From: Alloalcanivorax marinus
GTDB taxonomy: Bacteria > Pseudomonadota > Gammaproteobacteria > Pseudomonadales > Alcanivoracaceae
Direction: 5' to 3'
Assembly (NCBI RefSeq): GCF_016906305.1
Contig: NZ_JADDOL010000015.1
Span: forward strand, 1 to 64,000
DNA: 64,000 nucleotides
This document shows, one piece after another, positions 1 to 64,000 of the stretch. The notes beneath the pieces are model-generated. The model was not told the DNA's origin, did no database searches, and worked only from the letters and a program-made list of their open reading frames with translations. Both the position numbers and the translations under genes were made by a program. Each line of letters opens with the position of its first letter. Position 1 is the stretch's first letter.

Positions 1-24
1 GGGTAACTGGAAATCTCATCGTCT

Positions 25-663
25 TCATGGTCTTAATTTCGGGGGGAAGGTCACATCACCATCGATGGTTTGTCCGCCGGCAGTAAACAGGTGCCCCATG
101 GCCACAATGGGAATATCCACTCCGAGTTCCTCACGTTTCTGCTCAGCGAAGGCGGCGACTTCGGCGTAATGAGACCGGATCCCCGCAAGTAGTTTCCGCT
201 CCTTGTCCTCGACACTCTCACCCGCCTCCGCCACCCGGATATCCCTGTCCCGGAGGTAGGGCACGGCGCAAACAATCAGCTCCGGAGCGTTCAGCTCACT
301 GCGGAGCACCAGCACTTCGTCTTCCAGGGACTCAGAGCTATTGCCGACCACGTGGACATTCAGCGCTTTGAGCAGCTCCCTGGGGGCATTGAGGAAGGAA
401 GGCGAATCGTGGTTGCCCGCGATGACGACAACATGCCGGCAGGATGAGGCAGCCACCCGGCACAGGAACCGATAATAGAGCTCCTGGGCACGATTGCTCG
501 GAGCGCTGGTGTCAAAGACATCACCTGCCACGAGCAGTGCATCGATTTCGCTTTTCTGAATCGACTCAGCCAGCCAGGTAAGAAAATTCTCGAACTCCTC
601 ATACCGCTTTCTGCCGTAAAGGGTGCGGCCGATGTGCCAGTCGGATGTGTGGAGGATTTTCAT
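25..663 (-). CDS. SbcD-like metallophosphoesterase, C-terminally shortened
   Basis: The 212-residue protein has the Mre11/SbcD phosphoesterase motifs in order: DWH near residues 8-10, GDVFD near 47, GNHD near 83 and MGHLF near 190. This family cuts DNA ends and hairpins with an SbcC ATPase partner. SbcD proteins are usually around 400 residues. Here the frame stops just after the GGQTIDGD stretch, where the family normally continues into its last beta strands and capping domain, so it looks truncated or frameshifted. Its ATG overlaps the stop of the upstream ATPase gene (ATGA), so it is the last visible gene of the BREX operon. Only 24 bases of downstream sequence are visible, so an sbcC partner beyond the window cannot be excluded. 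Confidence 0.75.
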   Translation of the reverse strand: MKILHTSDWHIGRTLYGRKRYEEFENFLTWLAESIQKSEIDALLVAGDVFDTSAPSNRAQELYYRFLCRVAASSCRHVVVIAGNHDSPSFLNAPRELLKALNVHVVGNSSESLEDEVLVLRSELNAPELIVCAVPYLRDRDIRVAEAGESVEDKERKLLAGIRSHYAEVAAFAEQKREELGVDIPIVAMGHLFTAGGQTIDGDVTFPPKLRP

Positions 664-3110
664 TGAGCCTCCACCGCTGTCTGTGGTTCCTCAATAGGCT
701 CTTCAGTCACGCCGATACTTTGAAGTAACGCGGCATACTGATCAGGGTCCTTTTCCTTAATCTTCCGCAAGATGAAATTTGCTGTGGTCTTCATCTCAGG
801 AACATCGATAGGTAAAACACTTCGTTCAAATACACCCGCCAAATGGGAAAACTCATTATTGATACGATCCGTAAGTGATGCGGCCAAGGCATCATCTCCA
901 AAAAACCGCGTTAACTTGTCATCTTTCTCCACGGCATTTGGATATTTGTAGTACAAGAATGCCTCAAGAAACTTACGGGCATTGTTCCCAAAGTTGTAGT
1001 AGCAATCATGATTTTCATCACTCTCGATCTGTGCGTGGGCACATTTATAAATTTGATGAAACAAGAAATTGAACTCAGTAACATAGTCCTTAAGGTATCG
1101 AGGCATCAACGTGATGTTGCTGGTCTGATTCGTTCGCGTAATGATGAGAAATTGAGATTTATTTTTGTTCATCGCACCAGGAAGCCGCTTAAGATACTTC
1201 AGAAAATCCAGGTTGTGAGTCGATATAAATAACTGCTTAAAGCGGTCGCGTTCTTTTTCCTCCTCGCCATCTTCATATTTCTCCGGGGTTACAATCTCTG
1301 CATTAATAAGGCTGTAGACAAAAAATATATGGTTTGCATCAAGACTGGATATGGGATCATCAATCCAGATGATAGGCTGATTACCTTTAGTCTCGATATC
1401 ATCAAGCTTTGCCATGAAGTAACAAAAAGCTATCAGGCTACATTCACCCTCACTTAGGTGGAATGCCTGCTTGCCGTTGCGTGTTACTTCAAACCGGTAT
1501 CCCGATGAAGTATCTCCGGGATTTTCTTCAATGGCTCTGAGTGAAAGGGACTGGTGGCCGAAGAAGTTATTCAAATAGTCGTTAACCCGGTCAGCACCCT
1601 TGCTTTCATCTTTCAGTTGGGCCTTCAGTTCACTGATCTTTGCTCGTTTTGTATCAAGCTTTTCCTTTGCAGAGTTCTTAGCTTCCTCCGCTTTTTCCAT
1701 TGCCTTATTCAGCACGTCAATGGCTGTGCATTCTTCTTCATATTTTATGTCGTTAACGAATGTATGAACTTCATGAAGGCGGAGTGAAGCGCGCGCTTCC
1801 GATTGATCCTCGCTCAGCGAAGCAGTGAGCTCATTTGATTTTTTCCTGAGCTGTTCAAATGAATCTCTAACCGAATTCAAAGAATCCTCAACGGACTCAG
1901 GTTCATCAAATGTTAGAGGAGTGAAGATTTCATTTTTCCGTTTTTCGGCCTGTTCTTTAATAGAATCCAAGCTTTCACAATAAGCAGCGGATTTAGCTGA
2001 CAACTGTTCTGAAAGCGAATCCAAATCCATGGTGAAGTTAGAATAGAAATCCGAATTCTTGATTTTCAGTAGACTGGGAAGTCGTGACCTCTCACGTTCA
2101 ATCGATCCAAGCAGGTTATCCAGCGCTTGCCGAAGCTCTTCAGACTCCTGATTGAAATGCTTGTCCAGTTTTTCCCATAAATCTTTCGGTAGGTCGCTAC
2201 CACAAAATGCGCACTTGTCTCTTTTCCCTTGATGATGCTCGCGACCAGTCCTCACCCATGTCGCCAATGCAGCATCGTTTAGTAATTCCTGAATCGGGTC
2301 AGATGCCTGAATCTTTTTTTCAATTAAATCTTTAGCCTTTGATACTATCGCGGAATATTGAAGGTTAAAGGATGATGATTCTGGGATTTCCGGCTTGGGT
2401 TCTTCTCTGAGAAGGTCATGAAATTGGTCTACCTGTTCATCAGTAAGCGGGGAATAAGTATCTCTGGTAACAGTAGCGATATCTGCTTTAATTTTGGGAA
2501 CATTGTAGTTGGCATCGCCAAACGATTTGTTGTGCTTAATTCCCGAGCCTGCCTTATTGGCTTTATCCCGTAACTTTGTCTCCAATTCTGTCGATTTATC
2601 GCCATGGGATTTTTTGGCTTTTTTGAACTCATCCTCAGCACCAAGGAGGTCACCAAGCAGACCTGATTTATCCTCTTCGCTTCCGAGTTCAGCTTCATGC
2701 TTTTCTATCTCTTCCTCAAGCTTGGCATTATCTTCTCCCAATATGGCGAACGAGTTTATGGCCTGCTCGTCATCAACGATGAAATGCAGATTATCTCTGA
2801 CAAAATCTTCATTAAAAACCCGAACCACTTGGCCATGGCTATTCAATGAGTTTTGCGTGGCATTGGTGCCGCCATTGAAAGATAGCTGAAATTCAGGCGA
2901 GCTATATTTTTCGGAGACTGAACCGGTTTCGAGAGCCCTAAAAATCCGTGATAAAGTTGTTTTTCCGGAGTAGTTTCGGCCATATAAAATGTTGATCTTT
3001 CTAAATTCAGCAACATTATTGCCTTCATCCCTTACAGATGAAGCCCATCGAAAGTCCTGAAAGACCGCCATGTCTTTGATCGATTCTATTCTCTTTACCT
3101 CGCCGCTCAT
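660..3110 (-). CDS. RloC-like AAA ATPase, probable tRNA anticodon nuclease
   Basis: An 816-residue ABC/SMC-type ATPase of the AAA_13 kind. Walker A GRNYSGKTT lies at 44-52, the signature LSEGE at 552-556, Walker B IIWIDDP at 580-586 and STHN at 630-633. Long coiled coils surround a CAFC pair (C300, C303) resembling the zinc hook of RloC. The C-terminal part has R712, E716 and H756, a spacing like the R-x3-E...H triad of the PrrC/RloC anticodon nucleases. RloC is known to cut tRNA when DNA damage or restriction alleviation is sensed. Start: ATG with GGGGGA five bases upstream. It follows brxL by ten bases, so it is probably co-transcribed with BREX. It is clearly AT-richer than its neighbours. 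A plain SbcC-like ATPase is the alternative. Confidence 0.7.
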   Translation of the reverse strand: MSGEVKRIESIKDMAVFQDFRWASSVRDEGNNVAEFRKINILYGRNYSGKTTLSRIFRALETGSVSEKYSSPEFQLSFNGGTNATQNSLNSHGQVVRVFNEDFVRDNLHFIVDDEQAINSFAILGEDNAKLEEEIEKHEAELGSEEDKSGLLGDLLGAEDEFKKAKKSHGDKSTELETKLRDKANKAGSGIKHNKSFGDANYNVPKIKADIATVTRDTYSPLTDEQVDQFHDLLREEPKPEIPESSSFNLQYSAIVSKAKDLIEKKIQASDPIQELLNDAALATWVRTGREHHQGKRDKCAFCGSDLPKDLWEKLDKHFNQESEELRQALDNLLGSIERERSRLPSLLKIKNSDFYSNFTMDLDSLSEQLSAKSAAYCESLDSIKEQAEKRKNEIFTPLTFDEPESVEDSLNSVRDSFEQLRKKSNELTASLSEDQSEARASLRLHEVHTFVNDIKYEEECTAIDVLNKAMEKAEEAKNSAKEKLDTKRAKISELKAQLKDESKGADRVNDYLNNFFGHQSLSLRAIEENPGDTSSGYRFEVTRNGKQAFHLSEGECSLIAFCYFMAKLDDIETKGNQPIIWIDDPISSLDANHIFFVYSLINAEIVTPEKYEDGEEEKERDRFKQLFISTHNLDFLKYLKRLPGAMNKNKSQFLIITRTNQTSNITLMPRYLKDYVTEFNFLFHQIYKCAHAQIESDENHDCYYNFGNNARKFLEAFLYYKYPNAVEKDDKLTRFFGDDALAASLTDRINNEFSHLAGVFERSVLPIDVPEMKTTANFILRKIKEKDPDQYAALLQSIGVTEEPIEEPQTAVEAQ

Positions 3111-3120
3111 CTCGTCCCCC

Positions 3121-5181
3121 CTAATTTTTTTGTTCTTGCCTGATAAACGTCACCTCAAAGGCCTTGCTAGACCGAAACTGCTGCAACCGGTTGGCAAACG
3201 CGAAGACTTCATTCATCTCGTAGTGCTGAAAGATGTCCAGCCCTCGATCCAGTGAAATCTTCCAGCCGTGATCTGTAACGATATGACGGGCGTGAATGGT
3301 GCCGCTTTCATCAAACTCCCAGGTGAAGTCGATGCCCACGGTGCGAGCGGATTCCTGGATCTTTTCAAAACTCTCGTCTTGTAGGTCACCCTTGAACTCG
3401 TCCCGGACGGTGACGAGGTGAACCGCCACTTCATCTTCCTCGGCCTTGTTCTTCACGATGGCTTCGAGAAACTCCATGAAATTTCGGACCTGGTAGAAAA
3501 GCCGGATGTAGGGGTCTGTGACGGTGATCTTGCTGGCGCCTTTCAGGTATGCGCCAAACAAGCCGTCGAATGAGATGCCTTTTTGGTTCTCCTGGAAGGT
3601 CAGGTGTTTTTCCTCCAGCGCAGGCTCAGGGGCGCGGGGCTCTTTGGGCTCGCCACCTTTAACGTCTACTGCTGGCTCGGGCTCTAATCCCCCGTCATCA
3701 GGAGTAGACACTGTCTGATGGTAGTAACCCGGATACTCTTCTTCCTCAAGTGTGGTGACCAACGTTTCCTGGCCCTGCTGATCCTGATAGGAAAATCGGA
3801 CTTCGCCGTAAGTAGTATCAATCCGCTGTAACTGGTCCTTGACCCGCTTGCGCCCCTCGATGGCAAAACGCAGCACTTCTTCAACCTCATCCCTGGTTGC
3901 TCCGCCCTGGGGAAACAGGATCTTCATCAAGCCGGAAAAGGTCTTGTTGATACCGTCCCGGTCACGGGTCGAGATATCAGAAGAAAGGGTAAAGTGCTCC
4001 CGGTACTGATCGGAATAATCGTAGTTCCGCATCGAGCGCAGGATTTCTGCAAGGTAGTCCACCACGAAGCCATAGCCGTCGGAGAACATCTCGCCCCGGA
4101 TGATATCGACCTCCCACCCGGGGATGTAGAAGTGGATTCGGTCCAGAAAGGCAGAATCGTAGAACTTGTCCGGCAGTTCATCGAACAGGTCTGAATGCTT
4201 CAGCATGTAAGGAACAGTGTGCCGGGTGTTCCCCACGAACACCATGGACGCCTCGGCGCCCAGGGTTTCCACTCCCCGGGAGAAGGACTTGTTGGCCATG
4301 TAGTTCTTCATGATGTCGACCAGTGCTTTATCGACGCGTTTCTGCTTGCCGGCGAATTCGTCGAAGGCCACGCAATCCCAGTAGCCCACCAGGCCGATTT
4401 TGCCGCTGGAGTTGTTCACAAACAGCTTGGGTACAGTGACCTCACCACCGGATACCAGGATCCCATGGGGCGAGAATTCGGAGTAAACGTGGGATTTACC
4501 CGTCCCCTTGGGGCCAAGTTCAATCAGGTTGTAGTTCCGCTCGCAGAACGGAATCAATCGGACCAGTTGCGTCAGCTTGCTGCGCCGTCCGAACATCTCC
4601 GGGTTAAAGCCGATACTCTGTATCAGCAGGTCAATCCACTCATCGGTGCTGAACTGCTGCCGCGCGGCAACGTAGGCGTCGTAGTCGAAGTGGGATAGCT
4701 GAATCGGTTTGAGGGTGGACAGAATCCAGGGGCTGACGTTCTGGTCTTCAGAAAATACGTATTCGATATCCGCAATGCACCAGACGCCGCTTACCAGCAG
4801 TTTGGGGTGGGCCTTCACGGTCCCAGAATCCACCAATACCTTCTTGATTCCCAGGTTGGAAAACTGCGCCTCGTAGGCATCCGTCTTCTCATTCAGGGCC
4901 ACGCTGATCTTATCGATAACCTTGTAGCGCCCCTTTTCCTTGATATTCGAGCGCACCAGTCCGGCCTCGTTGCGGTGGACATAGTGCTTGGCCAGAATCT
5001 CCTTGACCGTCTCGATACCGGTCTGAATCGTAGGCTCGTCGTTAGTGGCGCAGTATTGGCCGAGCAGATACTCGAGCACATATGAGGGCACGATGGCGTT
5101 GCCTTTGACCGTTTTCACCAGGTCTTTGCGCACTACCAACCCGGGGAAGTGTTGGTTGATCTTTTGGTCAAGCGTGCTCAT
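3121..5181 (-). CDS. brxL: BREX protein BrxL (Lon-like AAA+ ATPase)
   Basis: The 686-residue protein has the BrxL layout. The AAA+ core has Walker A GPKGTGKSHVYSE around residues 220-232, followed by conserved ILVSGGEVTVPKLF and the Walker B region WDCVAFDEFAG. An acidic, proline-rich linker leads to a C-terminal domain with ITVTDPYIRLFYQVRNF. BrxL is the last core gene of type 1 BREX. It is an AAA+ ring protein that binds DNA and is needed for phage exclusion in several systems. The start follows the pglZ stop by 12 bases, in the canonical pglZ-brxL order. It contains no visible frameshift. Confidence 0.93.
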   Translation of the reverse strand: MSTLDQKINQHFPGLVVRKDLVKTVKGNAIVPSYVLEYLLGQYCATNDEPTIQTGIETVKEILAKHYVHRNEAGLVRSNIKEKGRYKVIDKISVALNEKTDAYEAQFSNLGIKKVLVDSGTVKAHPKLLVSGVWCIADIEYVFSEDQNVSPWILSTLKPIQLSHFDYDAYVAARQQFSTDEWIDLLIQSIGFNPEMFGRRSKLTQLVRLIPFCERNYNLIELGPKGTGKSHVYSEFSPHGILVSGGEVTVPKLFVNNSSGKIGLVGYWDCVAFDEFAGKQKRVDKALVDIMKNYMANKSFSRGVETLGAEASMVFVGNTRHTVPYMLKHSDLFDELPDKFYDSAFLDRIHFYIPGWEVDIIRGEMFSDGYGFVVDYLAEILRSMRNYDYSDQYREHFTLSSDISTRDRDGINKTFSGLMKILFPQGGATRDEVEEVLRFAIEGRKRVKDQLQRIDTTYGEVRFSYQDQQGQETLVTTLEEEEYPGYYHQTVSTPDDGGLEPEPAVDVKGGEPKEPRAPEPALEEKHLTFQENQKGISFDGLFGAYLKGASKITVTDPYIRLFYQVRNFMEFLEAIVKNKAEEDEVAVHLVTVRDEFKGDLQDESFEKIQESARTVGIDFTWEFDESGTIHARHIVTDHGWKISLDRGLDIFQHYEMNEVFAFANRLQQFRSSKAFEVTFIRQEQKN

Positions 5182-5193
5182 TGGCTATAACCC

Positions 5194-7698
5194 TTAAAAA
5201 TCAAAATCGCTGGTAAAGGACCGCCGCATCAAATACCTGAGCGACTTGTATTCCTTGTAGTGGGACGTACCGGCATGCTGTTCTTCCAGGCGCAGAAAGA
5301 CCTCCTCGCCGTTGGCCTCATCCGCCTTGCGGCTCAGCACGAAGCGCACCTGAAGCTCTCGCTCGCGGGGGTTCTCCGAGGTCAGGTCAAACGACAGCTC
5401 GTGACTATCCGAGATCAACTCCCCCGCTTGGGTGTAAATCCCGGCCCGCAGGTGGCGAGGTTGAACCTTCTCGGTAACCGGCCCGGACTGATACAAGGTG
5501 ACCGCCAGTTGGCCGGAAGTGATCACCGAGCTGGCCCCACGCAGGATGTCCACCTCAACGGCGCTGACATCACTCTGTCGCTTCTTGTTAACCTTCAGGA
5601 CCGGAATCACAACCTCCTGAAGGGATGCGCCGCCATGCACAAAGCGGCTGCCAGAGCCTTTAAGGCGCAGCCGGTTGATGGACTTGGGAATCTGCACTTC
5701 CATATCGCCATCCAGCCCAAGCTGCTCAGACGAGAAGTAGTGGAACGCCGGAGAGGCGGACAGCCCCTTACCCAGCACGAACCGACGGTCCCGGTAGCGA
5801 ATATCATCGCCAGAAACGGCGTCGCCCAGGAAGTCACTCTCATCCAGCTCACGGTTCTGGTAAATAAAGCCATGGTCAGCGGTGATCAGCAGGTTATTGG
5901 CGTTGGCCGCCGTGAGCTTCTTGATCAGGCGTATGAGATCCGCCAGGGTCTGTTCCGCCGCTTCAAAGGCCTGCCCCTCTGAATGCATCTTGTCGCCAGT
6001 GTGATCGATGCGGTTGTGGTAGATGTACAGCACATCATTACCCTTGAGCAGATCACGGCTGTCGTCCCGGTTGAGCTGCATAAAATCCTCCGCCTTGACG
6101 GCCTGGCCCCGCCCATCCAGGGCGGCCTGCAGGATTTTGGTACGGTTGACCGTACCCTGTGAGCTTTGGCCATCCACCAGTACCGTACCGGTGTCGTTGT
6201 CGGCGATCGCCAAGGACTTGTTGGGCAGCAGCGCCGCCATACCGAGCTGGGTATAGCTGGGCAGGGTCGAGAGAGCCGGCTCGAGGTCCGCGCTGTAGCG
6301 ATCTTCCTGCCGGATAAGGCCCAGCAGCTCGTCACCAATCTCGTAGCGCATGGCGTCGGAAATGATCACACAGATCCGTTTGTCCTTACGCAGGTACGGG
6401 CGAACCCAGTGCTCGAAAAAGGCCTTTTGCTGAACGACCGGATAGGCCTCCCAGCGCGGCGCGGCGTCCACGTGAACCTGGAAGCCATCGCCCAGCTTGA
6501 GCAGGTAGTTGTTGGAATACAGGTTCTCCACCTGCTCACTGAGCTCGCCCATCAACGATGCCTGGCCGGACATGCGCACATGGTAGGTAAACTTGCGGTA
6601 GAGCTGATCCAGCTGATACCAGGAGCGGCTGTATCGCTGAACGCCGTCGGAGAGGCTGTCCATGGTGAGACGAGCCTCACCCAGTATTTGGACAAAACGG
6701 GCCGCAAACTCAATGGCTTCATACAGGTGGCGGAACTCCCCGTACCAATGGCCCTGGCGCCGCTGCCGCACCCACAGCGCCACATCGCCGCTGGTAACTG
6801 TGCGGCTAACCACCGCCCGCACCAGGTCACTGATAATCTTCTGGTCGATTAGCCGGAAGTAGTCCAGCTCAACCAGGTCCCGGAAGTCCCGCTTACCCAG
6901 ATCCTGCTCAATGCCCAGCACCTCGGCACACTCGGCAGACAGGGTTTCAAACCCCTGCTCGAACTGCCGGCTGTCTTTCCAGCGCTTGAGGAACACCAGC
7001 GCGTCGCCGGTCAGTTTGACCTCGCCATCGGTACCCATGGCGTAGCAGGACTTGAACAGCTCAATCACGAAGTCGCGAAGGCTGGGTTCACTGGCCTCGT
7101 AGCCGTAAAAACGGGTCAGTTGCTCCCACAGGAAGCTGTCCAGACCGCAACGCTCAATCAGCCGGATGCCATCATCGCGCCCTTCCGCCAGTTGCTGCAG
7201 CAGGGTTTCAACCACCGAGTCCATACGGGGCTCACTACCGGCACAGACAGCCAGCATCTTCAGGCGCAGCTGACGATCGGAATCGGGGGAGCTCGGCTCC
7301 AGCCATTTCCTCAATGCTTCCCTACGCTTGATAGCCTGAAAGAATTCAACGTGAGCCTCTACTACTTCTGCACGTTGAAAATCCAATTCGAGTTCGGACA
7401 GCCAGATAGCCACCTGGTCAGTCCGGAACTCGCCGTGGGCCAGCTGTACGTCCAGCAACCAGTTGTCCAGATCCTCTGGTTGCGGCCCCTCCTTGTACAG
7501 CAAGAATTTCTGTTCCGGTGACTCCCGCAGGATGCGATATTTCAGGCCGTACTCGTTGTTCGCGATTTCCAGTTTCTCCACGTCCGGGATGGAAACCGCC
7601 TCGAAGTCACCGCGCAGCTCGTGTTTGGTGTCGTACCAAAACACGATTCGGTGCTTATCGAACAGTCGGCTAAGAGCCTGGCTAATACGGTCACTCAT
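5194..7698 (-). CDS. pglZ: BREX protein PglZ (alkaline-phosphatase superfamily)
   Basis: An 834-residue PglZ, close to the usual size for type 1 BREX. The alkaline-phosphatase-like core shows CVIISDAMRYEIGDEL near residue 445, LPSYTQLGMAALLP, and TADHGFIYQNRELDE near 605, which carry the predicted metal ligands. PglZ is an essential BREX component and interacts with the methyltransferase PglX. Its ATG overlaps the stop of the downstream pglX half by four bases (ATGA), so translation of the two is probably coupled. It appears intact. Confidence 0.95.
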   Translation of the reverse strand: MSDRISQALSRLFDKHRIVFWYDTKHELRGDFEAVSIPDVEKLEIANNEYGLKYRILRESPEQKFLLYKEGPQPEDLDNWLLDVQLAHGEFRTDQVAIWLSELELDFQRAEVVEAHVEFFQAIKRREALRKWLEPSSPDSDRQLRLKMLAVCAGSEPRMDSVVETLLQQLAEGRDDGIRLIERCGLDSFLWEQLTRFYGYEASEPSLRDFVIELFKSCYAMGTDGEVKLTGDALVFLKRWKDSRQFEQGFETLSAECAEVLGIEQDLGKRDFRDLVELDYFRLIDQKIISDLVRAVVSRTVTSGDVALWVRQRRQGHWYGEFRHLYEAIEFAARFVQILGEARLTMDSLSDGVQRYSRSWYQLDQLYRKFTYHVRMSGQASLMGELSEQVENLYSNNYLLKLGDGFQVHVDAAPRWEAYPVVQQKAFFEHWVRPYLRKDKRICVIISDAMRYEIGDELLGLIRQEDRYSADLEPALSTLPSYTQLGMAALLPNKSLAIADNDTGTVLVDGQSSQGTVNRTKILQAALDGRGQAVKAEDFMQLNRDDSRDLLKGNDVLYIYHNRIDHTGDKMHSEGQAFEAAEQTLADLIRLIKKLTAANANNLLITADHGFIYQNRELDESDFLGDAVSGDDIRYRDRRFVLGKGLSASPAFHYFSSEQLGLDGDMEVQIPKSINRLRLKGSGSRFVHGGASLQEVVIPVLKVNKKRQSDVSAVEVDILRGASSVITSGQLAVTLYQSGPVTEKVQPRHLRAGIYTQAGELISDSHELSFDLTSENPRERELQVRFVLSRKADEANGEEVFLRLEEQHAGTSHYKEYKSLRYLMRRSFTSDFDF

Positions 7699-9449
7699 TG
7701 GCTTAACCCAGTAATCTTCTTTAAAGCTTCGGCGAATTTCGGATAGTTCGCCTTCACCCCGTCATCGAGATCGATTTCCACCTGCTCGGTGGCCAGGGGG
7801 TAGAGCACATCCCGCTCGTAGTCATCTAGCTCGGCGAGGATTTTGTTGATCTTCTCGATCTCTTTCAGGGCCTTGGTCTTATCACCCTGGGAGGTCCCGG
7901 CGCTGATACTGACGGCCTCCAGATGGTTCTTCCGGGCTTGCAGCTTCTCGTCTTTGAAATCCCGCAGGTACTCCAACACCGTGCCTACGGTGTGAGGCTG
8001 GTAGCGGTGCATGTAGATCAACGCGTTGAATGAGCCCTTGGGTGAGGAGAACAACCAGTAGATGGGGCGCTTTTTGTAACGGCGCACGTGGTCGTTGTAG
8101 AAGTCCTTCAGGAAGTACTTGCGGATGTCCTGACCCAGTGCCTGCTCGACAAAGTGGAGGTTTTCGTCATAGTGCTCCTCGCCAAAGGCGATGCGCAGGA
8201 ATTCACGGAAGCGCTCGGTGATGTCATCGGTGAACCAGTCGCCATCGAGCATGGGGATGACATTGTCATCGTCCGCCGGGAAGATCGGCTCAGGAACCCG
8301 CTTCAGATAATCCTCGATGGTCTCGCCCTGATTGGCTAGTATCAGCCCCGGTTTGTCCAGCGCGTAACGGCCCAACATGCAGCCCACCGCGTAGGAGACC
8401 AGCTCGCGCATGGTGTCGGCCAGAAGCAGCGCCTCCAACTCTTCCTCACTTTTGTTGCTGCCGTAGCGGTAATGGGGGTTGCAGGTCAGAGTGATCTCCT
8501 CCAGGGGTACACCTGGTGTCAACTCGTCCTGCAGGCCGTAGGCCTCGATAAAAATGCGGTTGTTATCTTCCTCCAACCGCTGCATTTCCAATGTAATCTC
8601 GTGCCAGTGGGCGCGAAGTTTTTGATACGTAGCTTTTAGCGATACATTAAAGTATGCGCGACACAATAACGGTGACTCGGTAAAATCCCAGGAAATTTCG
8701 TAAAAATTCCAATCTGAACGAGAAATATCGATCAGCCTCGAAATCGGAAAATTATCTCTGCATTTATCAATCAGCATAGCTTTGGGTATGAAAGGAATTC
8801 GACCTAAGCTAGTGATTCGAAAGTCCAAAGTTGGACTTAGGGCTTCCAACAAACGAAACACGACTTTGCTATTTAGAAGGCCAAGTATAACTAAAGCGTC
8901 ATTTTCATCTGAAAAAATCGAAGGCGCCGTCGAGTCATAAGTCATGCCCTCCTCATAATATCGGAGCGCAAAACGCCCCGAGCTAACACGACTCCAGCTT
9001 AAACCTGGTTTAAAAAAGTAAGACTTCCCCCGCACGGGAGCTCCATTATAGTTCAATGGAAGGCCATGGAACTGATGAATGTCTTTTCCGTCATGTTCCC
9101 AATTAACGACGTGATCGCGATTTCCAAACCACTTTCTAAATTCTCCTCCCTTTCGATGAGCAAACCATTTGAAGCCTTGCGCGCCCCCTTGTTTCTTGGA
9201 GCGACAGAATTTTTGATCAGAAATCTCCTGCCATCTGCGAAGGAAACGTTCGTTATCTCCAGTGTTTATACCCTCCCTTATGTCGCCGTGATCGGATAAC
9301 GAGTCATGAGTCTCGAAAACGCTGAGCATTGTTGGGGATAGCCAGTATGCAATCGCCCCCCCCGGAATCTTTTTAAAATCGGCCGGTGTAGCCATATAAA
9401 GACAACTACCTACACCGTGTTCAGTCTTGATTCCGCCACTATTGCTCAT
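7695..9449 (-). CDS. pglX: PglX C-terminal half (target-recognition and spacer region), separate gene
   Basis: A 584-residue protein matching the C-terminal half of BREX type 1 PglX. It starts with the junction ADFKKIPGGAIAYWLSP, continues through a variable probable DNA-recognition region to about residue 283, then a helical spacer (RLEEDNNRIFIEAYGLQDEL) and a conserved C-terminus. In ordinary PglX these follow the methyltransferase domain in one chain; here that domain is encoded 3.3 kb upstream. Start: the ATG at 9449 overlaps the stop of the 95-residue gene by 11 bases, suggesting coupled translation; the upstream in-frame extension looks non-coding. Bases 8600-9440 are markedly AT-richer than the rest, fitting exchange of the recognition domain. 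Alternative view: the remnant of a pglX disrupted by insertion. Confidence 0.85.
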   Translation of the reverse strand: MSNSGGIKTEHGVGSCLYMATPADFKKIPGGAIAYWLSPTMLSVFETHDSLSDHGDIREGINTGDNERFLRRWQEISDQKFCRSKKQGGAQGFKWFAHRKGGEFRKWFGNRDHVVNWEHDGKDIHQFHGLPLNYNGAPVRGKSYFFKPGLSWSRVSSGRFALRYYEEGMTYDSTAPSIFSDENDALVILGLLNSKVVFRLLEALSPTLDFRITSLGRIPFIPKAMLIDKCRDNFPISRLIDISRSDWNFYEISWDFTESPLLCRAYFNVSLKATYQKLRAHWHEITLEMQRLEEDNNRIFIEAYGLQDELTPGVPLEEITLTCNPHYRYGSNKSEEELEALLLADTMRELVSYAVGCMLGRYALDKPGLILANQGETIEDYLKRVPEPIFPADDDNVIPMLDGDWFTDDITERFREFLRIAFGEEHYDENLHFVEQALGQDIRKYFLKDFYNDHVRRYKKRPIYWLFSSPKGSFNALIYMHRYQPHTVGTVLEYLRDFKDEKLQARKNHLEAVSISAGTSQGDKTKALKEIEKINKILAELDDYERDVLYPLATEQVEIDLDDGVKANYPKFAEALKKITGLSQ

Positions 9450-9726
9450 CGTTGTTCTCCAAACCTTGCCCTTGGACTGACGTATCAATTTGCTGCCAGT
9501 CGTCCGCAATCTTCTTCCAATCCACCTCGCGCTCGACCGTCTCGCCGTCGCTGTCCTGACCTGACCAAACGGCCCAAAAATCAGGATCATCCGATTTTGG
9601 TCGATGATGCTCAGGAAGTTGGTTCATCTGCACCAGTACAGGCAGTTCCGAGGCCCAGACTAACCTTGTGCCGTGCTTGGAGTGGCCGCTATGAAAACTC
9701 CAGATCAGGTGTTGGACAATGCTCAT
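9439..9726 (-). CDS. 95-residue protein of unknown function between RT-nitrilase and PglX C-half
   Basis: A small soluble protein, rich in Trp, Asp and His, with no signal peptide or membrane segment. Recognisable stretches are HHRPKSDDPDFWAVW and a charged REVDWKKIADDWQ segment. I do not recognise the family. Its ATG overlaps the RT stop (ATGA), and its TAG lies inside the start of the downstream pglX half (11-base overlap), so it is locked into the operon at both ends. Position suggests an accessory to the reverse transcriptase; some DRT type 1 loci are listed with a second small gene. A piece gained during the pglX split is possible. Confidence 0.6.
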   Translation of the reverse strand: MSIVQHLIWSFHSGHSKHGTRLVWASELPVLVQMNQLPEHHRPKSDDPDFWAVWSGQDSDGETVEREVDWKKIADDWQQIDTSVQGQGLENNDEQ

Positions 9727-12700
9727 TCGTCTCCTCCTGCCGGAAGCACTTTTCGGCTATGCTCGATCGAGAACCCATCCGGCACTGGCTTGAAGGGCTG
9801 TGCGGGCGAGCGGTGGCTACTTTGAAATTGGCGCAAAGCTTTCACATCAATTTCACCGATGACGCAATAGTCGGTCACACCGCCCTTGACCCGCAGCAAA
9901 TCGCGTTTCCAGCTGTTTTTAAAGGGCGCTCGGATTCGGCTATCCCCGTACTGTCGGTCGTTGCATTGGATGATGTAGGCATGGATGTCCAGGGCGGCGG
10001 ACTCTACAAGCGCATTAAAGGTTTCGGTGTCCTGGTTCCATTCTGGTACAAATAGGGTATCTACTTTGCCCCGCAGGGCCGCGCGATAGCTGATGTTGGT
10101 CAATTCGCTGCACACCAGCAGGGCAAAGTGGAAGTCGCCGTGGCGTATAATGGGCGGAATACCCTTGCTCCAGAGTGATCCTGGCTTCATCTCCGCGCCG
10201 GCTAGCCGCTTCAGCTCCGCCTCTTCGTGCAAGGCGGGGCGCTGTTTGTCTTGCCGGTAGATCATGATAGAGGGAAAGCCCAGACCATCATGGGACAGAG
10301 CTGCCCACACCTGATTGCGCACCCGTGACTTACCTGCATGGAGGTACTCAATACCTGTAATCAGCGAAATGCCTCGACCTTGCAGCTTGCGGGCGATTCG
10401 CATAAACCAGTGCGCGGGAAGCGCCAGCTCCGGCAGGATAAGGTAACGACTATGCCGGGGTTGAGCGATTACACTGTCGAGCAAGTGGCATAGCCGGGCA
10501 TAACGGCCAGCATCGGGGTCCGGCATGCGCGTGACGGCTGCCGCCCAGCTTTCGATCCGCGTCTGCCAGCTGGAGACGGCGATATTGTATTTGCAAGGCT
10601 CAGCCCCATCGGGAATCTGTAGCACACCGTTCTTGTCGAAACGGGGTGTTTTGTCGCCGAGACTGAAGCCGCGCAAGGCCAGAACCACGCTGCGCAGGGC
10701 GGCTTGCCCTTGTTCGGTGTAGGCGTCTTTGTACAGCACGAAAAGTTCCGCCAAATTGAAGGGGCGGGTGGCAAACAGCAGCCCATATGGAAGTCCCTTC
10801 ATTTTTATCCACTTTGCCAGTCGCTGGCTGCCTTCCACTGCTGTACCAGGCAACAGCTCTGAGCCTTGAGCACAATTGAGCACGGTTTTCTTGGCGGGAA
10901 TTCCGCGTTGCGCGATCATCTCCTTGGGTAACCCCATAAAACGGAACGGCATATGTGCCAGGTCAAAGGAGAAAAGCCGTGCATGCTGCGACTGAAAGGC
11001 TTTCGCCGACACGGGCCAGGAGAGCATGGTTTCGACATCAAGCGTAGGGTGGCAATCCGCCATCTGCGCCTCCCATGCCTGCCGGCCCGCCCTGGACAAG
11101 CGTGGAGGAAAGGCCGCCGTGATACTTTCGCGAATGGTGGAAAATTGCTTTTCCTTCCAGCAGGCGATGATCTCAGCCTCGGATGGCGCGTTGGCAGATG
11201 GGCAGGCCTTTATCTCAACATCACAATGTTCACCGACTTGCTGGCAAAGGCGTTCCAGCGCGTCGATGATTCTGCGTAGATCGCCGAAATCCTCACACGC
11301 TGTTGCTAATCGAATCACTCGCGGCAAATAAACAGCCAAATCGAAAAACTGAGGCAGCACCAAAACATGTTGAATAAAGGCACGAAAGAAAGCCCGGCGA
11401 TGCGCTTGCCAGGCATCGGGATGTAAGTCCCGCTCATACGCCTCGAAGTCGCGTAGCTTGATGGCGAAGCTGGCGCGCCTCATGGTCAACGCATCGGCCT
11501 TACGTAAGTTGTCGGCGGCCTCCCCATCGCTTTGTGTGGCAGCTAGAAGGTCAGTGCTAACATGGCCGGCAGACCGAGGTAATCGGGGCATCGCCCGCCA
11601 TTCGCTGGCGCGCTCGTGAATCTGGTGTGCAATGGCATCAACCAGCGTTTTGCCAGGCTCGTCAGCCAGCATGAACACCTTGTTTTTAGCATTGGCGAAA
11701 TAGATCCTACTTTTGTTTTCGCCCTTTTTCAGGTAATCAGGCTGAAAGCGGATTCGGCTCTGCTCCCGGGTGTCCACCCAGCCCAGCTTTCCGCCGGAGC
11801 GTGCAAACAGCCACTCCCAAAGCTCAACCGTGGAGCGAAACCCAGCGCCGTTTTCCATGACCAAAAGAATGTCATCCACATAGCGACCGTAATACAGTGG
11901 AGCAACCTGTCGTTCGATGATACGGTCCAGTTCGATCAGTGCCACATTGGCCACTACAGCAGAGGCGGGCAACCCGACCGGCAATCCTTTTCCAAGAGGC
12001 GTTGCCTCGGCCCATGCCTGCAACGCACGGATAAACAGGCGGTGGAGCTTCGCTTGTTCTTCATTGAGTTCCAGGTTCAGAACAGTCGCCAGGAACTCTG
12101 GATCCAGCATAAAGCCAGGATTTAGCTCGTGATAGAAGGAGCTGACATCGGCCGTAAGTGCAACAATTTGTTTGCCCTCATCCAACGCAGTGCGCATGGT
12201 GGAGATGCCTTGATCACGCCAGTCGCGAAACGGTTTCAGATAGGGCGCGAACGAACCCAAAGACAATGGGTTGATGCGTTTTCCGTCCTGTGTGCGCCGC
12301 AAGCGGTTGCCATAGGCGCAACCTGTTAGCTTAGCGTCAAACAGATGACCGACCTCCATCATCCACAAAGTGGACAACACGTGGAAATCCATACTGCACT
12401 GCGCCATTACACGAAACTCGGCGACAGGTTTCTCCGGTTTCTTTTGGCCCGCCAGCAAAGTACAAGCGTGCTCCCATTCATCGGCGGGAGATGAGAAGAT
12501 CAAACCGATACCATGTACTTCCCGGTATTTTTGCCAAGGTGACATATCCACTGATTTCGTGGCCAGTGTCCAACTGCCCAGGAACTCCGAAGAAGTAGCC
12601 CAGGATTCGTCGTCGCCATTATATTGCGTCTGCAGCGCAGCTAGATTCTCATAGAGGTTTTCCTCGTAGTCTGCGATAACATCAAGGGACGCATGCGAAG

Positions 12701-12761
12701 AGTAATACAGGTCGACTTTTGCCTTTTTATAGGAAAGTCCGAAGCTTTCTAGGCTAATCAT
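9723..12761 (-). CDS. Reverse transcriptase-nitrilase fusion (DRT type 1 / UG1-like)
   Basis: A 1012-residue two-part protein. The N-terminal half has reverse-transcriptase motifs: motif A ALTADVSSFY with D205, motif B GLPVGLPASAVVAN near 259-272, and motif C YGRYVDDILL with YVDD at 294-297. A helical region follows. From about 725 there is a carbon-nitrogen hydrolase (nitrilase) domain with candidate triad E778 (LILPELALP), K839 and C884 (FALLVCSELTN). RT plus C-terminal nitrilase is the hallmark of UG1, the RT of DRT type 1 anti-phage systems. It sits between the two halves of pglX. Its ATG overlaps the stop of the upstream half, and its stop overlaps the next ATG. There is no maturase or HNH domain, so it is not a group II intron protein. 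Confidence 0.88.
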   Translation of the reverse strand: MISLESFGLSYKKAKVDLYYSSHASLDVIADYEENLYENLAALQTQYNGDDESWATSSEFLGSWTLATKSVDMSPWQKYREVHGIGLIFSSPADEWEHACTLLAGQKKPEKPVAEFRVMAQCSMDFHVLSTLWMMEVGHLFDAKLTGCAYGNRLRRTQDGKRINPLSLGSFAPYLKPFRDWRDQGISTMRTALDEGKQIVALTADVSSFYHELNPGFMLDPEFLATVLNLELNEEQAKLHRLFIRALQAWAEATPLGKGLPVGLPASAVVANVALIELDRIIERQVAPLYYGRYVDDILLVMENGAGFRSTVELWEWLFARSGGKLGWVDTREQSRIRFQPDYLKKGENKSRIYFANAKNKVFMLADEPGKTLVDAIAHQIHERASEWRAMPRLPRSAGHVSTDLLAATQSDGEAADNLRKADALTMRRASFAIKLRDFEAYERDLHPDAWQAHRRAFFRAFIQHVLVLPQFFDLAVYLPRVIRLATACEDFGDLRRIIDALERLCQQVGEHCDVEIKACPSANAPSEAEIIACWKEKQFSTIRESITAAFPPRLSRAGRQAWEAQMADCHPTLDVETMLSWPVSAKAFQSQHARLFSFDLAHMPFRFMGLPKEMIAQRGIPAKKTVLNCAQGSELLPGTAVEGSQRLAKWIKMKGLPYGLLFATRPFNLAELFVLYKDAYTEQGQAALRSVVLALRGFSLGDKTPRFDKNGVLQIPDGAEPCKYNIAVSSWQTRIESWAAAVTRMPDPDAGRYARLCHLLDSVIAQPRHSRYLILPELALPAHWFMRIARKLQGRGISLITGIEYLHAGKSRVRNQVWAALSHDGLGFPSIMIYRQDKQRPALHEEAELKRLAGAEMKPGSLWSKGIPPIIRHGDFHFALLVCSELTNISYRAALRGKVDTLFVPEWNQDTETFNALVESAALDIHAYIIQCNDRQYGDSRIRAPFKNSWKRDLLRVKGGVTDYCVIGEIDVKALRQFQSSHRSPAQPFKPVPDGFSIEHSRKVLPAGGDE

Positions 12762-14566
12762 GTCGAACGACCCTGCTCAATAGCCTGAGCCATCATGGCC
12801 ATCTTCTCAGCTTCCGAATTGCCATCGACCAATCGGAGAAACGCGCCTCTATAGTTCGGCTTATGGGCGTTCTCAAGTACGAAAGCAGTCGTTGAAACTA
12901 CTTCTCCACCGATGCTGTCAAAGGCTCGCGCACCCAGATGGGCCATCGACAAAATAGTGTGCTGATTGAGAATGCGGCCGCGCAAAGCTTCAAAGGAAGA
13001 CAGAAACATCCAGCTCTGCATCGTGATCATGGCGACAGCGCCGCCAGTTACCGCCATATCCAGATTACGTTCTATGAACATGGCAAACAGGTCGGACTTG
13101 CTCTTTGGGTAGTTCTCCTTGGCCCAGGCGCCAAGCCGCCCATTCATACCCTTGCCGCCCATATAGGGGGGGTTGGCGACGACCACCGCGTAGCGCGGGC
13201 TCAAGGCTTCGGCCATACGCAGTACTTCCAGTACTTTGCTGTGCGTGTCGGCCAGGAACAGGTTGCCCCCCAGGTTCTTTGTCTCCAGCTCGGCCAGCAC
13301 GTCAGCCACGTTGGTAAGCTTGGGCAAGATCAGGGAGCCGAAGTTGTCAGCCTCCTCGAACTGTTGCAAGGTTTCACGTAAGCCCTGGGTGAACAGGTCG
13401 CGGCCCACGGTGCTCATGTACTCTTCCAGTTCATCCGGAGTGAAGCTAACTTTTTTCAACATGCAGATGTTGGGCTTGATGCCTTTGTTGAAAAAACGCC
13501 GCTGACGCGCCCGGGCTTTCATGGTCAGAGCGAAGGCGGCCAGTTCGCCGGCGCGTTCATCCAGCTCAATACCGTAAAGGTTGTGTGTCAGGATCTTTTC
13601 CGGGATTTCGGACGGCTCGTAGCCTTCTTCTTCGTAAATGGCATAGAGGAGATCGAAAGCATAGGTCAGCATATGGCCGGATCCGCAGGCTGGGTCGCAA
13701 ACCTTGAGCTTTTCCGGGCCTTCGATTTTCAGAAAATCGGCCTCAGCCTCGCCCGGAGGAATGTAATATTCCATCTGATCCACCAAAGCTGAATTCGGTC
13801 TGTTAAGCATCCACAAGCGGCCGAGCGAGTTATCCACCAGGTATCGCACAATCCAGTGGGGCGTGAAAAGCTGGGTGGCGGCGGGGATATTGGCCGGTTT
13901 GATTTTCTGATTCTTCTTCAGCGCCTCGAATACTTGATCCTTTTTCTCGGATATATAGAACTGGTACAACCAGCCAATTACCTCGACATCCTCACAGGCA
14001 ACCGGCGTCATGGCCTCGCGAGTGTAGGCCAGAATTGAGTTGCCGGAGAGCAGGTCATCCGGCATTAGCAGCTCGGTGTAGTCGTCGATACGCTCGAACA
14101 GGAACGGCATGGCGCTGTACCAATAGTTACAGGCGGCTACGACCAGTAAGCGATAGGCTTCCCCTTGGGGATCCTGGCTGGGCATTTTGCCATCGAGCAG
14201 GGCGAAGACCCGTTTTCGGGTATTTTCCACGACCATCTCTTCATCGATATGGCCCATCTTGGCATCCGCCAGGATCTCGGGCTGAAACTGCCCCTCGGCG
14301 GGCGAGACCACGCCGATGCGGTTATATCGGTTCACGTCCATAAACCGCAGGGCTACGAGCCGGTTAAACCAGATATAGGCCACCCGCTCGACAACCTGCT
14401 CTTTACCCTGCTCGGCTATCGCCTCTTCAAGCTTTTTGATGGCCGATGGGCTTTCCCGCCGGGCGGGGCTTTCTTCGGCCAATACCAGCTTTAGCTTGGC
14501 GCCGACCTGTTCAATCAGGCTGCGGCGGGCGAACTGGGCGAATTTTCTGAGTTTTGCGGTTTCCAT
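12758..14566 (-). CDS. pglX: PglX N-terminal half: BREX adenine-specific DNA methyltransferase domain
   Basis: A 602-residue protein corresponding to the first half of BREX type 1 PglX, which is normally one chain of about 1200 residues. AdoMet-binding motif I DPACGSG is at 291-297 and the catalytic NPPY at 465-468, so the methyltransferase fold appears complete. PglX marks host DNA with N6-methyladenine at a BREX motif. The chain ends after FLRLVDGNSEAEK...EQGRST, just before the region that normally leads into DNA recognition. Its TGA overlaps the ATG of the RT gene. With the downstream half it could work like an M/S pair; alone it lacks a recognition domain. A weak AAGG lies about ten bases before the ATG. 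Confidence 0.9.
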   Translation of the reverse strand: METAKLRKFAQFARRSLIEQVGAKLKLVLAEESPARRESPSAIKKLEEAIAEQGKEQVVERVAYIWFNRLVALRFMDVNRYNRIGVVSPAEGQFQPEILADAKMGHIDEEMVVENTRKRVFALLDGKMPSQDPQGEAYRLLVVAACNYWYSAMPFLFERIDDYTELLMPDDLLSGNSILAYTREAMTPVACEDVEVIGWLYQFYISEKKDQVFEALKKNQKIKPANIPAATQLFTPHWIVRYLVDNSLGRLWMLNRPNSALVDQMEYYIPPGEAEADFLKIEGPEKLKVCDPACGSGHMLTYAFDLLYAIYEEEGYEPSEIPEKILTHNLYGIELDERAGELAAFALTMKARARQRRFFNKGIKPNICMLKKVSFTPDELEEYMSTVGRDLFTQGLRETLQQFEEADNFGSLILPKLTNVADVLAELETKNLGGNLFLADTHSKVLEVLRMAEALSPRYAVVVANPPYMGGKGMNGRLGAWAKENYPKSKSDLFAMFIERNLDMAVTGGAVAMITMQSWMFLSSFEALRGRILNQHTILSMAHLGARAFDSIGGEVVSTTAFVLENAHKPNYRGAFLRLVDGNSEAEKMAMMAQAIEQGRST

Positions 14567-14597
14567 CGATTCATGCCTTGCTTTTGATCGTGACCGA

Positions 14598-14651
14598 GCG
14601 ATATACGCTGACGCATAAATGAGCGTATATATTTACGCCGAGCGCATAAAT
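14598..14651. promoter_or_regulatory. Inverted and direct repeats upstream of pglX, candidate operator
   Basis: The 84-base gap between the AlbA-type gene and pglX holds a 9-base inverted repeat, ATATACGCT (14601-14609) and AGCGTATAT (14622-14630), and two direct copies of CGCATAAAT (14612-14620 and 14643-14651). The other gaps in this operon are much shorter and lack repeats. An operator for the upstream winged-helix protein, or an internal promoter for pglX, is a reasonable inference. Confidence 0.45.
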
Positions 14652-16324
14652 TAACGCGCGCGCTTGTAAATAGCTCCTTTACGCTCGCCTATTTGCTCGA
14701 TTTCTCCCCTTTTCTTCAATCTGGCCAACAACTTGTAGGCTTGGTCCGGGCTGATATGGCACAGCTCAACCACGTCAGCACGCTTGATGCTGCCGTGCGT
14801 ATCAATAAAGCTCATGACCATCTGCTGTTGCTGGATAGGATCAAACCCCGCCTGGCGTACATAAGCGGCTTTTTGCCCCGCCCCCCGGTATACCTTGGCG
14901 CTCAGGGTGTAGGTGCGGCCCTTGCCGGTGCCGTGGGCTTCCACCATGCCGGCTTCCACCAGTTTTTCCAGGGTACCCCGGACCACGGTTTCGGGCTTCT
15001 GCACGGATTTGGCCAGGTCCGCCGTTCTTAAACGCCGCTCATTGCGCAGCCGGGACAGGATAATCAGGCTGTCGATGGGCATGGCGGCGCCGGTCTGTTC
15101 CTCACGCTCGACGATCATGCGCAGGAATTCGGCGTCCGCGTCCGCTGCGCTCATGCGCACGGAGACGGTGTGAGCGGACGACATGGAGTAGTCGGGGGCG
15201 GTGCGCCCGTAGCGGAGCATACCCTCGAAGATCCGGTCGATGCCTCGGCCCGTGCGTTCGGCCAGGCCGATGCGCTTGATAATGTCAGCCAGCAAGGGGT
15301 TACGGGAGCGAGGGTCAGCCACCAGCAGGTTGTCCAGATTAACGCCCTCCACAAAACCACCGGGATTGCTGATGCTCAGGCCGTCGTCGTCCAGTTTGAC
15401 GTGTACGGCGCCCAGGGCGCTGTAGTCGCGGTGAACCAGGGCGTTCACAAAGGCTTCCCGGAAGGCCCGGCGGTCGAAGTTGGGGATCGGCACGCGAAAC
15501 AGCCCGACCTGAATCTCCTCTTCCTCCACCCGGGCCCGGAACAGCACTTCGACCTCTTCAAAGGTTTCCAGCAGCGGTTTGCGGTAGAACTCATTGACTA
15601 GGACATCGGTACCGCGCAGCACCTGGAAGGCTACCTCGTGGGAGGGCAGGTGTTGCCGGAGCTGCATTTCGTTCCCCAGCAGCAGCAAACCAGCCACGGT
15701 GGGATGGCGCCGACCTCCCACGCTCACGGTCAGTCCCAGGGCGCCGTCCAGCTCATCGTCCGCCAGGGGCATCAGGCTCTGGTCACCGCCGTACTTCTTG
15801 ATGGCGTTGCGGATGCGGATGCGCTGAATCGGATCCAGGTCCTCTACAGCGAGGTTTTCCACCGGCAAGGCTGAGGGGTCCGTTACTCCCAGGCTGGACT
15901 GGCGCTGAACAAACTCATGGGGGTAGAAGGGCACGGCCTCCGGAGTGCCATCCATTCTCAGGCGCCGACGTTGCAGCAGACCATCCGAAGTGGACACCAG
16001 CTGCCGGGACTTGGGCACCTGTATTCTGCCAATAGGTTGCCCTTCCAGCTCCAGGGCCTCAACACGCACAGCCAGCGAGGGGATGGTCTTGTTGGCTATC
16101 AGGGCGGGCAGGCCGGCGAGGTTGCGGTGATTGGCATGCAGCCCGGTTGGGGTGCCATCATCTTCAACGCCCAGGAACAGGTCGCCGCCCTCGGTGTTGG
16201 CCAGGGCCACCACCGCAGCTACCAGATCTCGGTCCGGCAGGCCTTTAACGTCGCTCTTGAATTCAACGGCAAGGCTTTCGCCCCCCTGAATAATTGTCTG
16301 GATTTCCTGTTCGGCTTCGTGCAT
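14651..16324 (-). CDS. AlbA/Schlafen-type ATP-binding regulator with winged helix, BREX-associated
   Basis: A 557-residue protein. The N-terminus (ESLAVEFKSDV, ANTEGGDLFLGVEDDG) is an AlbA_2/Schlafen-like nucleic-acid-binding domain. A central GHKL-like ATPase region has REAFVNALVHRDY and GRGIDRIFEGM, and the last 60 residues form a predicted helix-turn-helix. Such proteins are commonly annotated as putative transcriptional regulators and occur inside BREX loci between brxC and pglX. Start: the ATG at 16324 has GGGGA seven bases upstream; a longer in-frame opening would run into brxC and lacks family similarity. It lies 40 bases after brxC and just before the repeat cluster upstream of pglX, so control of pglX is plausible but unproven. 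Confidence 0.8.
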   Translation of the reverse strand: MHEAEQEIQTIIQGGESLAVEFKSDVKGLPDRDLVAAVVALANTEGGDLFLGVEDDGTPTGLHANHRNLAGLPALIANKTIPSLAVRVEALELEGQPIGRIQVPKSRQLVSTSDGLLQRRRLRMDGTPEAVPFYPHEFVQRQSSLGVTDPSALPVENLAVEDLDPIQRIRIRNAIKKYGGDQSLMPLADDELDGALGLTVSVGGRRHPTVAGLLLLGNEMQLRQHLPSHEVAFQVLRGTDVLVNEFYRKPLLETFEEVEVLFRARVEEEEIQVGLFRVPIPNFDRRAFREAFVNALVHRDYSALGAVHVKLDDDGLSISNPGGFVEGVNLDNLLVADPRSRNPLLADIIKRIGLAERTGRGIDRIFEGMLRYGRTAPDYSMSSAHTVSVRMSAADADAEFLRMIVEREEQTGAAMPIDSLIILSRLRNERRLRTADLAKSVQKPETVVRGTLEKLVEAGMVEAHGTGKGRTYTLSAKVYRGAGQKAAYVRQAGFDPIQQQQMVMSFIDTHGSIKRADVVELCHISPDQAYKLLARLKKRGEIEQIGERKGAIYKRAR

Positions 16325-16364
16325 GGCTATCCCCAACATCGACCGATTAGACGGTTCGGCACGC

Positions 16365-19300
16365 TTAGATCTGGACCTTGCGGCCTTGCTGGACTTCAGC
16401 CAGCAGGGCCTCGCGCAGGGCACTCAGATACCGATCCACATCACCCTCGTCGGCCAACCAAGCCTTATCGAACGTGACACGTAGGTTGCGAGTGTGAACG
16501 TAGTCGGCTGCCGATTCCTTGACCTGGTGAGACCGGCCCCCATTTTCCCCATCACCCTGCCTGCCCGGAGGCTGCTGGGAATCGTCTGACGGTGCTGACC
16601 TCTGATTGGCCAGCGCCACCATTTTGCCCAGCAGCTTCTGGTAACCCTCTTCTTCAAAGTACCGTGTCCGGTCCTTGATCACGGCAATCAGGTGCTCCTG
16701 CCCGATGTAATCGAACAAATCCCGGAACGGTTTGTTGAGCTCATCCTGACGCGGCTCCGGCAGGGTCTGATACTCGTCCATACTTTGCATGCGCTTCTGC
16801 ATGGTCTTTAGCGACGCTTCTGCCTGAGCTCGAGTTTGCTGCACTTTCTCATCGATGCGCTCCTGCAGGCTATCCAGTTGGCCCTTGAGCTGCTGAATGC
16901 GATTCCCTTTGTAGCAGTTGGGGTCGTTCAGGATGGTGCGGATCTGATCGATCTCGTCCCCGGACACGTAGATGAAGTTGGGCTCCTGACTCTGCAGGAA
17001 GGACCGAGCCTGGTTGTAGATGTCTTTCTGTGAGCCGCCCATAAACCTGCGGATGGGATCGATGACATCCTCTTTCAGGCCCAGCAGCTGGTCTTCCTGC
17101 TTGCCCAATTCCGTCAGGTGCCAGGTGTAGGGCTTCCCGGCAACCTCTTTCAGCGTCTCCAGGGCAGGTTTCAAGGCATTGAGGAACGGGTACTGGTCGA
17201 CCTGTGCTACCCGCCGATCCAGGTCGTGGTACATGTCCTGAAAGGCTTCGCCGGCCTCTTTACCCAGAGCCTTGGCTTCGCTGCTGCGGGGCGGACTGTC
17301 GAAGAAGTCTTCGTAGAATGACTTGAGGGCTCGGACCTGAGAGGCGGTGAACTCAATCTGTGGTTCCAGCACCACGTTGCCGTGGCCGTGGGTGTTACGC
17401 AGGGCGCGCTCCAGCTCGCTGTCCTCTAGGATATTCGCGTCGAGACGAACTTCCACCTTGCCACGGGCACACAGGTTGGCCAGGGTGCAGAGAATAGCGG
17501 CGTAATACCAGCCGTAGGGTTTGCGTTCGAACTTCTCCAGCAGGCTCTTGAGGGTGGTGCGGACACCGCCCCGGTTGTTGCTCTGAATGAACGCCAGCAC
17601 TTCCTGCTCGGATTCAGCCAGGGTCGTGGCGTCGTTACCGAAAAGACCATCGTCTGTACGGTTGAGGCAATTGCTAACGTCATTTTCCGTGTAGGAGACG
17701 CCACGCAACATGCGGAGGTTCGGGTAAGCCCGTGAAATCAGCTCATGGAAGCCCCGAATAATACGGGTCTGGGGGTCCTCATTCGCGACCTCCACATCGG
17801 CCCCGCCAATGAGTAACTTGGACTTGCCGATGAGGGTCTGAACCTGCTGCCGGAGCCTGGCTTCACGCTCACGATTCTGGAAGCCCTTGTCATTCAGGAT
17901 CCGCTTTACGGCTTCCTGCTGGGTAACGGAAATATTCTGCTTGATGTACTTCTCGGTGCGCTTGAACATGAGCAGATCGCGCACCAGGCGCTCGTCCGAC
18001 GGCATGAGCACAAACAGCTCGTCCGCCTTGTAGGTTGAGGCAGTACGGAGCATTTGCTCGTTGTCGGTGTGCTCATGGAACGGGCTGATGACATTGATGG
18101 AAAGCTCGTATTCACGCCCATGCAGTCGATCATCCAGTTTGCGCGAATAGGAGTAGTCCTGCCCCTGGTTTTGGGAGGAACCGGCGTCATAGCGGATCTT
18201 GCGCTGCTTGATGACAAAGTCGAAAACGATCTTTTCCAACTCGTCCGCAACGTCCGATGATTCAACCTCTGTGTTCTTGATCTCCTGTTCGACGTCCTTT
18301 TCCTCGTCCGTCAGGTACTCGTACTGGTCGCCGTTGCGCTGTATGTAGGTCTGTTGCTCCAGAAGACTCAGGGCTTCCTCGACCTTAGTACGAAGTGCCG
18401 GCAGATCCTGATCGAAGGCATCCAGCATCAGCACGCAGAGGTTGCGCACCGTGGGCTTGAATTCCTTGACATATTTGACCAGAAACAGGGCCTTCAGCAG
18501 CCGGATGGCGAAGGCATTATCGAGGTGGTTCTCGGCCTGAATAATCGCCCGCTGTATTTGTGATTTCAGTGCGGAGCGGATGCCTTCAAACATCAGGTCA
18601 AAGGTGGCCAGCTGGCCCACCTCATGGTTGCCGATGTGGATAGCCACCTGCTGAAAAACCCCCAGCATGGAGCGCTCGCCGACGGAACTGTGTTTACCCT
18701 CGAAGGCGTTGTGCTGCGACAGGTTTTGGATCGCTGATTGAAATAGCGCGAACTGGTAGGGGACGAAGGGGTAGCTGTGGATGAAGTGGTCCCTGTCCCG
18801 GAAGTTCCGGTAGGTGGCCGATCCATCCGCGAAGTCAAAGAGGGTTTTGAAGTTATTCGCCTGTGCGTGATAAACGTCCGACAGCTGATTGACACCTTCT
18901 TCGGTCTTGGTCAGCAGGCGCTTCTGGATAACTTCCGCCACATCAGCGCTGGACAGCTTCATACGGTTATTGAAGCGCGCCTGAATTTTCGAGAAATCAT
19001 TACCTTTCTTTTTACCCATTTCGCCCACAACGTCTTTCATCTCTTCCTGCGCGGTGACGATAATCCAGGCCCTGCCCCGACACTTGGTAGCGAGGCTCTC
19101 GGCAATGGTTTGCAGGTTGGTCATCAGCTTGGTGTTGTCGGCAATGTACTGGCCGACCTCGTCCACAAAGAAGTTCAGGCGGAACTCTTTGTGGCCACCC
19201 TCTTTTGCCTGCTTCTCGATATAGGCATTCACATTGTCCGCGAAGTCTTCAATCGAGACTCGGTATTCGCTGCGGTACTTGTCCAGAATGCCCGCTGCCG

Positions 19301-19946
19301 ACTGCGGGTCGCCACCGGTCACAGCGGCGTAGGCTTGGGCAATATTCGGGCCTTCCAGAAGGGCTTGCTCCCGGCCTTTCTGCCAGGGGCGGCCGGCGAT
19401 GGTCTCGTACTCGGCTTTGAATTGTTCGTACAGGCCACGGCCGTCCAGATCGCGCTCAAACTGGGCAATGTGCCCTTGTTTGCCGTAGTAGCCGCACATT
19501 TCGTCGAAGACTTTAACGAACACGGCCAGAAGCGCATCAATCTGGGTTTTGCTGATGACATCGGCTTTCTGGTCGATGTTGAACAGAATGCTCTTCGCCG
19601 GTATCGAGACAGCTCGCTTCAGGTCGCCCCGGAGAATTTCATTCTCGCTGCACTTGGGAAGGAACAGATCCAGGGTTGTAGCACCGTCCATCTCACGGTC
19701 TTCAAGCAGAAGGGCCAGCATCTTAAGCAGGTGTGACTTACCCGAGCCGAAGAAGCCGGATACCCATACCCCGTTCGCCCCTTCGTAGTTGTTATAGGCG
19801 TCCAGGAACTCTTCGAGGCGCTTCTCGACTTCGTTGGTCAGTACGTATTCTTCAATTTCGAGGCGAAGACTGGCTTCATCGTCGGCTTTGATAACGCCTT
19901 CGATGGGGCGGTCAACAGGCTTTAGAAAAATATTCTTCAATGTCAT
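16365..19946 (-). CDS. brxC: BREX protein BrxC (large P-loop ATPase)
   Basis: A 1193-residue BrxC/PglY, the usual length for type 1 BREX. Walker A GFFGSGKS is at 64-71, and a Walker B-like LNFFVDEVGQY lies near residue 265. The remainder is helical and charged, with coiled coil near QLKGQLDSLQERIDEKVQQTR. BrxC is a core, essential ATPase of the exclusion and methylation machinery. It is preceded by brxB with a 43-base gap and followed by the AlbA-type gene. No interruption was seen. Confidence 0.94.
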   Translation of the reverse strand: MTLKNIFLKPVDRPIEGVIKADDEASLRLEIEEYVLTNEVEKRLEEFLDAYNNYEGANGVWVSGFFGSGKSHLLKMLALLLEDREMDGATTLDLFLPKCSENEILRGDLKRAVSIPAKSILFNIDQKADVISKTQIDALLAVFVKVFDEMCGYYGKQGHIAQFERDLDGRGLYEQFKAEYETIAGRPWQKGREQALLEGPNIAQAYAAVTGGDPQSAAGILDKYRSEYRVSIEDFADNVNAYIEKQAKEGGHKEFRLNFFVDEVGQYIADNTKLMTNLQTIAESLATKCRGRAWIIVTAQEEMKDVVGEMGKKKGNDFSKIQARFNNRMKLSSADVAEVIQKRLLTKTEEGVNQLSDVYHAQANNFKTLFDFADGSATYRNFRDRDHFIHSYPFVPYQFALFQSAIQNLSQHNAFEGKHSSVGERSMLGVFQQVAIHIGNHEVGQLATFDLMFEGIRSALKSQIQRAIIQAENHLDNAFAIRLLKALFLVKYVKEFKPTVRNLCVLMLDAFDQDLPALRTKVEEALSLLEQQTYIQRNGDQYEYLTDEEKDVEQEIKNTEVESSDVADELEKIVFDFVIKQRKIRYDAGSSQNQGQDYSYSRKLDDRLHGREYELSINVISPFHEHTDNEQMLRTASTYKADELFVLMPSDERLVRDLLMFKRTEKYIKQNISVTQQEAVKRILNDKGFQNREREARLRQQVQTLIGKSKLLIGGADVEVANEDPQTRIIRGFHELISRAYPNLRMLRGVSYTENDVSNCLNRTDDGLFGNDATTLAESEQEVLAFIQSNNRGGVRTTLKSLLEKFERKPYGWYYAAILCTLANLCARGKVEVRLDANILEDSELERALRNTHGHGNVVLEPQIEFTASQVRALKSFYEDFFDSPPRSSEAKALGKEAGEAFQDMYHDLDRRVAQVDQYPFLNALKPALETLKEVAGKPYTWHLTELGKQEDQLLGLKEDVIDPIRRFMGGSQKDIYNQARSFLQSQEPNFIYVSGDEIDQIRTILNDPNCYKGNRIQQLKGQLDSLQERIDEKVQQTRAQAEASLKTMQKRMQSMDEYQTLPEPRQDELNKPFRDLFDYIGQEHLIAVIKDRTRYFEEEGYQKLLGKMVALANQRSAPSDDSQQPPGRQGDGENGGRSHQVKESAADYVHTRNLRVTFDKAWLADEGDVDRYLSALREALLAEVQQGRKVQI

Positions 19947-19989
19947 TGTACTTTCCCTTAATGATTACGCCTCGAATCGTATCGTCCGC

Positions 19990-20580
19990 TCAGGCTTCGT
20001 AATGAAAGATGTTGAACGCACGGTAGTACTTGTCGTCATGCAGCCTGCCGAAAAGATCCAGCGATGCGCCGGTTTCCAGCGAGTGGGTATAGGAGCCCGG
20101 GAAGAACATCACCGTTGGCTGGTCTTTGGCGGTGCTCTGTAAGTTGTTGAGCACGTTGTGGGAGCGTATGTAGGGGAAGACCTCGCCCACCCCTGAGAGA
20201 AACAGCACATCAAACTCAACGGACTGCAGTTTTGCCGCAATAGCGGGCACCAAATGGGCTTCCGGGTCCAGCACTCCCTGTAGCAGTTCCTTCAGCTGAT
20301 CCTTTGAGACCGTGGGCTCGAGCTCCAACACCTGCTCCCAGATGTCTCTTTCTTTCAAAATATCGACGGCCAGGTCGTACAGATTGATACTCAGGATCCG
20401 GATGCCCGCCTGCTCCAGTCGGTTAACCAACTGCCGCTGAAGACGCTCCATTTCGAGCGCTTCTTTAGGCCGGTAGGGACAGATGAAGAAAGGCACTTCA
20501 TTACCCAGTCCCTGTTTGTTCAGAAATCGCTGGCCGGAAACCACGCTGAACAGGTGCTGTAGTCGCTCCTGCATCGGCAT
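19990..20580 (-). CDS. brxB: BREX protein BrxB (DUF1788)
   Basis: About 196 residues, of the DUF1788 family. The conserved start region QERLQHLFSVVSGQRFLN and the segment LGNEVPFFICPY are typical of BrxB, a core type 1 BREX protein of unclear biochemical role. The frame is open to a TTG at 20601 overlapping the brxA stop, but the ATG at 20580 has GGA ten bases upstream and fits the family N-terminus, so it is preferred. It lies between brxA and brxC as expected. Confidence 0.9.
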   Translation of the reverse strand: MPMQERLQHLFSVVSGQRFLNKQGLGNEVPFFICPYRPKEALEMERLQRQLVNRLEQAGIRILSINLYDLAVDILKERDIWEQVLELEPTVSKDQLKELLQGVLDPEAHLVPAIAAKLQSVEFDVLFLSGVGEVFPYIRSHNVLNNLQSTAKDQPTVMFFPGSYTHSLETGASLDLFGRLHDDKYYRAFNIFHYEA

Positions 20581-20597
20581 TTTGGCAATGTCCTTTC

Positions 20598-21212
20598 TCA
20601 AGCTGACATCCCCCTGATATCGGATTCATAGACTGGGAAGTAGAAAAACTCGTCAGGATTGTTCTGACACAGCAACTCAACCAGCCTGGGGCTTAGCAGT
20701 ATTGCGTTTATGGTTTTGTCCTTAGCTAACAACCCTGCCTCCCGCAGCATTCTGAACAGGACCTGCCGCAATTTATCGCGCGTTGAGGCGCTGGCATTAT
20801 CCAGTTCGTCATGCCATTCCGATTTACGGTTATAGAAGGCATCGAAATCCTCAAAACTGAGATCCAGCTTCATCGCGACAAACCGTTCGTGTAGTACTTC
20901 CACCGCAAAGTCCGCGATAAAGCGGTAAAGGCGACACACGGAAACCCACAGGAGGTGTGCCTGGTCCTGGTGGTTTGCCTCGGCCAGGAAAGTGAGTTCG
21001 CTTTCGGTCAACGTTTTCAGGCGTGCAATCGCCTCTCTACAGGTGCGCTTTGCCGTGCTTTCCGTTCTGGCCTGTAGCAGGTTGTCATGCAGCGCTTGAG
21101 CACGCACCTCATCCCAGTCACGGAGCGACAGGTACAGCTCGGCCAGCTTCACCGATTCGCGGTGATACAGGCTGCCGGACGTGAAGGAGATGCGATACCG
21201 GCCTTGGGTCAT
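20598..21212 (-). CDS. brxA: BREX protein BrxA (DUF1819)
   Basis: A 204-residue DUF1819 protein. The N-terminus RYRISFTSGSLYHRES and the helical C-terminus LLSPRLVELLCQNNPDEF are characteristic. BrxA is a small DNA-binding protein conserved as the first core gene of type 1 BREX. Its ATG overlaps the stop of the upstream HTH gene (ATGA). It appears intact. Confidence 0.92.
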   Translation of the reverse strand: MTQGRYRISFTSGSLYHRESVKLAELYLSLRDWDEVRAQALHDNLLQARTESTAKRTCREAIARLKTLTESELTFLAEANHQDQAHLLWVSVCRLYRFIADFAVEVLHERFVAMKLDLSFEDFDAFYNRKSEWHDELDNASASTRDKLRQVLFRMLREAGLLAKDKTINAILLSPRLVELLCQNNPDEFFYFPVYESDIRGMSA

Positions 21213-21418
21213 TCGGAACGCTCACCCTTGCTCGTCTCGGCGGCGCCACCGCCCTTGACCCACTCGTCTACTTCGACTTTTTTGAACTTCCAAAACCGCC
21301 CCATGCGGTGGGCGGGCATTGCGTGCTTGTCGATCCAGCGGTACACGGTGTCATTGCTGACACCGAGGTGCTTGCCTATTTCGTCTACGGATAACCAGCG
21401 ATCTTCCATCTCGGCCAT
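21209..21418 (-). CDS. Small excisionase-type helix-turn-helix protein, first gene of the BREX operon
   Basis: A 69-residue HTH_17/excisionase-like protein. It contains LSVDEIGKHLGVSNDTVYRW followed by a basic wing (HRMGRFWKFKKVEVDEW), the usual layout of MerR-like Xis domains. The ATG at 21418 has AGGAAG seven bases upstream; an in-frame GTG at 21451 would add 11 residues but has no better ribosome site. It is translationally coupled to brxA. The likely role is regulation of the BREX operon; a directionality factor for island excision is the alternative. Confidence 0.75.
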   Translation of the reverse strand: MAEMEDRWLSVDEIGKHLGVSNDTVYRWIDKHAMPAHRMGRFWKFKKVEVDEWVKGGGAAETSKGERSE

Positions 21419-21498
21419 GTTTTCGCTTCCTATGGGCGATGGTGTTGCCACCTTATCTGAGGCGGCACGGTCTCATGGGCGGAACAGCCCTACACTAC

Positions 21499-21512
21499 AT
21501 TGACTGATCAAT
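21499..21512. promoter_or_regulatory. Inverted repeat overlapping the BREX promoter start, candidate operator
   Basis: ATTGA-CTGA-TCAAT overlaps the -10 box and the predicted transcription start. This is where a repressor such as the adjacent HTH protein could act. The arms are short, so chance is possible. Confidence 0.35.
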
Positions 21513-21538
21513 ATATAGAGGTACCACGCTGCATTCAA
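21510..21538 (-). promoter_or_regulatory. Strong sigma-70-like promoter for the BREX operon
   Basis: On the minus strand TTGAAT (21538-21533) is separated by 17 bases from TATATT (21515-21510). The predicted start is about 85 bases upstream of the HTH gene. Every gene from there to the left edge reads the same way with short or overlapping junctions, so this is the best candidate for the operon promoter. Confidence 0.65.
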
Positions 21539-21651
21539 CCGATTTGACCCGGATAGACCAGCAAAGAACGGCATATATAGCCACCTGAAATCTGGGCGAT
21601 CCCATCAATAGCCCCACGCAATCAACACCTGCGGTGTGAGCGGCATGCCTT

Positions 21652-22263
21652 TTACCGCCAACAGCCCTCCTCGCTTGAGGGGCTTGCACTCCCGCTGGCA
21701 GCCTCCTTCAGTCCACCGAGGTGCTCCTCCAGATCTTTCAGGAGGCGTTCGCTTTTCCGCACGATTCGACAAAGCTCCGCCTGGTTGGCATTGAGCCTTC
21801 GCAACATCTCAAAACCGGTCTCAGTCTCCATGATGAGCGGTTGCTCCCAATCCTGGGCCCGCGTGAAGGCCGGTTTGTGATAGCGGAACCGACCTTCTTT
21901 GCGGATGTACTCACTGAACACTGATCGTCCCTCGCCGCTCTTCTGCTGGACGAAGCGATTGTAGTACCAGGACAACTCCAGCTTTCTTTTCCGGAGTCGG
22001 ACGCGGCAGCCGAAGTGCCCGGGATAGCCGGGTGTCTGGTCGGTACGATGCGCGACGTTGTGGGACCAGAAGTGATCACAGAGCCGCTGCGCCAGATAGC
22101 GGTACCTCGCTTGCTCCACGTCCGCTTGCTGGTGAATCGCCGTCAGAAACTGACGGCATTGCGTTATGGCGGCTTTGATACCACGTTGGTGGTTCACATT
22201 TTGGGCTCGGCTGACCGCCTCCCACTCTTCGCAGATTTCCTGGTGGGTCATTCGTTTGCTCAT
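21652..22263 (-). CDS. MobI-like mobilization protein (tentative)
   Basis: A 203-residue protein starting at the ATG at 22263, which has AGGAG about eight bases upstream; the longer open frame before it has no support. It is basic and Trp/Tyr-rich, with a central RLRKRKLELSWYYNRF segment, then YIRKEGRFRYHK and a C-terminal amphipathic helix (RKSERLLKDLEEHL). This resembles MobI-like proteins that act at the transfer origin of SXT-type elements, but I rely on memory of the pattern. It sits next to a palindrome-rich 700-base gap, as expected for a mobI-oriT pair. It may instead be an unrelated island protein. Confidence 0.45.
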   Translation of the reverse strand: MSKRMTHQEICEEWEAVSRAQNVNHQRGIKAAITQCRQFLTAIHQQADVEQARYRYLAQRLCDHFWSHNVAHRTDQTPGYPGHFGCRVRLRKRKLELSWYYNRFVQQKSGEGRSVFSEYIRKEGRFRYHKPAFTRAQDWEQPLIMETETGFEMLRRLNANQAELCRIVRKSERLLKDLEEHLGGLKEAASGSASPSSEEGCWR

Positions 22264-22680
22264 GGCTGGCTCCTCGCTATGGATTTGCCAACAATCGTAA
22301 GCAACTGAGTGCTTGAAGCTGCCATGCGCTTTTGCCTTTTTCGGACGAAAAGACAGAGTTGGAGGCAGACTCCTTCCTTCAAGCCATGGGACCTTTCCAA
22401 TTCCTGTCCACGTAACTACCTGATTTGGGACTTTGCCGCTGCGCTCCCACACTCCATGAAATAGCTCGCATGGGCTGAAGGGTCCGCGTTCCATTATTTA
22501 TTTGGGACCCTGGCTTACCACCTCAGTGACAACACCGGTATACAGTGGCGTTACTTCCTCGGGGTACTTACAAGGGGCTTGGAAGAGACCTTTTGGAGCA
22601 CCGGTGTGATGCAGGCACGTCCCGTGAAATAACAGGGTCTCGAAATGAGCCTTTAGGAGGCTGTCTTGATCACGCACATT

Positions 22681-22706
22681 GCTGACTTTCACATGTGAAA
22701 GTCAGC
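22681..22706. repeat. 26-base perfect palindrome
   Basis: The two 13-base halves GCTGACTTTCACA and TGTGAAAGTCAGC are exact reverse complements with no loop. This length is unlikely by chance. It lies in the gap between the mobI-like and AlpA-like genes and could be a binding site for a dimeric protein at a transfer origin or promoter. Confidence 0.85.
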
Positions 22707-22924
22707 CCGCATTACCGCTCCATGAAATGATGCTGTGACGATGACAGGTACCGGCGGCTGTTCATATTTCAACCAGAATTTCTTAAAAAACCGTCGATAT
22801 TTATGATGACGAGCCCCAGGCATATGAAAATTTTCCTTATATTCAAAGGCTTATGAATTTTTCCCTCTTGCGCCCAAAATGGCCAATTACAGAGTTCTGC
22901 CCCAGGTCCTCGATTACTCACAAT

Positions 22925-22956
22925 TACTCCTGACATGACACAACGCATCAGGAGTA
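22925..22956. promoter_or_regulatory. Inverted repeat covering the ribosome site of the AlpA-like gene
   Basis: TACTCCTGA (22925-22933) and TCAGGAGTA (22948-22956) are exact inverted repeats with a 14-base loop. The right arm contains the AGGAG that serves the ATG at 22961. In RNA the hairpin would hide the ribosome site; in DNA it could be an operator. Confidence 0.5.
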
Positions 22957-22960
22957 CCGA

Positions 22961-23161
22961 ATGAAACGCCAGTATTACAGCGAGACCAACGAGCGCTTGC
23001 TCACCTACGAAGAAGTTTGCGCCGTCACTCAGCTTTCCCAAGCCACACTGCGACGTTATGTCCAGTCGGGGCGCTTTCCTGCTCCCATAAAGCCCAACCC
23101 CAGTGGCCGAGCCGTCAGGTTCCGGATCCAGGATGTTAGAAACTGGCTGGATCGGTTGTGA
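22961..23161 (+). CDS. AlpA-family helix-turn-helix regulator
   Basis: A 66-residue protein with one HTH: LLTYEEVCAVTQLSQATLRRYV followed by a wing ending RFRIQDVRNWLDRL. AlpA-type proteins control integrase or excision genes in P4-like islands and prophages. The start has AGGAG six bases upstream inside an inverted repeat. Its TGA overlaps a GTG of the next gene, and it forms a small rightward operon with the DUF927 gene. Confidence 0.8.
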   Translation: MKRQYYSETNERLLTYEEVCAVTQLSQATLRRYVQSGRFPAPIKPNPSGRAVRFRIQDVRNWLDRL

Positions 23162-23172
23162 CGGAGGGGCAA

Positions 23173-24900
23173 ATGAAATTTCAATTGAGAGACTCTGGCC
23201 TGTACTGCTTCAGCTCTGATGAATGGCAAAGAGTTGGTGGATGGATTGAGGTTATTGCCAGAACCCGACTCTCCAACAAGAAGCACGGTCACGGTGCGCT
23301 GCTGCAGTGGAAAAATATGGACAACGTCCTGCTCCGCGAGGTGGTTTACGCGCGTAACCTGAACGGTGATAACGCCCGGCAGATAAGAGAGCTGTTGGTG
23401 GACACCGGCTATCCGCTCGAACCCGGCAATGTCAGTTGGGCACGATTACAACGGTACTTGCTTGAGGAGATGGCAAAGGCGCCGCCGGCCACAACCGTCG
23501 ACCGTACCGGTTGGCATGGCCCGGTGTTCGCGACGAGCAGCTGGACGGCAGGTCAGGCGGATGAGCAGCACCACTTTGTCGGGCAGCTATCGACCTCACC
23601 GTTGCTCCAGGAAAGCGGGTCTCTTCAAGATTGGCAGAATCAAGTGGGGAAGCTCTGTGACGGCAACCCGCTGGCGATCCTCAGCGTCGGGGTAGCGCTC
23701 GCGGCACCCCTGCTAAAGCATGCGGAGCTTGAAAATGGGGCCTTTCACTTGGTTGGTAATAGCTCCACGGGGAAAACGACGTTGCTGCAGGTGGCCGCGA
23801 GTGTTTGTGGAGCTCCAACGTTCGTGAGGAACTGGGTAGCGACAGCCAATGGCTTGGCAGCCGTCGCTGCTGAGCACAACGACATGTTGTTAGCGTTGGA
23901 CGAAATTGGCCTGGCTCGTCCGGAAGATGTGGATGTGGCGACGTATCATATAATGACTGGCGCCAGTAAGCTGCGTGCGAATATATCAGGGGACCTTGCT
24001 GCACAAACGCACTGGCGAATGCTAGCGTTAAGTACCGGTGAGGTATGGCTGTCGGAAGTGTTTCAGGAAATAGGGAAGTCGGTTAAAGCCGGCCAGGAGA
24101 ACCGACTTGTCGAGATCCCGATTTTTGGAAAATTTGGAGCCTTTGATGATTTGCACGGATCCAAAAGTGCCCAAGAGTTCGTGGACGCGTTGAAAAGCCG
24201 CACCAGGCACTACCACGGCACACTGTTCCGGCATTGGCTCGAGCGTCTTACAGAAGATGTGGATGACTTGCCCGACTACATCCAGAGTGAGGTTGCCCGG
24301 TTGACGGAGCAGTGGAAGACCCCTCATATGGCCTCGCAAGTTGTCCGGGTGATCAGACGGTTCGCACTTATCACCGCTGCACTGTGCCTGGCCTGTCGGA
24401 ACTATCTCCTTCCTTGGACGGAAGCGGAGTCGGTTCGAGCAGTACACCAAGTAGTTGGAGCTTGGCTTCGGAGCCGGGGTCACATCTTCAATTCGGAGGA
24501 GCACCGCATTTTGGCTCGCCTTCGCGATGCCATTTACAAATGGAATCACCGTCTCGTTGACATAGAACGGGGCGATTACGGAAGAGCAATTGGTCTGCGA
24601 CGTAAAGTGGCCGGTGAGACGCAGTGGCTGATACCCAAAAATACTCTTATCAAGGAGCTTGGCCTTCGTAGTCGATACACTCGGGAAATTGAGCCGCTTA
24701 TCCAGAGAGATTTCATGGAAACCAATGAGCAGAGCCGTGGCACCATGAAAATCAAGCTGCGGGATCGATCGGAGCGCTTTTTCGCCCTGTGGCCTGATCG
24801 GATCAGGGCCTATTGGGATTCGTTACCGGACGGAGATGGGTTGTCCCAGTTTCCCACTTTTCCCAGTGAAGTTTCGGAGGTGGTGGAGAATGAGCGATAA
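23173..24900 (+). CDS. DUF927-domain P-loop ATPase of the island replication/stability type
   Basis: About 575 residues. Walker A LVGNSSTGKTTLLQVA lies near 194-205 and is followed by LLALDEIGLARPEDV (Walker B) and LSTGEVWLSEVFQEIGKSVKAGQENRLVEIP, the DUF927 pattern. These proteins resemble primase-associated helicases and are found with AlpA regulators and P4-type integrases on islands. Start: the ATG at 23173 follows GGAGGGG at ideal spacing; a GTG at 23158 overlapping the previous stop is the alternative. The C-terminal third is helical and unassigned. Role in replication or maintenance is inferred from family and neighbours. Confidence 0.75.
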   Translation: MKFQLRDSGLYCFSSDEWQRVGGWIEVIARTRLSNKKHGHGALLQWKNMDNVLLREVVYARNLNGDNARQIRELLVDTGYPLEPGNVSWARLQRYLLEEMAKAPPATTVDRTGWHGPVFATSSWTAGQADEQHHFVGQLSTSPLLQESGSLQDWQNQVGKLCDGNPLAILSVGVALAAPLLKHAELENGAFHLVGNSSTGKTTLLQVAASVCGAPTFVRNWVATANGLAAVAAEHNDMLLALDEIGLARPEDVDVATYHIMTGASKLRANISGDLAAQTHWRMLALSTGEVWLSEVFQEIGKSVKAGQENRLVEIPIFGKFGAFDDLHGSKSAQEFVDALKSRTRHYHGTLFRHWLERLTEDVDDLPDYIQSEVARLTEQWKTPHMASQVVRVIRRFALITAALCLACRNYLLPWTEAESVRAVHQVVGAWLRSRGHIFNSEEHRILARLRDAIYKWNHRLVDIERGDYGRAIGLRRKVAGETQWLIPKNTLIKELGLRSRYTREIEPLIQRDFMETNEQSRGTMKIKLRDRSERFFALWPDRIRAYWDSLPDGDGLSQFPTFPSEVSEVVENER

Positions 24901-25132
24901 AACCTTCAGTCCACCTTCGGAAGAGATGCGTACCAAACTACTCGCTCGTTCGGGACAGTGTGAGCGGCTGGTCCGGGAGTCGGACCGTCGAGCGATTACG
25001 GGTGTCAGTCGGACGCAGTGGTGGACTTTGGAAAGAAAGCGAGTGGCTCCGGCACGGCTCAAGTTGGGCTGCAACTCGGTGGCGTGGCGGCTATCGGATC
25101 TGTTGGCCTGGATCGAGCAACAAGGGGCCTGA
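24890..25132 (+). CDS. Second small AlpA-like DNA-binding protein
   Basis: An 80-residue protein whose ATG overlaps the end of the DUF927 gene by 11 bases. The pattern RAITGVSRTQWWTLERKRVAP plus CNSVAWRLSDLLAWIEQ is that of AlpA phage regulatory proteins. The upstream GGTGGAGA serves as ribosome site. It may be the recombination directionality factor or a repressor for the integrase, which is encoded convergently 10 bases away. Confidence 0.7.
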   Translation: MSDKTFSPPSEEMRTKLLARSGQCERLVRESDRRAITGVSRTQWWTLERKRVAPARLKLGCNSVAWRLSDLLAWIEQQGA

Positions 25133-25142
25133 TCTGGCCCCT

Positions 25143-26384
25143 TTACTCTCCAGAGCTGACTTCACCTCTCACGATGGGCGCCAGCCACTCGCAGAGCGCC
25201 TCGTGAGCCTCTTTTCGTTCTTCAAAATACGCATGCTTGTTATAGACCCGGTCCGTCCGGTTGCCGGGTAGCTGATTCAGACAGCGCTGAGCCAGATTGT
25301 CATCAAAGCCGAGTTTCCCCAGCTTGGTTCTGGCCGTACCCCGTAGATCGTGGACGCGGCGCTTGTCGAATGAGAAGAGTTTTTTCTCAAAGAGCTTCTT
25401 GAGCGCATGGTTCAGCGTGTTTTCACACACATGCGGAGTCCGTGCCTTTTTACTGATCCTGCGAGCTGGAAACACCCAATCACTACCGCAGGAACGTACC
25501 TTCAGCTCATTCAGCCATTCCACGGCGGGCTCTGCCAGAGGGATATCGATGGCCCTTCTCTTTTTGGTCCTTTCCTCGGGCAGGTACCAGATACGGCTCT
25601 CCAGATCGAATTCCGACCAAGGCGCTGCCAGAAGCTCCATTTTTCTCGTACAGGTCGCAATCAACAAAGCACAGGCCAGGTAGTTTTCACGGCTGAACTG
25701 CGCCGGAATCACCCGGAGTTTGCTGAAGAACTCGGTGACTTCATCTTCATTCATTGGGTAGTTGGCGGCCTTCTCCTCCCCGCCGGCGTCCCTGGGACGG
25801 AATGGCGAGGCCGGATTGAACCTGGTGACGTCCAGTTTGATGCCATGATCAAACAGATTCCTCAACAGACGCATCAAGTCATTTGAGAGGGTCGGGCGGG
25901 GCTTATTGTCGTCATAGCCATTGGCCACGTCGCGCAGGATTTCACTGATATCCACTGGCCGGATCTTTTCCAGCTCCACCTTCCCGATGCGCCAGGCGAC
26001 CTCACGCTCGTACAGGCTCTTCTCTTTATGGTGAGACGCGATTTCTCGTTTGCGAAGCTCGTAGTAGTCCGCGTACAGGTCATTGAGCGTTTTGAAGGGG
26101 TTTTGGTTGACCTTCTGCCGCTCCTGAACCGGGTCAGCCCCCTCACGTTTGATCGCCAACCTCAGCTTCGCCGCCTCATCACGGGCGTCGGCCAATGACC
26201 AGTCGTCCACCTTGCCGATGGTGTATTCGCGCCGGAGCTTGGTAGCTGGGGTGGTATAGCGCAGCATCCAGTAGGCATCTCCGCGCTTCGGGGTCATGAG
26301 GTAGAGACCATTGCCATCGGCATGCCGCACGGATGGCTTCTCTTTGATCAGTTTCTTGACGGTCTTGTCGTATAGCTTGCCCAC
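25143..26384 (-). CDS. int: P4-type tyrosine integrase of the yicC island
   Basis: A 413-residue tyrosine recombinase with an N-terminal DUF4102-like arm-binding domain (GNGLYLMTPKRGDAYWMLRY), a SAM-like core-binding region and a catalytic domain with R247 (TCTRKMELL), H345-x2-R348 (VHDLRG) and Y386 (KHAYFEER). The usual LNH box reads CLNQLPGN. It starts with GTG preceded by AGGAAA. The gene points away from yicC, with its promoter side facing the yicC 3' end, the layout expected when attR lies between them. SXT-mobilizable islands such as MGIVflInd1 are known to integrate at yicC. Confidence 0.92.
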   Translation of the reverse strand: MGKLYDKTVKKLIKEKPSVRHADGNGLYLMTPKRGDAYWMLRYTTPATKLRREYTIGKVDDWSLADARDEAAKLRLAIKREGADPVQERQKVNQNPFKTLNDLYADYYELRKREIASHHKEKSLYEREVAWRIGKVELEKIRPVDISEILRDVANGYDDNKPRPTLSNDLMRLLRNLFDHGIKLDVTRFNPASPFRPRDAGGEEKAANYPMNEDEVTEFFSKLRVIPAQFSRENYLACALLIATCTRKMELLAAPWSEFDLESRIWYLPEERTKKRRAIDIPLAEPAVEWLNELKVRSCGSDWVFPARRISKKARTPHVCENTLNHALKKLFEKKLFSFDKRRVHDLRGTARTKLGKLGFDDNLAQRCLNQLPGNRTDRVYNKHAYFEERKEAHEALCEWLAPIVRGEVSSGE

Positions 26385-26400
26385 TTTCCTGCCTTAAAAA

Positions 26401-26452
26401 ATTGGGGAGTACAATCTCGCCGACATAATATAGCGAGAAAATACTCCCCAAT
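26401..26452. promoter_or_regulatory. Nested inverted repeat over the integrase promoter
   Basis: Outer arms ATTGGGGAGTA (26401-26411) and TACTCCCCAAT (26442-26452) are exact inverted repeats. Inner arms TCTCGC (26415-26420) and GCGAGA (26433-26438) are also exact. A minus-strand TATATT (26432-26427) lies in the loop, with TAGATT 17 bases upstream as a weak -35. The structure probably contains the int promoter plus integrase or excisionase binding sites. Confidence 0.6.
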
Positions 26453-26568
26453 CTACTACCCATCACTACCCAAACTTGGCAGAACTTACACGAACACTAT
26501 GAGCGTCGAAATTACATAACTATTTGATTTATAATGCAATCAAGAACAACGTCGAACACCCAAGAACA
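26453..26568. other. Island-chromosome junction beside the yicC 3' end (attR region)
   Basis: The island's AT-rich sequence meets GC-rich yicC here. ACTACCCA occurs twice in succession (about 26455-26472), and CAAGAAC occurs twice near 26530-26567. The repeats may be integrase arm or core sites. The matching left end is not in the window, so the exact att core cannot be fixed. Confidence 0.45.
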
Positions 26569-27432
26569 TCATTCAATGTTCTGCACCTGCTCGCGCATCT
26601 GCTCGATCAGCACCTTCAGTTCCACCGCGGCGGCGGTGGTTTCCGCGTCCACGGATTTGGAGGCCAGGGTGTTGGCTTCCCGGTTCAGTTCCTGCATCAG
26701 GAAGTCCAGGCGCCGGCCCACCGGGCCGCCCTTGGTGACCACCCGGCGCACCTCGGCCACGTGGGTCACCAGGCGGTCCAGTTCCTCGTCCACATCCATC
26801 TTCTGGGCGGCCAGCACCAGTTCCTGTTCCAGGCGGTCCGGGTCGGGGCTGTCCACCGCGTCCTGGACGCGCTGTTTGAGGCGCTCGCGCAGGGCGTCAC
26901 GGATCGCCGGCAGCGCCTGACGGACCCGCTCCACTTCCTGTTCCACCCGGTCCAGGCGGTCGAGGATCATCTTGCCCAGTTGTTCGCCTTCCCGTTCGCG
27001 GGTTTCCAGCAGGGCGTCCAGGGCCTGGTCGAGCAGTTCCAGGGCGGCGGCCTCCAGGGCGTCGCCGTCGATCTGGCGGGCGCTGAGCACGCCGGGGAAC
27101 TGCAGCACTTCCAGGGGGTTCACCTGACCGGCGTGCAGCACCAGGTCGCCGACCCGGCGGGCGGCCTCGGAGAGGCGCTTGACCAGGGGCTCGTTGAGTT
27201 CCAGCTCGGCGTCGGTGGCGTCGGGCTGGTAGCGCAGGGTGATATCGACCTTGCCGCGGCCGAGGCGCTGGCGGCAGCGTTCCCGGGTGGCGTTCTCCAG
27301 GCCGCGCAGGGCGTCGGGCAGCCGTGGCATCAGTTCCAGGTAGCGGTGGTTCACCGAGCGGAGTTCCCAGGCCAGTTCGGCGCCCTGGAGGTGGCGGTCG
27401 GCGCGGGCAAAGGCGGTCATGCTACGGATCAT
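26569..27432 (-). CDS. yicC: YicC-family endoribonuclease-like protein
   Basis: A 287-residue YicC with the typical start MIRSMTAFAR and the conserved C-terminus KVLIEQMREQVQNIE. YicC-family proteins act in RNA turnover and stress adaptation. The gene is complete to its normal end, so integration next to it has preserved the reading frame. It is divergent from rph, as in many gammaproteobacteria. Confidence 0.95.
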   Translation of the reverse strand: MIRSMTAFARADRHLQGAELAWELRSVNHRYLELMPRLPDALRGLENATRERCRQRLGRGKVDITLRYQPDATDAELELNEPLVKRLSEAARRVGDLVLHAGQVNPLEVLQFPGVLSARQIDGDALEAAALELLDQALDALLETREREGEQLGKMILDRLDRVEQEVERVRQALPAIRDALRERLKQRVQDAVDSPDPDRLEQELVLAAQKMDVDEELDRLVTHVAEVRRVVTKGGPVGRRLDFLMQELNREANTLASKSVDAETTAAAVELKVLIEQMREQVQNIE

Positions 27433-27592
27433 GGGGTTCCCCGTGGTCTGGTTGCGGATGGGTGGGTCGGGTGCAATGGAGGTCGGCTGAGCCCGACAGT
27501 GTACCGGTTCACACCGTCGCTGACATGGCCCGTCACGGTGGCCCGGCCGGCGCGCCGGCGGTGGCGCCTCGCACAGGGTGGCGGGGGTTCGC

Positions 27593-27598
27593 TACAAT
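27593..27598 (+). promoter_or_regulatory. Probable -10 element of the rph promoter
   Basis: TACAAT lies 30 bases upstream of the rph ATG in the gap shared with yicC. No clear -35 is visible at 17 bases, so this is a weak call. Confidence 0.35.
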
Positions 27599-27628
27599 GG
27601 TGGTCTTTTCATCCATCAAGGAGTTTTC

Positions 27629-28348
27629 ATGCGCCCTTCCGGCCGACAGCCTGACCAGATGCGCGAAGTGTCCTTCGTGCGCGATTTCACCATGCACGCC
27701 GAAGGTTCGGTGCTGGTGACCTTCGGTAACACCAAGGTGCTGTGCACCGCGTCCGTGGAGGACGGTGTGCCGCGCTTCCTGAAAGGCAAGGGTCAGGGCT
27801 GGATCACCGCCGAGTACGGCATGTTGCCCCGGGCCACCCACACCCGGTCCGGCCGGGAGGCGGCGCGCGGCAAGCAGGGCGGGCGCACCCTGGAGATTCA
27901 GCGCCTGATCGGCCGTTCGCTGCGCGCGGCGGTGGATCTCAAGAAGCTGGGCGAGAACACCATTTTCCTGGATTGCGACGTGCTGCAGGCCGACGGCGGC
28001 ACCCGCACGGCGGCCATTTCCGGGGCCTGCGTGGCGCTGGTGGATGCCTTCACCACGCTGCTGGAGCGCAAACGCATCAAGGAAGACCCGCTCAACGGGC
28101 TGATCGCCTCCGTGTCGGTGGGCCTGTACAAGGGCGAGCCGGTGCTGGATCTGGATTATGATGAAGATTCCAACGCCGACACGGACATGAACGTGGTGAT
28201 GACCCAGCATGGCGGTTTCGTGGAAATCCAGGGCACCGCCGAGGGCGATGAGCCGTTCACCCGGCAGCAGTCCGATACCCTGCTGGGGCTGGCCGAGAAG
28301 GGCATCGCCGAGATCGTTCAGAAGCAACAGGCCGTGCTCGGCTGGTGA
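27629..28348 (+). CDS. rph: Ribonuclease PH
   Basis: A 239-residue phosphorolytic 3'-5' exoribonuclease that trims tRNA 3' ends. The start [15 protein letters not shown], the central [10 protein letters not shown] and the [19 protein letters not shown] segment are diagnostic. The ATG at 27629 has AAGGAG upstream; an upstream in-frame start is not supported. The gene is full length, and pyrE follows 17 bases later. Confidence 0.97.
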
Positions 28349-28365
28349 GCCGGGGGGAGACACCC

Positions 28366-29016
28366 ATGAAGAACTACAAGAAGCACTTTCTGCGCTTCGC
28401 CGAGGAGCGTCAGGCACTGAAGTTCGGTGAGTTCACGCTCAAGTCGGGGCGCATCAGCCCCTACTTCTTCAATGCCGGCACTTTCTACACCGGCGAGGCG
28501 CTGGCGCGCCTGGGCCGCTACTACGCCGACGCCATCGTCGAGTCCGGCATCGAATTCGACATGCTGTTCGGCCCCGCCTACAAGGGCATCCCGCTGGTGG
28601 CGGCGGTGTCCGTGGCGCTGGCGGAACACCATGGCCGGGACCTGCCCTGGGCCTTTAACCGCAAGGAGGCCAAGGACCATGGCGAGGGCGGCTGGCTGGT
28701 GGGCGCGCCCCTGCGGGGCCGGGCCCTGGTGATCGACGACGTGATCACCGCCGGCACCGCCATCCGCGAGGTGGCGGGCCTGTTCGAGAAGACCGAGGCC
28801 AGCATCGCCGGGGTGTTCGTGGCGGTGGACCGCCAGGAGCGCGGGCGCGGCGAGCTGTCCGCCATCCAGGAGGTGCAGGACACCCTGGGCGTGCCGGTGC
28901 GCAGCATCGTCAGCATGACCGACATCATCGGCTGGCTGGAGGAGCAGGCCGACCGCGAGGCGGACCGGGCGGCCATGCAGGCCTACCGGGACGAATACGG
29001 AGTGGCCGGCGCGTGA
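28366..29016 (+). CDS. pyrE: Orotate phosphoribosyltransferase
   Basis: A 216-residue enzyme making OMP from orotate and PRPP in pyrimidine synthesis. The conserved [14 protein letters not shown] start, [11 protein letters not shown] and the PRPP loop [15 protein letters not shown] are present. The ATG at 28366 has a GGGGGAGA ribosome site. It is in an operon with rph, and its stop overlaps the start of the next gene. Confidence 0.97.
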
Positions 29017-29660
29017 AACGGGCGGCGGTGCTGTGGCTGCTGCCGGTGCTGTGGTGGCCGGCCCTGTCGCCGGCGGCGCCGGCCCGTCCGGACCCGGAGG
29101 CCGGCACGGTGATGTACCGCCACACCACCCCGGACGGCAACATCGCCATCAGCGCCACCCTCAGCCAGCAGGCGATCTTCGCCGGTTACCAGGTGCTCGA
29201 CCACAACGGTCGGGTGCTCAAGGAGGTGGCGCCGGCGCCGCCGGAGGCACAGGCGCGCCGGCGTCAGGAGTTGGCGCAGCGGCAACAGGCGGAGCGCCAG
29301 GCCCGGCAGGACGAGGAATTGCGGCGTCTGTACGCCGGCCCGGAGGACGCGGTGCGCGCCCGCGAGCGGCAGGTGGATGCCCTGGAGCTGAAAATCGGCT
29401 ACGCCCGCAACACCCTGGTGCAGCTGGAAAACAAGCGCGACGAGGAAATCCGTAACGCGGCGCGGGCGGAACGGGCCGGCCGCGATGTGCCGGACGGCAC
29501 CCGCGAGGCCATCGAGCGCTACAATCGCCAGATCGCCGACACCCGCGAGGAGATGGCCGCCCACCACCAGGACATCGAGGCGGTGCGCGCCCAGTACGAG
29601 CCGATCATCGAGCGGCTGCGCCAGTTGGAAGCCGGCGGCCGCTCATCCCCCACTCCGTAG
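29013..29660 (+). CDS. Secreted coiled-coil protein with DUF4124-like N-terminus
   Basis: A 215-residue protein with a Sec signal peptide (hydrophobic core then SPAAPA), a short domain ([15 protein letters not shown]) like DUF4124, and a long Arg/Glu/Gln-rich coiled coil to the end. The GTG start overlaps the pyrE stop. Periplasmic location is likely; the function is unknown. Confidence 0.75.
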
Positions 29661-29695
29661 GAACGCCGTTCGGCCGCTCCCGCGGAAAAACGGGG

Positions 29696-30283
29696 TTATT
29701 CCCGGAACACGGTGGGCGCCAGCAGCGCCCATTGCTCCGGCCAGTCCTGGCCCGGGCGAATGCGAAAGCCGGACCGCACGAACTGGGCGATGCGCCCTTC
29801 CACCACCGCCATCAGCAGGTTGGCGGTCACCGTGGGCGTGGCCCGGGTGCGTTTGTCTTCCTTGAACTCGGCGTCGCGCACCACCTGTTTGATCTGGCTC
29901 TCCACCCGGTCGTAGAACTGCTGGATGCGGCGGTGCAGCCGCTCGTTCTCGCCGGTCAGGGCGTCGCCGGTGAGCAGCCGGGTGATGCCCGGATTGCGCT
30001 CGGTGAAGCCCAGGATCAGGGTCAGGATCTGCTCCACCTGCATCAGCGCGTGGCCTTCGCCGGTGATGCGGTTGATGCGCGAGAAGATCGCGTCCTCGAT
30101 GAAGTCGATCAATCCCTCGAACATCTTCGCCTTGCTGGGAAAATGCCGATACAGGGCGGCTTCCGATACCCCCACTTCCCGCGCCAGCCCGGCGGTGGTG
30201 ATGCGCCCGCCGGGCTCGGCCTCCAGCATGTGTGCCAGGGCCTGCAGGATTTGCTCCTTTCTGGATGGTTTGTTCTCGGTCAT
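29696..30283 (-). CDS. slmA: Nucleoid occlusion factor SlmA (TetR family)
   Basis: A 195-residue TetR-type protein with HTH TTAGLAREVGVSEAALYRHFPSK and the SlmA ligand region. SlmA binds DNA sites and blocks FtsZ ring assembly over the nucleoid. The ATG at 30283 gives the canonical MTENKPSRKEQILQ start. It lies downstream of argB, separated by a REP-like palindrome. Confidence 0.93.
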   Translation of the reverse strand: MTENKPSRKEQILQALAHMLEAEPGGRITTAGLAREVGVSEAALYRHFPSKAKMFEGLIDFIEDAIFSRINRITGEGHALMQVEQILTLILGFTERNPGITRLLTGDALTGENERLHRRIQQFYDRVESQIKQVVRDAEFKEDKRTRATPTVTANLLMAVVEGRIAQFVRSGFRIRPGQDWPEQWALLAPTVFRE

Positions 30284-30313
30284 GCGGTGCTTCCCTTTTC
30301 CCCCCGGGTGGCA

Positions 30314-30377
30314 ATCGCGGCTGAAGCCGCTCCTACAAAACGGTTCGCGCCCTCGTAGGAGCGGCTTCAGCCGCGAT
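30314..30377. repeat. REP-like 23-base inverted repeat
   Basis: A 23-base arm at 30314-30336 (ATCGCGGCTGAAGCCGCTCC then TAC) is exactly inverted at 30355-30377 with an 18-base loop. The GTAGGAGCGGCTTCAGCCGC motif is the REP type common in Pseudomonas-like genomes. It sits between argB and slmA and would form a strong RNA hairpin. Confidence 0.85.
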
Positions 30378-30393
30378 TCCGTCGTGTCCCGAT

Positions 30394-31314
<921 letters not shown>

Positions 31315-33204
31315 TCAAAAAGGCAGTTCCAGGGCGGCGAAGGCCCGGGCACTGTCGCCGCTCTGCAACGACAGAATCTCCAGCAGCCGGGCGGCGGCAT
31401 AGAACCCGTCGTCGAACCCGAACCAGCGATCGGCGAAGCATATATGCCCGTCGCCGTCGCCGGCCAGCGGTGCCCCGCTTTCCCGCAGCCGCGCCTTCAG
31501 TGCCGTGATGCCGGCCTCCGGCGCGATCACCGGCCGGCCGCCCAATTGGCGTACCGGCGTCGAGAGGGCACCGCCGCATTCTACGTCGAACAGCACGTCG
31601 CTGCCCGGATTCCGGCTCAGCACATCCCGGGCCAGCAGCAATAGTACCCGGCGCGGGTCCACGGTGGTGCCGTCCGCGGCCACCACCGTCAGGCGGGTGC
31701 CGTCGGCGTTCCAGGCCAGCCCCAGGTCCGCGCCGGCCGCGGGCACCGCCGCCGCCAGCCCGGCGTCGTCCGCCCGCTGTACCGTGCAGCCCAGTTCCTG
31801 GAACAGCGCCTCGGCGCCCGGGTCCGGCGCTTCGATCACCACCTTCATGGGGCGCGCCAGCACGATGTCGTCGCCCAGGTCGCGCCAATAGCGCGGCGCC
31901 GGGTCGCGGGTTTCCCGTTCGCCGTGGCCCTGGTCCAGGCGGCCTTCGCGCAGGCGCTGGCCGAGGGCGGAGAGGGCGTCGCCGGTCAGGGTGGCGCCTT
32001 CCAGCCGCACTTCCAGGGTGGGGCCGTCGGTGTTGCCGCCCAGGTACAGGCCGCTCTGCGACTCCAGCACCTCGGTGGCGTAGTACAGCACGGGGCGGGG
32101 GGCGACGCCCAGGTCCAGAATCGGCCGGCCGCTGGCCAGCAGGCCCGCCGCCAGGGCCTCGTACAGAGCCTCGTACAGGAGGGCATCGCCGGGCCCATCC
32201 GGGTGGTACGGTGCCCGGGCCAGAAACAGCGCGGGCTGGCCCACGGCCCCGGCCTCGGTGCCGATGGCCCGGCCCAGGTGGCGCAGGGCCTCGGCGTCCA
32301 GTCCCGGGCCGCCCAGATGGTCGGCGCGGAACAGGTCTTCGTCGAGCTCAGGGCCCGGCGGGGGAGCCGGCCGGGCCGGCACGCTGGCCGGGGGCGGGTC
32401 GGGCCGTTTCGCCCTGGTCGGTGTGGTCGGCGTGGCGCTGGGTTTGCCGGCGGGCGCCGCCGGCGGTGGCGCGCGGCGGCGTCGCAGCACCAGCGCCAGG
32501 GCCGTGCCCAACAGAATCAATGCGGCGACGCCGCCCGCCGGCAGCAGCAGGGCGGCCCAGGCCGGCATCGCGGGGGGCACCGCCACGGTCAGGCGGAACG
32601 GGCCGCTTTGCGCGCGCGAGCGGGGGGCCGATTCGCCGGCATCGGCGCCGTGCCGGAGCACGGTCAGGCCATCCTGTTCCAGGGTCAGGGTGGCGCCGGC
32701 GGGGAGTTGGCGGGCGCTGTCGGCGAGCCAGCGGTCCAGGGCGTGTTCCAGAATCAGTGCGCCACCGGGCCCGGCGCGGGCCAGCAGCAGGGCCGGTTGG
32801 GTGCCGCCCCGGGATGACAGGGTGGTGTCGCCCTGCTCCGCCAACTGACGCAGCAGGTCCTGCAACACATAGGAAAGACCCGGGTCCAGGGCGGCGGCGG
32901 TGGGCACCAGCAGCAGGCGGCGGCCCTGGTCGTCCGGGCCGTCCTCGACCAGGCGGTCGCCGGCGAGGGCATCACGGGCCCGGGGGGTGCGCGCCTGCTC
33001 GTCCAGGTGACGCCGGTCCCGTGCGATCAGGCCGCCCAGCGACGCCGCCCGCTCCTTTACCTGGACGCTGGCGGCGTCGGCCGCCTGCTGCTGGGCCCGC
33101 AGCTGAAGATAATGGTCCAGCCCCCCGGCGGCGGCACCGACCAACAGCGCCGCGACCAACAGCAGCGGCGCCGGCCCGCTGAACGGGTTCTTGCTGTGCG
33201 CCAT
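31315..33204 (-). CDS. Membrane-anchored AlgC-like protein lacking phosphohexomutase catalytic motifs
   Basis: A 629-residue protein. It has one membrane segment near 13-33, a periplasmic region, a second segment near 215-240, a Pro-rich linker, then an AlgC-type domain from about 288. It occupies the usual algC position between dut and argB. The catalytic serine loop (TGSHNP in AlgC) reads GLYLGGNTDGP at 385-395. The metal loop DGDGDR reads AWNADGTR at 498-504. The sugar loop GEMSGHI reads GDGDGHI near 582-588. It stops soon after YAAARLLEILS, so the fourth domain is missing. It is probably a pseudoenzyme with a binding or structural role; a true mutase may exist elsewhere. Confidence 0.8.
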   Translation of the reverse strand: MAHSKNPFSGPAPLLLVAALLVGAAAGGLDHYLQLRAQQQAADAASVQVKERAASLGGLIARDRRHLDEQARTPRARDALAGDRLVEDGPDDQGRRLLLVPTAAALDPGLSYVLQDLLRQLAEQGDTTLSSRGGTQPALLLARAGPGGALILEHALDRWLADSARQLPAGATLTLEQDGLTVLRHGADAGESAPRSRAQSGPFRLTVAVPPAMPAWAALLLPAGGVAALILLGTALALVLRRRRAPPPAAPAGKPSATPTTPTRAKRPDPPPASVPARPAPPPGPELDEDLFRADHLGGPGLDAEALRHLGRAIGTEAGAVGQPALFLARAPYHPDGPGDALLYEALYEALAAGLLASGRPILDLGVAPRPVLYYATEVLESQSGLYLGGNTDGPTLEVRLEGATLTGDALSALGQRLREGRLDQGHGERETRDPAPRYWRDLGDDIVLARPMKVVIEAPDPGAEALFQELGCTVQRADDAGLAAAVPAAGADLGLAWNADGTRLTVVAADGTTVDPRRVLLLLARDVLSRNPGSDVLFDVECGGALSTPVRQLGGRPVIAPEAGITALKARLRESGAPLAGDGDGHICFADRWFGFDDGFYAAARLLEILSLQSGDSARAFAALELPF

Positions 33205-33288
33205 GCTCCCCCCTTTTATTTGTTTCTTCGCGGCCGGGCGGCGTTCCGCTGAAGCCGCGATGGGCGCTCCCCAGCGCCCGGTACTCGC

Positions 33289-33741
33289 TTATTGCCGGCC
33301 GCTGTGGCCGAAGCCGCCCTCGCCCCGTTCGGTGTCGGTAAAAGCGTCCACCCGACGCAGGGCCACCTGCATCACCGGCACCACCACCAGCTGGGCGATG
33401 CGCTCGCCGGGCTCCACGGTGAAGGTGTCCCGTCCCCGATTCCAGCAGGACACCATCAGCTGACCCTGGTAGTCGGAGTCGATCAGGCCGACCAGGTTGC
33501 CCAGCACGATGCCGTGCTTATGGCCCAGCCCGGAGCGCGGCAGAATCAGCCCGGCGTAAGCCGGGTCGGCGATGTGAATCGCCAGGCCGGTGGGCAGCAG
33601 GGTGGTGTCGCCGGGCGCCAGGGTCAGCGGAGCGTCCACCATGGCGCGCAGGTCGAGACCGGCGGAACCGGTGGTGGCGTATTCGGGCAGCGGAAAATCC
33701 CGGCCCAGGCGCGGGTCGAGCAGGCGGTATTGCAGTTCCAC
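33289..33741 (-). CDS. dut: dUTP diphosphatase
   Basis: A 150-residue trimeric dUTPase with its five motifs, including [35 protein letters not shown] and the Gly-rich C-terminal [10 protein letters not shown]. It removes dUTP and supplies dUMP. It lies between coaBC and the AlgC-like gene. Confidence 0.97.
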
Positions 33742-33858
33742 GGTGTCGGGGCACTCCGGTTCAAAGGGCGGGGCCGGCGGCGCCGGCGCATTAAACCGCT
33801 ACTTTACCACCGGGTGCCCGGGTTTGCAGAGGTCGACCAAGGGAGTGGTGGCGGGGCC

Positions 33859-35055
33859 TCAGCTGTGGCGGATGGCGATCAGCTCGATCAGCTGCTTGGC
33901 GATCTGCGCCTTGGACGCCAGCGGCAGCACCTTGTGGCCATTGGGCCAGATCACGGTGAGGGCGTTGTTGTCGCTGTTGAAGCCCACGTCGCTGCCGGAC
34001 ACGTCGTTGGTGGCGATCATGTCCAGGTTCTTGTTCTTCAGCTTGCCCTGGGCGTACTCGATCACGTCCTGGGTCTCGGCGGCGAAGCCCACGGTGAAGG
34101 GGCGGTTGGCGTGGTCGGCCACGGCGGCGATGATGTCCGGGTTCTTCACCAGGGTCAGGTGAATCTCCTCGGTGGATTTCTTGATCTTGTGATCCGCGGT
34201 GACGGTGGGGCGGTAGTCGGCCACGGCGGCGGTGGCGATGAAGATGTCGCAGCCTTTTTCCACCGCGTCCAGGCTGGCCTGGTACATCTCCTCGGCGCGC
34301 ACCACGTCAATGCGCTCCACCCGGTTGGGGGTGTCCAGCACCACCGGTCCGGCGATCAGGGTCACCCGGGCGCCGGCCTCGGCGGCGGCGGCGGCCAGGG
34401 CGAAGCCCATCTTCCCGGAGCTCTTGTTGGTCAGGTAGCGCACCGGGTCGATGGGCTCCCGGGTGGGCCCGGCGGTGATCACCACGTGGCGGCCGGTGAG
34501 CAGTTCATAATCGAACACATCCGCCGCCTGGCGGATGATCTCCTCCGGCTCCTGCATGCGACCCGGGCCCACTTCGCCACAGGCCTGGCCGCCGCTGCCG
34601 GGGCCGAAAATGTGCACGCCTTTTTCCTGCAGGATCAGCTGGTTTTTCTGGGTGGCCGGGTCCGCCCACATTTGCTGGTTCATGGCCGGCGCCACCGCCA
34701 CCGGGGCGCCGGTGGCCAGACACAGGGTGCTGAGCAGGTCATTGCCGTGGCCGTAGGCCAGCCGCGCCAGGAAGTTGGCGGAGGCCGGGGCGATCAGTAC
34801 CAGATCCGCCCAGCGGGCCAGCTCGATATGGCCCATGGCCGCCTCGGCGCGGGGGTCCAGCAGATCGGTGTGCACCGGATGCCCGGACAGGGCTTGCATG
34901 GTGAGCGGCGTGATGAACTCGCAGGCGCCCTGGGTCATGACCACGCGCACTTCGGCGCCGGCGTCCTGCAGGCGGCGCACCAGGTCGGCGCTCTTGTAGG
35001 CGGCGATGCCGCCGGTCACGCCGAGGAGGATTCGCTTGTTGACCAGTCGCTGCAT
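33859..35055 (-). CDS. coaBC: Bifunctional phosphopantothenoylcysteine decarboxylase/synthetase
   Basis: A 398-residue two-domain enzyme of coenzyme A synthesis. The N-terminal flavoprotein decarboxylase has [16 protein letters not shown] and APAMNQQMW. The C-terminal synthetase begins near [20 protein letters not shown]. It is divergent from radC and first in the coaBC-dut-algC-argB order. Confidence 0.97.
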
Positions 35056-35147
35056 GCTGTCATTCCGTACAGTATTTTAAGATTTGGCTTACACGGTGGG
35101 TAGCCGATGTCGTCTGCCGTGGCGGTGGCGGCTTTGGTGTAATGGGT

Positions 35148-35231
35148 GCCGCGGCGGTCGGAAACGGGCCGCGGCGTTCGGCAACCAGGGCCGCGGCGTT
35201 CAGAAACAGGACCGCGGCGTTCAGAAACAGG
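35148..35231. repeat. Four tandem copies of a 20-22 base repeat between coaBC and radC
   Basis: Units begin at 35148, 35168, 35190 and 35211. The last two are nearly identical (CCGCGGCGTTCAGAAACAGG); the first two are diverged. The block fills much of the divergent promoter region, so copy number could affect coaBC or radC expression. Confidence 0.8.
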
Positions 35232-35302
35232 GCAATAGAGTAGCACCAGCGTTGGCGGGCCGCATCAGGGTAGCGGCGGGCGTGCCGCGAAAGGGAGGTA
35301 AT

Positions 35303-35980
35303 ATGGCGATCTGTGATTGGCCCAAGGAAGAGCGGCCGAGGGAAAAGCTGCTGGAGCGGGGGGCGGCGTCGCTGAGCGACGCTGAACTGCTGGCGATCTT
35401 TCTGCGCAGCGGCTCCCGGGGCCGTACCGCGGTGGACGTGGGCCGCGACCTGTTGAAGCGTACCGGCAGCCTGCGCGGCCTGCTGGATCTGCCGCCGGCG
35501 CGACTGGCGCAACTGCCGGGGATGCGTTCGGTGAACCGGCGGGCGCTGGTGCTGGGTGCGTTGGAACTGGGCAAGCGCTATCTGGCCACGGAGCTGAAGC
35601 GGGGCTTCAGCCTGGACAATCCGGAGCCGGCGGCGCGGCTGCTCACCGCGGAATTGCGCGGCGAGCCCCGGGAGGTGTTCGCGGTGTTGTTCCTGGACAA
35701 CAAACATCGGGTGATCGGCTTCGAGAAGATGTTCTACGGCACCGTTGATGGCGCCGCGGTCTATCCCCGGGAGGTGGTGCGGCGGGCTCTGGAATACAAC
35801 GCGGCCAGCGTGATCGTGGCGCACAACCACCCGTCCGGGGTGGCCGAGCCCAGCCAGGCGGACCGCGACGTCACCGACCGGCTGCGCAAGGCGCTGGATC
35901 TGGTGGACGTGCGGGTGCTGGATCATCTGGTGATCGGCGACGGCCATTGGGAGTCCTTCAGCCGGCGCGGTTGGGTCTGA
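35303..35980 (+). CDS. radC: RadC-family JAB-domain protein
   Basis: A 225-residue RadC homologue. The N-terminal helix-hairpin-helix region (RSLSDAELLAIFLRSG-like) is followed by the JAMM metal motif AHNHPSGVAEPSQAD, then DHLVIGDG. The function in the cell is unsettled. The ATG at 35303 follows GGGAGGT; upstream in-frame sequence is the tandem repeat block. It is followed by the rpmB promoter. Confidence 0.93.
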   Translation: MAICDWPKEERPREKLLERGAASLSDAELLAIFLRSGSRGRTAVDVGRDLLKRTGSLRGLLDLPPARLAQLPGMRSVNRRALVLGALELGKRYLATELKRGFSLDNPEPAARLLTAELRGEPREVFAVLFLDNKHRVIGFEKMFYGTVDGAAVYPREVVRRALEYNAASVIVAHNHPSGVAEPSQADRDVTDRLRKALDLVDVRVLDHLVIGDGHWESFSRRGWV

Positions 35981-35994
35981 ACGCCACTCTTTGC

Positions 35995-36023
35995 TTGAAC
36001 AACGGCCAATGGGATGGTATAAA
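35995..36023 (+). promoter_or_regulatory. Sigma-70-like promoter of rpmB-rpmG
   Basis: TTGAAC (35995-36000), a 17-base spacer and TATAAA (36018-36023) lie about 57 bases upstream of rpmB. Spacing and sequence are close to consensus, as expected for ribosomal protein genes. Confidence 0.75.
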
Positions 36024-36079
36024 ACGCGCCTTTTCCGGGGCTGCCCCGCCCCAAAGTATGTTTCACGGGAGCAAGAATC

Positions 36080-36313
36080 ATGTCCAAGGTTTGCCAGGTG
36101 ACCGGCAAGCGGCCGGTGACGGGCCACAATGTGTCCCACTCCAACATCAAGACCAAGCGCCGCTTCGAGCCGAATCTCCACTACCACCGGTTCTGGGTGG
36201 AAAGCGAAAAGCGCTTCGTGCGCCTGCGGGTGTCCTCCAAGGGCATGCGCATCATCGACAAGAAGGGTATCGATACCGTACTGGCCGATATCCGCGCCCG
36301 TGGCGCACTGTAA
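36080..36313 (+). CDS. rpmB: 50S ribosomal protein L28
   Basis: 77 residues, full length, with the typical start [20 protein letters not shown] and the C-terminus [15 protein letters not shown]. It is followed 13 bases later by rpmG in the universal bacterial pair. Confidence 0.98.
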
Positions 36314-36326
36314 GGAGAGCTGACAG

Positions 36327-36497
36327 ATGGCATCCGGTCCGATTCGCGAAAAGATCCGTCTGGTGTCCTCCGAGGGCACTGGTCACTTTTACACCACCAC
36401 CAAGAACAAGCGTCTGCATCCCGAGAAGATGGAGACCAAGAAGTTCGATCCGGTGGCACGTAAGCACGTGATCTACAAGGAAGCGAAGATCAAGTAA
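36327..36497 (+). CDS. rpmG: 50S ribosomal protein L33, zinc-free form
   Basis: A 56-residue protein with [20 protein letters not shown] and the end [10 protein letters not shown]. There are no cysteines, so it is the C-minus (zinc-independent) form. AAGGAG precedes the ATG. A terminator follows 43 bases after the stop. Confidence 0.96.
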
Positions 36498-36540
36498 CGC
36501 TTCCTGCTTCCCGCTGCCAGCCTGGCAAGGGGCATCTGAA

Positions 36541-36574
36541 AAACCCGCCGTGGGAGACCCGCGGCGGGTTTTTT
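36541..36574 (+). terminator. Rho-independent terminator after rpmG
   Basis: AAACCCGCCG (36541-36550) and CGGCGGGTTT (36562-36571) form the stem, followed by a T run. It separates the ribosomal genes from the pilus operon. Confidence 0.85.
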
Positions 36575-36759
36575 CGTGTGTCTTGCGTTCAGCGGGGCCC
36601 CTGCCTTTTGTGGCCCGCATCCCGAAAGAAACAATAAATTTCATAACGTCACAAAGTGACGCTTCCCGTTTTCCCCCAAGTTGACCATATTTAAAGTGCG
36701 ACGTGAGTTCCCGTTGAGGGAGCCATTAGCGCCTTTTGTCCGGCGATTTCGGACAGGGC

Positions 36760-36775
36760 CGACAACCGGTTGTCG
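36760..36775. promoter_or_regulatory. 16-base perfect palindrome upstream of flp
   Basis: CGACAACCGGTTGTCG reads the same on both strands. It is 184 bases before the flp start and is a candidate binding site for a dimeric regulator. Confidence 0.55.
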
Positions 36776-36862
36776 CTCTGGAGGTACCGGTCATCGTTCG
36801 GTTATAACAGGTAACTCGTTGATTTATTGGGGGAGTGAAACATCTATGCAAATTCATCCTGT

Positions 36863-36878
36863 TGTGATCAGCATCACA
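36863..36878 (+). promoter_or_regulatory. Perfect CRP/Vfr consensus site upstream of flp
   Basis: TGTGA-TCAGCA-TCACA matches the CRP half-site consensus on both sides with the correct six-base spacer, and the symmetry extends by one base each way. Its centre is about 73 bases before the flp ATG. The Pseudomonas relative Vfr uses the same motif and controls surface pili, so cAMP control of this operon is a reasonable inference. Confidence 0.75.
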
Positions 36879-36943
36879 AAATGCCTAGTATCCCTAAGGG
36901 AAGCGTCATTGATCGCACAAGAACGTGCCAAGGAGAGCTCACT

Positions 36944-37198
36944 ATGAAATCGATCACTCATCTTCACTTCGGTCTCCAGAAGCTGGCGGTACGACTGTTT
37001 GGCGGTGTCTCCACCCGCGCCGACAAGCAGCGTGGGGTCAGCGCGCTGGAGTATATTGTTCTGGCGGCGGCGATCATCTTTATCGTCGGCATTTTGAGTA
37101 CCAACACGACTGTTCAGACTACTGTGAAAGACGCGTTCGACAACCTGTTCAAAGACGCTGCGGGTACCGACGGTGGCGGCGGTGGTGGTACGACCTAA
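36944..37198 (+). CDS. flp: Flp-type pilin
   Basis: An 84-residue prepilin. A basic leader ending KQRG is followed by VSALEYIVLAAAIIFIVGIL, matching the class III Flp motif: cleavage after Gly, Glu at position 5 of the mature chain, and Tyr next to it. The mature tail ends in a short Gly run. The ATG at 36944 has AGGAG upstream. It is the first gene of the tad operon and the major pilus subunit. Confidence 0.9.
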   Translation: MKSITHLHFGLQKLAVRLFGGVSTRADKQRGVSALEYIVLAAAIIFIVGILSTNTTVQTTVKDAFDNLFKDAAGTDGGGGGGTT

Positions 37199-37229
37199 GA
37201 CGTGGGCCGGGAGAGCCGCGGCTTCATCA

Positions 37230-37685
37230 ATGTTGCCCGGACATAGGAGCCAGCGAGGGGCGGTGGCATTGGAATTCCTGATGCTCTTCCCCTTCGTGGT
37301 GGCCATGCTCTACGCCGCCGCCGTCTACGGCATCGTGTTCTTCAGCCAGTACCGGCTGCAGAACGTGGTGGACCGGTCGGTGGCCACGGCCCTGTACGTG
37401 GACCGTTCGGCCTATAGCGCCGATGAATTGGAAACCGAGGTTGAAGGCCGTGCCCGGAACGCGCTGACCGCCCTGCTGCAGCAGCAGCCGGAGCCGCTGG
37501 CGAGTATGGATCTGGACGGTGCTTCCTGTGGGGTGGAGGACGTTGGCGGCGTGACCATGTTGCATTGCCAGCTGACCTATAACTATGCGGAAAATCCCAT
37601 CGTGCCGGTAATGAGTTTTGGCATGCTGGGCACGTTTCCCCCGGTACCGGCCACCCTGAACGCGGAGGCGCGCGCGGCCTTCTGA
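37230..37685 (+). CDS. tadE: TadE-like pseudopilin
   Basis: A 151-residue protein beginning with a short leader (HRSQRG) and the TadE motif AVALEFLMLFPFVVAMLYAA, then a periplasmic domain with a Cys pair. TadE-type proteins are minor pseudopilins processed by the prepilin peptidase. The ATG at 37230 is chosen because it gives a normal short leader; GGGAG lies further upstream than usual. Confidence 0.8.
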   Translation: MLPGHRSQRGAVALEFLMLFPFVVAMLYAAAVYGIVFFSQYRLQNVVDRSVATALYVDRSAYSADELETEVEGRARNALTALLQQQPEPLASMDLDGASCGVEDVGGVTMLHCQLTYNYAENPIVPVMSFGMLGTFPPVPATLNAEARAAF

Positions 37686-37731
37686 CCTCCCCGATACGCT
37701 GTCGATGGACAGGGACGTTTTCGGAGGGGAC

Positions 37732-38652
37732 ATGGGATCGAAACTGCTGTACACCCTGCCGGCCCTGGGGTTGGCGCTGCTGGCCCTGGTGCTGGCCCTG
37801 TTCGGCCTGAGCCGCGAGCCGGACGCCGACGCCGTGCGCGAAGTGGCGGAGAGGCCGCCCGCCAGCGAGCAGGCGCCGACCTATCAATACTGGGTGGTCC
37901 GCCAGCCGGTGCCGGTGGGCGAGACGCTGACCGAGGACAAGCTTGGCGTGGTGTCTTCGTCCACGCCGATCCCGGAAGCGCTGGCCGCCGATCAGCCCGT
38001 GGCCGGCAAGGAAGTGAAGCGCTTCGCCCGCGCCGGCGAACTGCTGGGGCCCCAGCATCTGGCCGCCGGCGGCAACCTGCCCGCCAGCCTGCCCGAAGGG
38101 CACCGCGCCATCGCCATCGCCGTGGACAATGTGGTCAGCGCCGGTGGCCTGCTGCAGCCCGGCGACCGGGTGGACGTGGTCACCGCCTTCCGCCGTTCCG
38201 ACAAGGACAACCCGGTGGCGCTGGTGATGCTGCGCGGAATCACCGTGCTGGCGGTGAAAGGCGCGCTCTCCGGCGCCGAGCAGAGCGACGACAACCGCCG
38301 TAACGAGACCGTGGTGCTGTCGGTTCCGGAAGAAAAAGTGTCCGCGCTGATGCTGGCCTCCTCCCAGGGTCAGGTTCGTCTGGCGGTGGTGGCCGGCGAC
38401 GAACAGCCCGGGACCCCGGAGGCGGAGGAACAACAGCGCACCGCCGATATGACCCCGCCACCGTCGGACACCGCGCCCGCGATGCCCCGGGTGGCGGCCA
38501 GTGACGAGCCGGCTCCGGCGCAACCCTTCTACTTCGACGACTTCTTCCCCGAAACGCCCAAGGCGGCGGCACCGGCGGCGCGCCGTGCCTCGCCGGGCCG
38601 TCGGGTCCAGGTGTTCGAGGGCGCGGAAACAAGGAGCACCTATGTTCGCTAG
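37732..38652 (+). CDS. cpaB: Flp pilus assembly protein CpaB (RcpC)
   Basis: A 306-residue protein with an N-terminal membrane segment (LLYTLPALGLALLALVLALFGL), a SAF domain (VVRQPVPVGETLTEDKL) and the RcpC/CpaB core (LPEGHRAIAIAVDNVVSAGGLLQPGDRVDV). A Pro/Ala-rich tail follows. It works with the secretin in the outer-membrane part of the machine. GGAGGGGA precedes the ATG at 37732. Confidence 0.9.
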   Translation: MGSKLLYTLPALGLALLALVLALFGLSREPDADAVREVAERPPASEQAPTYQYWVVRQPVPVGETLTEDKLGVVSSSTPIPEALAADQPVAGKEVKRFARAGELLGPQHLAAGGNLPASLPEGHRAIAIAVDNVVSAGGLLQPGDRVDVVTAFRRSDKDNPVALVMLRGITVLAVKGALSGAEQSDDNRRNETVVLSVPEEKVSALMLASSQGQVRLAVVAGDEQPGTPEAEEQQRTADMTPPPSDTAPAMPRVAASDEPAPAQPFYFDDFFPETPKAAAPAARRASPGRRVQVFEGAETRSTYVR

Positions 38653-39802
38653 CCGCGTACTGATCACCGCCGTGGCGCTGCTCTGCAGCCTGGCGGCGCA
38701 GGCCGAGCCCCTCACCGGCTCCACCCGCCTGGCGCCGGGCGACCAGAAGGTGCTGACCTTCCCGGCCCCGGTGACCAAGATCGCCACCTCCAACCCGGAG
38801 GTCGCCCGGCTGACGGTGAGTGGCGACCAGGAGGTGCTGCTCACCGCCCTGGCGGAAGGCACCTCGGAACTCACCGTCTGGCTGCGCAACCGGGAGGCCC
38901 CCCTGCGCAGCAGCGTGGCGGTGGCCACCACCCTCGGCGGCAGCCTGCCGTTCGGCACCCAGGTGCAGACCGACATCCGGGTGCTGGAGGTGAGCCGTTC
39001 CGAGCTCAACAGCCTGGGTGTCTACTACGCCAACCTGTTCAACGGCGGCGAGTCCGCGGTGGGCATCGCGCCGCCGGGTACCGGCTTCCGCGGCTTCTCC
39101 GGCGCCAGCGGCGCCCAGGCGCCGATCAGCAGCGACGGTTTCAACCTGTTCGGCATCGGCGGCAACTCCCTGACCATCATCAACGCTCTGGAAAGCGGCG
39201 GCTTCGCCTACACCCTGGCGGAACCTTCGCTGACCAGCCTGAGCGGCCAGAGCGCCTCCTTCCTGTCCGGGGGCGAATTTCCGGTGCCCACCCGCAGCGA
39301 CAACGACGGCGTGCAGGTGGAATTCAAGGAGTTCGGCGTGGGCCTGAGCCTGACGCCCACCGTGATCAGTGGCGAACAGATCATTCTCAAGGTGGCGCCG
39401 GAGGTCAGCGAACTGGACTTCTCCGCCGGCGTGGAGACCGGTGGCGTGGCGGTGCCCGGGCTGCGCGTGCGCCGCGCCGAGACCACCGTGTCCCTGGCGC
39501 CGGGGGAGACCTTCATCATCAGCGGGCTGGTCAGCCGCAGCACCATCAACAGCAGCGACCGGGTCCCCGGGCTGGGCAACCTGCCGGTGCTGGGGGCGTT
39601 TTTTCGCTCCAGCCGGATCTCCCGGGACGACAAGGAACTGGTGATGGTGGTTACCCCCCACCTGGTGACGCCGCGCAAAGCCGGCCGGCCGCCGGTCACT
39701 CTGCCCGGCGGCGCCTACCACGAGAGCAGCACCGGCTGGCTGGACATGGCCACGGAACCGCGACGCGGCTCGCAACCCATTCGCCACGGAGTGAGCTGGT
39801 AG
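38642..39802 (+). CDS. cpaC: Type II/IV secretin of the Flp pilus (CpaC/RcpA)
   Basis: A 386-residue protein with a signal peptide (start FASRVLITAVALLCSLAAQA), a BON/N-domain region and the secretin core including FLSGGEFPVP and VPGLGNLPVLGAFF. It forms the outer-membrane channel for the pilus. It overlaps the end of cpaB by 11 bases. It is at the short end for the family but has the complete secretin signature. Confidence 0.92.
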   Translation: MFASRVLITAVALLCSLAAQAEPLTGSTRLAPGDQKVLTFPAPVTKIATSNPEVARLTVSGDQEVLLTALAEGTSELTVWLRNREAPLRSSVAVATTLGGSLPFGTQVQTDIRVLEVSRSELNSLGVYYANLFNGGESAVGIAPPGTGFRGFSGASGAQAPISSDGFNLFGIGGNSLTIINALESGGFAYTLAEPSLTSLSGQSASFLSGGEFPVPTRSDNDGVQVEFKEFGVGLSLTPTVISGEQIILKVAPEVSELDFSAGVETGGVAVPGLRVRRAETTVSLAPGETFIISGLVSRSTINSSDRVPGLGNLPVLGAFFRSSRISRDDKELVMVVTPHLVTPRKAGRPPVTLPGGAYHESSTGWLDMATEPRRGSQPIRHGVSW

Positions 39803-39804
39803 CC

Positions 39805-40992
39805 ATGAGCGATAACGATATTGTTCTCTCCGTGATCGACGATCCGGGCATCAAGAGCTGGCTGGAGCGGGCGGTGGACGACCCCTTCCGCGTGGAGTTT
39901 GTAAGCCGCTCCGACGTGACCCGGGTATTGCGCCTGCTGGAAGCCACCACCGCCCACCTGGTGCTGGTGGAGGTGAGCGAAAGCGATCTGGATCAGTCCC
40001 TGGCGATCATCACCGCGCTGACCAGCGCCCGCCCCTGGGTCACCGTGATCACCGTGTGCGGCTACGCCAATCAGGAGCTGCTGCTGCAAAGCATGCGCGC
40101 CGGCGCCCGGGACTGTTTTCTGGCGGGCAACGACGCCGCCGAGATCCGTGATCGTCTGCGCCGGCATCAGCTGGTACGCACCGGCCACTACGGCGACGAG
40201 GCCCGTTCCTCGGTGAACAACCTGACCCTGGTGGCCGGCGCCGACGCCACCGTGGACACCCGCTTCCTGACCCAGAACCTGGCCATCGGCATGAACCGCC
40301 GGCATCCGCAGTGGCGCTGCCTGGCCATCGATACCCAGCCCCGGGAGCGGGGTGTGTTCTACCTGGAGGCCGGCAACGAGTTCACCCTGGAAAATCTGCT
40401 GGCCAGCCCGGAAACCCTGGACGAGACCCTGATCGAAACCGCCCTGGAGGAATACCGGCCGGGTCTGCGGCTGCTGTCCGGTGGCGGCGCGGTCGGCGAG
40501 CCCGTCGGTGACCGCAGCGCCGATCTGTTTATCGCTCTGAATCGCCTGATGCAGATGTTCGACCATGTGGTGGTCAATGTGGGCGTCATGCAAAGCCGTT
40601 ACTGGGTTCGCGCCCTGGGCGTGCATGCCAGGCACCTGCTGGTGGGCATGCAGCCGCTGGTGGACCACGTGCACGCCGCCCGCACCCTGGTTCACGACTG
40701 GCGCTCCCATCTCGGCAAGGGCAGCGAATTGGGCCTGGTGGTGGACGGCTACGACAGCGCCGTACCGCCGGGCAAGGACGAGATCAGCGAGACCGTGCGC
40801 GCGCCGGTGTTCGCCACCCTGCCGATGGACTGGCGCCACCGCCTGATGGCGGTGAACTCCGGCCGGCCGATACTCGAACAGGCGCCGCGCTGCGCCTACA
40901 GCCGCCATCTTGGCGGGCTGCTCAACATCATGGACGGTGACGCGGACACGTCGCGAGGGCAGGGCCTGCTCACTCGCGTCCTGGGGAGATAA
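39805..40992 (+). CDS. tadZ: TadZ/CpaE-like localization protein with degenerate ATP site
   Basis: A 395-residue protein with an N-terminal receiver-like domain (RVEFVSRSD...TVCGYANQELLLQSMRAGARDCF) and a C-terminal MinD-like domain. The deviant Walker A normally found at the start of the second domain is replaced by LTLVAGADATVDTRF near residues 139-153, lacking the Gly-rich loop and Lys. TadZ places the machine at the cell pole. ATP-independent function is inferred. It is followed by tadA three bases later. Confidence 0.82.
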   Translation: MSDNDIVLSVIDDPGIKSWLERAVDDPFRVEFVSRSDVTRVLRLLEATTAHLVLVEVSESDLDQSLAIITALTSARPWVTVITVCGYANQELLLQSMRAGARDCFLAGNDAAEIRDRLRRHQLVRTGHYGDEARSSVNNLTLVAGADATVDTRFLTQNLAIGMNRRHPQWRCLAIDTQPRERGVFYLEAGNEFTLENLLASPETLDETLIETALEEYRPGLRLLSGGGAVGEPVGDRSADLFIALNRLMQMFDHVVVNVGVMQSRYWVRALGVHARHLLVGMQPLVDHVHAARTLVHDWRSHLGKGSELGLVVDGYDSAVPPGKDEISETVRAPVFATLPMDWRHRLMAVNSGRPILEQAPRCAYSRHLGGLLNIMDGDADTSRGQGLLTRVLGR

Positions 40993-40995
40993 GCC

Positions 40996-42162
40996 GTGCC
41001 GGGCCGTATCGACCAGGAATATCAGCAGTTGAAGGAGCGCGCGCACCGCTGGGTGGTGGAGCGCCTCGACGAGGAAGGCATCGAGGTGGGCCGCGCCGAA
41101 CGGGATGTGCTGGCGGAGTTCGTCAACCACCAGGTCGGCCAGTACATAACACAAAACCGGGTGCCCCTGTCGACACAGGACCTGAAGCAGCTGTCGCGGG
41201 ACACTCTCTTTGAAGTGGTGGGTTTCGGCCCGCTGGAGCCGCTGCTGATGGACGAGCGCGTCAACGACATTCTGGTCAACGGCCCCGAGCATGTGTTCGT
41301 GGAGGTGGCCGGTATTCTTCAAAGAGCGCATACGCGTTTTATCAACGACGAACACGTGATCCGCGTGATCCGCCGCATGCTGGCGCCGCTCGGCCGTCGC
41401 CTGGACGAAGCGAGCCCCATGGTGGATGCCCGGCTGCCGGACGGCTCCCGGGTCAACGCCATCATTCCGCCGTTGGCGCTGGACGGGCCGTCCATCAGTA
41501 TTCGTAAGTTCACCGGCAACCATCTGACCGCCCGACAATTGATCGAGGGCGGTTCCATGACCCAGGCCTGCCTGGACGTGCTGATCCGCGCCGTGGAGTC
41601 CCGCCGCAACATCATTATCAGTGGCGGTACCGGCACGGGTAAGACCACCATGCTCAACCTGATCAGCCAATACATTCCCCGCACCGAGCGCATCCTGACC
41701 ATCGAGGACTCCGCCGAACTGGTGCTGCACCATCCCCATGTGGTGCGCCTGGAAACCCGCCCTGCCAACACCGAGGGCAAGGGGCGCATCTCGCCCCGGG
41801 AGCTGGTGGTCAATGCACTGCGGATGCGCCCGGACCGGATCATTCTCGGCGAAGTGCGCTCCGCGGAAATCATCGAACTGCTGCAGGCCATGAACACCGG
41901 CCACGAAGGTTCGATGAGCACCATCCACGCCAACAACACCCGCGATGCCCTGGTGCGCATCGAGACATTGCTGGCGGTGAGCGGCTACGACGCCAGCGAA
42001 AAAGCCATTGGCCGGCTGATCGGTTCCGCCCTCGACATCATCATCCAGTTGGTACGCCGCCCGGACGGCAAACGCATGGTAAGCGAGGTGGTGTCGCTGA
42101 GCCCCACCGACGCCGAGCCATACCACATGGATTACCTCTACCGGAGCCAGGATCATGAGTAG
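40996..42162 (+). CDS. tadA: Pilus assembly ATPase TadA/CpaF
   Basis: A 388-residue type II/IV secretion ATPase. Walker A SGGTGTGKTTMLNLIS lies near 207-222, with an Asp box, PDRIILGEVRSAE (Walker B) and GHEGSMSTIHANN (His box). It powers pilus assembly. The GTG start fits the usual N-terminus. The stop overlaps the tadB start. Confidence 0.94.
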   Translation: MPGRIDQEYQQLKERAHRWVVERLDEEGIEVGRAERDVLAEFVNHQVGQYITQNRVPLSTQDLKQLSRDTLFEVVGFGPLEPLLMDERVNDILVNGPEHVFVEVAGILQRAHTRFINDEHVIRVIRRMLAPLGRRLDEASPMVDARLPDGSRVNAIIPPLALDGPSISIRKFTGNHLTARQLIEGGSMTQACLDVLIRAVESRRNIIISGGTGTGKTTMLNLISQYIPRTERILTIEDSAELVLHHPHVVRLETRPANTEGKGRISPRELVVNALRMRPDRIILGEVRSAEIIELLQAMNTGHEGSMSTIHANNTRDALVRIETLLAVSGYDASEKAIGRLIGSALDIIIQLVRRPDGKRMVSEVVSLSPTDAEPYHMDYLYRSQDHE

Positions 42163-43072
42163 CCTCGCTCTGCTCGGCGCCGCGCAAACCCTGGCGGTAC
42201 TGGCACTGCTGGTGCTGGCGGTGCAGGGGCTTTGGTTCCGTTATCGCACCCGGCGCCTGCTCAAGGAGAACGTGCGCCGCCGAATGGTCGACGCCGGCCC
42301 TATAAGCGATGACGCTATTGCCCGGGTGAAGCTCACTGCCCTGGAGCAGGTGCTTTTGCGTGCCGATATTCGAATACCACGCCAGCAATTGGTTCTAGTT
42401 GGTATTCTGATACTGATCTTTCTGTCCGTCGTTGTTGCACTTAAAGGTTTCCTGGTTGCTCTTATTACGGCAGGGCTTCTGGTTGTGACTCTTTGGATGT
42501 ATTGGCGTTTCCGGTTCCAACAACAGAGGCGTCGTATCTATGAAGAGCTGCCATCAATCATTGATTCGGTGCTGCGATATATGAGCGCAGGGCGTTCCCT
42601 GGAAAACGCTTTGGTAGAAGCCTTTCGTGATGCACCACCGGTTTTCGAGCCCCTGAATTTCCGATTGCGCAGCGCGGTGGAAGCCGGTCGTGATTACACC
42701 GGTCTTTTCGAAGACTTCGCGCTTTTATACCGTGTTCCATCATTGGTTCTCATTTCAATTGCCTTGCGTACGGCGGCGCGCTTTGGCTCCTCCATCCAGC
42801 CGGTCTTCAGGCAAGTTTCGGAGTCCCTGCGTTCTCAGCAGGAGATACGCCGTGAATTCATGGCCGCGACCGCCGAGATACGCTTTACCGCCGCCGCCTT
42901 CGCGCTACTCCCCATGGGGTTGGCCGCCTATATGATCTTGATGAACGATAATTACGCCGAAGTCTTGCTGGATACCTCTACCGGTAATTGGATGCTGGCT
43001 ATCGCGGGTGGCCTTCAGACTTTGGGGGTGGTATTGATCTGGCGAATGATTCAGGGGGTGGGCCGTGACTAG
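42155..43072 (+). CDS. tadB: Inner-membrane platform protein TadB
   Basis: A 305-residue protein with membrane segments near the N-terminus (two), and two near the C-terminus, flanking a T2SSF domain (YEELPSIIDSVLRYMSAGRSLENAL). It forms the inner-membrane platform with TadC. Base composition drops abruptly around 42,330-42,350, about residue 60, from GC-rich to near-even, which suggests a recombination join inside the gene. Confidence 0.9.
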   Translation: MSSLALLGAAQTLAVLALLVLAVQGLWFRYRTRRLLKENVRRRMVDAGPISDDAIARVKLTALEQVLLRADIRIPRQQLVLVGILILIFLSVVVALKGFLVALITAGLLVVTLWMYWRFRFQQQRRRIYEELPSIIDSVLRYMSAGRSLENALVEAFRDAPPVFEPLNFRLRSAVEAGRDYTGLFEDFALLYRVPSLVLISIALRTAARFGSSIQPVFRQVSESLRSQQEIRREFMAATAEIRFTAAAFALLPMGLAAYMILMNDNYAEVLLDTSTGNWMLAIAGGLQTLGVVLIWRMIQGVGRD

Positions 43073-43934
43073 CCTATGGTTTTTGGCCGCAGGACTGCTC
43101 GCAATTCTGGCCATTTGGGTTGCTTTGTTTATGTCCCCCCGTTGGGCGCGGAAGGCTAGAATTCATACGCGGCTGCAACATCCCGGAGAAAGCGAGGAGG
43201 AGAGGTCTTCCTTCTGGCTGACGCGCATGGCTGACCGACTAACCGAATCGGGGCTTGCCAAAGAAGATTTCAGAGAAATCCGTGAAGCGTTCGCTGCTAC
43301 CGGCCGGTCACGGGAGCAAGCCCAGATTCTTTATCTTATATTCTGCTGGATGCTCCCGGTCTTCGTTATATTGCTTGGGTTCTTGGCCTTCGGGCCTTTG
43401 GGGGGAATGTTGATGGCGGCGGCGGGTTTTGTGTTGCCCCGTCGGACGATTCGCTCAATGGGTAGGAATGCCGAAAAGCGCCAGAATCATGAAGCCGTTG
43501 AGCTCTGTCATATGACGAGAATGCTGATGGAAGCGGGGCTCTCTCTTGAGCGGGTTCTTCGTCTTATCGCCACGCAGGCGAGGCCGATGCTGCCGATGCT
43601 GTCCGCCAGATTGGATCGATTCAATCGAATGATGGAATCAGGAGCGGAGCGTACCAAAGCCTTGGAGGAACTTGGAGAGAATCGAAGGATACCAGTCCTG
43701 AGAAGCTATGTTGTGCTTATGAAGCAGAGCAGCCAGCTTGGTTCCGGCGTATCCGAAAGTCTCGATCAGATTATCACTGAGGCTCAAACCACTGAAAGAA
43801 ACCGTATCCGGGAAGAGACAAACAGCATTGGGGCCAAGATGACCGTCATAATGATGACGTTTATGTTGCCGGCGTTGTTTATATTGATCGGCGGCCCGGC
43901 GGTCATCTCTATTGCCGACGCGTTGGCGAAATAA
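43065..43934 (+). CDS. tadC: Inner-membrane platform protein TadC
   Basis: A 289-residue T2SSF protein with an N-terminal membrane segment, a paired segment near 95-125 and a C-terminal one (FMLPALFILIGGPAVISIADAL). The conserved core is AVELCHMTRMLMEAGLSLERVL. The GTG start overlaps tadB by eight bases. Confidence 0.9.
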   Translation: MTSLWFLAAGLLAILAIWVALFMSPRWARKARIHTRLQHPGESEEERSSFWLTRMADRLTESGLAKEDFREIREAFAATGRSREQAQILYLIFCWMLPVFVILLGFLAFGPLGGMLMAAAGFVLPRRTIRSMGRNAEKRQNHEAVELCHMTRMLMEAGLSLERVLRLIATQARPMLPMLSARLDRFNRMMESGAERTKALEELGENRRIPVLRSYVVLMKQSSQLGSGVSESLDQIITEAQTTERNRIREETNSIGAKMTVIMMTFMLPALFILIGGPAVISIADALAK

Positions 43935-43955
43935 ACGATAGAAGGGAGTGAAGGG

Positions 43956-44630
43956 ATGCGAGCTATCATTTTTGGAATAACGGCGGCGTTGCTCGCGACC
44001 GGTTGCGCTTATCATCCGCCGGCCTCCGGGGAACGGGTGAACGGTGCGCCGGCGGAACTCACCTGCAATGGGAAAATACAGCCCGAGGAGCAGGTTCAGT
44101 TGGATCGCGTTGACACACTCATGGCGCGAGAACACAACCATGCGGCGCTTGCACAACTTGAAGCGCGCAAAATGTCGACCGTGGATCATTGGGTGCGCTA
44201 CGGTCAGCTTCAGGCATCCACCGGTCGTCTTGATGAGGCGGAACGTATTTTTCGAGGCCTTGTAGCTCAATGCGAAAGCGGCCAAGGCCATCATGGTCTT
44301 GGGATGGTGCTGCTAAAAAAAGACGACGTGATGGAGGCGCTGAAACACCTTGAAAAAGCACGAGAATTAACACCTGCCTCAGCGCAGGTTCGAAATGACT
44401 ATGGATACGTTCTCTTGATGGTAGGTCGCTACCAGGATGCTTCGTATGAGTTACGAACGTCTATGGAACTGGGCGATGGGCAGGGGCCGGTTCGGCAGAA
44501 CCTTGCGGTGGCTTATCTGTTGACTGAAAACTGGGCGGGTCTTCAATGGATGACCCAGGAGTACGATTTCAATGGTGAGGAGCGGGCCTACGCCGAGCGC
44601 CTTGCCGCGACGTTCAGGAGCGTGCAATGA
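43956..44630 (+). CDS. tadD: TadD-like TPR lipoprotein
   Basis: A 224-residue lipoprotein: signal peptide with lipobox LLATGC, then TPR-type helices (GRLDEAERIFRGLVAQ, DVMEALKHLEKARELTPAS, VLLMVGRYQDASYELR). TadD is the pilotin-like or assembly lipoprotein of Tad systems. A GAAGGGAG ribosome site is present. Confidence 0.85.
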   Translation: MRAIIFGITAALLATGCAYHPPASGERVNGAPAELTCNGKIQPEEQVQLDRVDTLMAREHNHAALAQLEARKMSTVDHWVRYGQLQASTGRLDEAERIFRGLVAQCESGQGHHGLGMVLLKKDDVMEALKHLEKARELTPASAQVRNDYGYVLLMVGRYQDASYELRTSMELGDGQGPVRQNLAVAYLLTENWAGLQWMTQEYDFNGEERAYAERLAATFRSVQ

Positions 44631-44899
44631 AAATATTAATCTGCATGATTTTGATGATCCCGATTGCGGCGCTGGCAAATGGTCCCTCTTCGCCAGAGTA
44701 TGGGATAGCGGGTGTGGTGGTGGCCGAAACTCCCCGAACTGATACTGAAAAGGCGCTTGACCAACAGCGATCATCAATTTCCTCTGAAAGCAGTGAGATC
44801 GCTGCGCCGTTATATGTGGATAGTCAGAAGCGTCTGGCGGAAAGCTTTCGGACCCCGATTCCGGAAAGTTTTGGTATACAGACCCGCGACGAGGAATAG
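44627..44899 (+). CDS. Small secreted DUF3613-like protein of the tad operon
   Basis: A 90-residue protein with a signal peptide (ILICMILMIPIAALA) and a C-terminal segment YVDSQKRLAESFRTPIPESF that fits the DUF3613 pattern seen in tad loci. It overlaps tadD by four bases (ATGA). Exact role unknown. Confidence 0.6.
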   Translation: MKILICMILMIPIAALANGPSSPEYGIAGVVVAETPRTDTEKALDQQRSSISSESSEIAAPLYVDSQKRLAESFRTPIPESFGIQTRDEE

Positions 44900-44900
44900 T

Positions 44901-46628
44901 ATGCGCCGACAGCGAGGAGTTCTGGCTTTCGCGACCCCTCTGCTCATCGTCCTGATTGTTATCCTGGCGACGATGGCTATGGACGGAGCGCGCCTTTATT
45001 CCTTGCGCCAGGAAATGCAAAGCCAGGTCAACGCGGCGGCGCTTGCAGCCGCGGATTCGGCGAAAAGTTGTGGTGGCAGTTCCATCACTGCCGCAGGAAT
45101 CCGTCAGCGTGCGCTGATCGCCGCCAGGGCTCAGGGCTACGACGGCGCCGACGACGACCTTTTGATTACCGCGGGCTTGATCAAGGATGGCGAAGACAGT
45201 GGAACACTGGCATTCCATGAGACGGCCTTGATCGAGCAAACGAACGCGGTAATGGTGAGATATCAAAGAGAAGAGCCCATATCGGCATTGCTGCCCAGGG
45301 AGCTGTTGGGCGCGGTGACAATTGATGTGAACGCTGCCGCCAGAAAGGAAGTGATTGCCACGATCAGTGCGTCTGGAGGCACGGCGGGGATTGACGGGGG
45401 CTTGTTGGGTGGGTTGCTGGGCGCTGTGTTGGGGCAGCCGGGTTATACCCTTGATCCCACCAGCTTAAGTAGTCTTCGAAGTACGACGGTTAAACTTGGC
45501 AACCTGCTTCAGGTCCTGCAGGTTGATAAGGTGACCGACATTCTTCCGCTTGGTGGCGAAGATCTGGCTAATGCTTTGCGGGAGGTAGGTGGTATAACAG
45601 CACCGGTGGCCAATGTCCTGGATGACCTCGCTAGTGCTAGCGGTATTGAGGCAATTCAGGTTTCCGACATCATCAGCGTGGTGGGAGGTTCCTCCGTCCC
45701 GGAGAGCAGTGAGTTTCCACTTTATGATGTAGTCATCAGCTTGGTTCTGAATTTGGCGGAACAGCAACAGGCCGGGCCCGATGGCATTCTGGCTTTGCCT
45801 GTGAATGTGGATCTTAGTTTGCCCGCCGTGGCGGACATCAGCGCGGTGGTGGGTTTGCATGTTGGAGAGCCCTCAACCGTGGCCATAGGGCCGGCACGAC
45901 GGGGATTGGATGGTGACTGGCGTACGCGTTTCTACGCGCCTGACATTACTCTTCTTGTGGATGCCACGGTCAATGTACTTTCACTCCCTGGTGTCTCCGT
46001 GGGCGTTGCGGACATCAGTTTACCTCTGGCGGTAAATGCCGGTGGCGGTAACGGCGCCTTTACCTCCGCCCTGTGCGCACGGGGAACCGATAACGATGTT
46101 TTTATGGGGATACAACTCAACCGATCAGTCGCACGTATCGCTTCTGGCCGGATTGATCCGGCCACCGGGGCGGCGGTCACGGAGCCGGTGGAGATTGAGC
46201 TGCTGAACTTGTTGCCGTTGCTGTCCGTTCTTTCCGTGGAAGCGGAGATTGAAGGGGAAGTGCCGGGGGTCAGCGAGAATGTAATCCTGGATCCGGAATA
46301 TCCTTTGTATTGTGATGATAAGGGTTGCGCCGAGGTAGCATTCGAGGATTACGGGCAGGGCCTCTCCGGCCTGGATTTGGATATCGATGTCAGCGATACC
46401 AAACTTCTTGAGTTGCCGTTGGGTTGGCTTCTCAATCCTCTTCTTAACGGTCTCACGGGTCTTTTGGATGGTGTGGTTTCTCTGCTCGCCACGGCTTTGA
46501 TCAACCCGCTCCTGGAAACTCTTGGCCTGGGTTTGGGCAGTATGTCCGTAATGGTTTCGAACGCGAATCAGCAGAATATTCAACTGATCGAGAATGTCGC
46601 CATTGTGGAGCTGAGGGCTGAACTCTAG
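44901..46628 (+). CDS. tadG: TadG-like pilus-associated protein 1
   Basis: A 575-residue protein. The N-terminus RRQRGVLAFATPLLIVLIVILATMAMDGARL is a TadE/G-type anchor, followed by QSQVNAAALAAADSAKSCGG typical of Flp-associated DUF2134-like proteins, and a large exported domain. The ATG at 44901 comes one base after the previous stop. Most of the exported part has no family I recognise. Confidence 0.78.
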   Translation: MRRQRGVLAFATPLLIVLIVILATMAMDGARLYSLRQEMQSQVNAAALAAADSAKSCGGSSITAAGIRQRALIAARAQGYDGADDDLLITAGLIKDGEDSGTLAFHETALIEQTNAVMVRYQREEPISALLPRELLGAVTIDVNAAARKEVIATISASGGTAGIDGGLLGGLLGAVLGQPGYTLDPTSLSSLRSTTVKLGNLLQVLQVDKVTDILPLGGEDLANALREVGGITAPVANVLDDLASASGIEAIQVSDIISVVGGSSVPESSEFPLYDVVISLVLNLAEQQQAGPDGILALPVNVDLSLPAVADISAVVGLHVGEPSTVAIGPARRGLDGDWRTRFYAPDITLLVDATVNVLSLPGVSVGVADISLPLAVNAGGGNGAFTSALCARGTDNDVFMGIQLNRSVARIASGRIDPATGAAVTEPVEIELLNLLPLLSVLSVEAEIEGEVPGVSENVILDPEYPLYCDDKGCAEVAFEDYGQGLSGLDLDIDVSDTKLLELPLGWLLNPLLNGLTGLLDGVVSLLATALINPLLETLGLGLGSMSVMVSNANQQNIQLIENVAIVELRAEL

Positions 46629-46678
46629 TCGTGTGGTCGTCGGGTAACAACAAGCTTCATTTATTCAAGAGAGAAGTT

Positions 46679-48544
46679 ATGCGCAGGCAGAAGGGCGCCT
46701 TGATGGTGGTCACGCCGCTTTTGATGGTGTTGATCGTAATGCTGGGGGTGATGGCGCTGGATGGCGCCCGATTGATGTCGCTACAGAAGGAACTGCAGAG
46801 TCAGGCGAATGCCGCCGCCACGGCGGCGGCCGGTGGTGTGCAAGCTTGTGGTGGAGCGGGGCAGGCGGCGATGGTCAATGCGGCAACCGTTGCGGCCAAA
46901 GCGCAGGGCTTCGATGAAGCGGCCTCCAGCATGGCGGTGCGGACCGGGGTCGTGGAAGCAGATGGGGCGAAAGTCCTCTCCTTCAAGCCGGAAGATAATT
47001 ATCTGCTTACGAACGGCGTGTCGGTGCATATCGAGAGGCAAGAGCCGATCAGCCGGCTTTTGCCCGAAAGCGTCTTCGGCACCGTCAACTTGACCGCGGA
47101 TGCCGCGGCGCGCAAGGAGGTCTACGCGACCTTCTATACGGAATCTTTTACGGCTCAGTTATCCACCGCGGGTTCGCCGCTGCTAGAGCCCATCTTCCAG
47201 TATGTTCTTGGTGATAATCAGCTGAACTTGCGTGCGCTGTCTCTCGAACAGTTGGCGGCAACGGTGGGGGATCTCGAGGATATCGTTGGCTATATTGCGG
47301 AAGAGACCCATTTGGGGCTGGATGAGGTGCTCGGGTCGGAGGTGCCTGCCTATGTCGTCGTCGGTGCGCTCAAGGCGGTGGATGGGCTGGCCTACGATGC
47401 GGCGGGGTTACTGGATGACATTATCGCCACGCCCGGTATCGATACCAATGTGAAATTGCAGGATGTGGTGGGTGTGCTCGGTGAGAGTGCCGTGGACTCC
47501 GGTGCAAGGGTGCCGTTGCTGGAGGTGGTGTCGTCGCTGATCTTCAATCTTGCCCAACAGCCGCCTTTAAATGGCGTGATTGAGTTGAATCTTGATGGAC
47601 TCACCGGTGCGCTGGGGTTGGATGAGAACATCAAGCTGGAACTGGCCCTGGAGATCGACAACACCCCGAAGCCGGTGGTGGCGCCGGCCCGTATGATGGA
47701 GGGTGAGGACGGTCTTGAGTGGATGGGTACGGTCACGGGGGCCGATATCCGGTTGCGATTGGATATCCTGTTGGATTTGGGAGGCGCGGCATTTACGCCA
47801 TTGCGGCTACGCGTACCCATTGAGCTTTCCACGGGAGCCACTCGCGCCAAGCTGGTCGGCGCCCGTTGTGCGGCGGGAACTCAAAACGAGGTGGGCTTCG
47901 ATTTTGAGGTGGAACGCAGTGCGCTGACCCTGAGTACCATGAAGGGCGACGGTTACAATGGTATTGAAGTATTGCTGCTCGGTGCCGAGGAACCACCGGA
48001 TGATATTTGCTTTCCCGCGATTGCTGACTGGGCCTGCCCGGTGGAGAGGGAAGGAGTGAATTGGAATTATAAGTACAGCGGGTTGTTGGGGGAGGATTAC
48101 GGGGACTGTTGTTACCCGCCGATTGAGGCCTGTGGTCGCGGTCTGCTGGATGTGCAGATCGATTCCTCGCCGGTTACCGGTCGGTCAGTGGTGAGCACGC
48201 CTTTGTATTTCGACGACTTGCCTCTGAATCAGTTTGACGCGCAGACCAAGGAAGTGCGTGGCGACACCGGTGACGTGCTGGCCAGCAGCGTTAATGGGCT
48301 ACTGGAAGGCATCGAGGTTACTCACGCCAGCCTGGCTTGCTTGCCTTTGGGGGATGCCCTGAATTTCACGCTGGATGTTCTGCGTCCGGCCATCAACGGC
48401 GTGCTGGAACCCCTCTCGCAATACCTGATCGGGCCTTTGCTGCAAACGCTGGGCGTCGATCTGGCTACGGCTCAAGTGCATGTTATCGCCGCGGATCAGC
48501 CGGCCGTGGAGCTACTCGAATACTGCGGCCCGGACGGCTGTTGA
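46679..48544 (+). CDS. tadG: TadG-like pilus-associated protein 2, paralogue of the preceding gene
   Basis: A 621-residue protein of the same layout: RRQKGALMVVTPLLMVLIVM anchor, then QSQANAAATAAAGGVQACGG. It shares EPISRLLPES/EPISALLPRE and AAARKEV with gene 1 at the same positions, so the two arose by tandem duplication. It has an extra Cys-rich block (DICFPAIADWACP, CCYPPIEACG) absent from gene 1. AGAGAGAAG precedes the ATG. Confidence 0.78.
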   Translation: MRRQKGALMVVTPLLMVLIVMLGVMALDGARLMSLQKELQSQANAAATAAAGGVQACGGAGQAAMVNAATVAAKAQGFDEAASSMAVRTGVVEADGAKVLSFKPEDNYLLTNGVSVHIERQEPISRLLPESVFGTVNLTADAAARKEVYATFYTESFTAQLSTAGSPLLEPIFQYVLGDNQLNLRALSLEQLAATVGDLEDIVGYIAEETHLGLDEVLGSEVPAYVVVGALKAVDGLAYDAAGLLDDIIATPGIDTNVKLQDVVGVLGESAVDSGARVPLLEVVSSLIFNLAQQPPLNGVIELNLDGLTGALGLDENIKLELALEIDNTPKPVVAPARMMEGEDGLEWMGTVTGADIRLRLDILLDLGGAAFTPLRLRVPIELSTGATRAKLVGARCAAGTQNEVGFDFEVERSALTLSTMKGDGYNGIEVLLLGAEEPPDDICFPAIADWACPVEREGVNWNYKYSGLLGEDYGDCCYPPIEACGRGLLDVQIDSSPVTGRSVVSTPLYFDDLPLNQFDAQTKEVRGDTGDVLASSVNGLLEGIEVTHASLACLPLGDALNFTLDVLRPAINGVLEPLSQYLIGPLLQTLGVDLATAQVHVIAADQPAVELLEYCGPDGC

Positions 48545-48565
48545 GCCGACCGGGCCGCTTTCGGA

Positions 48566-49768
48566 TCAGGCGCGGGCCGGGGTGACCCGGTAGCCTTTCA
48601 GCGTGCGCACGAAATCCTGCAGGGCGTGGATGCCGGAGGCTTCCGCGTCGCGGCACCATTGCGCCAGGGAGTCGAGCATTTCCGCCGAGCTGTGGCTGGT
48701 CTGGCTCCAGATTTCCTGCAGGCGCAGGCGATAATCGTAGATGGTGGCCAGGGTGGCGTTGTGTTCGGTGAGCGTGCTCAGCCGCTTGGTGTGGCGCACC
48801 TTGAAGAAGCGCTGGTCGCGGTGCAGCAGGGCGGCGGCGCGGTTGTAGAGGCCACGGGTGGCGTCGCAGGCGCGGGCCTTTTCCTGCTCGAACACGGGTT
48901 TGATCACTTCGCGGCGGTAGTGAGCCATCACCTGGAAGCGGTGCTGCACCAGGGCGCGCAGGGTGTCCAGGTCCACGGTGTGCTTGTCGCGGGCGACCAC
49001 CGGCTTGGGCGCCACCTTTTTCACCTTGGCCAGCCGCAGCACCTCGAAGGTGCGGATCCAGGCCCAGCCCAGGTCGAACTCGAAGCGCCGCACGGAGAGC
49101 TTGGCGGAGTTCGGGTAGGTGTGGTGGTTGTTGTGCAGCTCCTCGCCGCCGATCAGGATGCCCCAGGGCAGCACGTTGCGGGAGGCGTCGCTGCATTCGA
49201 AGTTGCGGTAGCCCCAGTAGTGGCCGATGCCGTTGATGATGCCGGCGGCGGTGATCGGAATCCACATCATCTGCACGGCCCAGACGGTGATGCCGGCTAC
49301 GCCGAACAGGGCCACATTGATCAGCCCCATGAGGGTGATGCCGAGCACGCTGTACTTCTGGTAGAGGTTGCGTTCGAGCCAGTCGTCCGGACAGCCGCCG
49401 CCGTATTTGTCCAGGGTTTCCTGGTTGACGGCTTCCGCCTGGTAGAGCTCGGCGCCTTCCCGCAGCACCTTGCGCAGGCCCAGGACCTGCGGGCTGTGCG
49501 GGTCTTCCTCGCCGTCGCAGCGAGCGTGGTGCTTGCGGTGGATAGCGGTCCAGGCGCGGGTGCCCATGCCGGTGGTCATCCACAGCCAGAACCGGAAGAA
49601 GTGCTTCAGGGCCGGATGCAGGTCCAGAGCGCGGTGGGCGGAATAGCGGTGCAGGTACACGGTCACGCTGACGATGGTTACGTGGGTCAGCGCCAGGGTG
49701 ATCAGCACCAGGGTCCAGGGGCCGGGCGAGAGCAGGCCGCCGGAAAGGAAGTTAAGTACGTCGTTCAT
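48566..49768 (-). CDS. Acyl-CoA/fatty-acid delta-9 desaturase
   Basis: A 400-residue membrane di-iron desaturase. The three His boxes are HRYSAH, HRKHH and HNNHH, with hydrophobic segments between. It makes unsaturated fatty acids for membranes. The C-terminal 100 residues are soluble and helical. It is convergent with the pilus operon. Confidence 0.92.
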   Translation of the reverse strand: MNDVLNFLSGGLLSPGPWTLVLITLALTHVTIVSVTVYLHRYSAHRALDLHPALKHFFRFWLWMTTGMGTRAWTAIHRKHHARCDGEEDPHSPQVLGLRKVLREGAELYQAEAVNQETLDKYGGGCPDDWLERNLYQKYSVLGITLMGLINVALFGVAGITVWAVQMMWIPITAAGIINGIGHYWGYRNFECSDASRNVLPWGILIGGEELHNNHHTYPNSAKLSVRRFEFDLGWAWIRTFEVLRLAKVKKVAPKPVVARDKHTVDLDTLRALVQHRFQVMAHYRREVIKPVFEQEKARACDATRGLYNRAAALLHRDQRFFKVRHTKRLSTLTEHNATLATIYDYRLRLQEIWSQTSHSSAEMLDSLAQWCRDAEASGIHALQDFVRTLKGYRVTPARA

Positions 49769-49791
49769 GGGGATGCGTATCGTTGTGGTGA

Positions 49792-51756
<1,965 letters not shown>

Positions 51757-51854
51757 GGTGTCTCCGTGTTCCGTGTCCACTACAATGCGCACTCATACTA
51801 ATGTGCCCGGCGGGTGCATGCACTCGCCCGCGACCCCGGATGCCTTGCCCGACC

Positions 51855-52664
51855 ATGCCTGAACTGCCCGAAGTGGAAACCACCCGGCGCGGCATCGAGC
51901 CCTATGTGGCCGGCCGCGTGCTGACCGCCGTCACCGTTCGTGAACCGCGCCTGCGCTGGCCGGTGGACGCCCGGGTGGGCGACCTGCGTGACCGCCCGAT
52001 CCGTGCCCTGCGACGCCGCGCCAAGTACCTTTTGATGGATCTGGGCGATCTGGAACTGGGCATCCATCTGGGCATGTCCGGCACCCTGCGGGTGGTCGAA
52101 GGGGACACGCCCCTGCGCAAACACGACCATGTGGATCTGCACCTGGATTCCGGCCGGCTGCTGCGGTTCAACGACCCGCGCCGGTTCGGCGCGGTGCTCT
52201 ATCTGGGCGAAGGGCTGAGTCACCCGCTGCTGGCCAATCTGGGCCCGGAACCCCTGGAGGACGCCTTCGACGGCGACTGGCTGTACGCCCGCAGCCGGGG
52301 CCGCAAGGTGTCGGTGAAGAGCTTTATCATGGACAACGCCACGGTGGTCGGGGTGGGCAACATCTACGCCCAGGAAAGCCTGTTCCTGGCCGGTATCCAT
52401 CCGTCCCGCCCGGCCGGTCGCATCAGCCTGGCCCGCTACCAGCGCCTGGCCCTGTCGATTCGCGCGGTGCTGGCCAAGGCCATCGAGGCCGGCGGCACCA
52501 CCCTGCGGGACTTCACCCGCGCCGACGGTCAGCCGGGCTACTTCGCCCAGCAACTGCGGGTTTACGGCCGGGCCGGGCAGCCCTGCCCGCAGTGCGGCGC
52601 CCCGTTGCGCGGCGGCCGCCACGGCCAGCGCAGCACCGTGTTCTGCGCCGCCTGCCAGCGCTAG
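51855..52664 (+). CDS. mutM: Formamidopyrimidine-DNA glycosylase
   Basis: A 269-residue DNA repair enzyme for oxidised guanine. The catalytic N-terminus [12 protein letters not shown], the H2TH region and the C-terminal zinc finger CPQCGAPLR...CAAC are all present. The ATG at 51855 is required because Pro2 is the catalytic residue. Confidence 0.97.
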
Positions 52665-52858
52665 GGCGTCGTATTGCCGCTCTCATGACAAAGCTGTAGA
52701 TTGTGAAGTGCATGTCGGAAGAAAAATGTCTTAGAAACGACAATAGGTTGGGAACGAAAACAACCGTATTACATTAACAAGCCTCCGGTGGACGCCATTG
52801 GCGTGCCGGGGCCCATCGGCGATGCCCATCGACGATGCAGAGCAAGAGGGGAACCACC

Positions 52859-53212
52859 ATGAAGCGAGCTTTGCGCCTGGTCGCCGCCACCGCCCTCGCC
52901 TCGACGTTGTCGCTCGGCGGGCCGGCTCAGGCCCGTGAGATGGAGATGGACGGCGCCCGCCCGTCGGCGCTGGCCATGTTCGGCGATGCCTTGATCGTAC
53001 GCCCGGTGATGACCGTGGCCACCGTGGGCGCCGCCGCCGTCTGGCTGGTGACGCTGCCGTTCAGCGCGATCGGCGGTAATACCGGCGAGGCCGCCGAGAC
53101 CCTGGTGAAGGACCCCGCCGCCACCGCCTTCGTGCGCTGCCTGGGCTGTACCCCACGGCAACACGAACGTCTGCGCGCCGAGAAACGGGTGGCGCAAGCC
53201 AACGACGAGTAA
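52859..53212 (+). CDS. Small exported membrane protein of unknown function
   Basis: A 117-residue protein with a signal peptide (start KRALRLVAATALASTLSLGGPAQA), a membrane segment VMTVATVGAAAVWLVTLPFSAI and a C-terminal FVRCLGCTPRQ. The ATG at 52859 has GAGGGGA upstream. It is preceded by about 195 AT-rich bases that probably carry its promoter, and followed by a strong terminator. Confidence 0.75.
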   Translation: MKRALRLVAATALASTLSLGGPAQAREMEMDGARPSALAMFGDALIVRPVMTVATVGAAAVWLVTLPFSAIGGNTGEAAETLVKDPAATAFVRCLGCTPRQHERLRAEKRVAQANDE

Positions 53213-53248
53213 TCCGACCGCGCCTTCAGCCGCGATCCACCCGGATCA

Positions 53249-53286
53249 AAAAAGCCCCGCCTTGCTTCCGCAAGGCGGGGCTTTTT
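53249..53286. terminator. Bidirectional Rho-independent terminator
   Basis: AAAAAGCCCCGCCTTGC (53249-53265) is exactly inverted at 53270-53286 with a four-base loop. A and T runs flank both sides, so it can end the rightward small gene and the leftward efflux operon. Confidence 0.92.
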
Positions 53287-53327
53287 CATGGTGGTGGAAC
53301 CAGGGCGGGCCGGGCCCGCCGTTCCGG

Positions 53328-56300
53328 TCAGTGGGTCACCGCCCCGTGTTCGCCGTCGTCGTGGCCTTCGTCGCGGCCCAGCAGCATGTACATGGCCGGC
53401 ACCACGAACAGGGTGAACAGGGTACCGATGGTCATGCCGGCGGCCACCACCAGGCCGATGGCGAAGCGGGCGCCGCCGCCGGGGCCACTGGCGATCAGCA
53501 GCGGTACCATGGCCAGCACCAGCGCCGCGGTGGTCATCAGCACCGGCCGCAGCCGCACGGCGGCGGCGTGTTCGATGGCGCGGCGCTTGCTCATGCCCTC
53601 GTCCTGCATCTTGTTGGCGAACTCCACGATCAGGATCCCGTGTTTCGATATCACGCCGATCAGGGTCACCAGGCCCACCTGGGTGTAGATGTTCAGGGTG
53701 GTCAGGCCCAGGCTCACGAAGATCATGGCCCCGCACACCGACATGGGCACGGTGATCAGCATGATGATCGGGTCACGCCAGGACTCGAACTGGGCGGCCA
53801 GCACCAGATAGATCACGATCAGCGCGAAGAAGAAGGTAATGATCAGGTCGCTGCCTTCTTTCTTGAACTGACGGGACTGGCCGGAATAATCCACCGAGTA
53901 GCCCGGCGGCAGGGTTTCCGCCGCGGCCCGTTCCAGCGTGCCGAGCGCCTCGCCCAGGGTGACGCCGGGCCGTTGTACCCCGGAGATGGTCACCGCGTTC
54001 AGCTGTTGGAAGCGCTTCAGCTGCTGGGGCTGCACGGTTTCCTCCAGGCTGATCACCGTGGCCAGCGGCACCAGGTCACCGGCGCCGGTGCGCACGTAAT
54101 ACTGCTTGAGCTGCTCCGGCGTCAGCCGGCCGCTGCGCTCCACCTGGGGAATCACCTTGTAGGAGCGGTTCTCCAGGGAGAAGCGGTTGGCGTAGCCGCC
54201 GGCCAGCATGGCGCCCATTTCCTGGGCCAGCTGCTGCATGGTGATGCCCAGGCTGGCGGCCTTCTCCCGGTCGATGACGATGTTGTAGCGCGGCTTGTCG
54301 ATCTTCAGGTCCGAGTCCATGAAGATGAACTTGTTGCTGGCCCGGGCCTTGGCCAGCACCTCGTTGGCGAACTCCTGCAGGTTCTCGGTGGGCTCGGTGG
54401 TGCCGATCACGAACTCCACCGGCAGCATGCCGCCGGCGGTGGGCAGGGAGGGCGGCACGAACGAGGCCACCTGCAGGCCGGCGATGCTGTTGATCTTCTC
54501 GGACAGCTCGGTGTTGGCTTCCGCGGTGGTCTGGTCGCGCTCGTTCCAGCTTTTCAGCACGAAGCCGGCCAGCGCCGTGTTGGACGCGGCGGTGCCGGCA
54601 CCGCCGCCGATGCCGTTGAGCAGAAACACATTGCCCACCGAGGGCATGCTGTCGGCAATCTGATTGAACTCCCGGGTAAAGGGCTCCAGATAATCCAGCG
54701 TCACGTAGGGGTCGGCGGTGGACGAGGTCAGCACGAAGCCCTGGTCCTCCGCCGGCTCCAGCTCACTGGGCGAAGTGACGAACAGGAAGTAGCAGGACAC
54801 CAGGATCACCAGGCCGAACACATAGATCACCGGCCGGTCGTTGAGGGCGCCGTGCAGGCGCCGCTCGTAGCCTCTCTCCAGCTTCTCGAAGTTGCGGTTC
54901 AGCCACCGTTCGAAGCGGTGGCCTTCCCGGTTCGGGTCGTGGGGCTTGAGGATCTTGGCGGCCATCATCGGCGACAGGGTCAGCGCCACGATGCCGGAGA
55001 GCAGCACGGCGCCGGCCAGGGAGAAGGCGAACTCCACGAACAGGGTACCGGTGAGCCCGCCCATGAAACCGATGGGCAGGTACACCGCCACCAGCGTGGT
55101 GGTCATCGCCACCACCGGCCAGGCCAGTTCCCGGGCCCCCTTGATGGCGGCGTCGAACGGTGACAGGCCCTCCTCCACGTGCCGGTGCACGTTCTCCAGC
55201 ACGATGATGGCGTCGTCCACCACGATGCCGATGGCGAGCACCATGGCCAGCAGAGTCAGCAGGTTGATGGAAAAGCCCATCAACAGCATCAGGAACAGGG
55301 CGCCCACCATGGACAGTGGCACCGCGATGGCCGGGATCAACACCGAGCGCAGAGAGCCCAGGAACAGGTAGATCACCAGGATCACGATCAGCACCGCTTC
55401 CACCAGGGTCTTCACCACCTCGTCGATGGAGTCCTGGATGTACTCGGTGCCGTCGTAGGGAATGTCGCCGCTCATGCCTTCCGGCAGCTGCGGGAAGATC
55501 TGGTTCTCCAGGACCTTGCGCACTTCCGCGATCACGTCCAGGGCGTTGGCGTCGGTGGCCACTTCCACGCCGATAAAGGTGGCCTGCTTGCCGTTGAAGG
55601 TCACCGACGACTGATAGGACTCCGAGCCCAGCTCCACGTCCGCCACGTCGCCGAGGCGGACGATGGCGTTGCCTTCGGAACGGATGATCAGACGCTCGAA
55701 CTGCTCCGCGGAGTTCAGATCGGTGCCGGCCTTCAGGTCCAGGGCCACGTTGGTGCCCTTGGTGCTGCCCACCGCGGCCAGCACGTTCTGCTGTTGCAGG
55801 GCGCCGTACACGTCCGAGGGCGTCACGCCCAGGGCGGCCATGCGCTCCGCCTTGAGCCAGGCGCGCATGGCGAAGGTGCGGTCGCCGAGCACGCGGGCGC
55901 GCTGCACGCCGGGAATGGTGGCCAGCTTGGGCTGCACCTCGCGGACGATGTAATCGGTGATCTGGTTGTTGTCGAGAATCTCCGAGGAGAACGACAGGTA
56001 CATGGAGGCGATGTCCTCGCCCACCGCCAGTTCGATGGTCGGGTCCTCGGACTCCTGCGGCAGCTCGCTGCGCATCTTGTTGACCTTGGCCACGATCTGC
56101 GTGAGCGCCTCGTTGGGGTCGGCGCCCAGGCGGATGTAGGCCTGGATCGAGGACGCGCCCTGCAGCGAGGTGGAGACCAGATAATCGATGCCCTCGGCGG
56201 AGGCGATTTCCTGTTCCAGGGGCGTGGTGATAAAGCCCTGGATCAGGTCCGCGTCGGCGCCGGTGTAGACCGTGGTCACGGTGACCACGGCGTTTTCCAT

Positions 56301-56417
56301 TTCCGGATACTGGCGCACGTTCAGCTCCGTGGCGGCGCGCAGGCCGAGCAGGAAGATGAACAGGCTGACCACGCTGGCCAGCACCGGTTTATTGATGAAA
56401 ATATCCGTGAATTTCAT
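53328..56417 (-). CDS. RND (HAE1) multidrug efflux transporter
   Basis: A 1029-residue inner-membrane RND pump. The N-terminus TDIFINKPVLASVVSLFIF, the proton-relay segment MVLAIGIVVDDAIIVLENV and 12 predicted membrane spans with two large periplasmic loops are typical. It lies eight bases after its adaptor gene; no outer-membrane channel gene is adjacent. The substrate is unknown. Confidence 0.94.
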   Translation of the reverse strand: MKFTDIFINKPVLASVVSLFIFLLGLRAATELNVRQYPEMENAVVTVTTVYTGADADLIQGFITTPLEQEIASAEGIDYLVSTSLQGASSIQAYIRLGADPNEALTQIVAKVNKMRSELPQESEDPTIELAVGEDIASMYLSFSSEILDNNQITDYIVREVQPKLATIPGVQRARVLGDRTFAMRAWLKAERMAALGVTPSDVYGALQQQNVLAAVGSTKGTNVALDLKAGTDLNSAEQFERLIIRSEGNAIVRLGDVADVELGSESYQSSVTFNGKQATFIGVEVATDANALDVIAEVRKVLENQIFPQLPEGMSGDIPYDGTEYIQDSIDEVVKTLVEAVLIVILVIYLFLGSLRSVLIPAIAVPLSMVGALFLMLLMGFSINLLTLLAMVLAIGIVVDDAIIVLENVHRHVEEGLSPFDAAIKGARELAWPVVAMTTTLVAVYLPIGFMGGLTGTLFVEFAFSLAGAVLLSGIVALTLSPMMAAKILKPHDPNREGHRFERWLNRNFEKLERGYERRLHGALNDRPVIYVFGLVILVSCYFLFVTSPSELEPAEDQGFVLTSSTADPYVTLDYLEPFTREFNQIADSMPSVGNVFLLNGIGGGAGTAASNTALAGFVLKSWNERDQTTAEANTELSEKINSIAGLQVASFVPPSLPTAGGMLPVEFVIGTTEPTENLQEFANEVLAKARASNKFIFMDSDLKIDKPRYNIVIDREKAASLGITMQQLAQEMGAMLAGGYANRFSLENRSYKVIPQVERSGRLTPEQLKQYYVRTGAGDLVPLATVISLEETVQPQQLKRFQQLNAVTISGVQRPGVTLGEALGTLERAAAETLPPGYSVDYSGQSRQFKKEGSDLIITFFFALIVIYLVLAAQFESWRDPIIMLITVPMSVCGAMIFVSLGLTTLNIYTQVGLVTLIGVISKHGILIVEFANKMQDEGMSKRRAIEHAAAVRLRPVLMTTAALVLAMVPLLIASGPGGGARFAIGLVVAAGMTIGTLFTLFVVPAMYMLLGRDEGHDDGEHGAVTH

Positions 56418-56425
56418 GGGTGGCC

Positions 56426-57598
56426 TCAGCTGTTACCCGGCGTCGGCGTCGGGTCCGCGGACGGCTGCACATCGTTTTCGATGGTCACCTTGGCGTCGTT
56501 GCGCAGTTTCAGCAGCCCGCTGGTGGCCACCACCTCGCCGGGCTTGAGCCCGTCCACCACGGCCACCAGGTCGCCGCGCTGGCGGCCCAGTTTCACGAAG
56601 CGTTTCTTGACGATCTTCTGCGGTTCGCCGTCGCTCTCGCCGGTGGCTTGCTCGCCGTTGTTGCCGGTGTCGGCGTCCTGCAGCACGAACACGGCGTTGC
56701 CGTAGGGCGCGTAGCTGATCGCGGTGCGCGGCACCACCACCACCTCTTCCGCCTGGGGCAGCTGAATGTCCACTTTGGCGAACATGCCCGGGCGCAGCTT
56801 GCGGTCCGCGTTCTCGAAACGGGCCTGAATGTTCACGTTGCGGGTGGCCGCGTCCACGCCCGGCTCGATGGCGCTGATTTCGCCCTCGAAGGTCTGGTCC
56901 GGGAAGGCATCCAGCCGTACCCGCACCTTGAGCCCCTGCTCCACCTTGCTGAGCTCCTGCTCCGGCAGGGAGAAGTCCACGAAGATCGGCTCAAGCTGGG
57001 TCAGGCTCACCACCGGGGTGCCGGGCTGCAGATACTGGCCCAGGTCCACCTGGCGAATGCCCAGACGGCCGTCGAAGGGCGCGCGCACGGTTTTGTAGTT
57101 GAGCTGTTCCTGCTGGGCCTGGGCCTGGGCCATGGACTGGTCGCGCTGGGCGCGGCGGTTGTCCAGCTCGGACTTGGAAATGCTGCCCTGTTTGAACAGA
57201 CGCTCGTAGCGGTCGAATTCCTGTCGGGACAGCCGGGCGGTGGCCTGCAGCGCATTCAGCTGGGCACGGTCGGCGGCGGATTCCAGGGTCACCAGCACAT
57301 CGCCTTTCTTGACCGTGTCACCGGACTCGAACTCGATCTTCTGCACCTCGCCGGCCACCTGGCTGGTCACGTCCACGCCGTTCACCGCGTTGACCGTGCC
57401 CACCGCTTCCAGCATCAGCGCCCAACTGTCCGGGCGTGCTTCATAGGTGGAGACGGCGGCGGCGGGCTGCGGCATGTTGTCGAAGAACTCGTTCATCTTC
57501 ATGCCGACGAAAGCCTTGAAGCCGAAGATCAACCCGAACACGACGGCCAGGATGATCAGCATGATCACCATGCGCTTGCTGATAATGCGCTTACTCAT
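56426..57598 (-). CDS. RND efflux periplasmic adaptor (MFP)
   Basis: A 390-residue adaptor with one N-terminal membrane anchor (MVIMLIILAVVFGLIFGF), a biotinyl-lipoyl domain (GVDVTSQVAGEVQKI), a coiled-coil hairpin and a beta-barrel (YKTVRAPFDGRLGIRQVDLGQ). It links the RND pump to an outer-membrane channel. First gene of the two-gene operon. Confidence 0.93.
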   Translation of the reverse strand: MSKRIISKRMVIMLIILAVVFGLIFGFKAFVGMKMNEFFDNMPQPAAAVSTYEARPDSWALMLEAVGTVNAVNGVDVTSQVAGEVQKIEFESGDTVKKGDVLVTLESAADRAQLNALQATARLSRQEFDRYERLFKQGSISKSELDNRRAQRDQSMAQAQAQQEQLNYKTVRAPFDGRLGIRQVDLGQYLQPGTPVVSLTQLEPIFVDFSLPEQELSKVEQGLKVRVRLDAFPDQTFEGEISAIEPGVDAATRNVNIQARFENADRKLRPGMFAKVDIQLPQAEEVVVVPRTAISYAPYGNAVFVLQDADTGNNGEQATGESDGEPQKIVKKRFVKLGRQRGDLVAVVDGLKPGEVVATSGLLKLRNDAKVTIENDVQPSADPTPTPGNS

Positions 57599-57757
57599 TG
57601 GTCTGGACCCCTGATGAAAGGCGGTGTTTTTAATGGTTGTGCCTGTAAGGGTGCTGCTTGCGGGCCTGCCGGTGGGGGGACGTCGTTCCCTGGAGGTCGG
57701 TGTTATTCCCTTACAACGTAAAATCTGACCGCGAGCATACGACAGCGTGGCGGGATA

Positions 57758-58897
57758 TTAAACCAGCCGTTCGAACAGACGTTCCAGAACGGTATCCAGA
57801 TGGCGCAGGCCCAGCGCCGTGCACGCGGCCTGATCAACGTTCTCGACCAGCAACCCTTGCGCCCGGAATGGCGCCAGCGCGTCCTGAATGGTCGCCGCCG
57901 TCTCGCCGCTGCGGGCCGCCAGGGCGTCGACGCTCACACCGTCGAGCAACCGCAAACCGTTGAGCAGCGCCTCCTGAAGCGGCGCTTCGATGTCCGTTTC
58001 GTGACGGCGGGCCGTCGCCGGGTCGGCCAGGTAGTGGGCCGGCAGACGGGTTTTCTGATAGCGCAGCCGGCGGTCCGGCAGGGTCAGTTTGCCGTGGGCG
58101 CCGGCGCCGATGCCCAGATAATCCCCGAAGCGCCAATAATTCAGATTATGACGGCACGCCCTGCCGGGCCGGGCGAACGCCGATACTTCATAGCGCCGGA
58201 ACCCGGCCTCGGCGAGCAGGGCGAAACCGGCCTCCTCGGTATCGGCCCGGTCATCGCCGTCGGGCTGCGTCGGCGGCGCCCGGTAAAAGGCGGTGTTGGG
58301 TTCGATGGTGAGCTCGTACCAGCTCAGATGGGTCGGTTCCAATGCCAGCGCGGCGCGCAGGTCGTCCAGGGCCTGGCCGGTGGTCTGGCCGGGCAGGGCA
58401 TGCATCAGGTCCAGATTGAAATTGTCGAAGCCGGCGGCCCGCGCCTCCCGCACCGCCGCCCGGGCCTCGTCGGGACCGTGAATGCGCCCCAGTGCTTGCA
58501 GATGGGCCGGCTGAAAGCTCTGTACGCCGATGGACAGGCGGTTGATGCCGGCCTCGCGGAAGCCGGCGAAGCGGCCCGCCTCCAGGGTGCCGGGGTTGGC
58601 TTCCAGGGTGATTTCCGCGTCGTCGGCCAGGGGCAGGCGCTCACGCAGGCCGGCGAACAGGTCCCGGTAAAAGCGCGCGCTCATCAGGCTGGGCGTGCCG
58701 CCGCCGATAAACACCGTTTCCACCGGCCGGCCCGCTAATTGGAACCGGGCCAGGTCCTGGTCCAGGTCCGCCAGCAGCGCGTTCAGATACGCCGGCTCCG
58801 GCGGGTCCCCCTCGTGGGAATTGAAGTCGCAATAGGGACACTTGCGCACGCACCAGGGCACATGGATATAGAGGCTGAGTGGTGGTGCTGCGGCCAT
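57758..58897 (-). CDS. hemW: Radical SAM heme chaperone HemW
   Basis: A 379-residue HemN-like protein. The radical SAM cluster motif CVRKCPYCDF (C-x3-C-x2-C) is near residue 16, with FIGGGTPSLM and RLSIGVQSFQ. HemW proteins of this length act as heme chaperones rather than coproporphyrinogen oxidases. rdgB lies just upstream in the same direction, with a REP-like repeat between. Confidence 0.92.
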   Translation of the reverse strand: MAAAPPLSLYIHVPWCVRKCPYCDFNSHEGDPPEPAYLNALLADLDQDLARFQLAGRPVETVFIGGGTPSLMSARFYRDLFAGLRERLPLADDAEITLEANPGTLEAGRFAGFREAGINRLSIGVQSFQPAHLQALGRIHGPDEARAAVREARAAGFDNFNLDLMHALPGQTTGQALDDLRAALALEPTHLSWYELTIEPNTAFYRAPPTQPDGDDRADTEEAGFALLAEAGFRRYEVSAFARPGRACRHNLNYWRFGDYLGIGAGAHGKLTLPDRRLRYQKTRLPAHYLADPATARRHETDIEAPLQEALLNGLRLLDGVSVDALAARSGETAATIQDALAPFRAQGLLVENVDQAACTALGLRHLDTVLERLFERLV

Positions 58898-58931
58898 GGT
58901 GTTTCCGGGCTGAGTGCGGTGGTCGGCGCCG

Positions 58932-58986
58932 GTAGGAGCGATCGTTCGACCACGAAACGCGATCGCGGTCGAACGACCGCTCCTAC
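58932..58986. repeat. REP-like 20-base inverted repeat between hemW and rdgB
   Basis: GTAGGAGCGATCGTTCGACC (58932-58951) pairs with 58967-58986 with one mismatch and a 15-base loop. It shares the GTAGGAGCG end with the repeat at 30314-30377, so both belong to one dispersed family. Its last four bases fall in the end of rdgB. Confidence 0.8.
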
Positions 58987-59588
58987 GGGGTGGGTAGAAA
59001 AGCGTTCAGCCGGGCGATCAGTTCCGCCATGGCCCGGCCGCGATGGCTGATGCGATTTTTCTCCGCCGGGTCCAGCTCGGCGGCGGTCTTGCCCAGGTCC
59101 GGCAGCAGGAAGTAGGGGTCATAGCCGAAGCCGTGTTCGCCCCGGGGTTCCAGCACGATCTCGCCCTCCCAGCTGCCCTGGCAGATCAGCGGCGTGGGGT
59201 CCTCGGCGTGCCGCATCAGCACCAGCACCGCCTGGTAGCGGGCGGTGCGCGGGGCCTCCGGCAGGTCACCCAGCATCTCCACCAGCAAGGCGTTGTTCTT
59301 GGCGTCGCTGGCGTCGGCGCCGGAGAAGCGGGCGGAATAAATGCCCGGGGCGCCGTTGAGGGCGTCCACTTCCAGCCCGGAGTCGTCGGCGATGGCCGGC
59401 AGGCCGGTGACGCGGGCGGCGTTGCGCGCCTTGAGGATGGCGTTCTCCACGAAGGTGAGGCCGGTTTCCTCGGCCTCGGGCACGTCGAAATCGCTCTGCG
59501 GTACCACGTCATGGTCCAGCGGCGCGAGCAGGGCGCGCATCTCTTCGAGTTTCTTGCGGTTGCCGGAAGCCAGCACCAGGGTCGCCAT
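58983..59588 (-). CDS. rdgB: XTP/dITP diphosphatase
   Basis: A 201-residue Ham1/RdgB enzyme that removes non-canonical purine triphosphates. The start [37 protein letters not shown] and [10 protein letters not shown] are diagnostic. ATG at 59588 preceded by GAGAGAA. Confidence 0.96.
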
Positions 59589-59604
59589 GGTTCTCTCTCC
59601 GCGA

Positions 59605-60240
59605 TCAGCGGGTGACACGGTAGACGGCGATCTCGCCGAACAGATTGGGCCAGGCCCGGGTCAGCGCGCCGCTGCGGTGGTGCCGGTTGACCACGGTGCG
59701 CTCGATGATACGAATATCGTTGCGCTGACAATGAACCTGGAAATCCTTCACCGTGCACAGGTGAATGTTGGGGGTGTCGTACCATTCGTAGGGCAGCGCC
59801 GAGGACACCGGCATGCGGCCCTTGAAGCCCAGATAGGCGCGCACCCGCCAATGGCCGAAATTGGGGAAGGTGATGATCGCCTCGCGGCCGACGCGCAGCA
59901 TCTCATCGAGAATCGCGTCCGGGCGCAGCACCGCCTGCAGGGCCTGGGTCATGATCACGTAGTCGAAGCGCTCGCTCTGGAAATTACCCAGCCCTTTGTC
60001 CAGATCCTGCTCGATCACATTGACGCCTTTCTCGAAGCAGGCGGCGATATTGTCCTGGTCGATCTCCAGACCATAGCCGTTGACGTCGCGCTCCTCGCGC
60101 AAGGAGGCCAGCAGGGACCCGTCGCCGCAGCCCAGGTCGAGCACCGTGGCGCCGCGCGGAATCCAGTCGCTGATCAGGCGCAGGTCGTCCCGGCGGGCCG
60201 CCGCGCCGCGGGCATTGGCGTCAAGCAGAGCTTCAGGCAT
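59605..60240 (-). CDS. metW: Methionine biosynthesis protein MetW
   Basis: A 211-residue AdoMet-type methyltransferase-fold protein: [15 protein letters not shown] near residue 35. MetW is paired with MetX in many proteobacteria and supports homoserine acylation. Its start overlaps the metX stop by eight bases. Confidence 0.93.
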
Positions 60241-61387
60241 GGGCGCTCACCTCGTCCGCCACCCGGCCCAGATAGGCGCCGAACAGCTTGGTGTATTCCG
60301 GAATCGGCAGCAGGAAGGCGTCGTGGCCCTTGGGCGTGTCGATCTCCGCGTAGCTCACGTCGCGGCCGGCCTGCACCAGGGCGTTGACGATCTCGCGGCT
60401 GCGCTCCGGCGCGAACCGCCAGTCGGAGTTGAACGACATCACCAGGAACTTGCAGCGGGTCTGTTCCATGGCCTTTTCCAGGGAATGCTCGTAGTCCCGG
60501 GCCGGGTCGAAGTAGTCCAGCGCCTTGGTCATCAACAGATAGGTGTTGGCGTCGAAGTTGCGCGAGAAGGTCTCGCCCTGATGACGCAGATAGGATTCCA
60601 CCTGGAACTCCACGTCGAAGCCGAAGTGGAAACGCCCGGAGCGCAGATCCCGCCCGAACTTCATGCGCATGGCATCGTCGCTCAGGTAGGTGATGTGGCC
60701 GACCATGCGCGCCAGGATCAGACCCTGGCGCGGGTAGGTGTCGTGCAGATAGTAGCGCCCGCCGTGAAAGTTCGGATCGGTGAGGATCGACTGCCTCGCC
60801 ACTTCGTTGAAGGCGATGTTCTGCGCGGACAATTTGGGCGCGCCGGCGATCACCACGGAATGACGCAGGCGGTCCGGGAAGTCGATGGCCCACTGCATGG
60901 CCTGCATGCCGCCCAGGCTGCCGCCCACCACCGCCGCCCACTGGTGGACGCCCAGGGCGTCCGCCAGGCGGGTCTGGCTTTTCACCCAGTCCTTCACCGT
61001 CATCATCGGGAAATCCGGGCCCCACAGCTCGCCGGTCTCCGGATTGCGGGACAGCGGGCCGCTGGAGCCGTGGCAGCCGCCCAGATTGTTCGGGCACACC
61101 ACGAAGAAGCGGTCGGTGTCGATGGGCTTGCCCGGGCCGATGCAGCTGTCCCACCAGCCGGGCCGCTTGTCGTCGGCGCCGTGATAGCCGGCGGCGTGGT
61201 GATGGCCGGACAGGGCGTGGCAGATCAGGATGGCGTTGGACGCCTCCGCGTTGAGGGTGCCGTAGGTTTCGTACACCAGATCGTAGGCGGGCAGTACGCG
61301 GCCGCATTCCAGCTCCAGCGGCTGGTCCACATGCAGGGTCTGGGGTTCGACCAGGCCCACGGAGTCCGGGGGAATCGATTCGGGCAT
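60233..61387 (-). CDS. metX: Homoserine O-acyltransferase MetX
   Basis: A 384-residue alpha/beta hydrolase enzyme of methionine synthesis. The oxyanion and nucleophile region [16 protein letters not shown] is present, and the catalytic Asp/His lie in the C-terminal part. In species with a metX-metW pair it usually uses succinyl-CoA, but this needs testing. The ATG at 61387 fits the family; a TTG at 61414 would add nine residues. Confidence 0.94.
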
Positions 61388-61557
61388 TTCGGCTAACCAT
61401 CCAAAGGTGGGCAAAGTCTATCGGCCACCCCCCGACCGTGCAACGCGGACGGCTTGTTCGGCGTGGTGCGTCTTTTGCAGTTTTTTAGGCGCCGTTGCCG
61501 TGCCGGCGCCCCGGAAAGGTCTAGCATGGGGCCTCATGCACGCAACAGGAGTACGTC

Positions 61558-62130
61558 ATGAACACCCAAGCCTTGAACGGTAAGCGGGTGGCGATTCTCG
61601 CCACCGACGGTTTCGAGGAATCCGAATTGTCCGTGCCCAAGGCCTCCCTGGCCGGTCACGGTGTCGATGTGGACGTGGTGGCGCCGGAAGGGAAAGCCGA
61701 CGGCATCCGCGCCTGGGCGGAAACCGACTGGGGCGACACCTACGAGGTGTCACGCACCCTGGATCAGGCCAAGGCCGCCGATTACCACGCCCTGGTGCTG
61801 CCCGGCGGCCTGTTCAATCCGGACGCCCTGCGGCTCGACGAGGACGCGCTCAAGTTCGTGCGCGCCTTCTTCGAAAGCGGCAAGCCGGTGGCGGCCATCT
61901 GCCACGCGCCCTGGATACTGATCAACGCCGGCGTGGTGGAAGGCCGCAAGATGACCTCCGTGCCGTCCGTGTCCCAGGACCTGAAAAACGCCGGCGCGCA
62001 CTGGGAAGACAGCGAGGTGGTGGTGGACAACGGTCTGGTCACCAGCCGCACCCCCAAGGATCTGGACGCCTTCTGCAAGCGTCTGGAAGAAGAACTGGCC
62101 GAAGGCCGCCATTCCGGTCAGCACAGCTGA
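61558..62130 (+). CDS. PfpI/DJ-1 family glyoxalase- or deglycase-like protein
   Basis: A 190-residue type 1 glutamine-amidotransferase-fold protein. It has KRVAILATDGFEESEL at the start and the nucleophile elbow AAICHAPWIL with its Cys. Members repair glycation or act in stress responses. CAGGAG precedes the ATG; no operon partner is adjacent. Confidence 0.9.
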   Translation: MNTQALNGKRVAILATDGFEESELSVPKASLAGHGVDVDVVAPEGKADGIRAWAETDWGDTYEVSRTLDQAKAADYHALVLPGGLFNPDALRLDEDALKFVRAFFESGKPVAAICHAPWILINAGVVEGRKMTSVPSVSQDLKNAGAHWEDSEVVVDNGLVTSRTPKDLDAFCKRLEEELAEGRHSGQHS

Positions 62131-62176
62131 ACCGGCCCGCCGGACCGGGGCCCTGCCCCGGCCCGCGCCCGGCCAC

Positions 62177-62692
62177 TCAGAAGAACGGGCTGAAGGAGCG
62201 CTGGTCGTCCCGCCGCTCGGCCCGCACGCTGGTATCCAGGACGCGGTGAACGCGTTCGCGCTCCGGTTCCGAGTCCACGTCCACCATCAGCAGGTAGAAG
62301 CCACGGCGAATGTCCTTCAGATAGGGTTTCAGATGCCGGTTGTTCTGGGAGATGCCCCACATGCCGCCGGTCCAGGCGCCGTGGGCGCCGAAGAACAGCA
62401 CGCACAGCACCACGCCGAGGAAGCCGATCTGCACGCCCCACGGATCGATGCCACTGAGCGCCCAACCCACCAGCAGGCCCAGCCCGCCGCCGACCAGCGC
62501 GCCATAGAAGCCATTGGTCATCAGATTGGTGTCTTCCCAGGGCGTGGTGGCGTGGACGCCCTCGGCCCGCAGCTGGCCGTTGTCGCGGGTCACCACATGG
62601 GTGCGGTTGTCGCCGATGCCGGCGCGTTTGAGACCATTCAGAGCAACCTTCACCTGATCCAGGCTGCGTACGAGGTAATACACTCTGTACAT
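62177..62692 (-). CDS. Small two-span membrane protein of unknown function
   Basis: A 171-residue protein. The N-terminal soluble part (YRVYYLVRSLDQVKVALNGL) is followed by two Gly-rich membrane segments (GALVGGGLGLLVGWALSGI and IGFLGVVLCVLFFGAHGAW) and a soluble C-terminus. It resembles proteins annotated as DUF1269-like or magnesium-transporter-like, but the match is loose. Confidence 0.7.
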   Translation of the reverse strand: MYRVYYLVRSLDQVKVALNGLKRAGIGDNRTHVVTRDNGQLRAEGVHATTPWEDTNLMTNGFYGALVGGGLGLLVGWALSGIDPWGVQIGFLGVVLCVLFFGAHGAWTGGMWGISQNNRHLKPYLKDIRRGFYLLMVDVDSEPERERVHRVLDTSVRAERRDDQRSFSPFF

Positions 62693-62804
62693 GGTGATAT
62701 CCTCCTTGAGAGCCTCTGACCTCCTGGTTCCACGATGGTCCGGGGGGCGAAGGGGAACAAGGGGTTTTTCAAGGTTTTAAGAGGGAAGGATTCAAGGGGA
62801 AACG

Positions 62805-64000
62805 ATGAGCAACCCGACGACCCGGGTGAGGGCCGGCGAGGACCACGCGCCTCTGTCCCGGCTGTATGCCCTGGTGGCCAACGATGAGGACGCGCGCACC
62901 TGTACCGACATCAGCGAGGAGGCCTGCCGGGAAGTGCCCGGCAACTTCTTCAAAATTATTCTGGCCAACCTGCTTTCCAAGATCGGCGACTTGCTGATCA
63001 ATCCCAAAACGGTACTGGCCTGGCTGATCGGCGCGGTGGGCGCGCCCGCCGCCCTGGCCGGCGCCCTGGTGCCGATCCGCGAGTCCGGCTCGCTGATTCC
63101 GCAGCTGCTGATCGGCGCCTGGGTGCGCCGCCACCCGGTACGCAAGGGGTTCTGGGCCCTGGGGGCGGTGCTGCAGGGGCTGTGCGTGCTGGGCATGGCG
63201 CTGGCGGTCTGGCACTGGCGGGGCCTGGCCGCCGGGCTGGCGATTGTCGGCCTGCTGGTGATCTTCAGTCTGGGCCGGGGCTTCTGCTCGGTGGCCATGA
63301 AGGACGTGCAGGGCAAGTGCATTCCCAAGTCCCGCCGTGGCCGCCTGACCGGCCTGGCCTCCACCCTGTCCGGGCTGGCGACCCTGGCGGTGGGGGTGCT
63401 GCTGTTCGGCCGCGACCAGGAGCCGGGCCTGCTGTTCTATTCCGTGCTGCTGGCGGCGGCGGGGCTGGCCTGGTGGCTGGCGGCGGCGGTATTCGCCAGC
63501 GTCGACGAGTTCAAGGGCGAGACCGCCGGGGGCGGCCACGCCCTGCGGGAGGCCCTGGCCAGCCTCAATCTGCTGGTTACCGACGCGCCTTTCCGCGACT
63601 TCGTCATCACCCGGGCCCTGCTCATGGCCTCCGCCCTGGGCTCGCCGTTTCTGGTGGTGCTGGCCCAGAAACAGGGCCAGGGGGCGGCGCTGCTGGGCGG
63701 CTTTCTGGTGGCGTCCAGTCTGGCCAGCACCCTCAGCGCCAGTGTCTGGGGCTACATGGCCGACGCCTCCAGCCGCCAGGTGATGATGCGCGGCGGCGGC
63801 CTGGCGGCCCTGGTCTGTCTGGGGGTGGCGGCGGTGGCGCTGCTGGCGCCGGAGGCCGGGTGGCTGGCGGCGTTTTATCCGGTGGCTTTCTTCGTGCTGT
63901 CGGTGGCCCACTCCGGGGTGCGCATCGGCCGCAAGACCTACCTGGTGGACATGGCCGGCGGCACCAAGCGCACCGACTACACGGCGGTCAGCAACACGGT
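62805..64000 (+). CDS. MFS transporter, 3' end outside the window
   Basis: An open frame of at least 398 codons from an ATG at 62805, with AGGGGA upstream, running off the right edge. The translation has many hydrophobic segments with basic loops between them (RRHPVRKG, KSRRGRL) and ADASSRQVMMRGG, as in major facilitator transporters. The substrate cannot be inferred, and the C-terminus is not visible. Confidence 0.75.
   Translation, partial: MSNPTTRVRAGEDHAPLSRLYALVANDEDARTCTDISEEACREVPGNFFKIILANLLSKIGDLLINPKTVLAWLIGAVGAPAALAGALVPIRESGSLIPQLLIGAWVRRHPVRKGFWALGAVLQGLCVLGMALAVWHWRGLAAGLAIVGLLVIFSLGRGFCSVAMKDVQGKCIPKSRRGRLTGLASTLSGLATLAVGVLLFGRDQEPGLLFYSVLLAAAGLAWWLAAAVFASVDEFKGETAGGGHALREALASLNLLVTDAPFRDFVITRALLMASALGSPFLVVLAQKQGQGAALLGGFLVASSLASTLSASVWGYMADASSRQVMMRGGGLAALVCLGVAAVALLAPEAGWLAAFYPVAFFVLSVAHSGVRIGRKTYLVDMAGGTKRTDYTAVSNT

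Follow-up and report, generated by a model that had tools for sequence, protein, structure and literature searches.

A split BREX methyltransferase gene with a UG5-type reverse transcriptase-nitrilase nested between its halves in Alloalcanivorax marinus

Type I BREX loci are organized as brxA-brxB-brxC-pglX-pglZ-brxL, their methylation mark is m6A within a non-palindromic 6-bp motif, and the solved PglX/BrxX structures are single chains of 1205-1225 aa. The stretch analyzed here (hereafter the window) comprises 64,000 nt of Alloalcanivorax marinus, positions 1-64,000 of contig NZ_JADDOL010000015.1 (assembly GCF_016906305.1), and carries such a locus, in which PglX is not a single polypeptide but is encoded by two open reading frames of 602 and 584 aa with a reverse transcriptase (RT)-nitrilase gene and a small gene between them. 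This layout raises the question of whether the gene has been disrupted, or whether a two-chain methyltransferase operates together with a second defence module placed inside its coding unit. The genes lie on the minus strand in the order HTH, brxA, brxB, brxC, Schlafen/AlbA_2-HATPase gene, pglX-N, RT-nitrilase, 95-aa gene, pglX-C, pglZ and brxL, with the following features:

20598..21212, minus strand: putative brxA, from its size, its place in the operon and homologues at other BREX loci
19990..20601, minus strand: putative brxB, from its size, its place in the operon and homologues at other BREX loci
16365..19946, minus strand: brxC (NF033441 BREX_BrxC, 1288 bits)
14651..16423, minus strand: Schlafen AlbA_2 / HATPase accessory gene (Pfam PF04326, PF13749)
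12758..14566, minus strand: pglX-N, methyltransferase half, 602 aa (NF033452, PADLOC PDLC02525, alignment to PDB 9ewz)
9723..12761, minus strand: UG5-type RT-nitrilase, 1012 aa (PADLOC PDLC03780)
11871..11882, minus strand: RT catalytic motif YVDD, residues 294-297 (sequence and 48-sequence alignment)
9762..10592, minus strand: nitrilase domain, about residues 724-1000 (profile matches at about 750-998 and predicted structure; limits approximate)
9439..9726, minus strand: 95-aa protein, matching the HerA/DUF87 C-terminal tail only
7695..9449, minus strand: pglX-C, specificity half, 584 aa (NF033452, alignment to PDB 8c45, predicted fold)
5194..7698, minus strand: pglZ, type A (TIGR02687, 1045 bits)
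3121..5181, minus strand: brxL (PADLOC BrxL, 1222 bits; TIGR02688, 667 bits)
8618..13400, minus strand: block that varies against the sister locus L235, unalignable or weakly alignable (limits approximate)

The window shares brxC, the pglX parts, a type A pglZ and brxL with type I BREX by model matches, all of them in one operon, with brxC, pglZ and brxL intact; the putative brxA and brxB gave no NCBIfam match at 0.001 and are named from their size, their position and the homologues that occupy corresponding positions at other BREX loci. Re-derivation of the open reading frames and junctions bore out those given in a preliminary description of this DNA: from pglX-N to pglZ, consecutive genes overlap by 4, 4, 11 and 4 nt, with ATGA at 12758-12761 (pglX-N/RT), 9723-9726 (RT/95-aa gene) and 7695-7698 (pglX-C/pglZ), and an 11-base overlap of the 95-aa gene and pglX-C at 9439-9449. 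The longest possible reading frame for pglX-C starts at 9590 and would encode 631 aa instead of 584. The product of the Schlafen AlbA_2 / HATPase gene has a winged-helix-like C-terminus.

PglX-N matched the BREX-1 PglX model NF033452 (1210 positions) over positions 1-648 with 767 bits, and PglX-C over positions 645-1209 with 667 bits; thus, the two parts together amount to one whole PglX, as had been proposed in the preliminary description. PglX-N, which scored 930 bits against PADLOC PDLC02525, contains a helical bundle, a SAM motif and an NPPY motif, and its residues 45-591 align with residues 67-634 of E. coli BrxX (PDB 9ewz). PglX-C contains the target recognition domain (TRD), spacer helices and C-terminal region, and aligns from its residue 21 with Salmonella PglX (PDB 8c45) from residue 646; its predicted model is of middling confidence (pLDDT 69.9, pTM 0.66), with PglX structures as the best structural matches. 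The hinge of Salmonella PglX has been placed at residues 654-659 (PMC11341690), and the connection between methyltransferase and TRD in BrxX is described as a flexible linker (PMC11842806). In the solved PglX structures, the cut therefore maps to the flexible linker that joins the methyltransferase jaw to the DNA-recognition jaw; it parts an M-like from an S-like half, and both halves retain their domains. The earlier term "M/S-like pair" is apt, since HsdM-like and HsdS-like halves are divided at the methyltransferase/TRD boundary. The C-terminal domain of PglX on its own has been found similar to type I specificity subunits, and in one study it could not be expressed alone (PMC11341690), which counts against a two-chain enzyme. 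PglX-C gave no Pfam match at 0.01, Methylase_S (PF01420) included, and in this it is unlike the S protein of type I restriction-modification (R-M) systems.

The nested enzyme had been described as a DRT type 1 design, an assignment that we correct to UG5-nitrilase (DRT5-like): it scored 1042 bits over residues 2-1010 against PADLOC PDLC03780 (RT_UG5-nitrilase) versus 77 bits for the best Drt1a model. With DRT1, whose mechanism is given in PMC13275509, it shares the RT-nitrilase design. With DRT5 / UG5-nitrilase (class 3 DRT), the window copy shares the family, the motifs of both enzymes (RT YxDD and nitrilase Glu-Lys-Cys) and the predicted two-enzyme fold. Residues D296/D297 of the RT and E778/K839/C884 of the nitrilase are invariant in 48 aligned sequences; the AF2 model shows a confident two-enzyme fold (pLDDT 88.4, pTM 0.89), with Foldseek matches to nitrilase-superfamily amidases/nitrilases and to UG15, DRT4 and AbiA RTs. 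DRT1 requires both its RT and nitrilase sites and acts abortively, and DRT5S/L synthesize DNA without a template (PMC13275509); by analogy, the window RT would be expected to produce DNA that is protein-primed and untemplated and that regulates a toxic nitrilase. A retron or an ncRNA-dependent DRT was also considered, and positions 1-30000 contain no known Rfam family at gathering score.

The 95-aa protein gave no Pfam match; it aligns with positions 628-684 of the 686 of PADLOC HerA PDLC04098 (61 bits), and with the end of a plasmid DUF87 protein (46.6% over 88 aa). This gene may be what remains of older cargo, now joining the RT to PglX-C.

The recurrence of the layout was assessed by scanning an alignment of the RT against one genome per GTDB species, which gave at least 528 places with relatives; the best 80 were kept, a sample biased towards kin of the window's RT. 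Among these best 80 of at least 528, 12 loci have PglX-N, RT and PglX-C in one order and orientation, as does the window (L036, L038, L047, L048, L050, L056, L057, L059, L060, L063, L064 and L073), which answers the search for same-order genomes proposed in the preliminary description. They span three phyla, with hosts that include Halopseudomonas, Pseudomonas, Buttiauxella, Marinobacterium, Marinobacter and Pseudidiomarina, and metagenome-assembled genomes (MAGs) of Acidovorax, Chlorobiaceae and Kiritimatiellae; one copy lies on the complete chromosome NZ_CP092123.1. At a further locus (L055), the RT is followed by PglX-C and the N side falls beyond the contig. Its presence in such distant bacteria marks the layout as a real arrangement and not a chance broken gene. 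Two objections anticipated in the preliminary description, namely that no homologous locus has this order and that the split is an assembly artefact, do not hold: besides these 12 recurrences of the layout in other assemblies, NZ_CP092123.1 included, the insert is 3.3 kb of intact coding sequence. An assembly artefact or frameshift error, for which we found no supporting point, is therefore refuted by the recurrence, and we give it next to no credence.

The cut is as constant as the order. PglX-N ends shortly past the motif RLVDG.SEAEK, with an alternative linker in three loci (L050, L064 and L073), and the first Met of PglX-C lies 12 or 16 residues ahead of the motif [FY][FY]RAS in 13 loci, and 27 residues ahead of it in L266; the window has a diverged form of this motif, and DFKKIPG stands 23 residues into PglX-C, as in L036. 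With start codons chosen manually, 12 of 14 loci have an RT-to-PglX-C junction within the range from an 8-nt overlap to a 2-nt gap, the exceptions being L063, with a 290-nt gap, and the window, with the 95-aa gene in between. Such a precise and recurrent split at the methyltransferase/TRD hinge, with intact domains and overlapping reading frames, agrees with the earlier view that random disruption would not be expected to yield this locus.

A different possibility is that PglX is dead or dying and the locus is kept only for the RT and other cargo. An interrupted pglX has been taken as loss of function (PMC9716671), PglX-C is frameshifted in L048 and in the decaying L231, and real disruptions do occur, as in G249, where the DISARM gene DrmMI beside an RT is broken by an IS66 transposase; because of this transposase between the DrmMI parts, we dropped the locus as a parallel split and keep it as an example of disruption. 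Against such decay, the window and 11 of the other 12 loci keep both reading frames open over the contig sequence available (contig ends cut L057 on both sides), the linker that is broken is the same from phylum to phylum, and brxC, pglZ and brxL are intact in the window. Furthermore, dN/dS between L036 and L038 is 0.06 for PglX-N, 0.09 for the RT and 0.26 for PglX-C, values that indicate constraint on the split halves and the RT. We regard a dying PglX as improbable.

The locus L235 (G533) provides a fused, RT-less counterpart on a similar backbone, in which pglX and pglZ are separated by other DNA of 3.8 kb. Over 9.07 kb, beginning upstream of brxA and reaching into pglX, it is 93.8% identical to the window; identity is 89.5% across the end of pglX, and 93.8% across pglZ into brxL. 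In 150-nt windows, identity is 93-99% down to about 14,000, 72-81% from there to about 13,400, and 65-67% or unalignable from about 13,400 through the end of pglX-N; the RT, small gene and TRD are unalignable to about 8,618, after which identity returns to 84-93% through pglX-C. Fused alleles on the same backbone (L236, L241, L242 and L252) differ most from L235 in the same block of pglX. Thus, conserved arms flank a region in which pglX alleles replace one another, and the window's allele includes the RT and the small gene.

Exchange on a short time scale is shown by the sequence comparison of L036 and L038, in which dS is 0.24 for PglX-N and 0.22 for the RT versus 1.6 for BrxC and 2.9 for PglZ; within their PglX-C, identity drops to 40% in the TRD, compared with 91% and 82-93% on its two sides, and the two loci differ in extra cargo. 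In the pair L047 and L048, dS is 0.58 for PglX-N, 0.11 for the RT and 0.27 for BrxC, so PglX-N has been exchanged there apart from the RT, which argues against a fixed unit. Between the window and L060, both PglX-N and BrxC are near saturation. The PglX-N tree with 13 split rows rejects a single clade of split PglX (p-AU 8e-8) and requires 4 changes; inclusion of L266 and L231 raises this to 6 changes, the number also required by the PglX-C tree. Several origins and transfer of a split allele are indistinguishable here, because pglX is mosaic.

The hypervariable TRD beside the RT could also suggest that the RT diversifies the adjoining TRD in the manner of a diversity-generating retroelement (DGR). 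However, the region 7000-15000 contains no template/variable repeat, its one pair of direct repeats being 21 nt long and 86% identical, the same block varies among fused, RT-less pglX alleles, and the RT is of the UG5 type; we judge this account very improbable.

Additional genes occur between PglX-N and the RT in several nested loci: SduA (Shedu) in L036, an AAA ATPase with a 189-aa protein in L038, a 186-aa protein in L047 and L048, TIR in L059, HEC-02A/B in L060, and a YhcG-type nuclease in L064. The pglX hinge looks like a cargo slot. For BREX loci in general, genes between pglX and pglZ are described as common (PMC11341690).

These varied contents, together with the common pglX-pglZ cargo, also suit plain nesting in a defence island, in which a neutral split would have left an insertion-tolerant gap where the RT hitchhikes, linked to PglX by co-transcription only. 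The distribution of the RT is in line with such hitchhiking, since it also adjoins type I R-M genes or stands apart from both systems. Among the best 80 of at least 528 places, 60 loci have no BREX core match (7 of these are <12 kb long), and 12 carry the RT with HsdM/HsdS/HsdR homologues on the same strand (L034, L037, L042, L075, L086, L090, L093, L094, L095, L099, L104 and L111), as assigned by Pfam on representatives from L034, L075 and L086 and via a BLAST cluster for the remainder. Elsewhere the RT lies in another position of a type I BREX operon (L044, L065, L067, L069 and L238), and in L066 a BrxC/BrxD-family ATPase is encoded two genes upstream of it. BREX and non-BREX copies are intermixed in the RT tree, and some close relatives have no BREX neighbours, among them a gene of S. 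meliloti pRM41A (70%), in which they differ from the window copy. In a class sample that was not selected via PglX, a full-length RT relative is encoded in 4 of 369 genomes, and the split pglX context is that of the window only; in the others, PglX is absent from view (G201), the contig is 4 kb long (G216), or the neighbourhood is DISARM (G249). In the IMG/VR scan (80 relatives kept), four loci (L112-L115) matched more than 850 query positions, none of them with BREX, and phage records gave no match.

The constant slot and orientation and the tight RT/PglX-C junctions speak against hitchhiking, as does the association of split and RT in a sample selected by PglX. For the latter, a PglX-C profile was searched in overlapping sets of 369 class, 390 order and 398 phylum genomes; matches of >500 bits were found in 35 distinct genomes, 30 of which were examined, leaving out five with fused pglX (G1075, G908, G762, G1073 and G1047). 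An intact-size split pglX is present in 4 of the 30, namely the window, G392 (L230), G402 (L229) and G853 (L266); L230 and L229 lie on contigs as long as those of L073 and L050, respectively. The RT is present in all of the four but G853, whose cargo consists of an AlbA_2-like gene (by tblastn to the window's gene) and PARIS-like AriA-like and AriB-like genes; among the 26 fused pglX, an RT is nearby in G680 (L238) alone, after pglX. The resulting association (3/4 versus 1/26; Fisher p = 0.004) is based on small numbers and on flanks of at most about 9 kb, and it was tested once the pattern had been noticed. Weighing these points, we consider hitchhiking possible, albeit rather unlikely.

Coupling between PglX and the RT is not obligatory. 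Of the earlier proposal that the RT is under BREX control, the nesting stands; the control itself is weakened, since the RT occurs in other slots and outside BREX and a split PglX with other cargo and no RT exists (G853), so nesting is not proof of control.

With respect to prior art, a two-part pglX is known in a cyanobacterium, in Regnicoccus frigidus MAGs, and was considered a truncation and an impaired system, in a source that also attributes to Goldfarb 2015 the interruption of pglX in diverse microbes (PMC9716671). The statements of that source on the Regnicoccus gene assume impaired function and mention no nested RT, and we therefore claim novelty only for the nested layout, the constant position of the cut at the hinge and the exchange of alleles. 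The preliminary description had named no described system with this layout, which is true of the nesting, as we found no report of an RT nested in a split pglX in the literature searched, but not of the two-part gene; the main text of PMC12839542 does not contain the words "split", "reverse transcriptase" or "nitrilase". Accessory defence genes such as BrxU and PARIS are known within BREX operons (PMC8565348, PMC11341690), whereas the window cargo sits within the pglX coding unit itself, at the hinge. With type I R-M systems, in whose operons UG5 RTs also occur, the window shares separate M-like and S-like reading frames and an effector gene among the core genes, with BREX partners in place of HsdR. 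PrrC in EcoprrI is a comparable accessory gene in a type I restriction-modification operon.

Taken together, we favour, as the probable reading, a two-chain M/S-type PglX that most likely reassembles, with a UG5-nitrilase DRT nested in the hinge slot as a second line of defence. PglX-N would serve as the M-like chain for SAM binding and catalysis, PglX-C as the S-like chain contributing target recognition, spacer and C-terminal region, and the two chains would together form an active methyltransferase. The RT would make protein-primed, untemplated DNA, and the nitrilase would kill or arrest the infected cell; this killing step is extrapolated from measurements on DRT1, those on DRT5 concerning the synthesis step only (PMC13275509). 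The overlapping reading frames would make the specificity chain's synthesis depend on RT translation, and an exchange of specificity through recombination could bring the backup effector along. In the most speculative step, the trigger would be inhibition of PglX, in the way that Ocr triggers PARIS; against this, Ocr, as tested, did not activate the PARIS system that Salmonella carries within its BREX locus (PMC11341690).

A bolder version, which we put forward only tentatively, holds that the hinge is a dedicated slot for guard effectors, that PglX has repeatedly become two-chain, that the guard is tied to it in expression, through translation of the specificity chain from its overlap with the guard gene, and in inheritance, through recombination that swaps specificity and guard together, and that the RT-nitrilase fires when PglX or BREX is disabled by a phage. 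Genes fitting this slot are DRT5, PARIS-like, Shedu, HEC-02 or TIR genes.

For the favoured two-chain reading, the locus suggests that BREX may run with a split methyltransferase of M/S type, and it offers natural two-chain constructs of a protein whose C-terminal domain was not expressible alone in one study. Here a class 3 DRT has a constant place relative to a methylation system whose inhibitors are known, so that its trigger becomes testable. Half-size "PglX" genes, otherwise called truncated, gain a functional reading, and a cargo slot at the hinge is overlooked when only the interval between pglX and pglZ is searched. Moreover, exchange of specificity and gain of a backup effector could be a single genetic event.

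Some further loci resemble the split arrangement and were left uncounted. The contig edge truncates L053 on its N side, where the upstream frame is unrelated, and L069 has an inverted second TRD copy with a tyrosine-recombinase reading frame; a "hypothetical protein (x2)" of Sphingobium corresponds to a fused PglX. L231 (G056) has the same split site and, given its frameshifted C half, was not counted as intact; an AlbA_2-type-like frame, judged by eye, lies between its halves.

In many of the loci in which pglX is split, the C-terminal tail of the RT gene carries a purine-rich GGAG- or GGGG-like sequence, as at positions 9726-9745 of the window. Since this sequence lies directly 5' of the next start codon, the RT 3' end may also provide the ribosome binding site of the following gene.

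The hinge slot, i.e., the gap between the split pglX halves at the MTase/TRD linker, was also found with other contents. In locus L266 (genome G853, 7944-14971), pglX is split and the RT is absent, with AlbA_2-like, AriA-like and AriB-like genes filling the slot. In locus L231 (genome G056, 11600-12300), pglX is cut at the same split site, PglX-C is frameshifted, and what looks like an AlbA_2-type remnant lies between the halves.

Other pglX arrangements were observed as well. An actinobacterial locus (L069:1-6000) contains pglX and a second, inverted TRD copy, together with inverted repeats of 69 bp (98.6%) and a tyrosine-recombinase ORF, a sequence layout that probably constitutes an invertible BREX specificity switch; an RT is encoded in the same operon, at a different position. 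Locus L239 (genome G609) harbors two tandem pglX genes in a single BREX operon. Furthermore, PADLOC includes half-length PglX models, PDLC02525 (607 positions) and PDLC02516 (593), and therefore half-size PglX proteins had been clustered earlier.

Relatives of the RT also occur outside split pglX. The Sinorhizobium meliloti pRM41A locus (L260) encodes an RT-nitrilase 70% identical to that of the window, with BREX neighbors absent and an Hxs radical-SAM gene cluster nearby. In locus L264 (genome G249, 10638-16593), an IS66 transposase interrupts the DISARM gene drmMI, immediately upstream of a UG5-type RT and drmA/drmB. A further RT frame of 535 aa, with a weak match, was located in the window's own genome (G000:C23:144288-144587).

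No tRNA gene was detected by a tRNA search of the 64,000 nt window. Two genes adjoin its BREX operon:

21652-22494, MobI-family protein (Pfam PF19456)
25143-26384, integrase-domain protein (match under the model's own cut-off)

The adjacency of these genes suggests an integrative mobile element. Two further features lie at the start of the contig:

25-663, SbcD ORF, 212 aa only, with SbcD models matched over their first half
660-3110, AAA_13 gene (PADLOC PDC-S06), upstream of the SbcD ORF

The SbcD ORF looks truncated.
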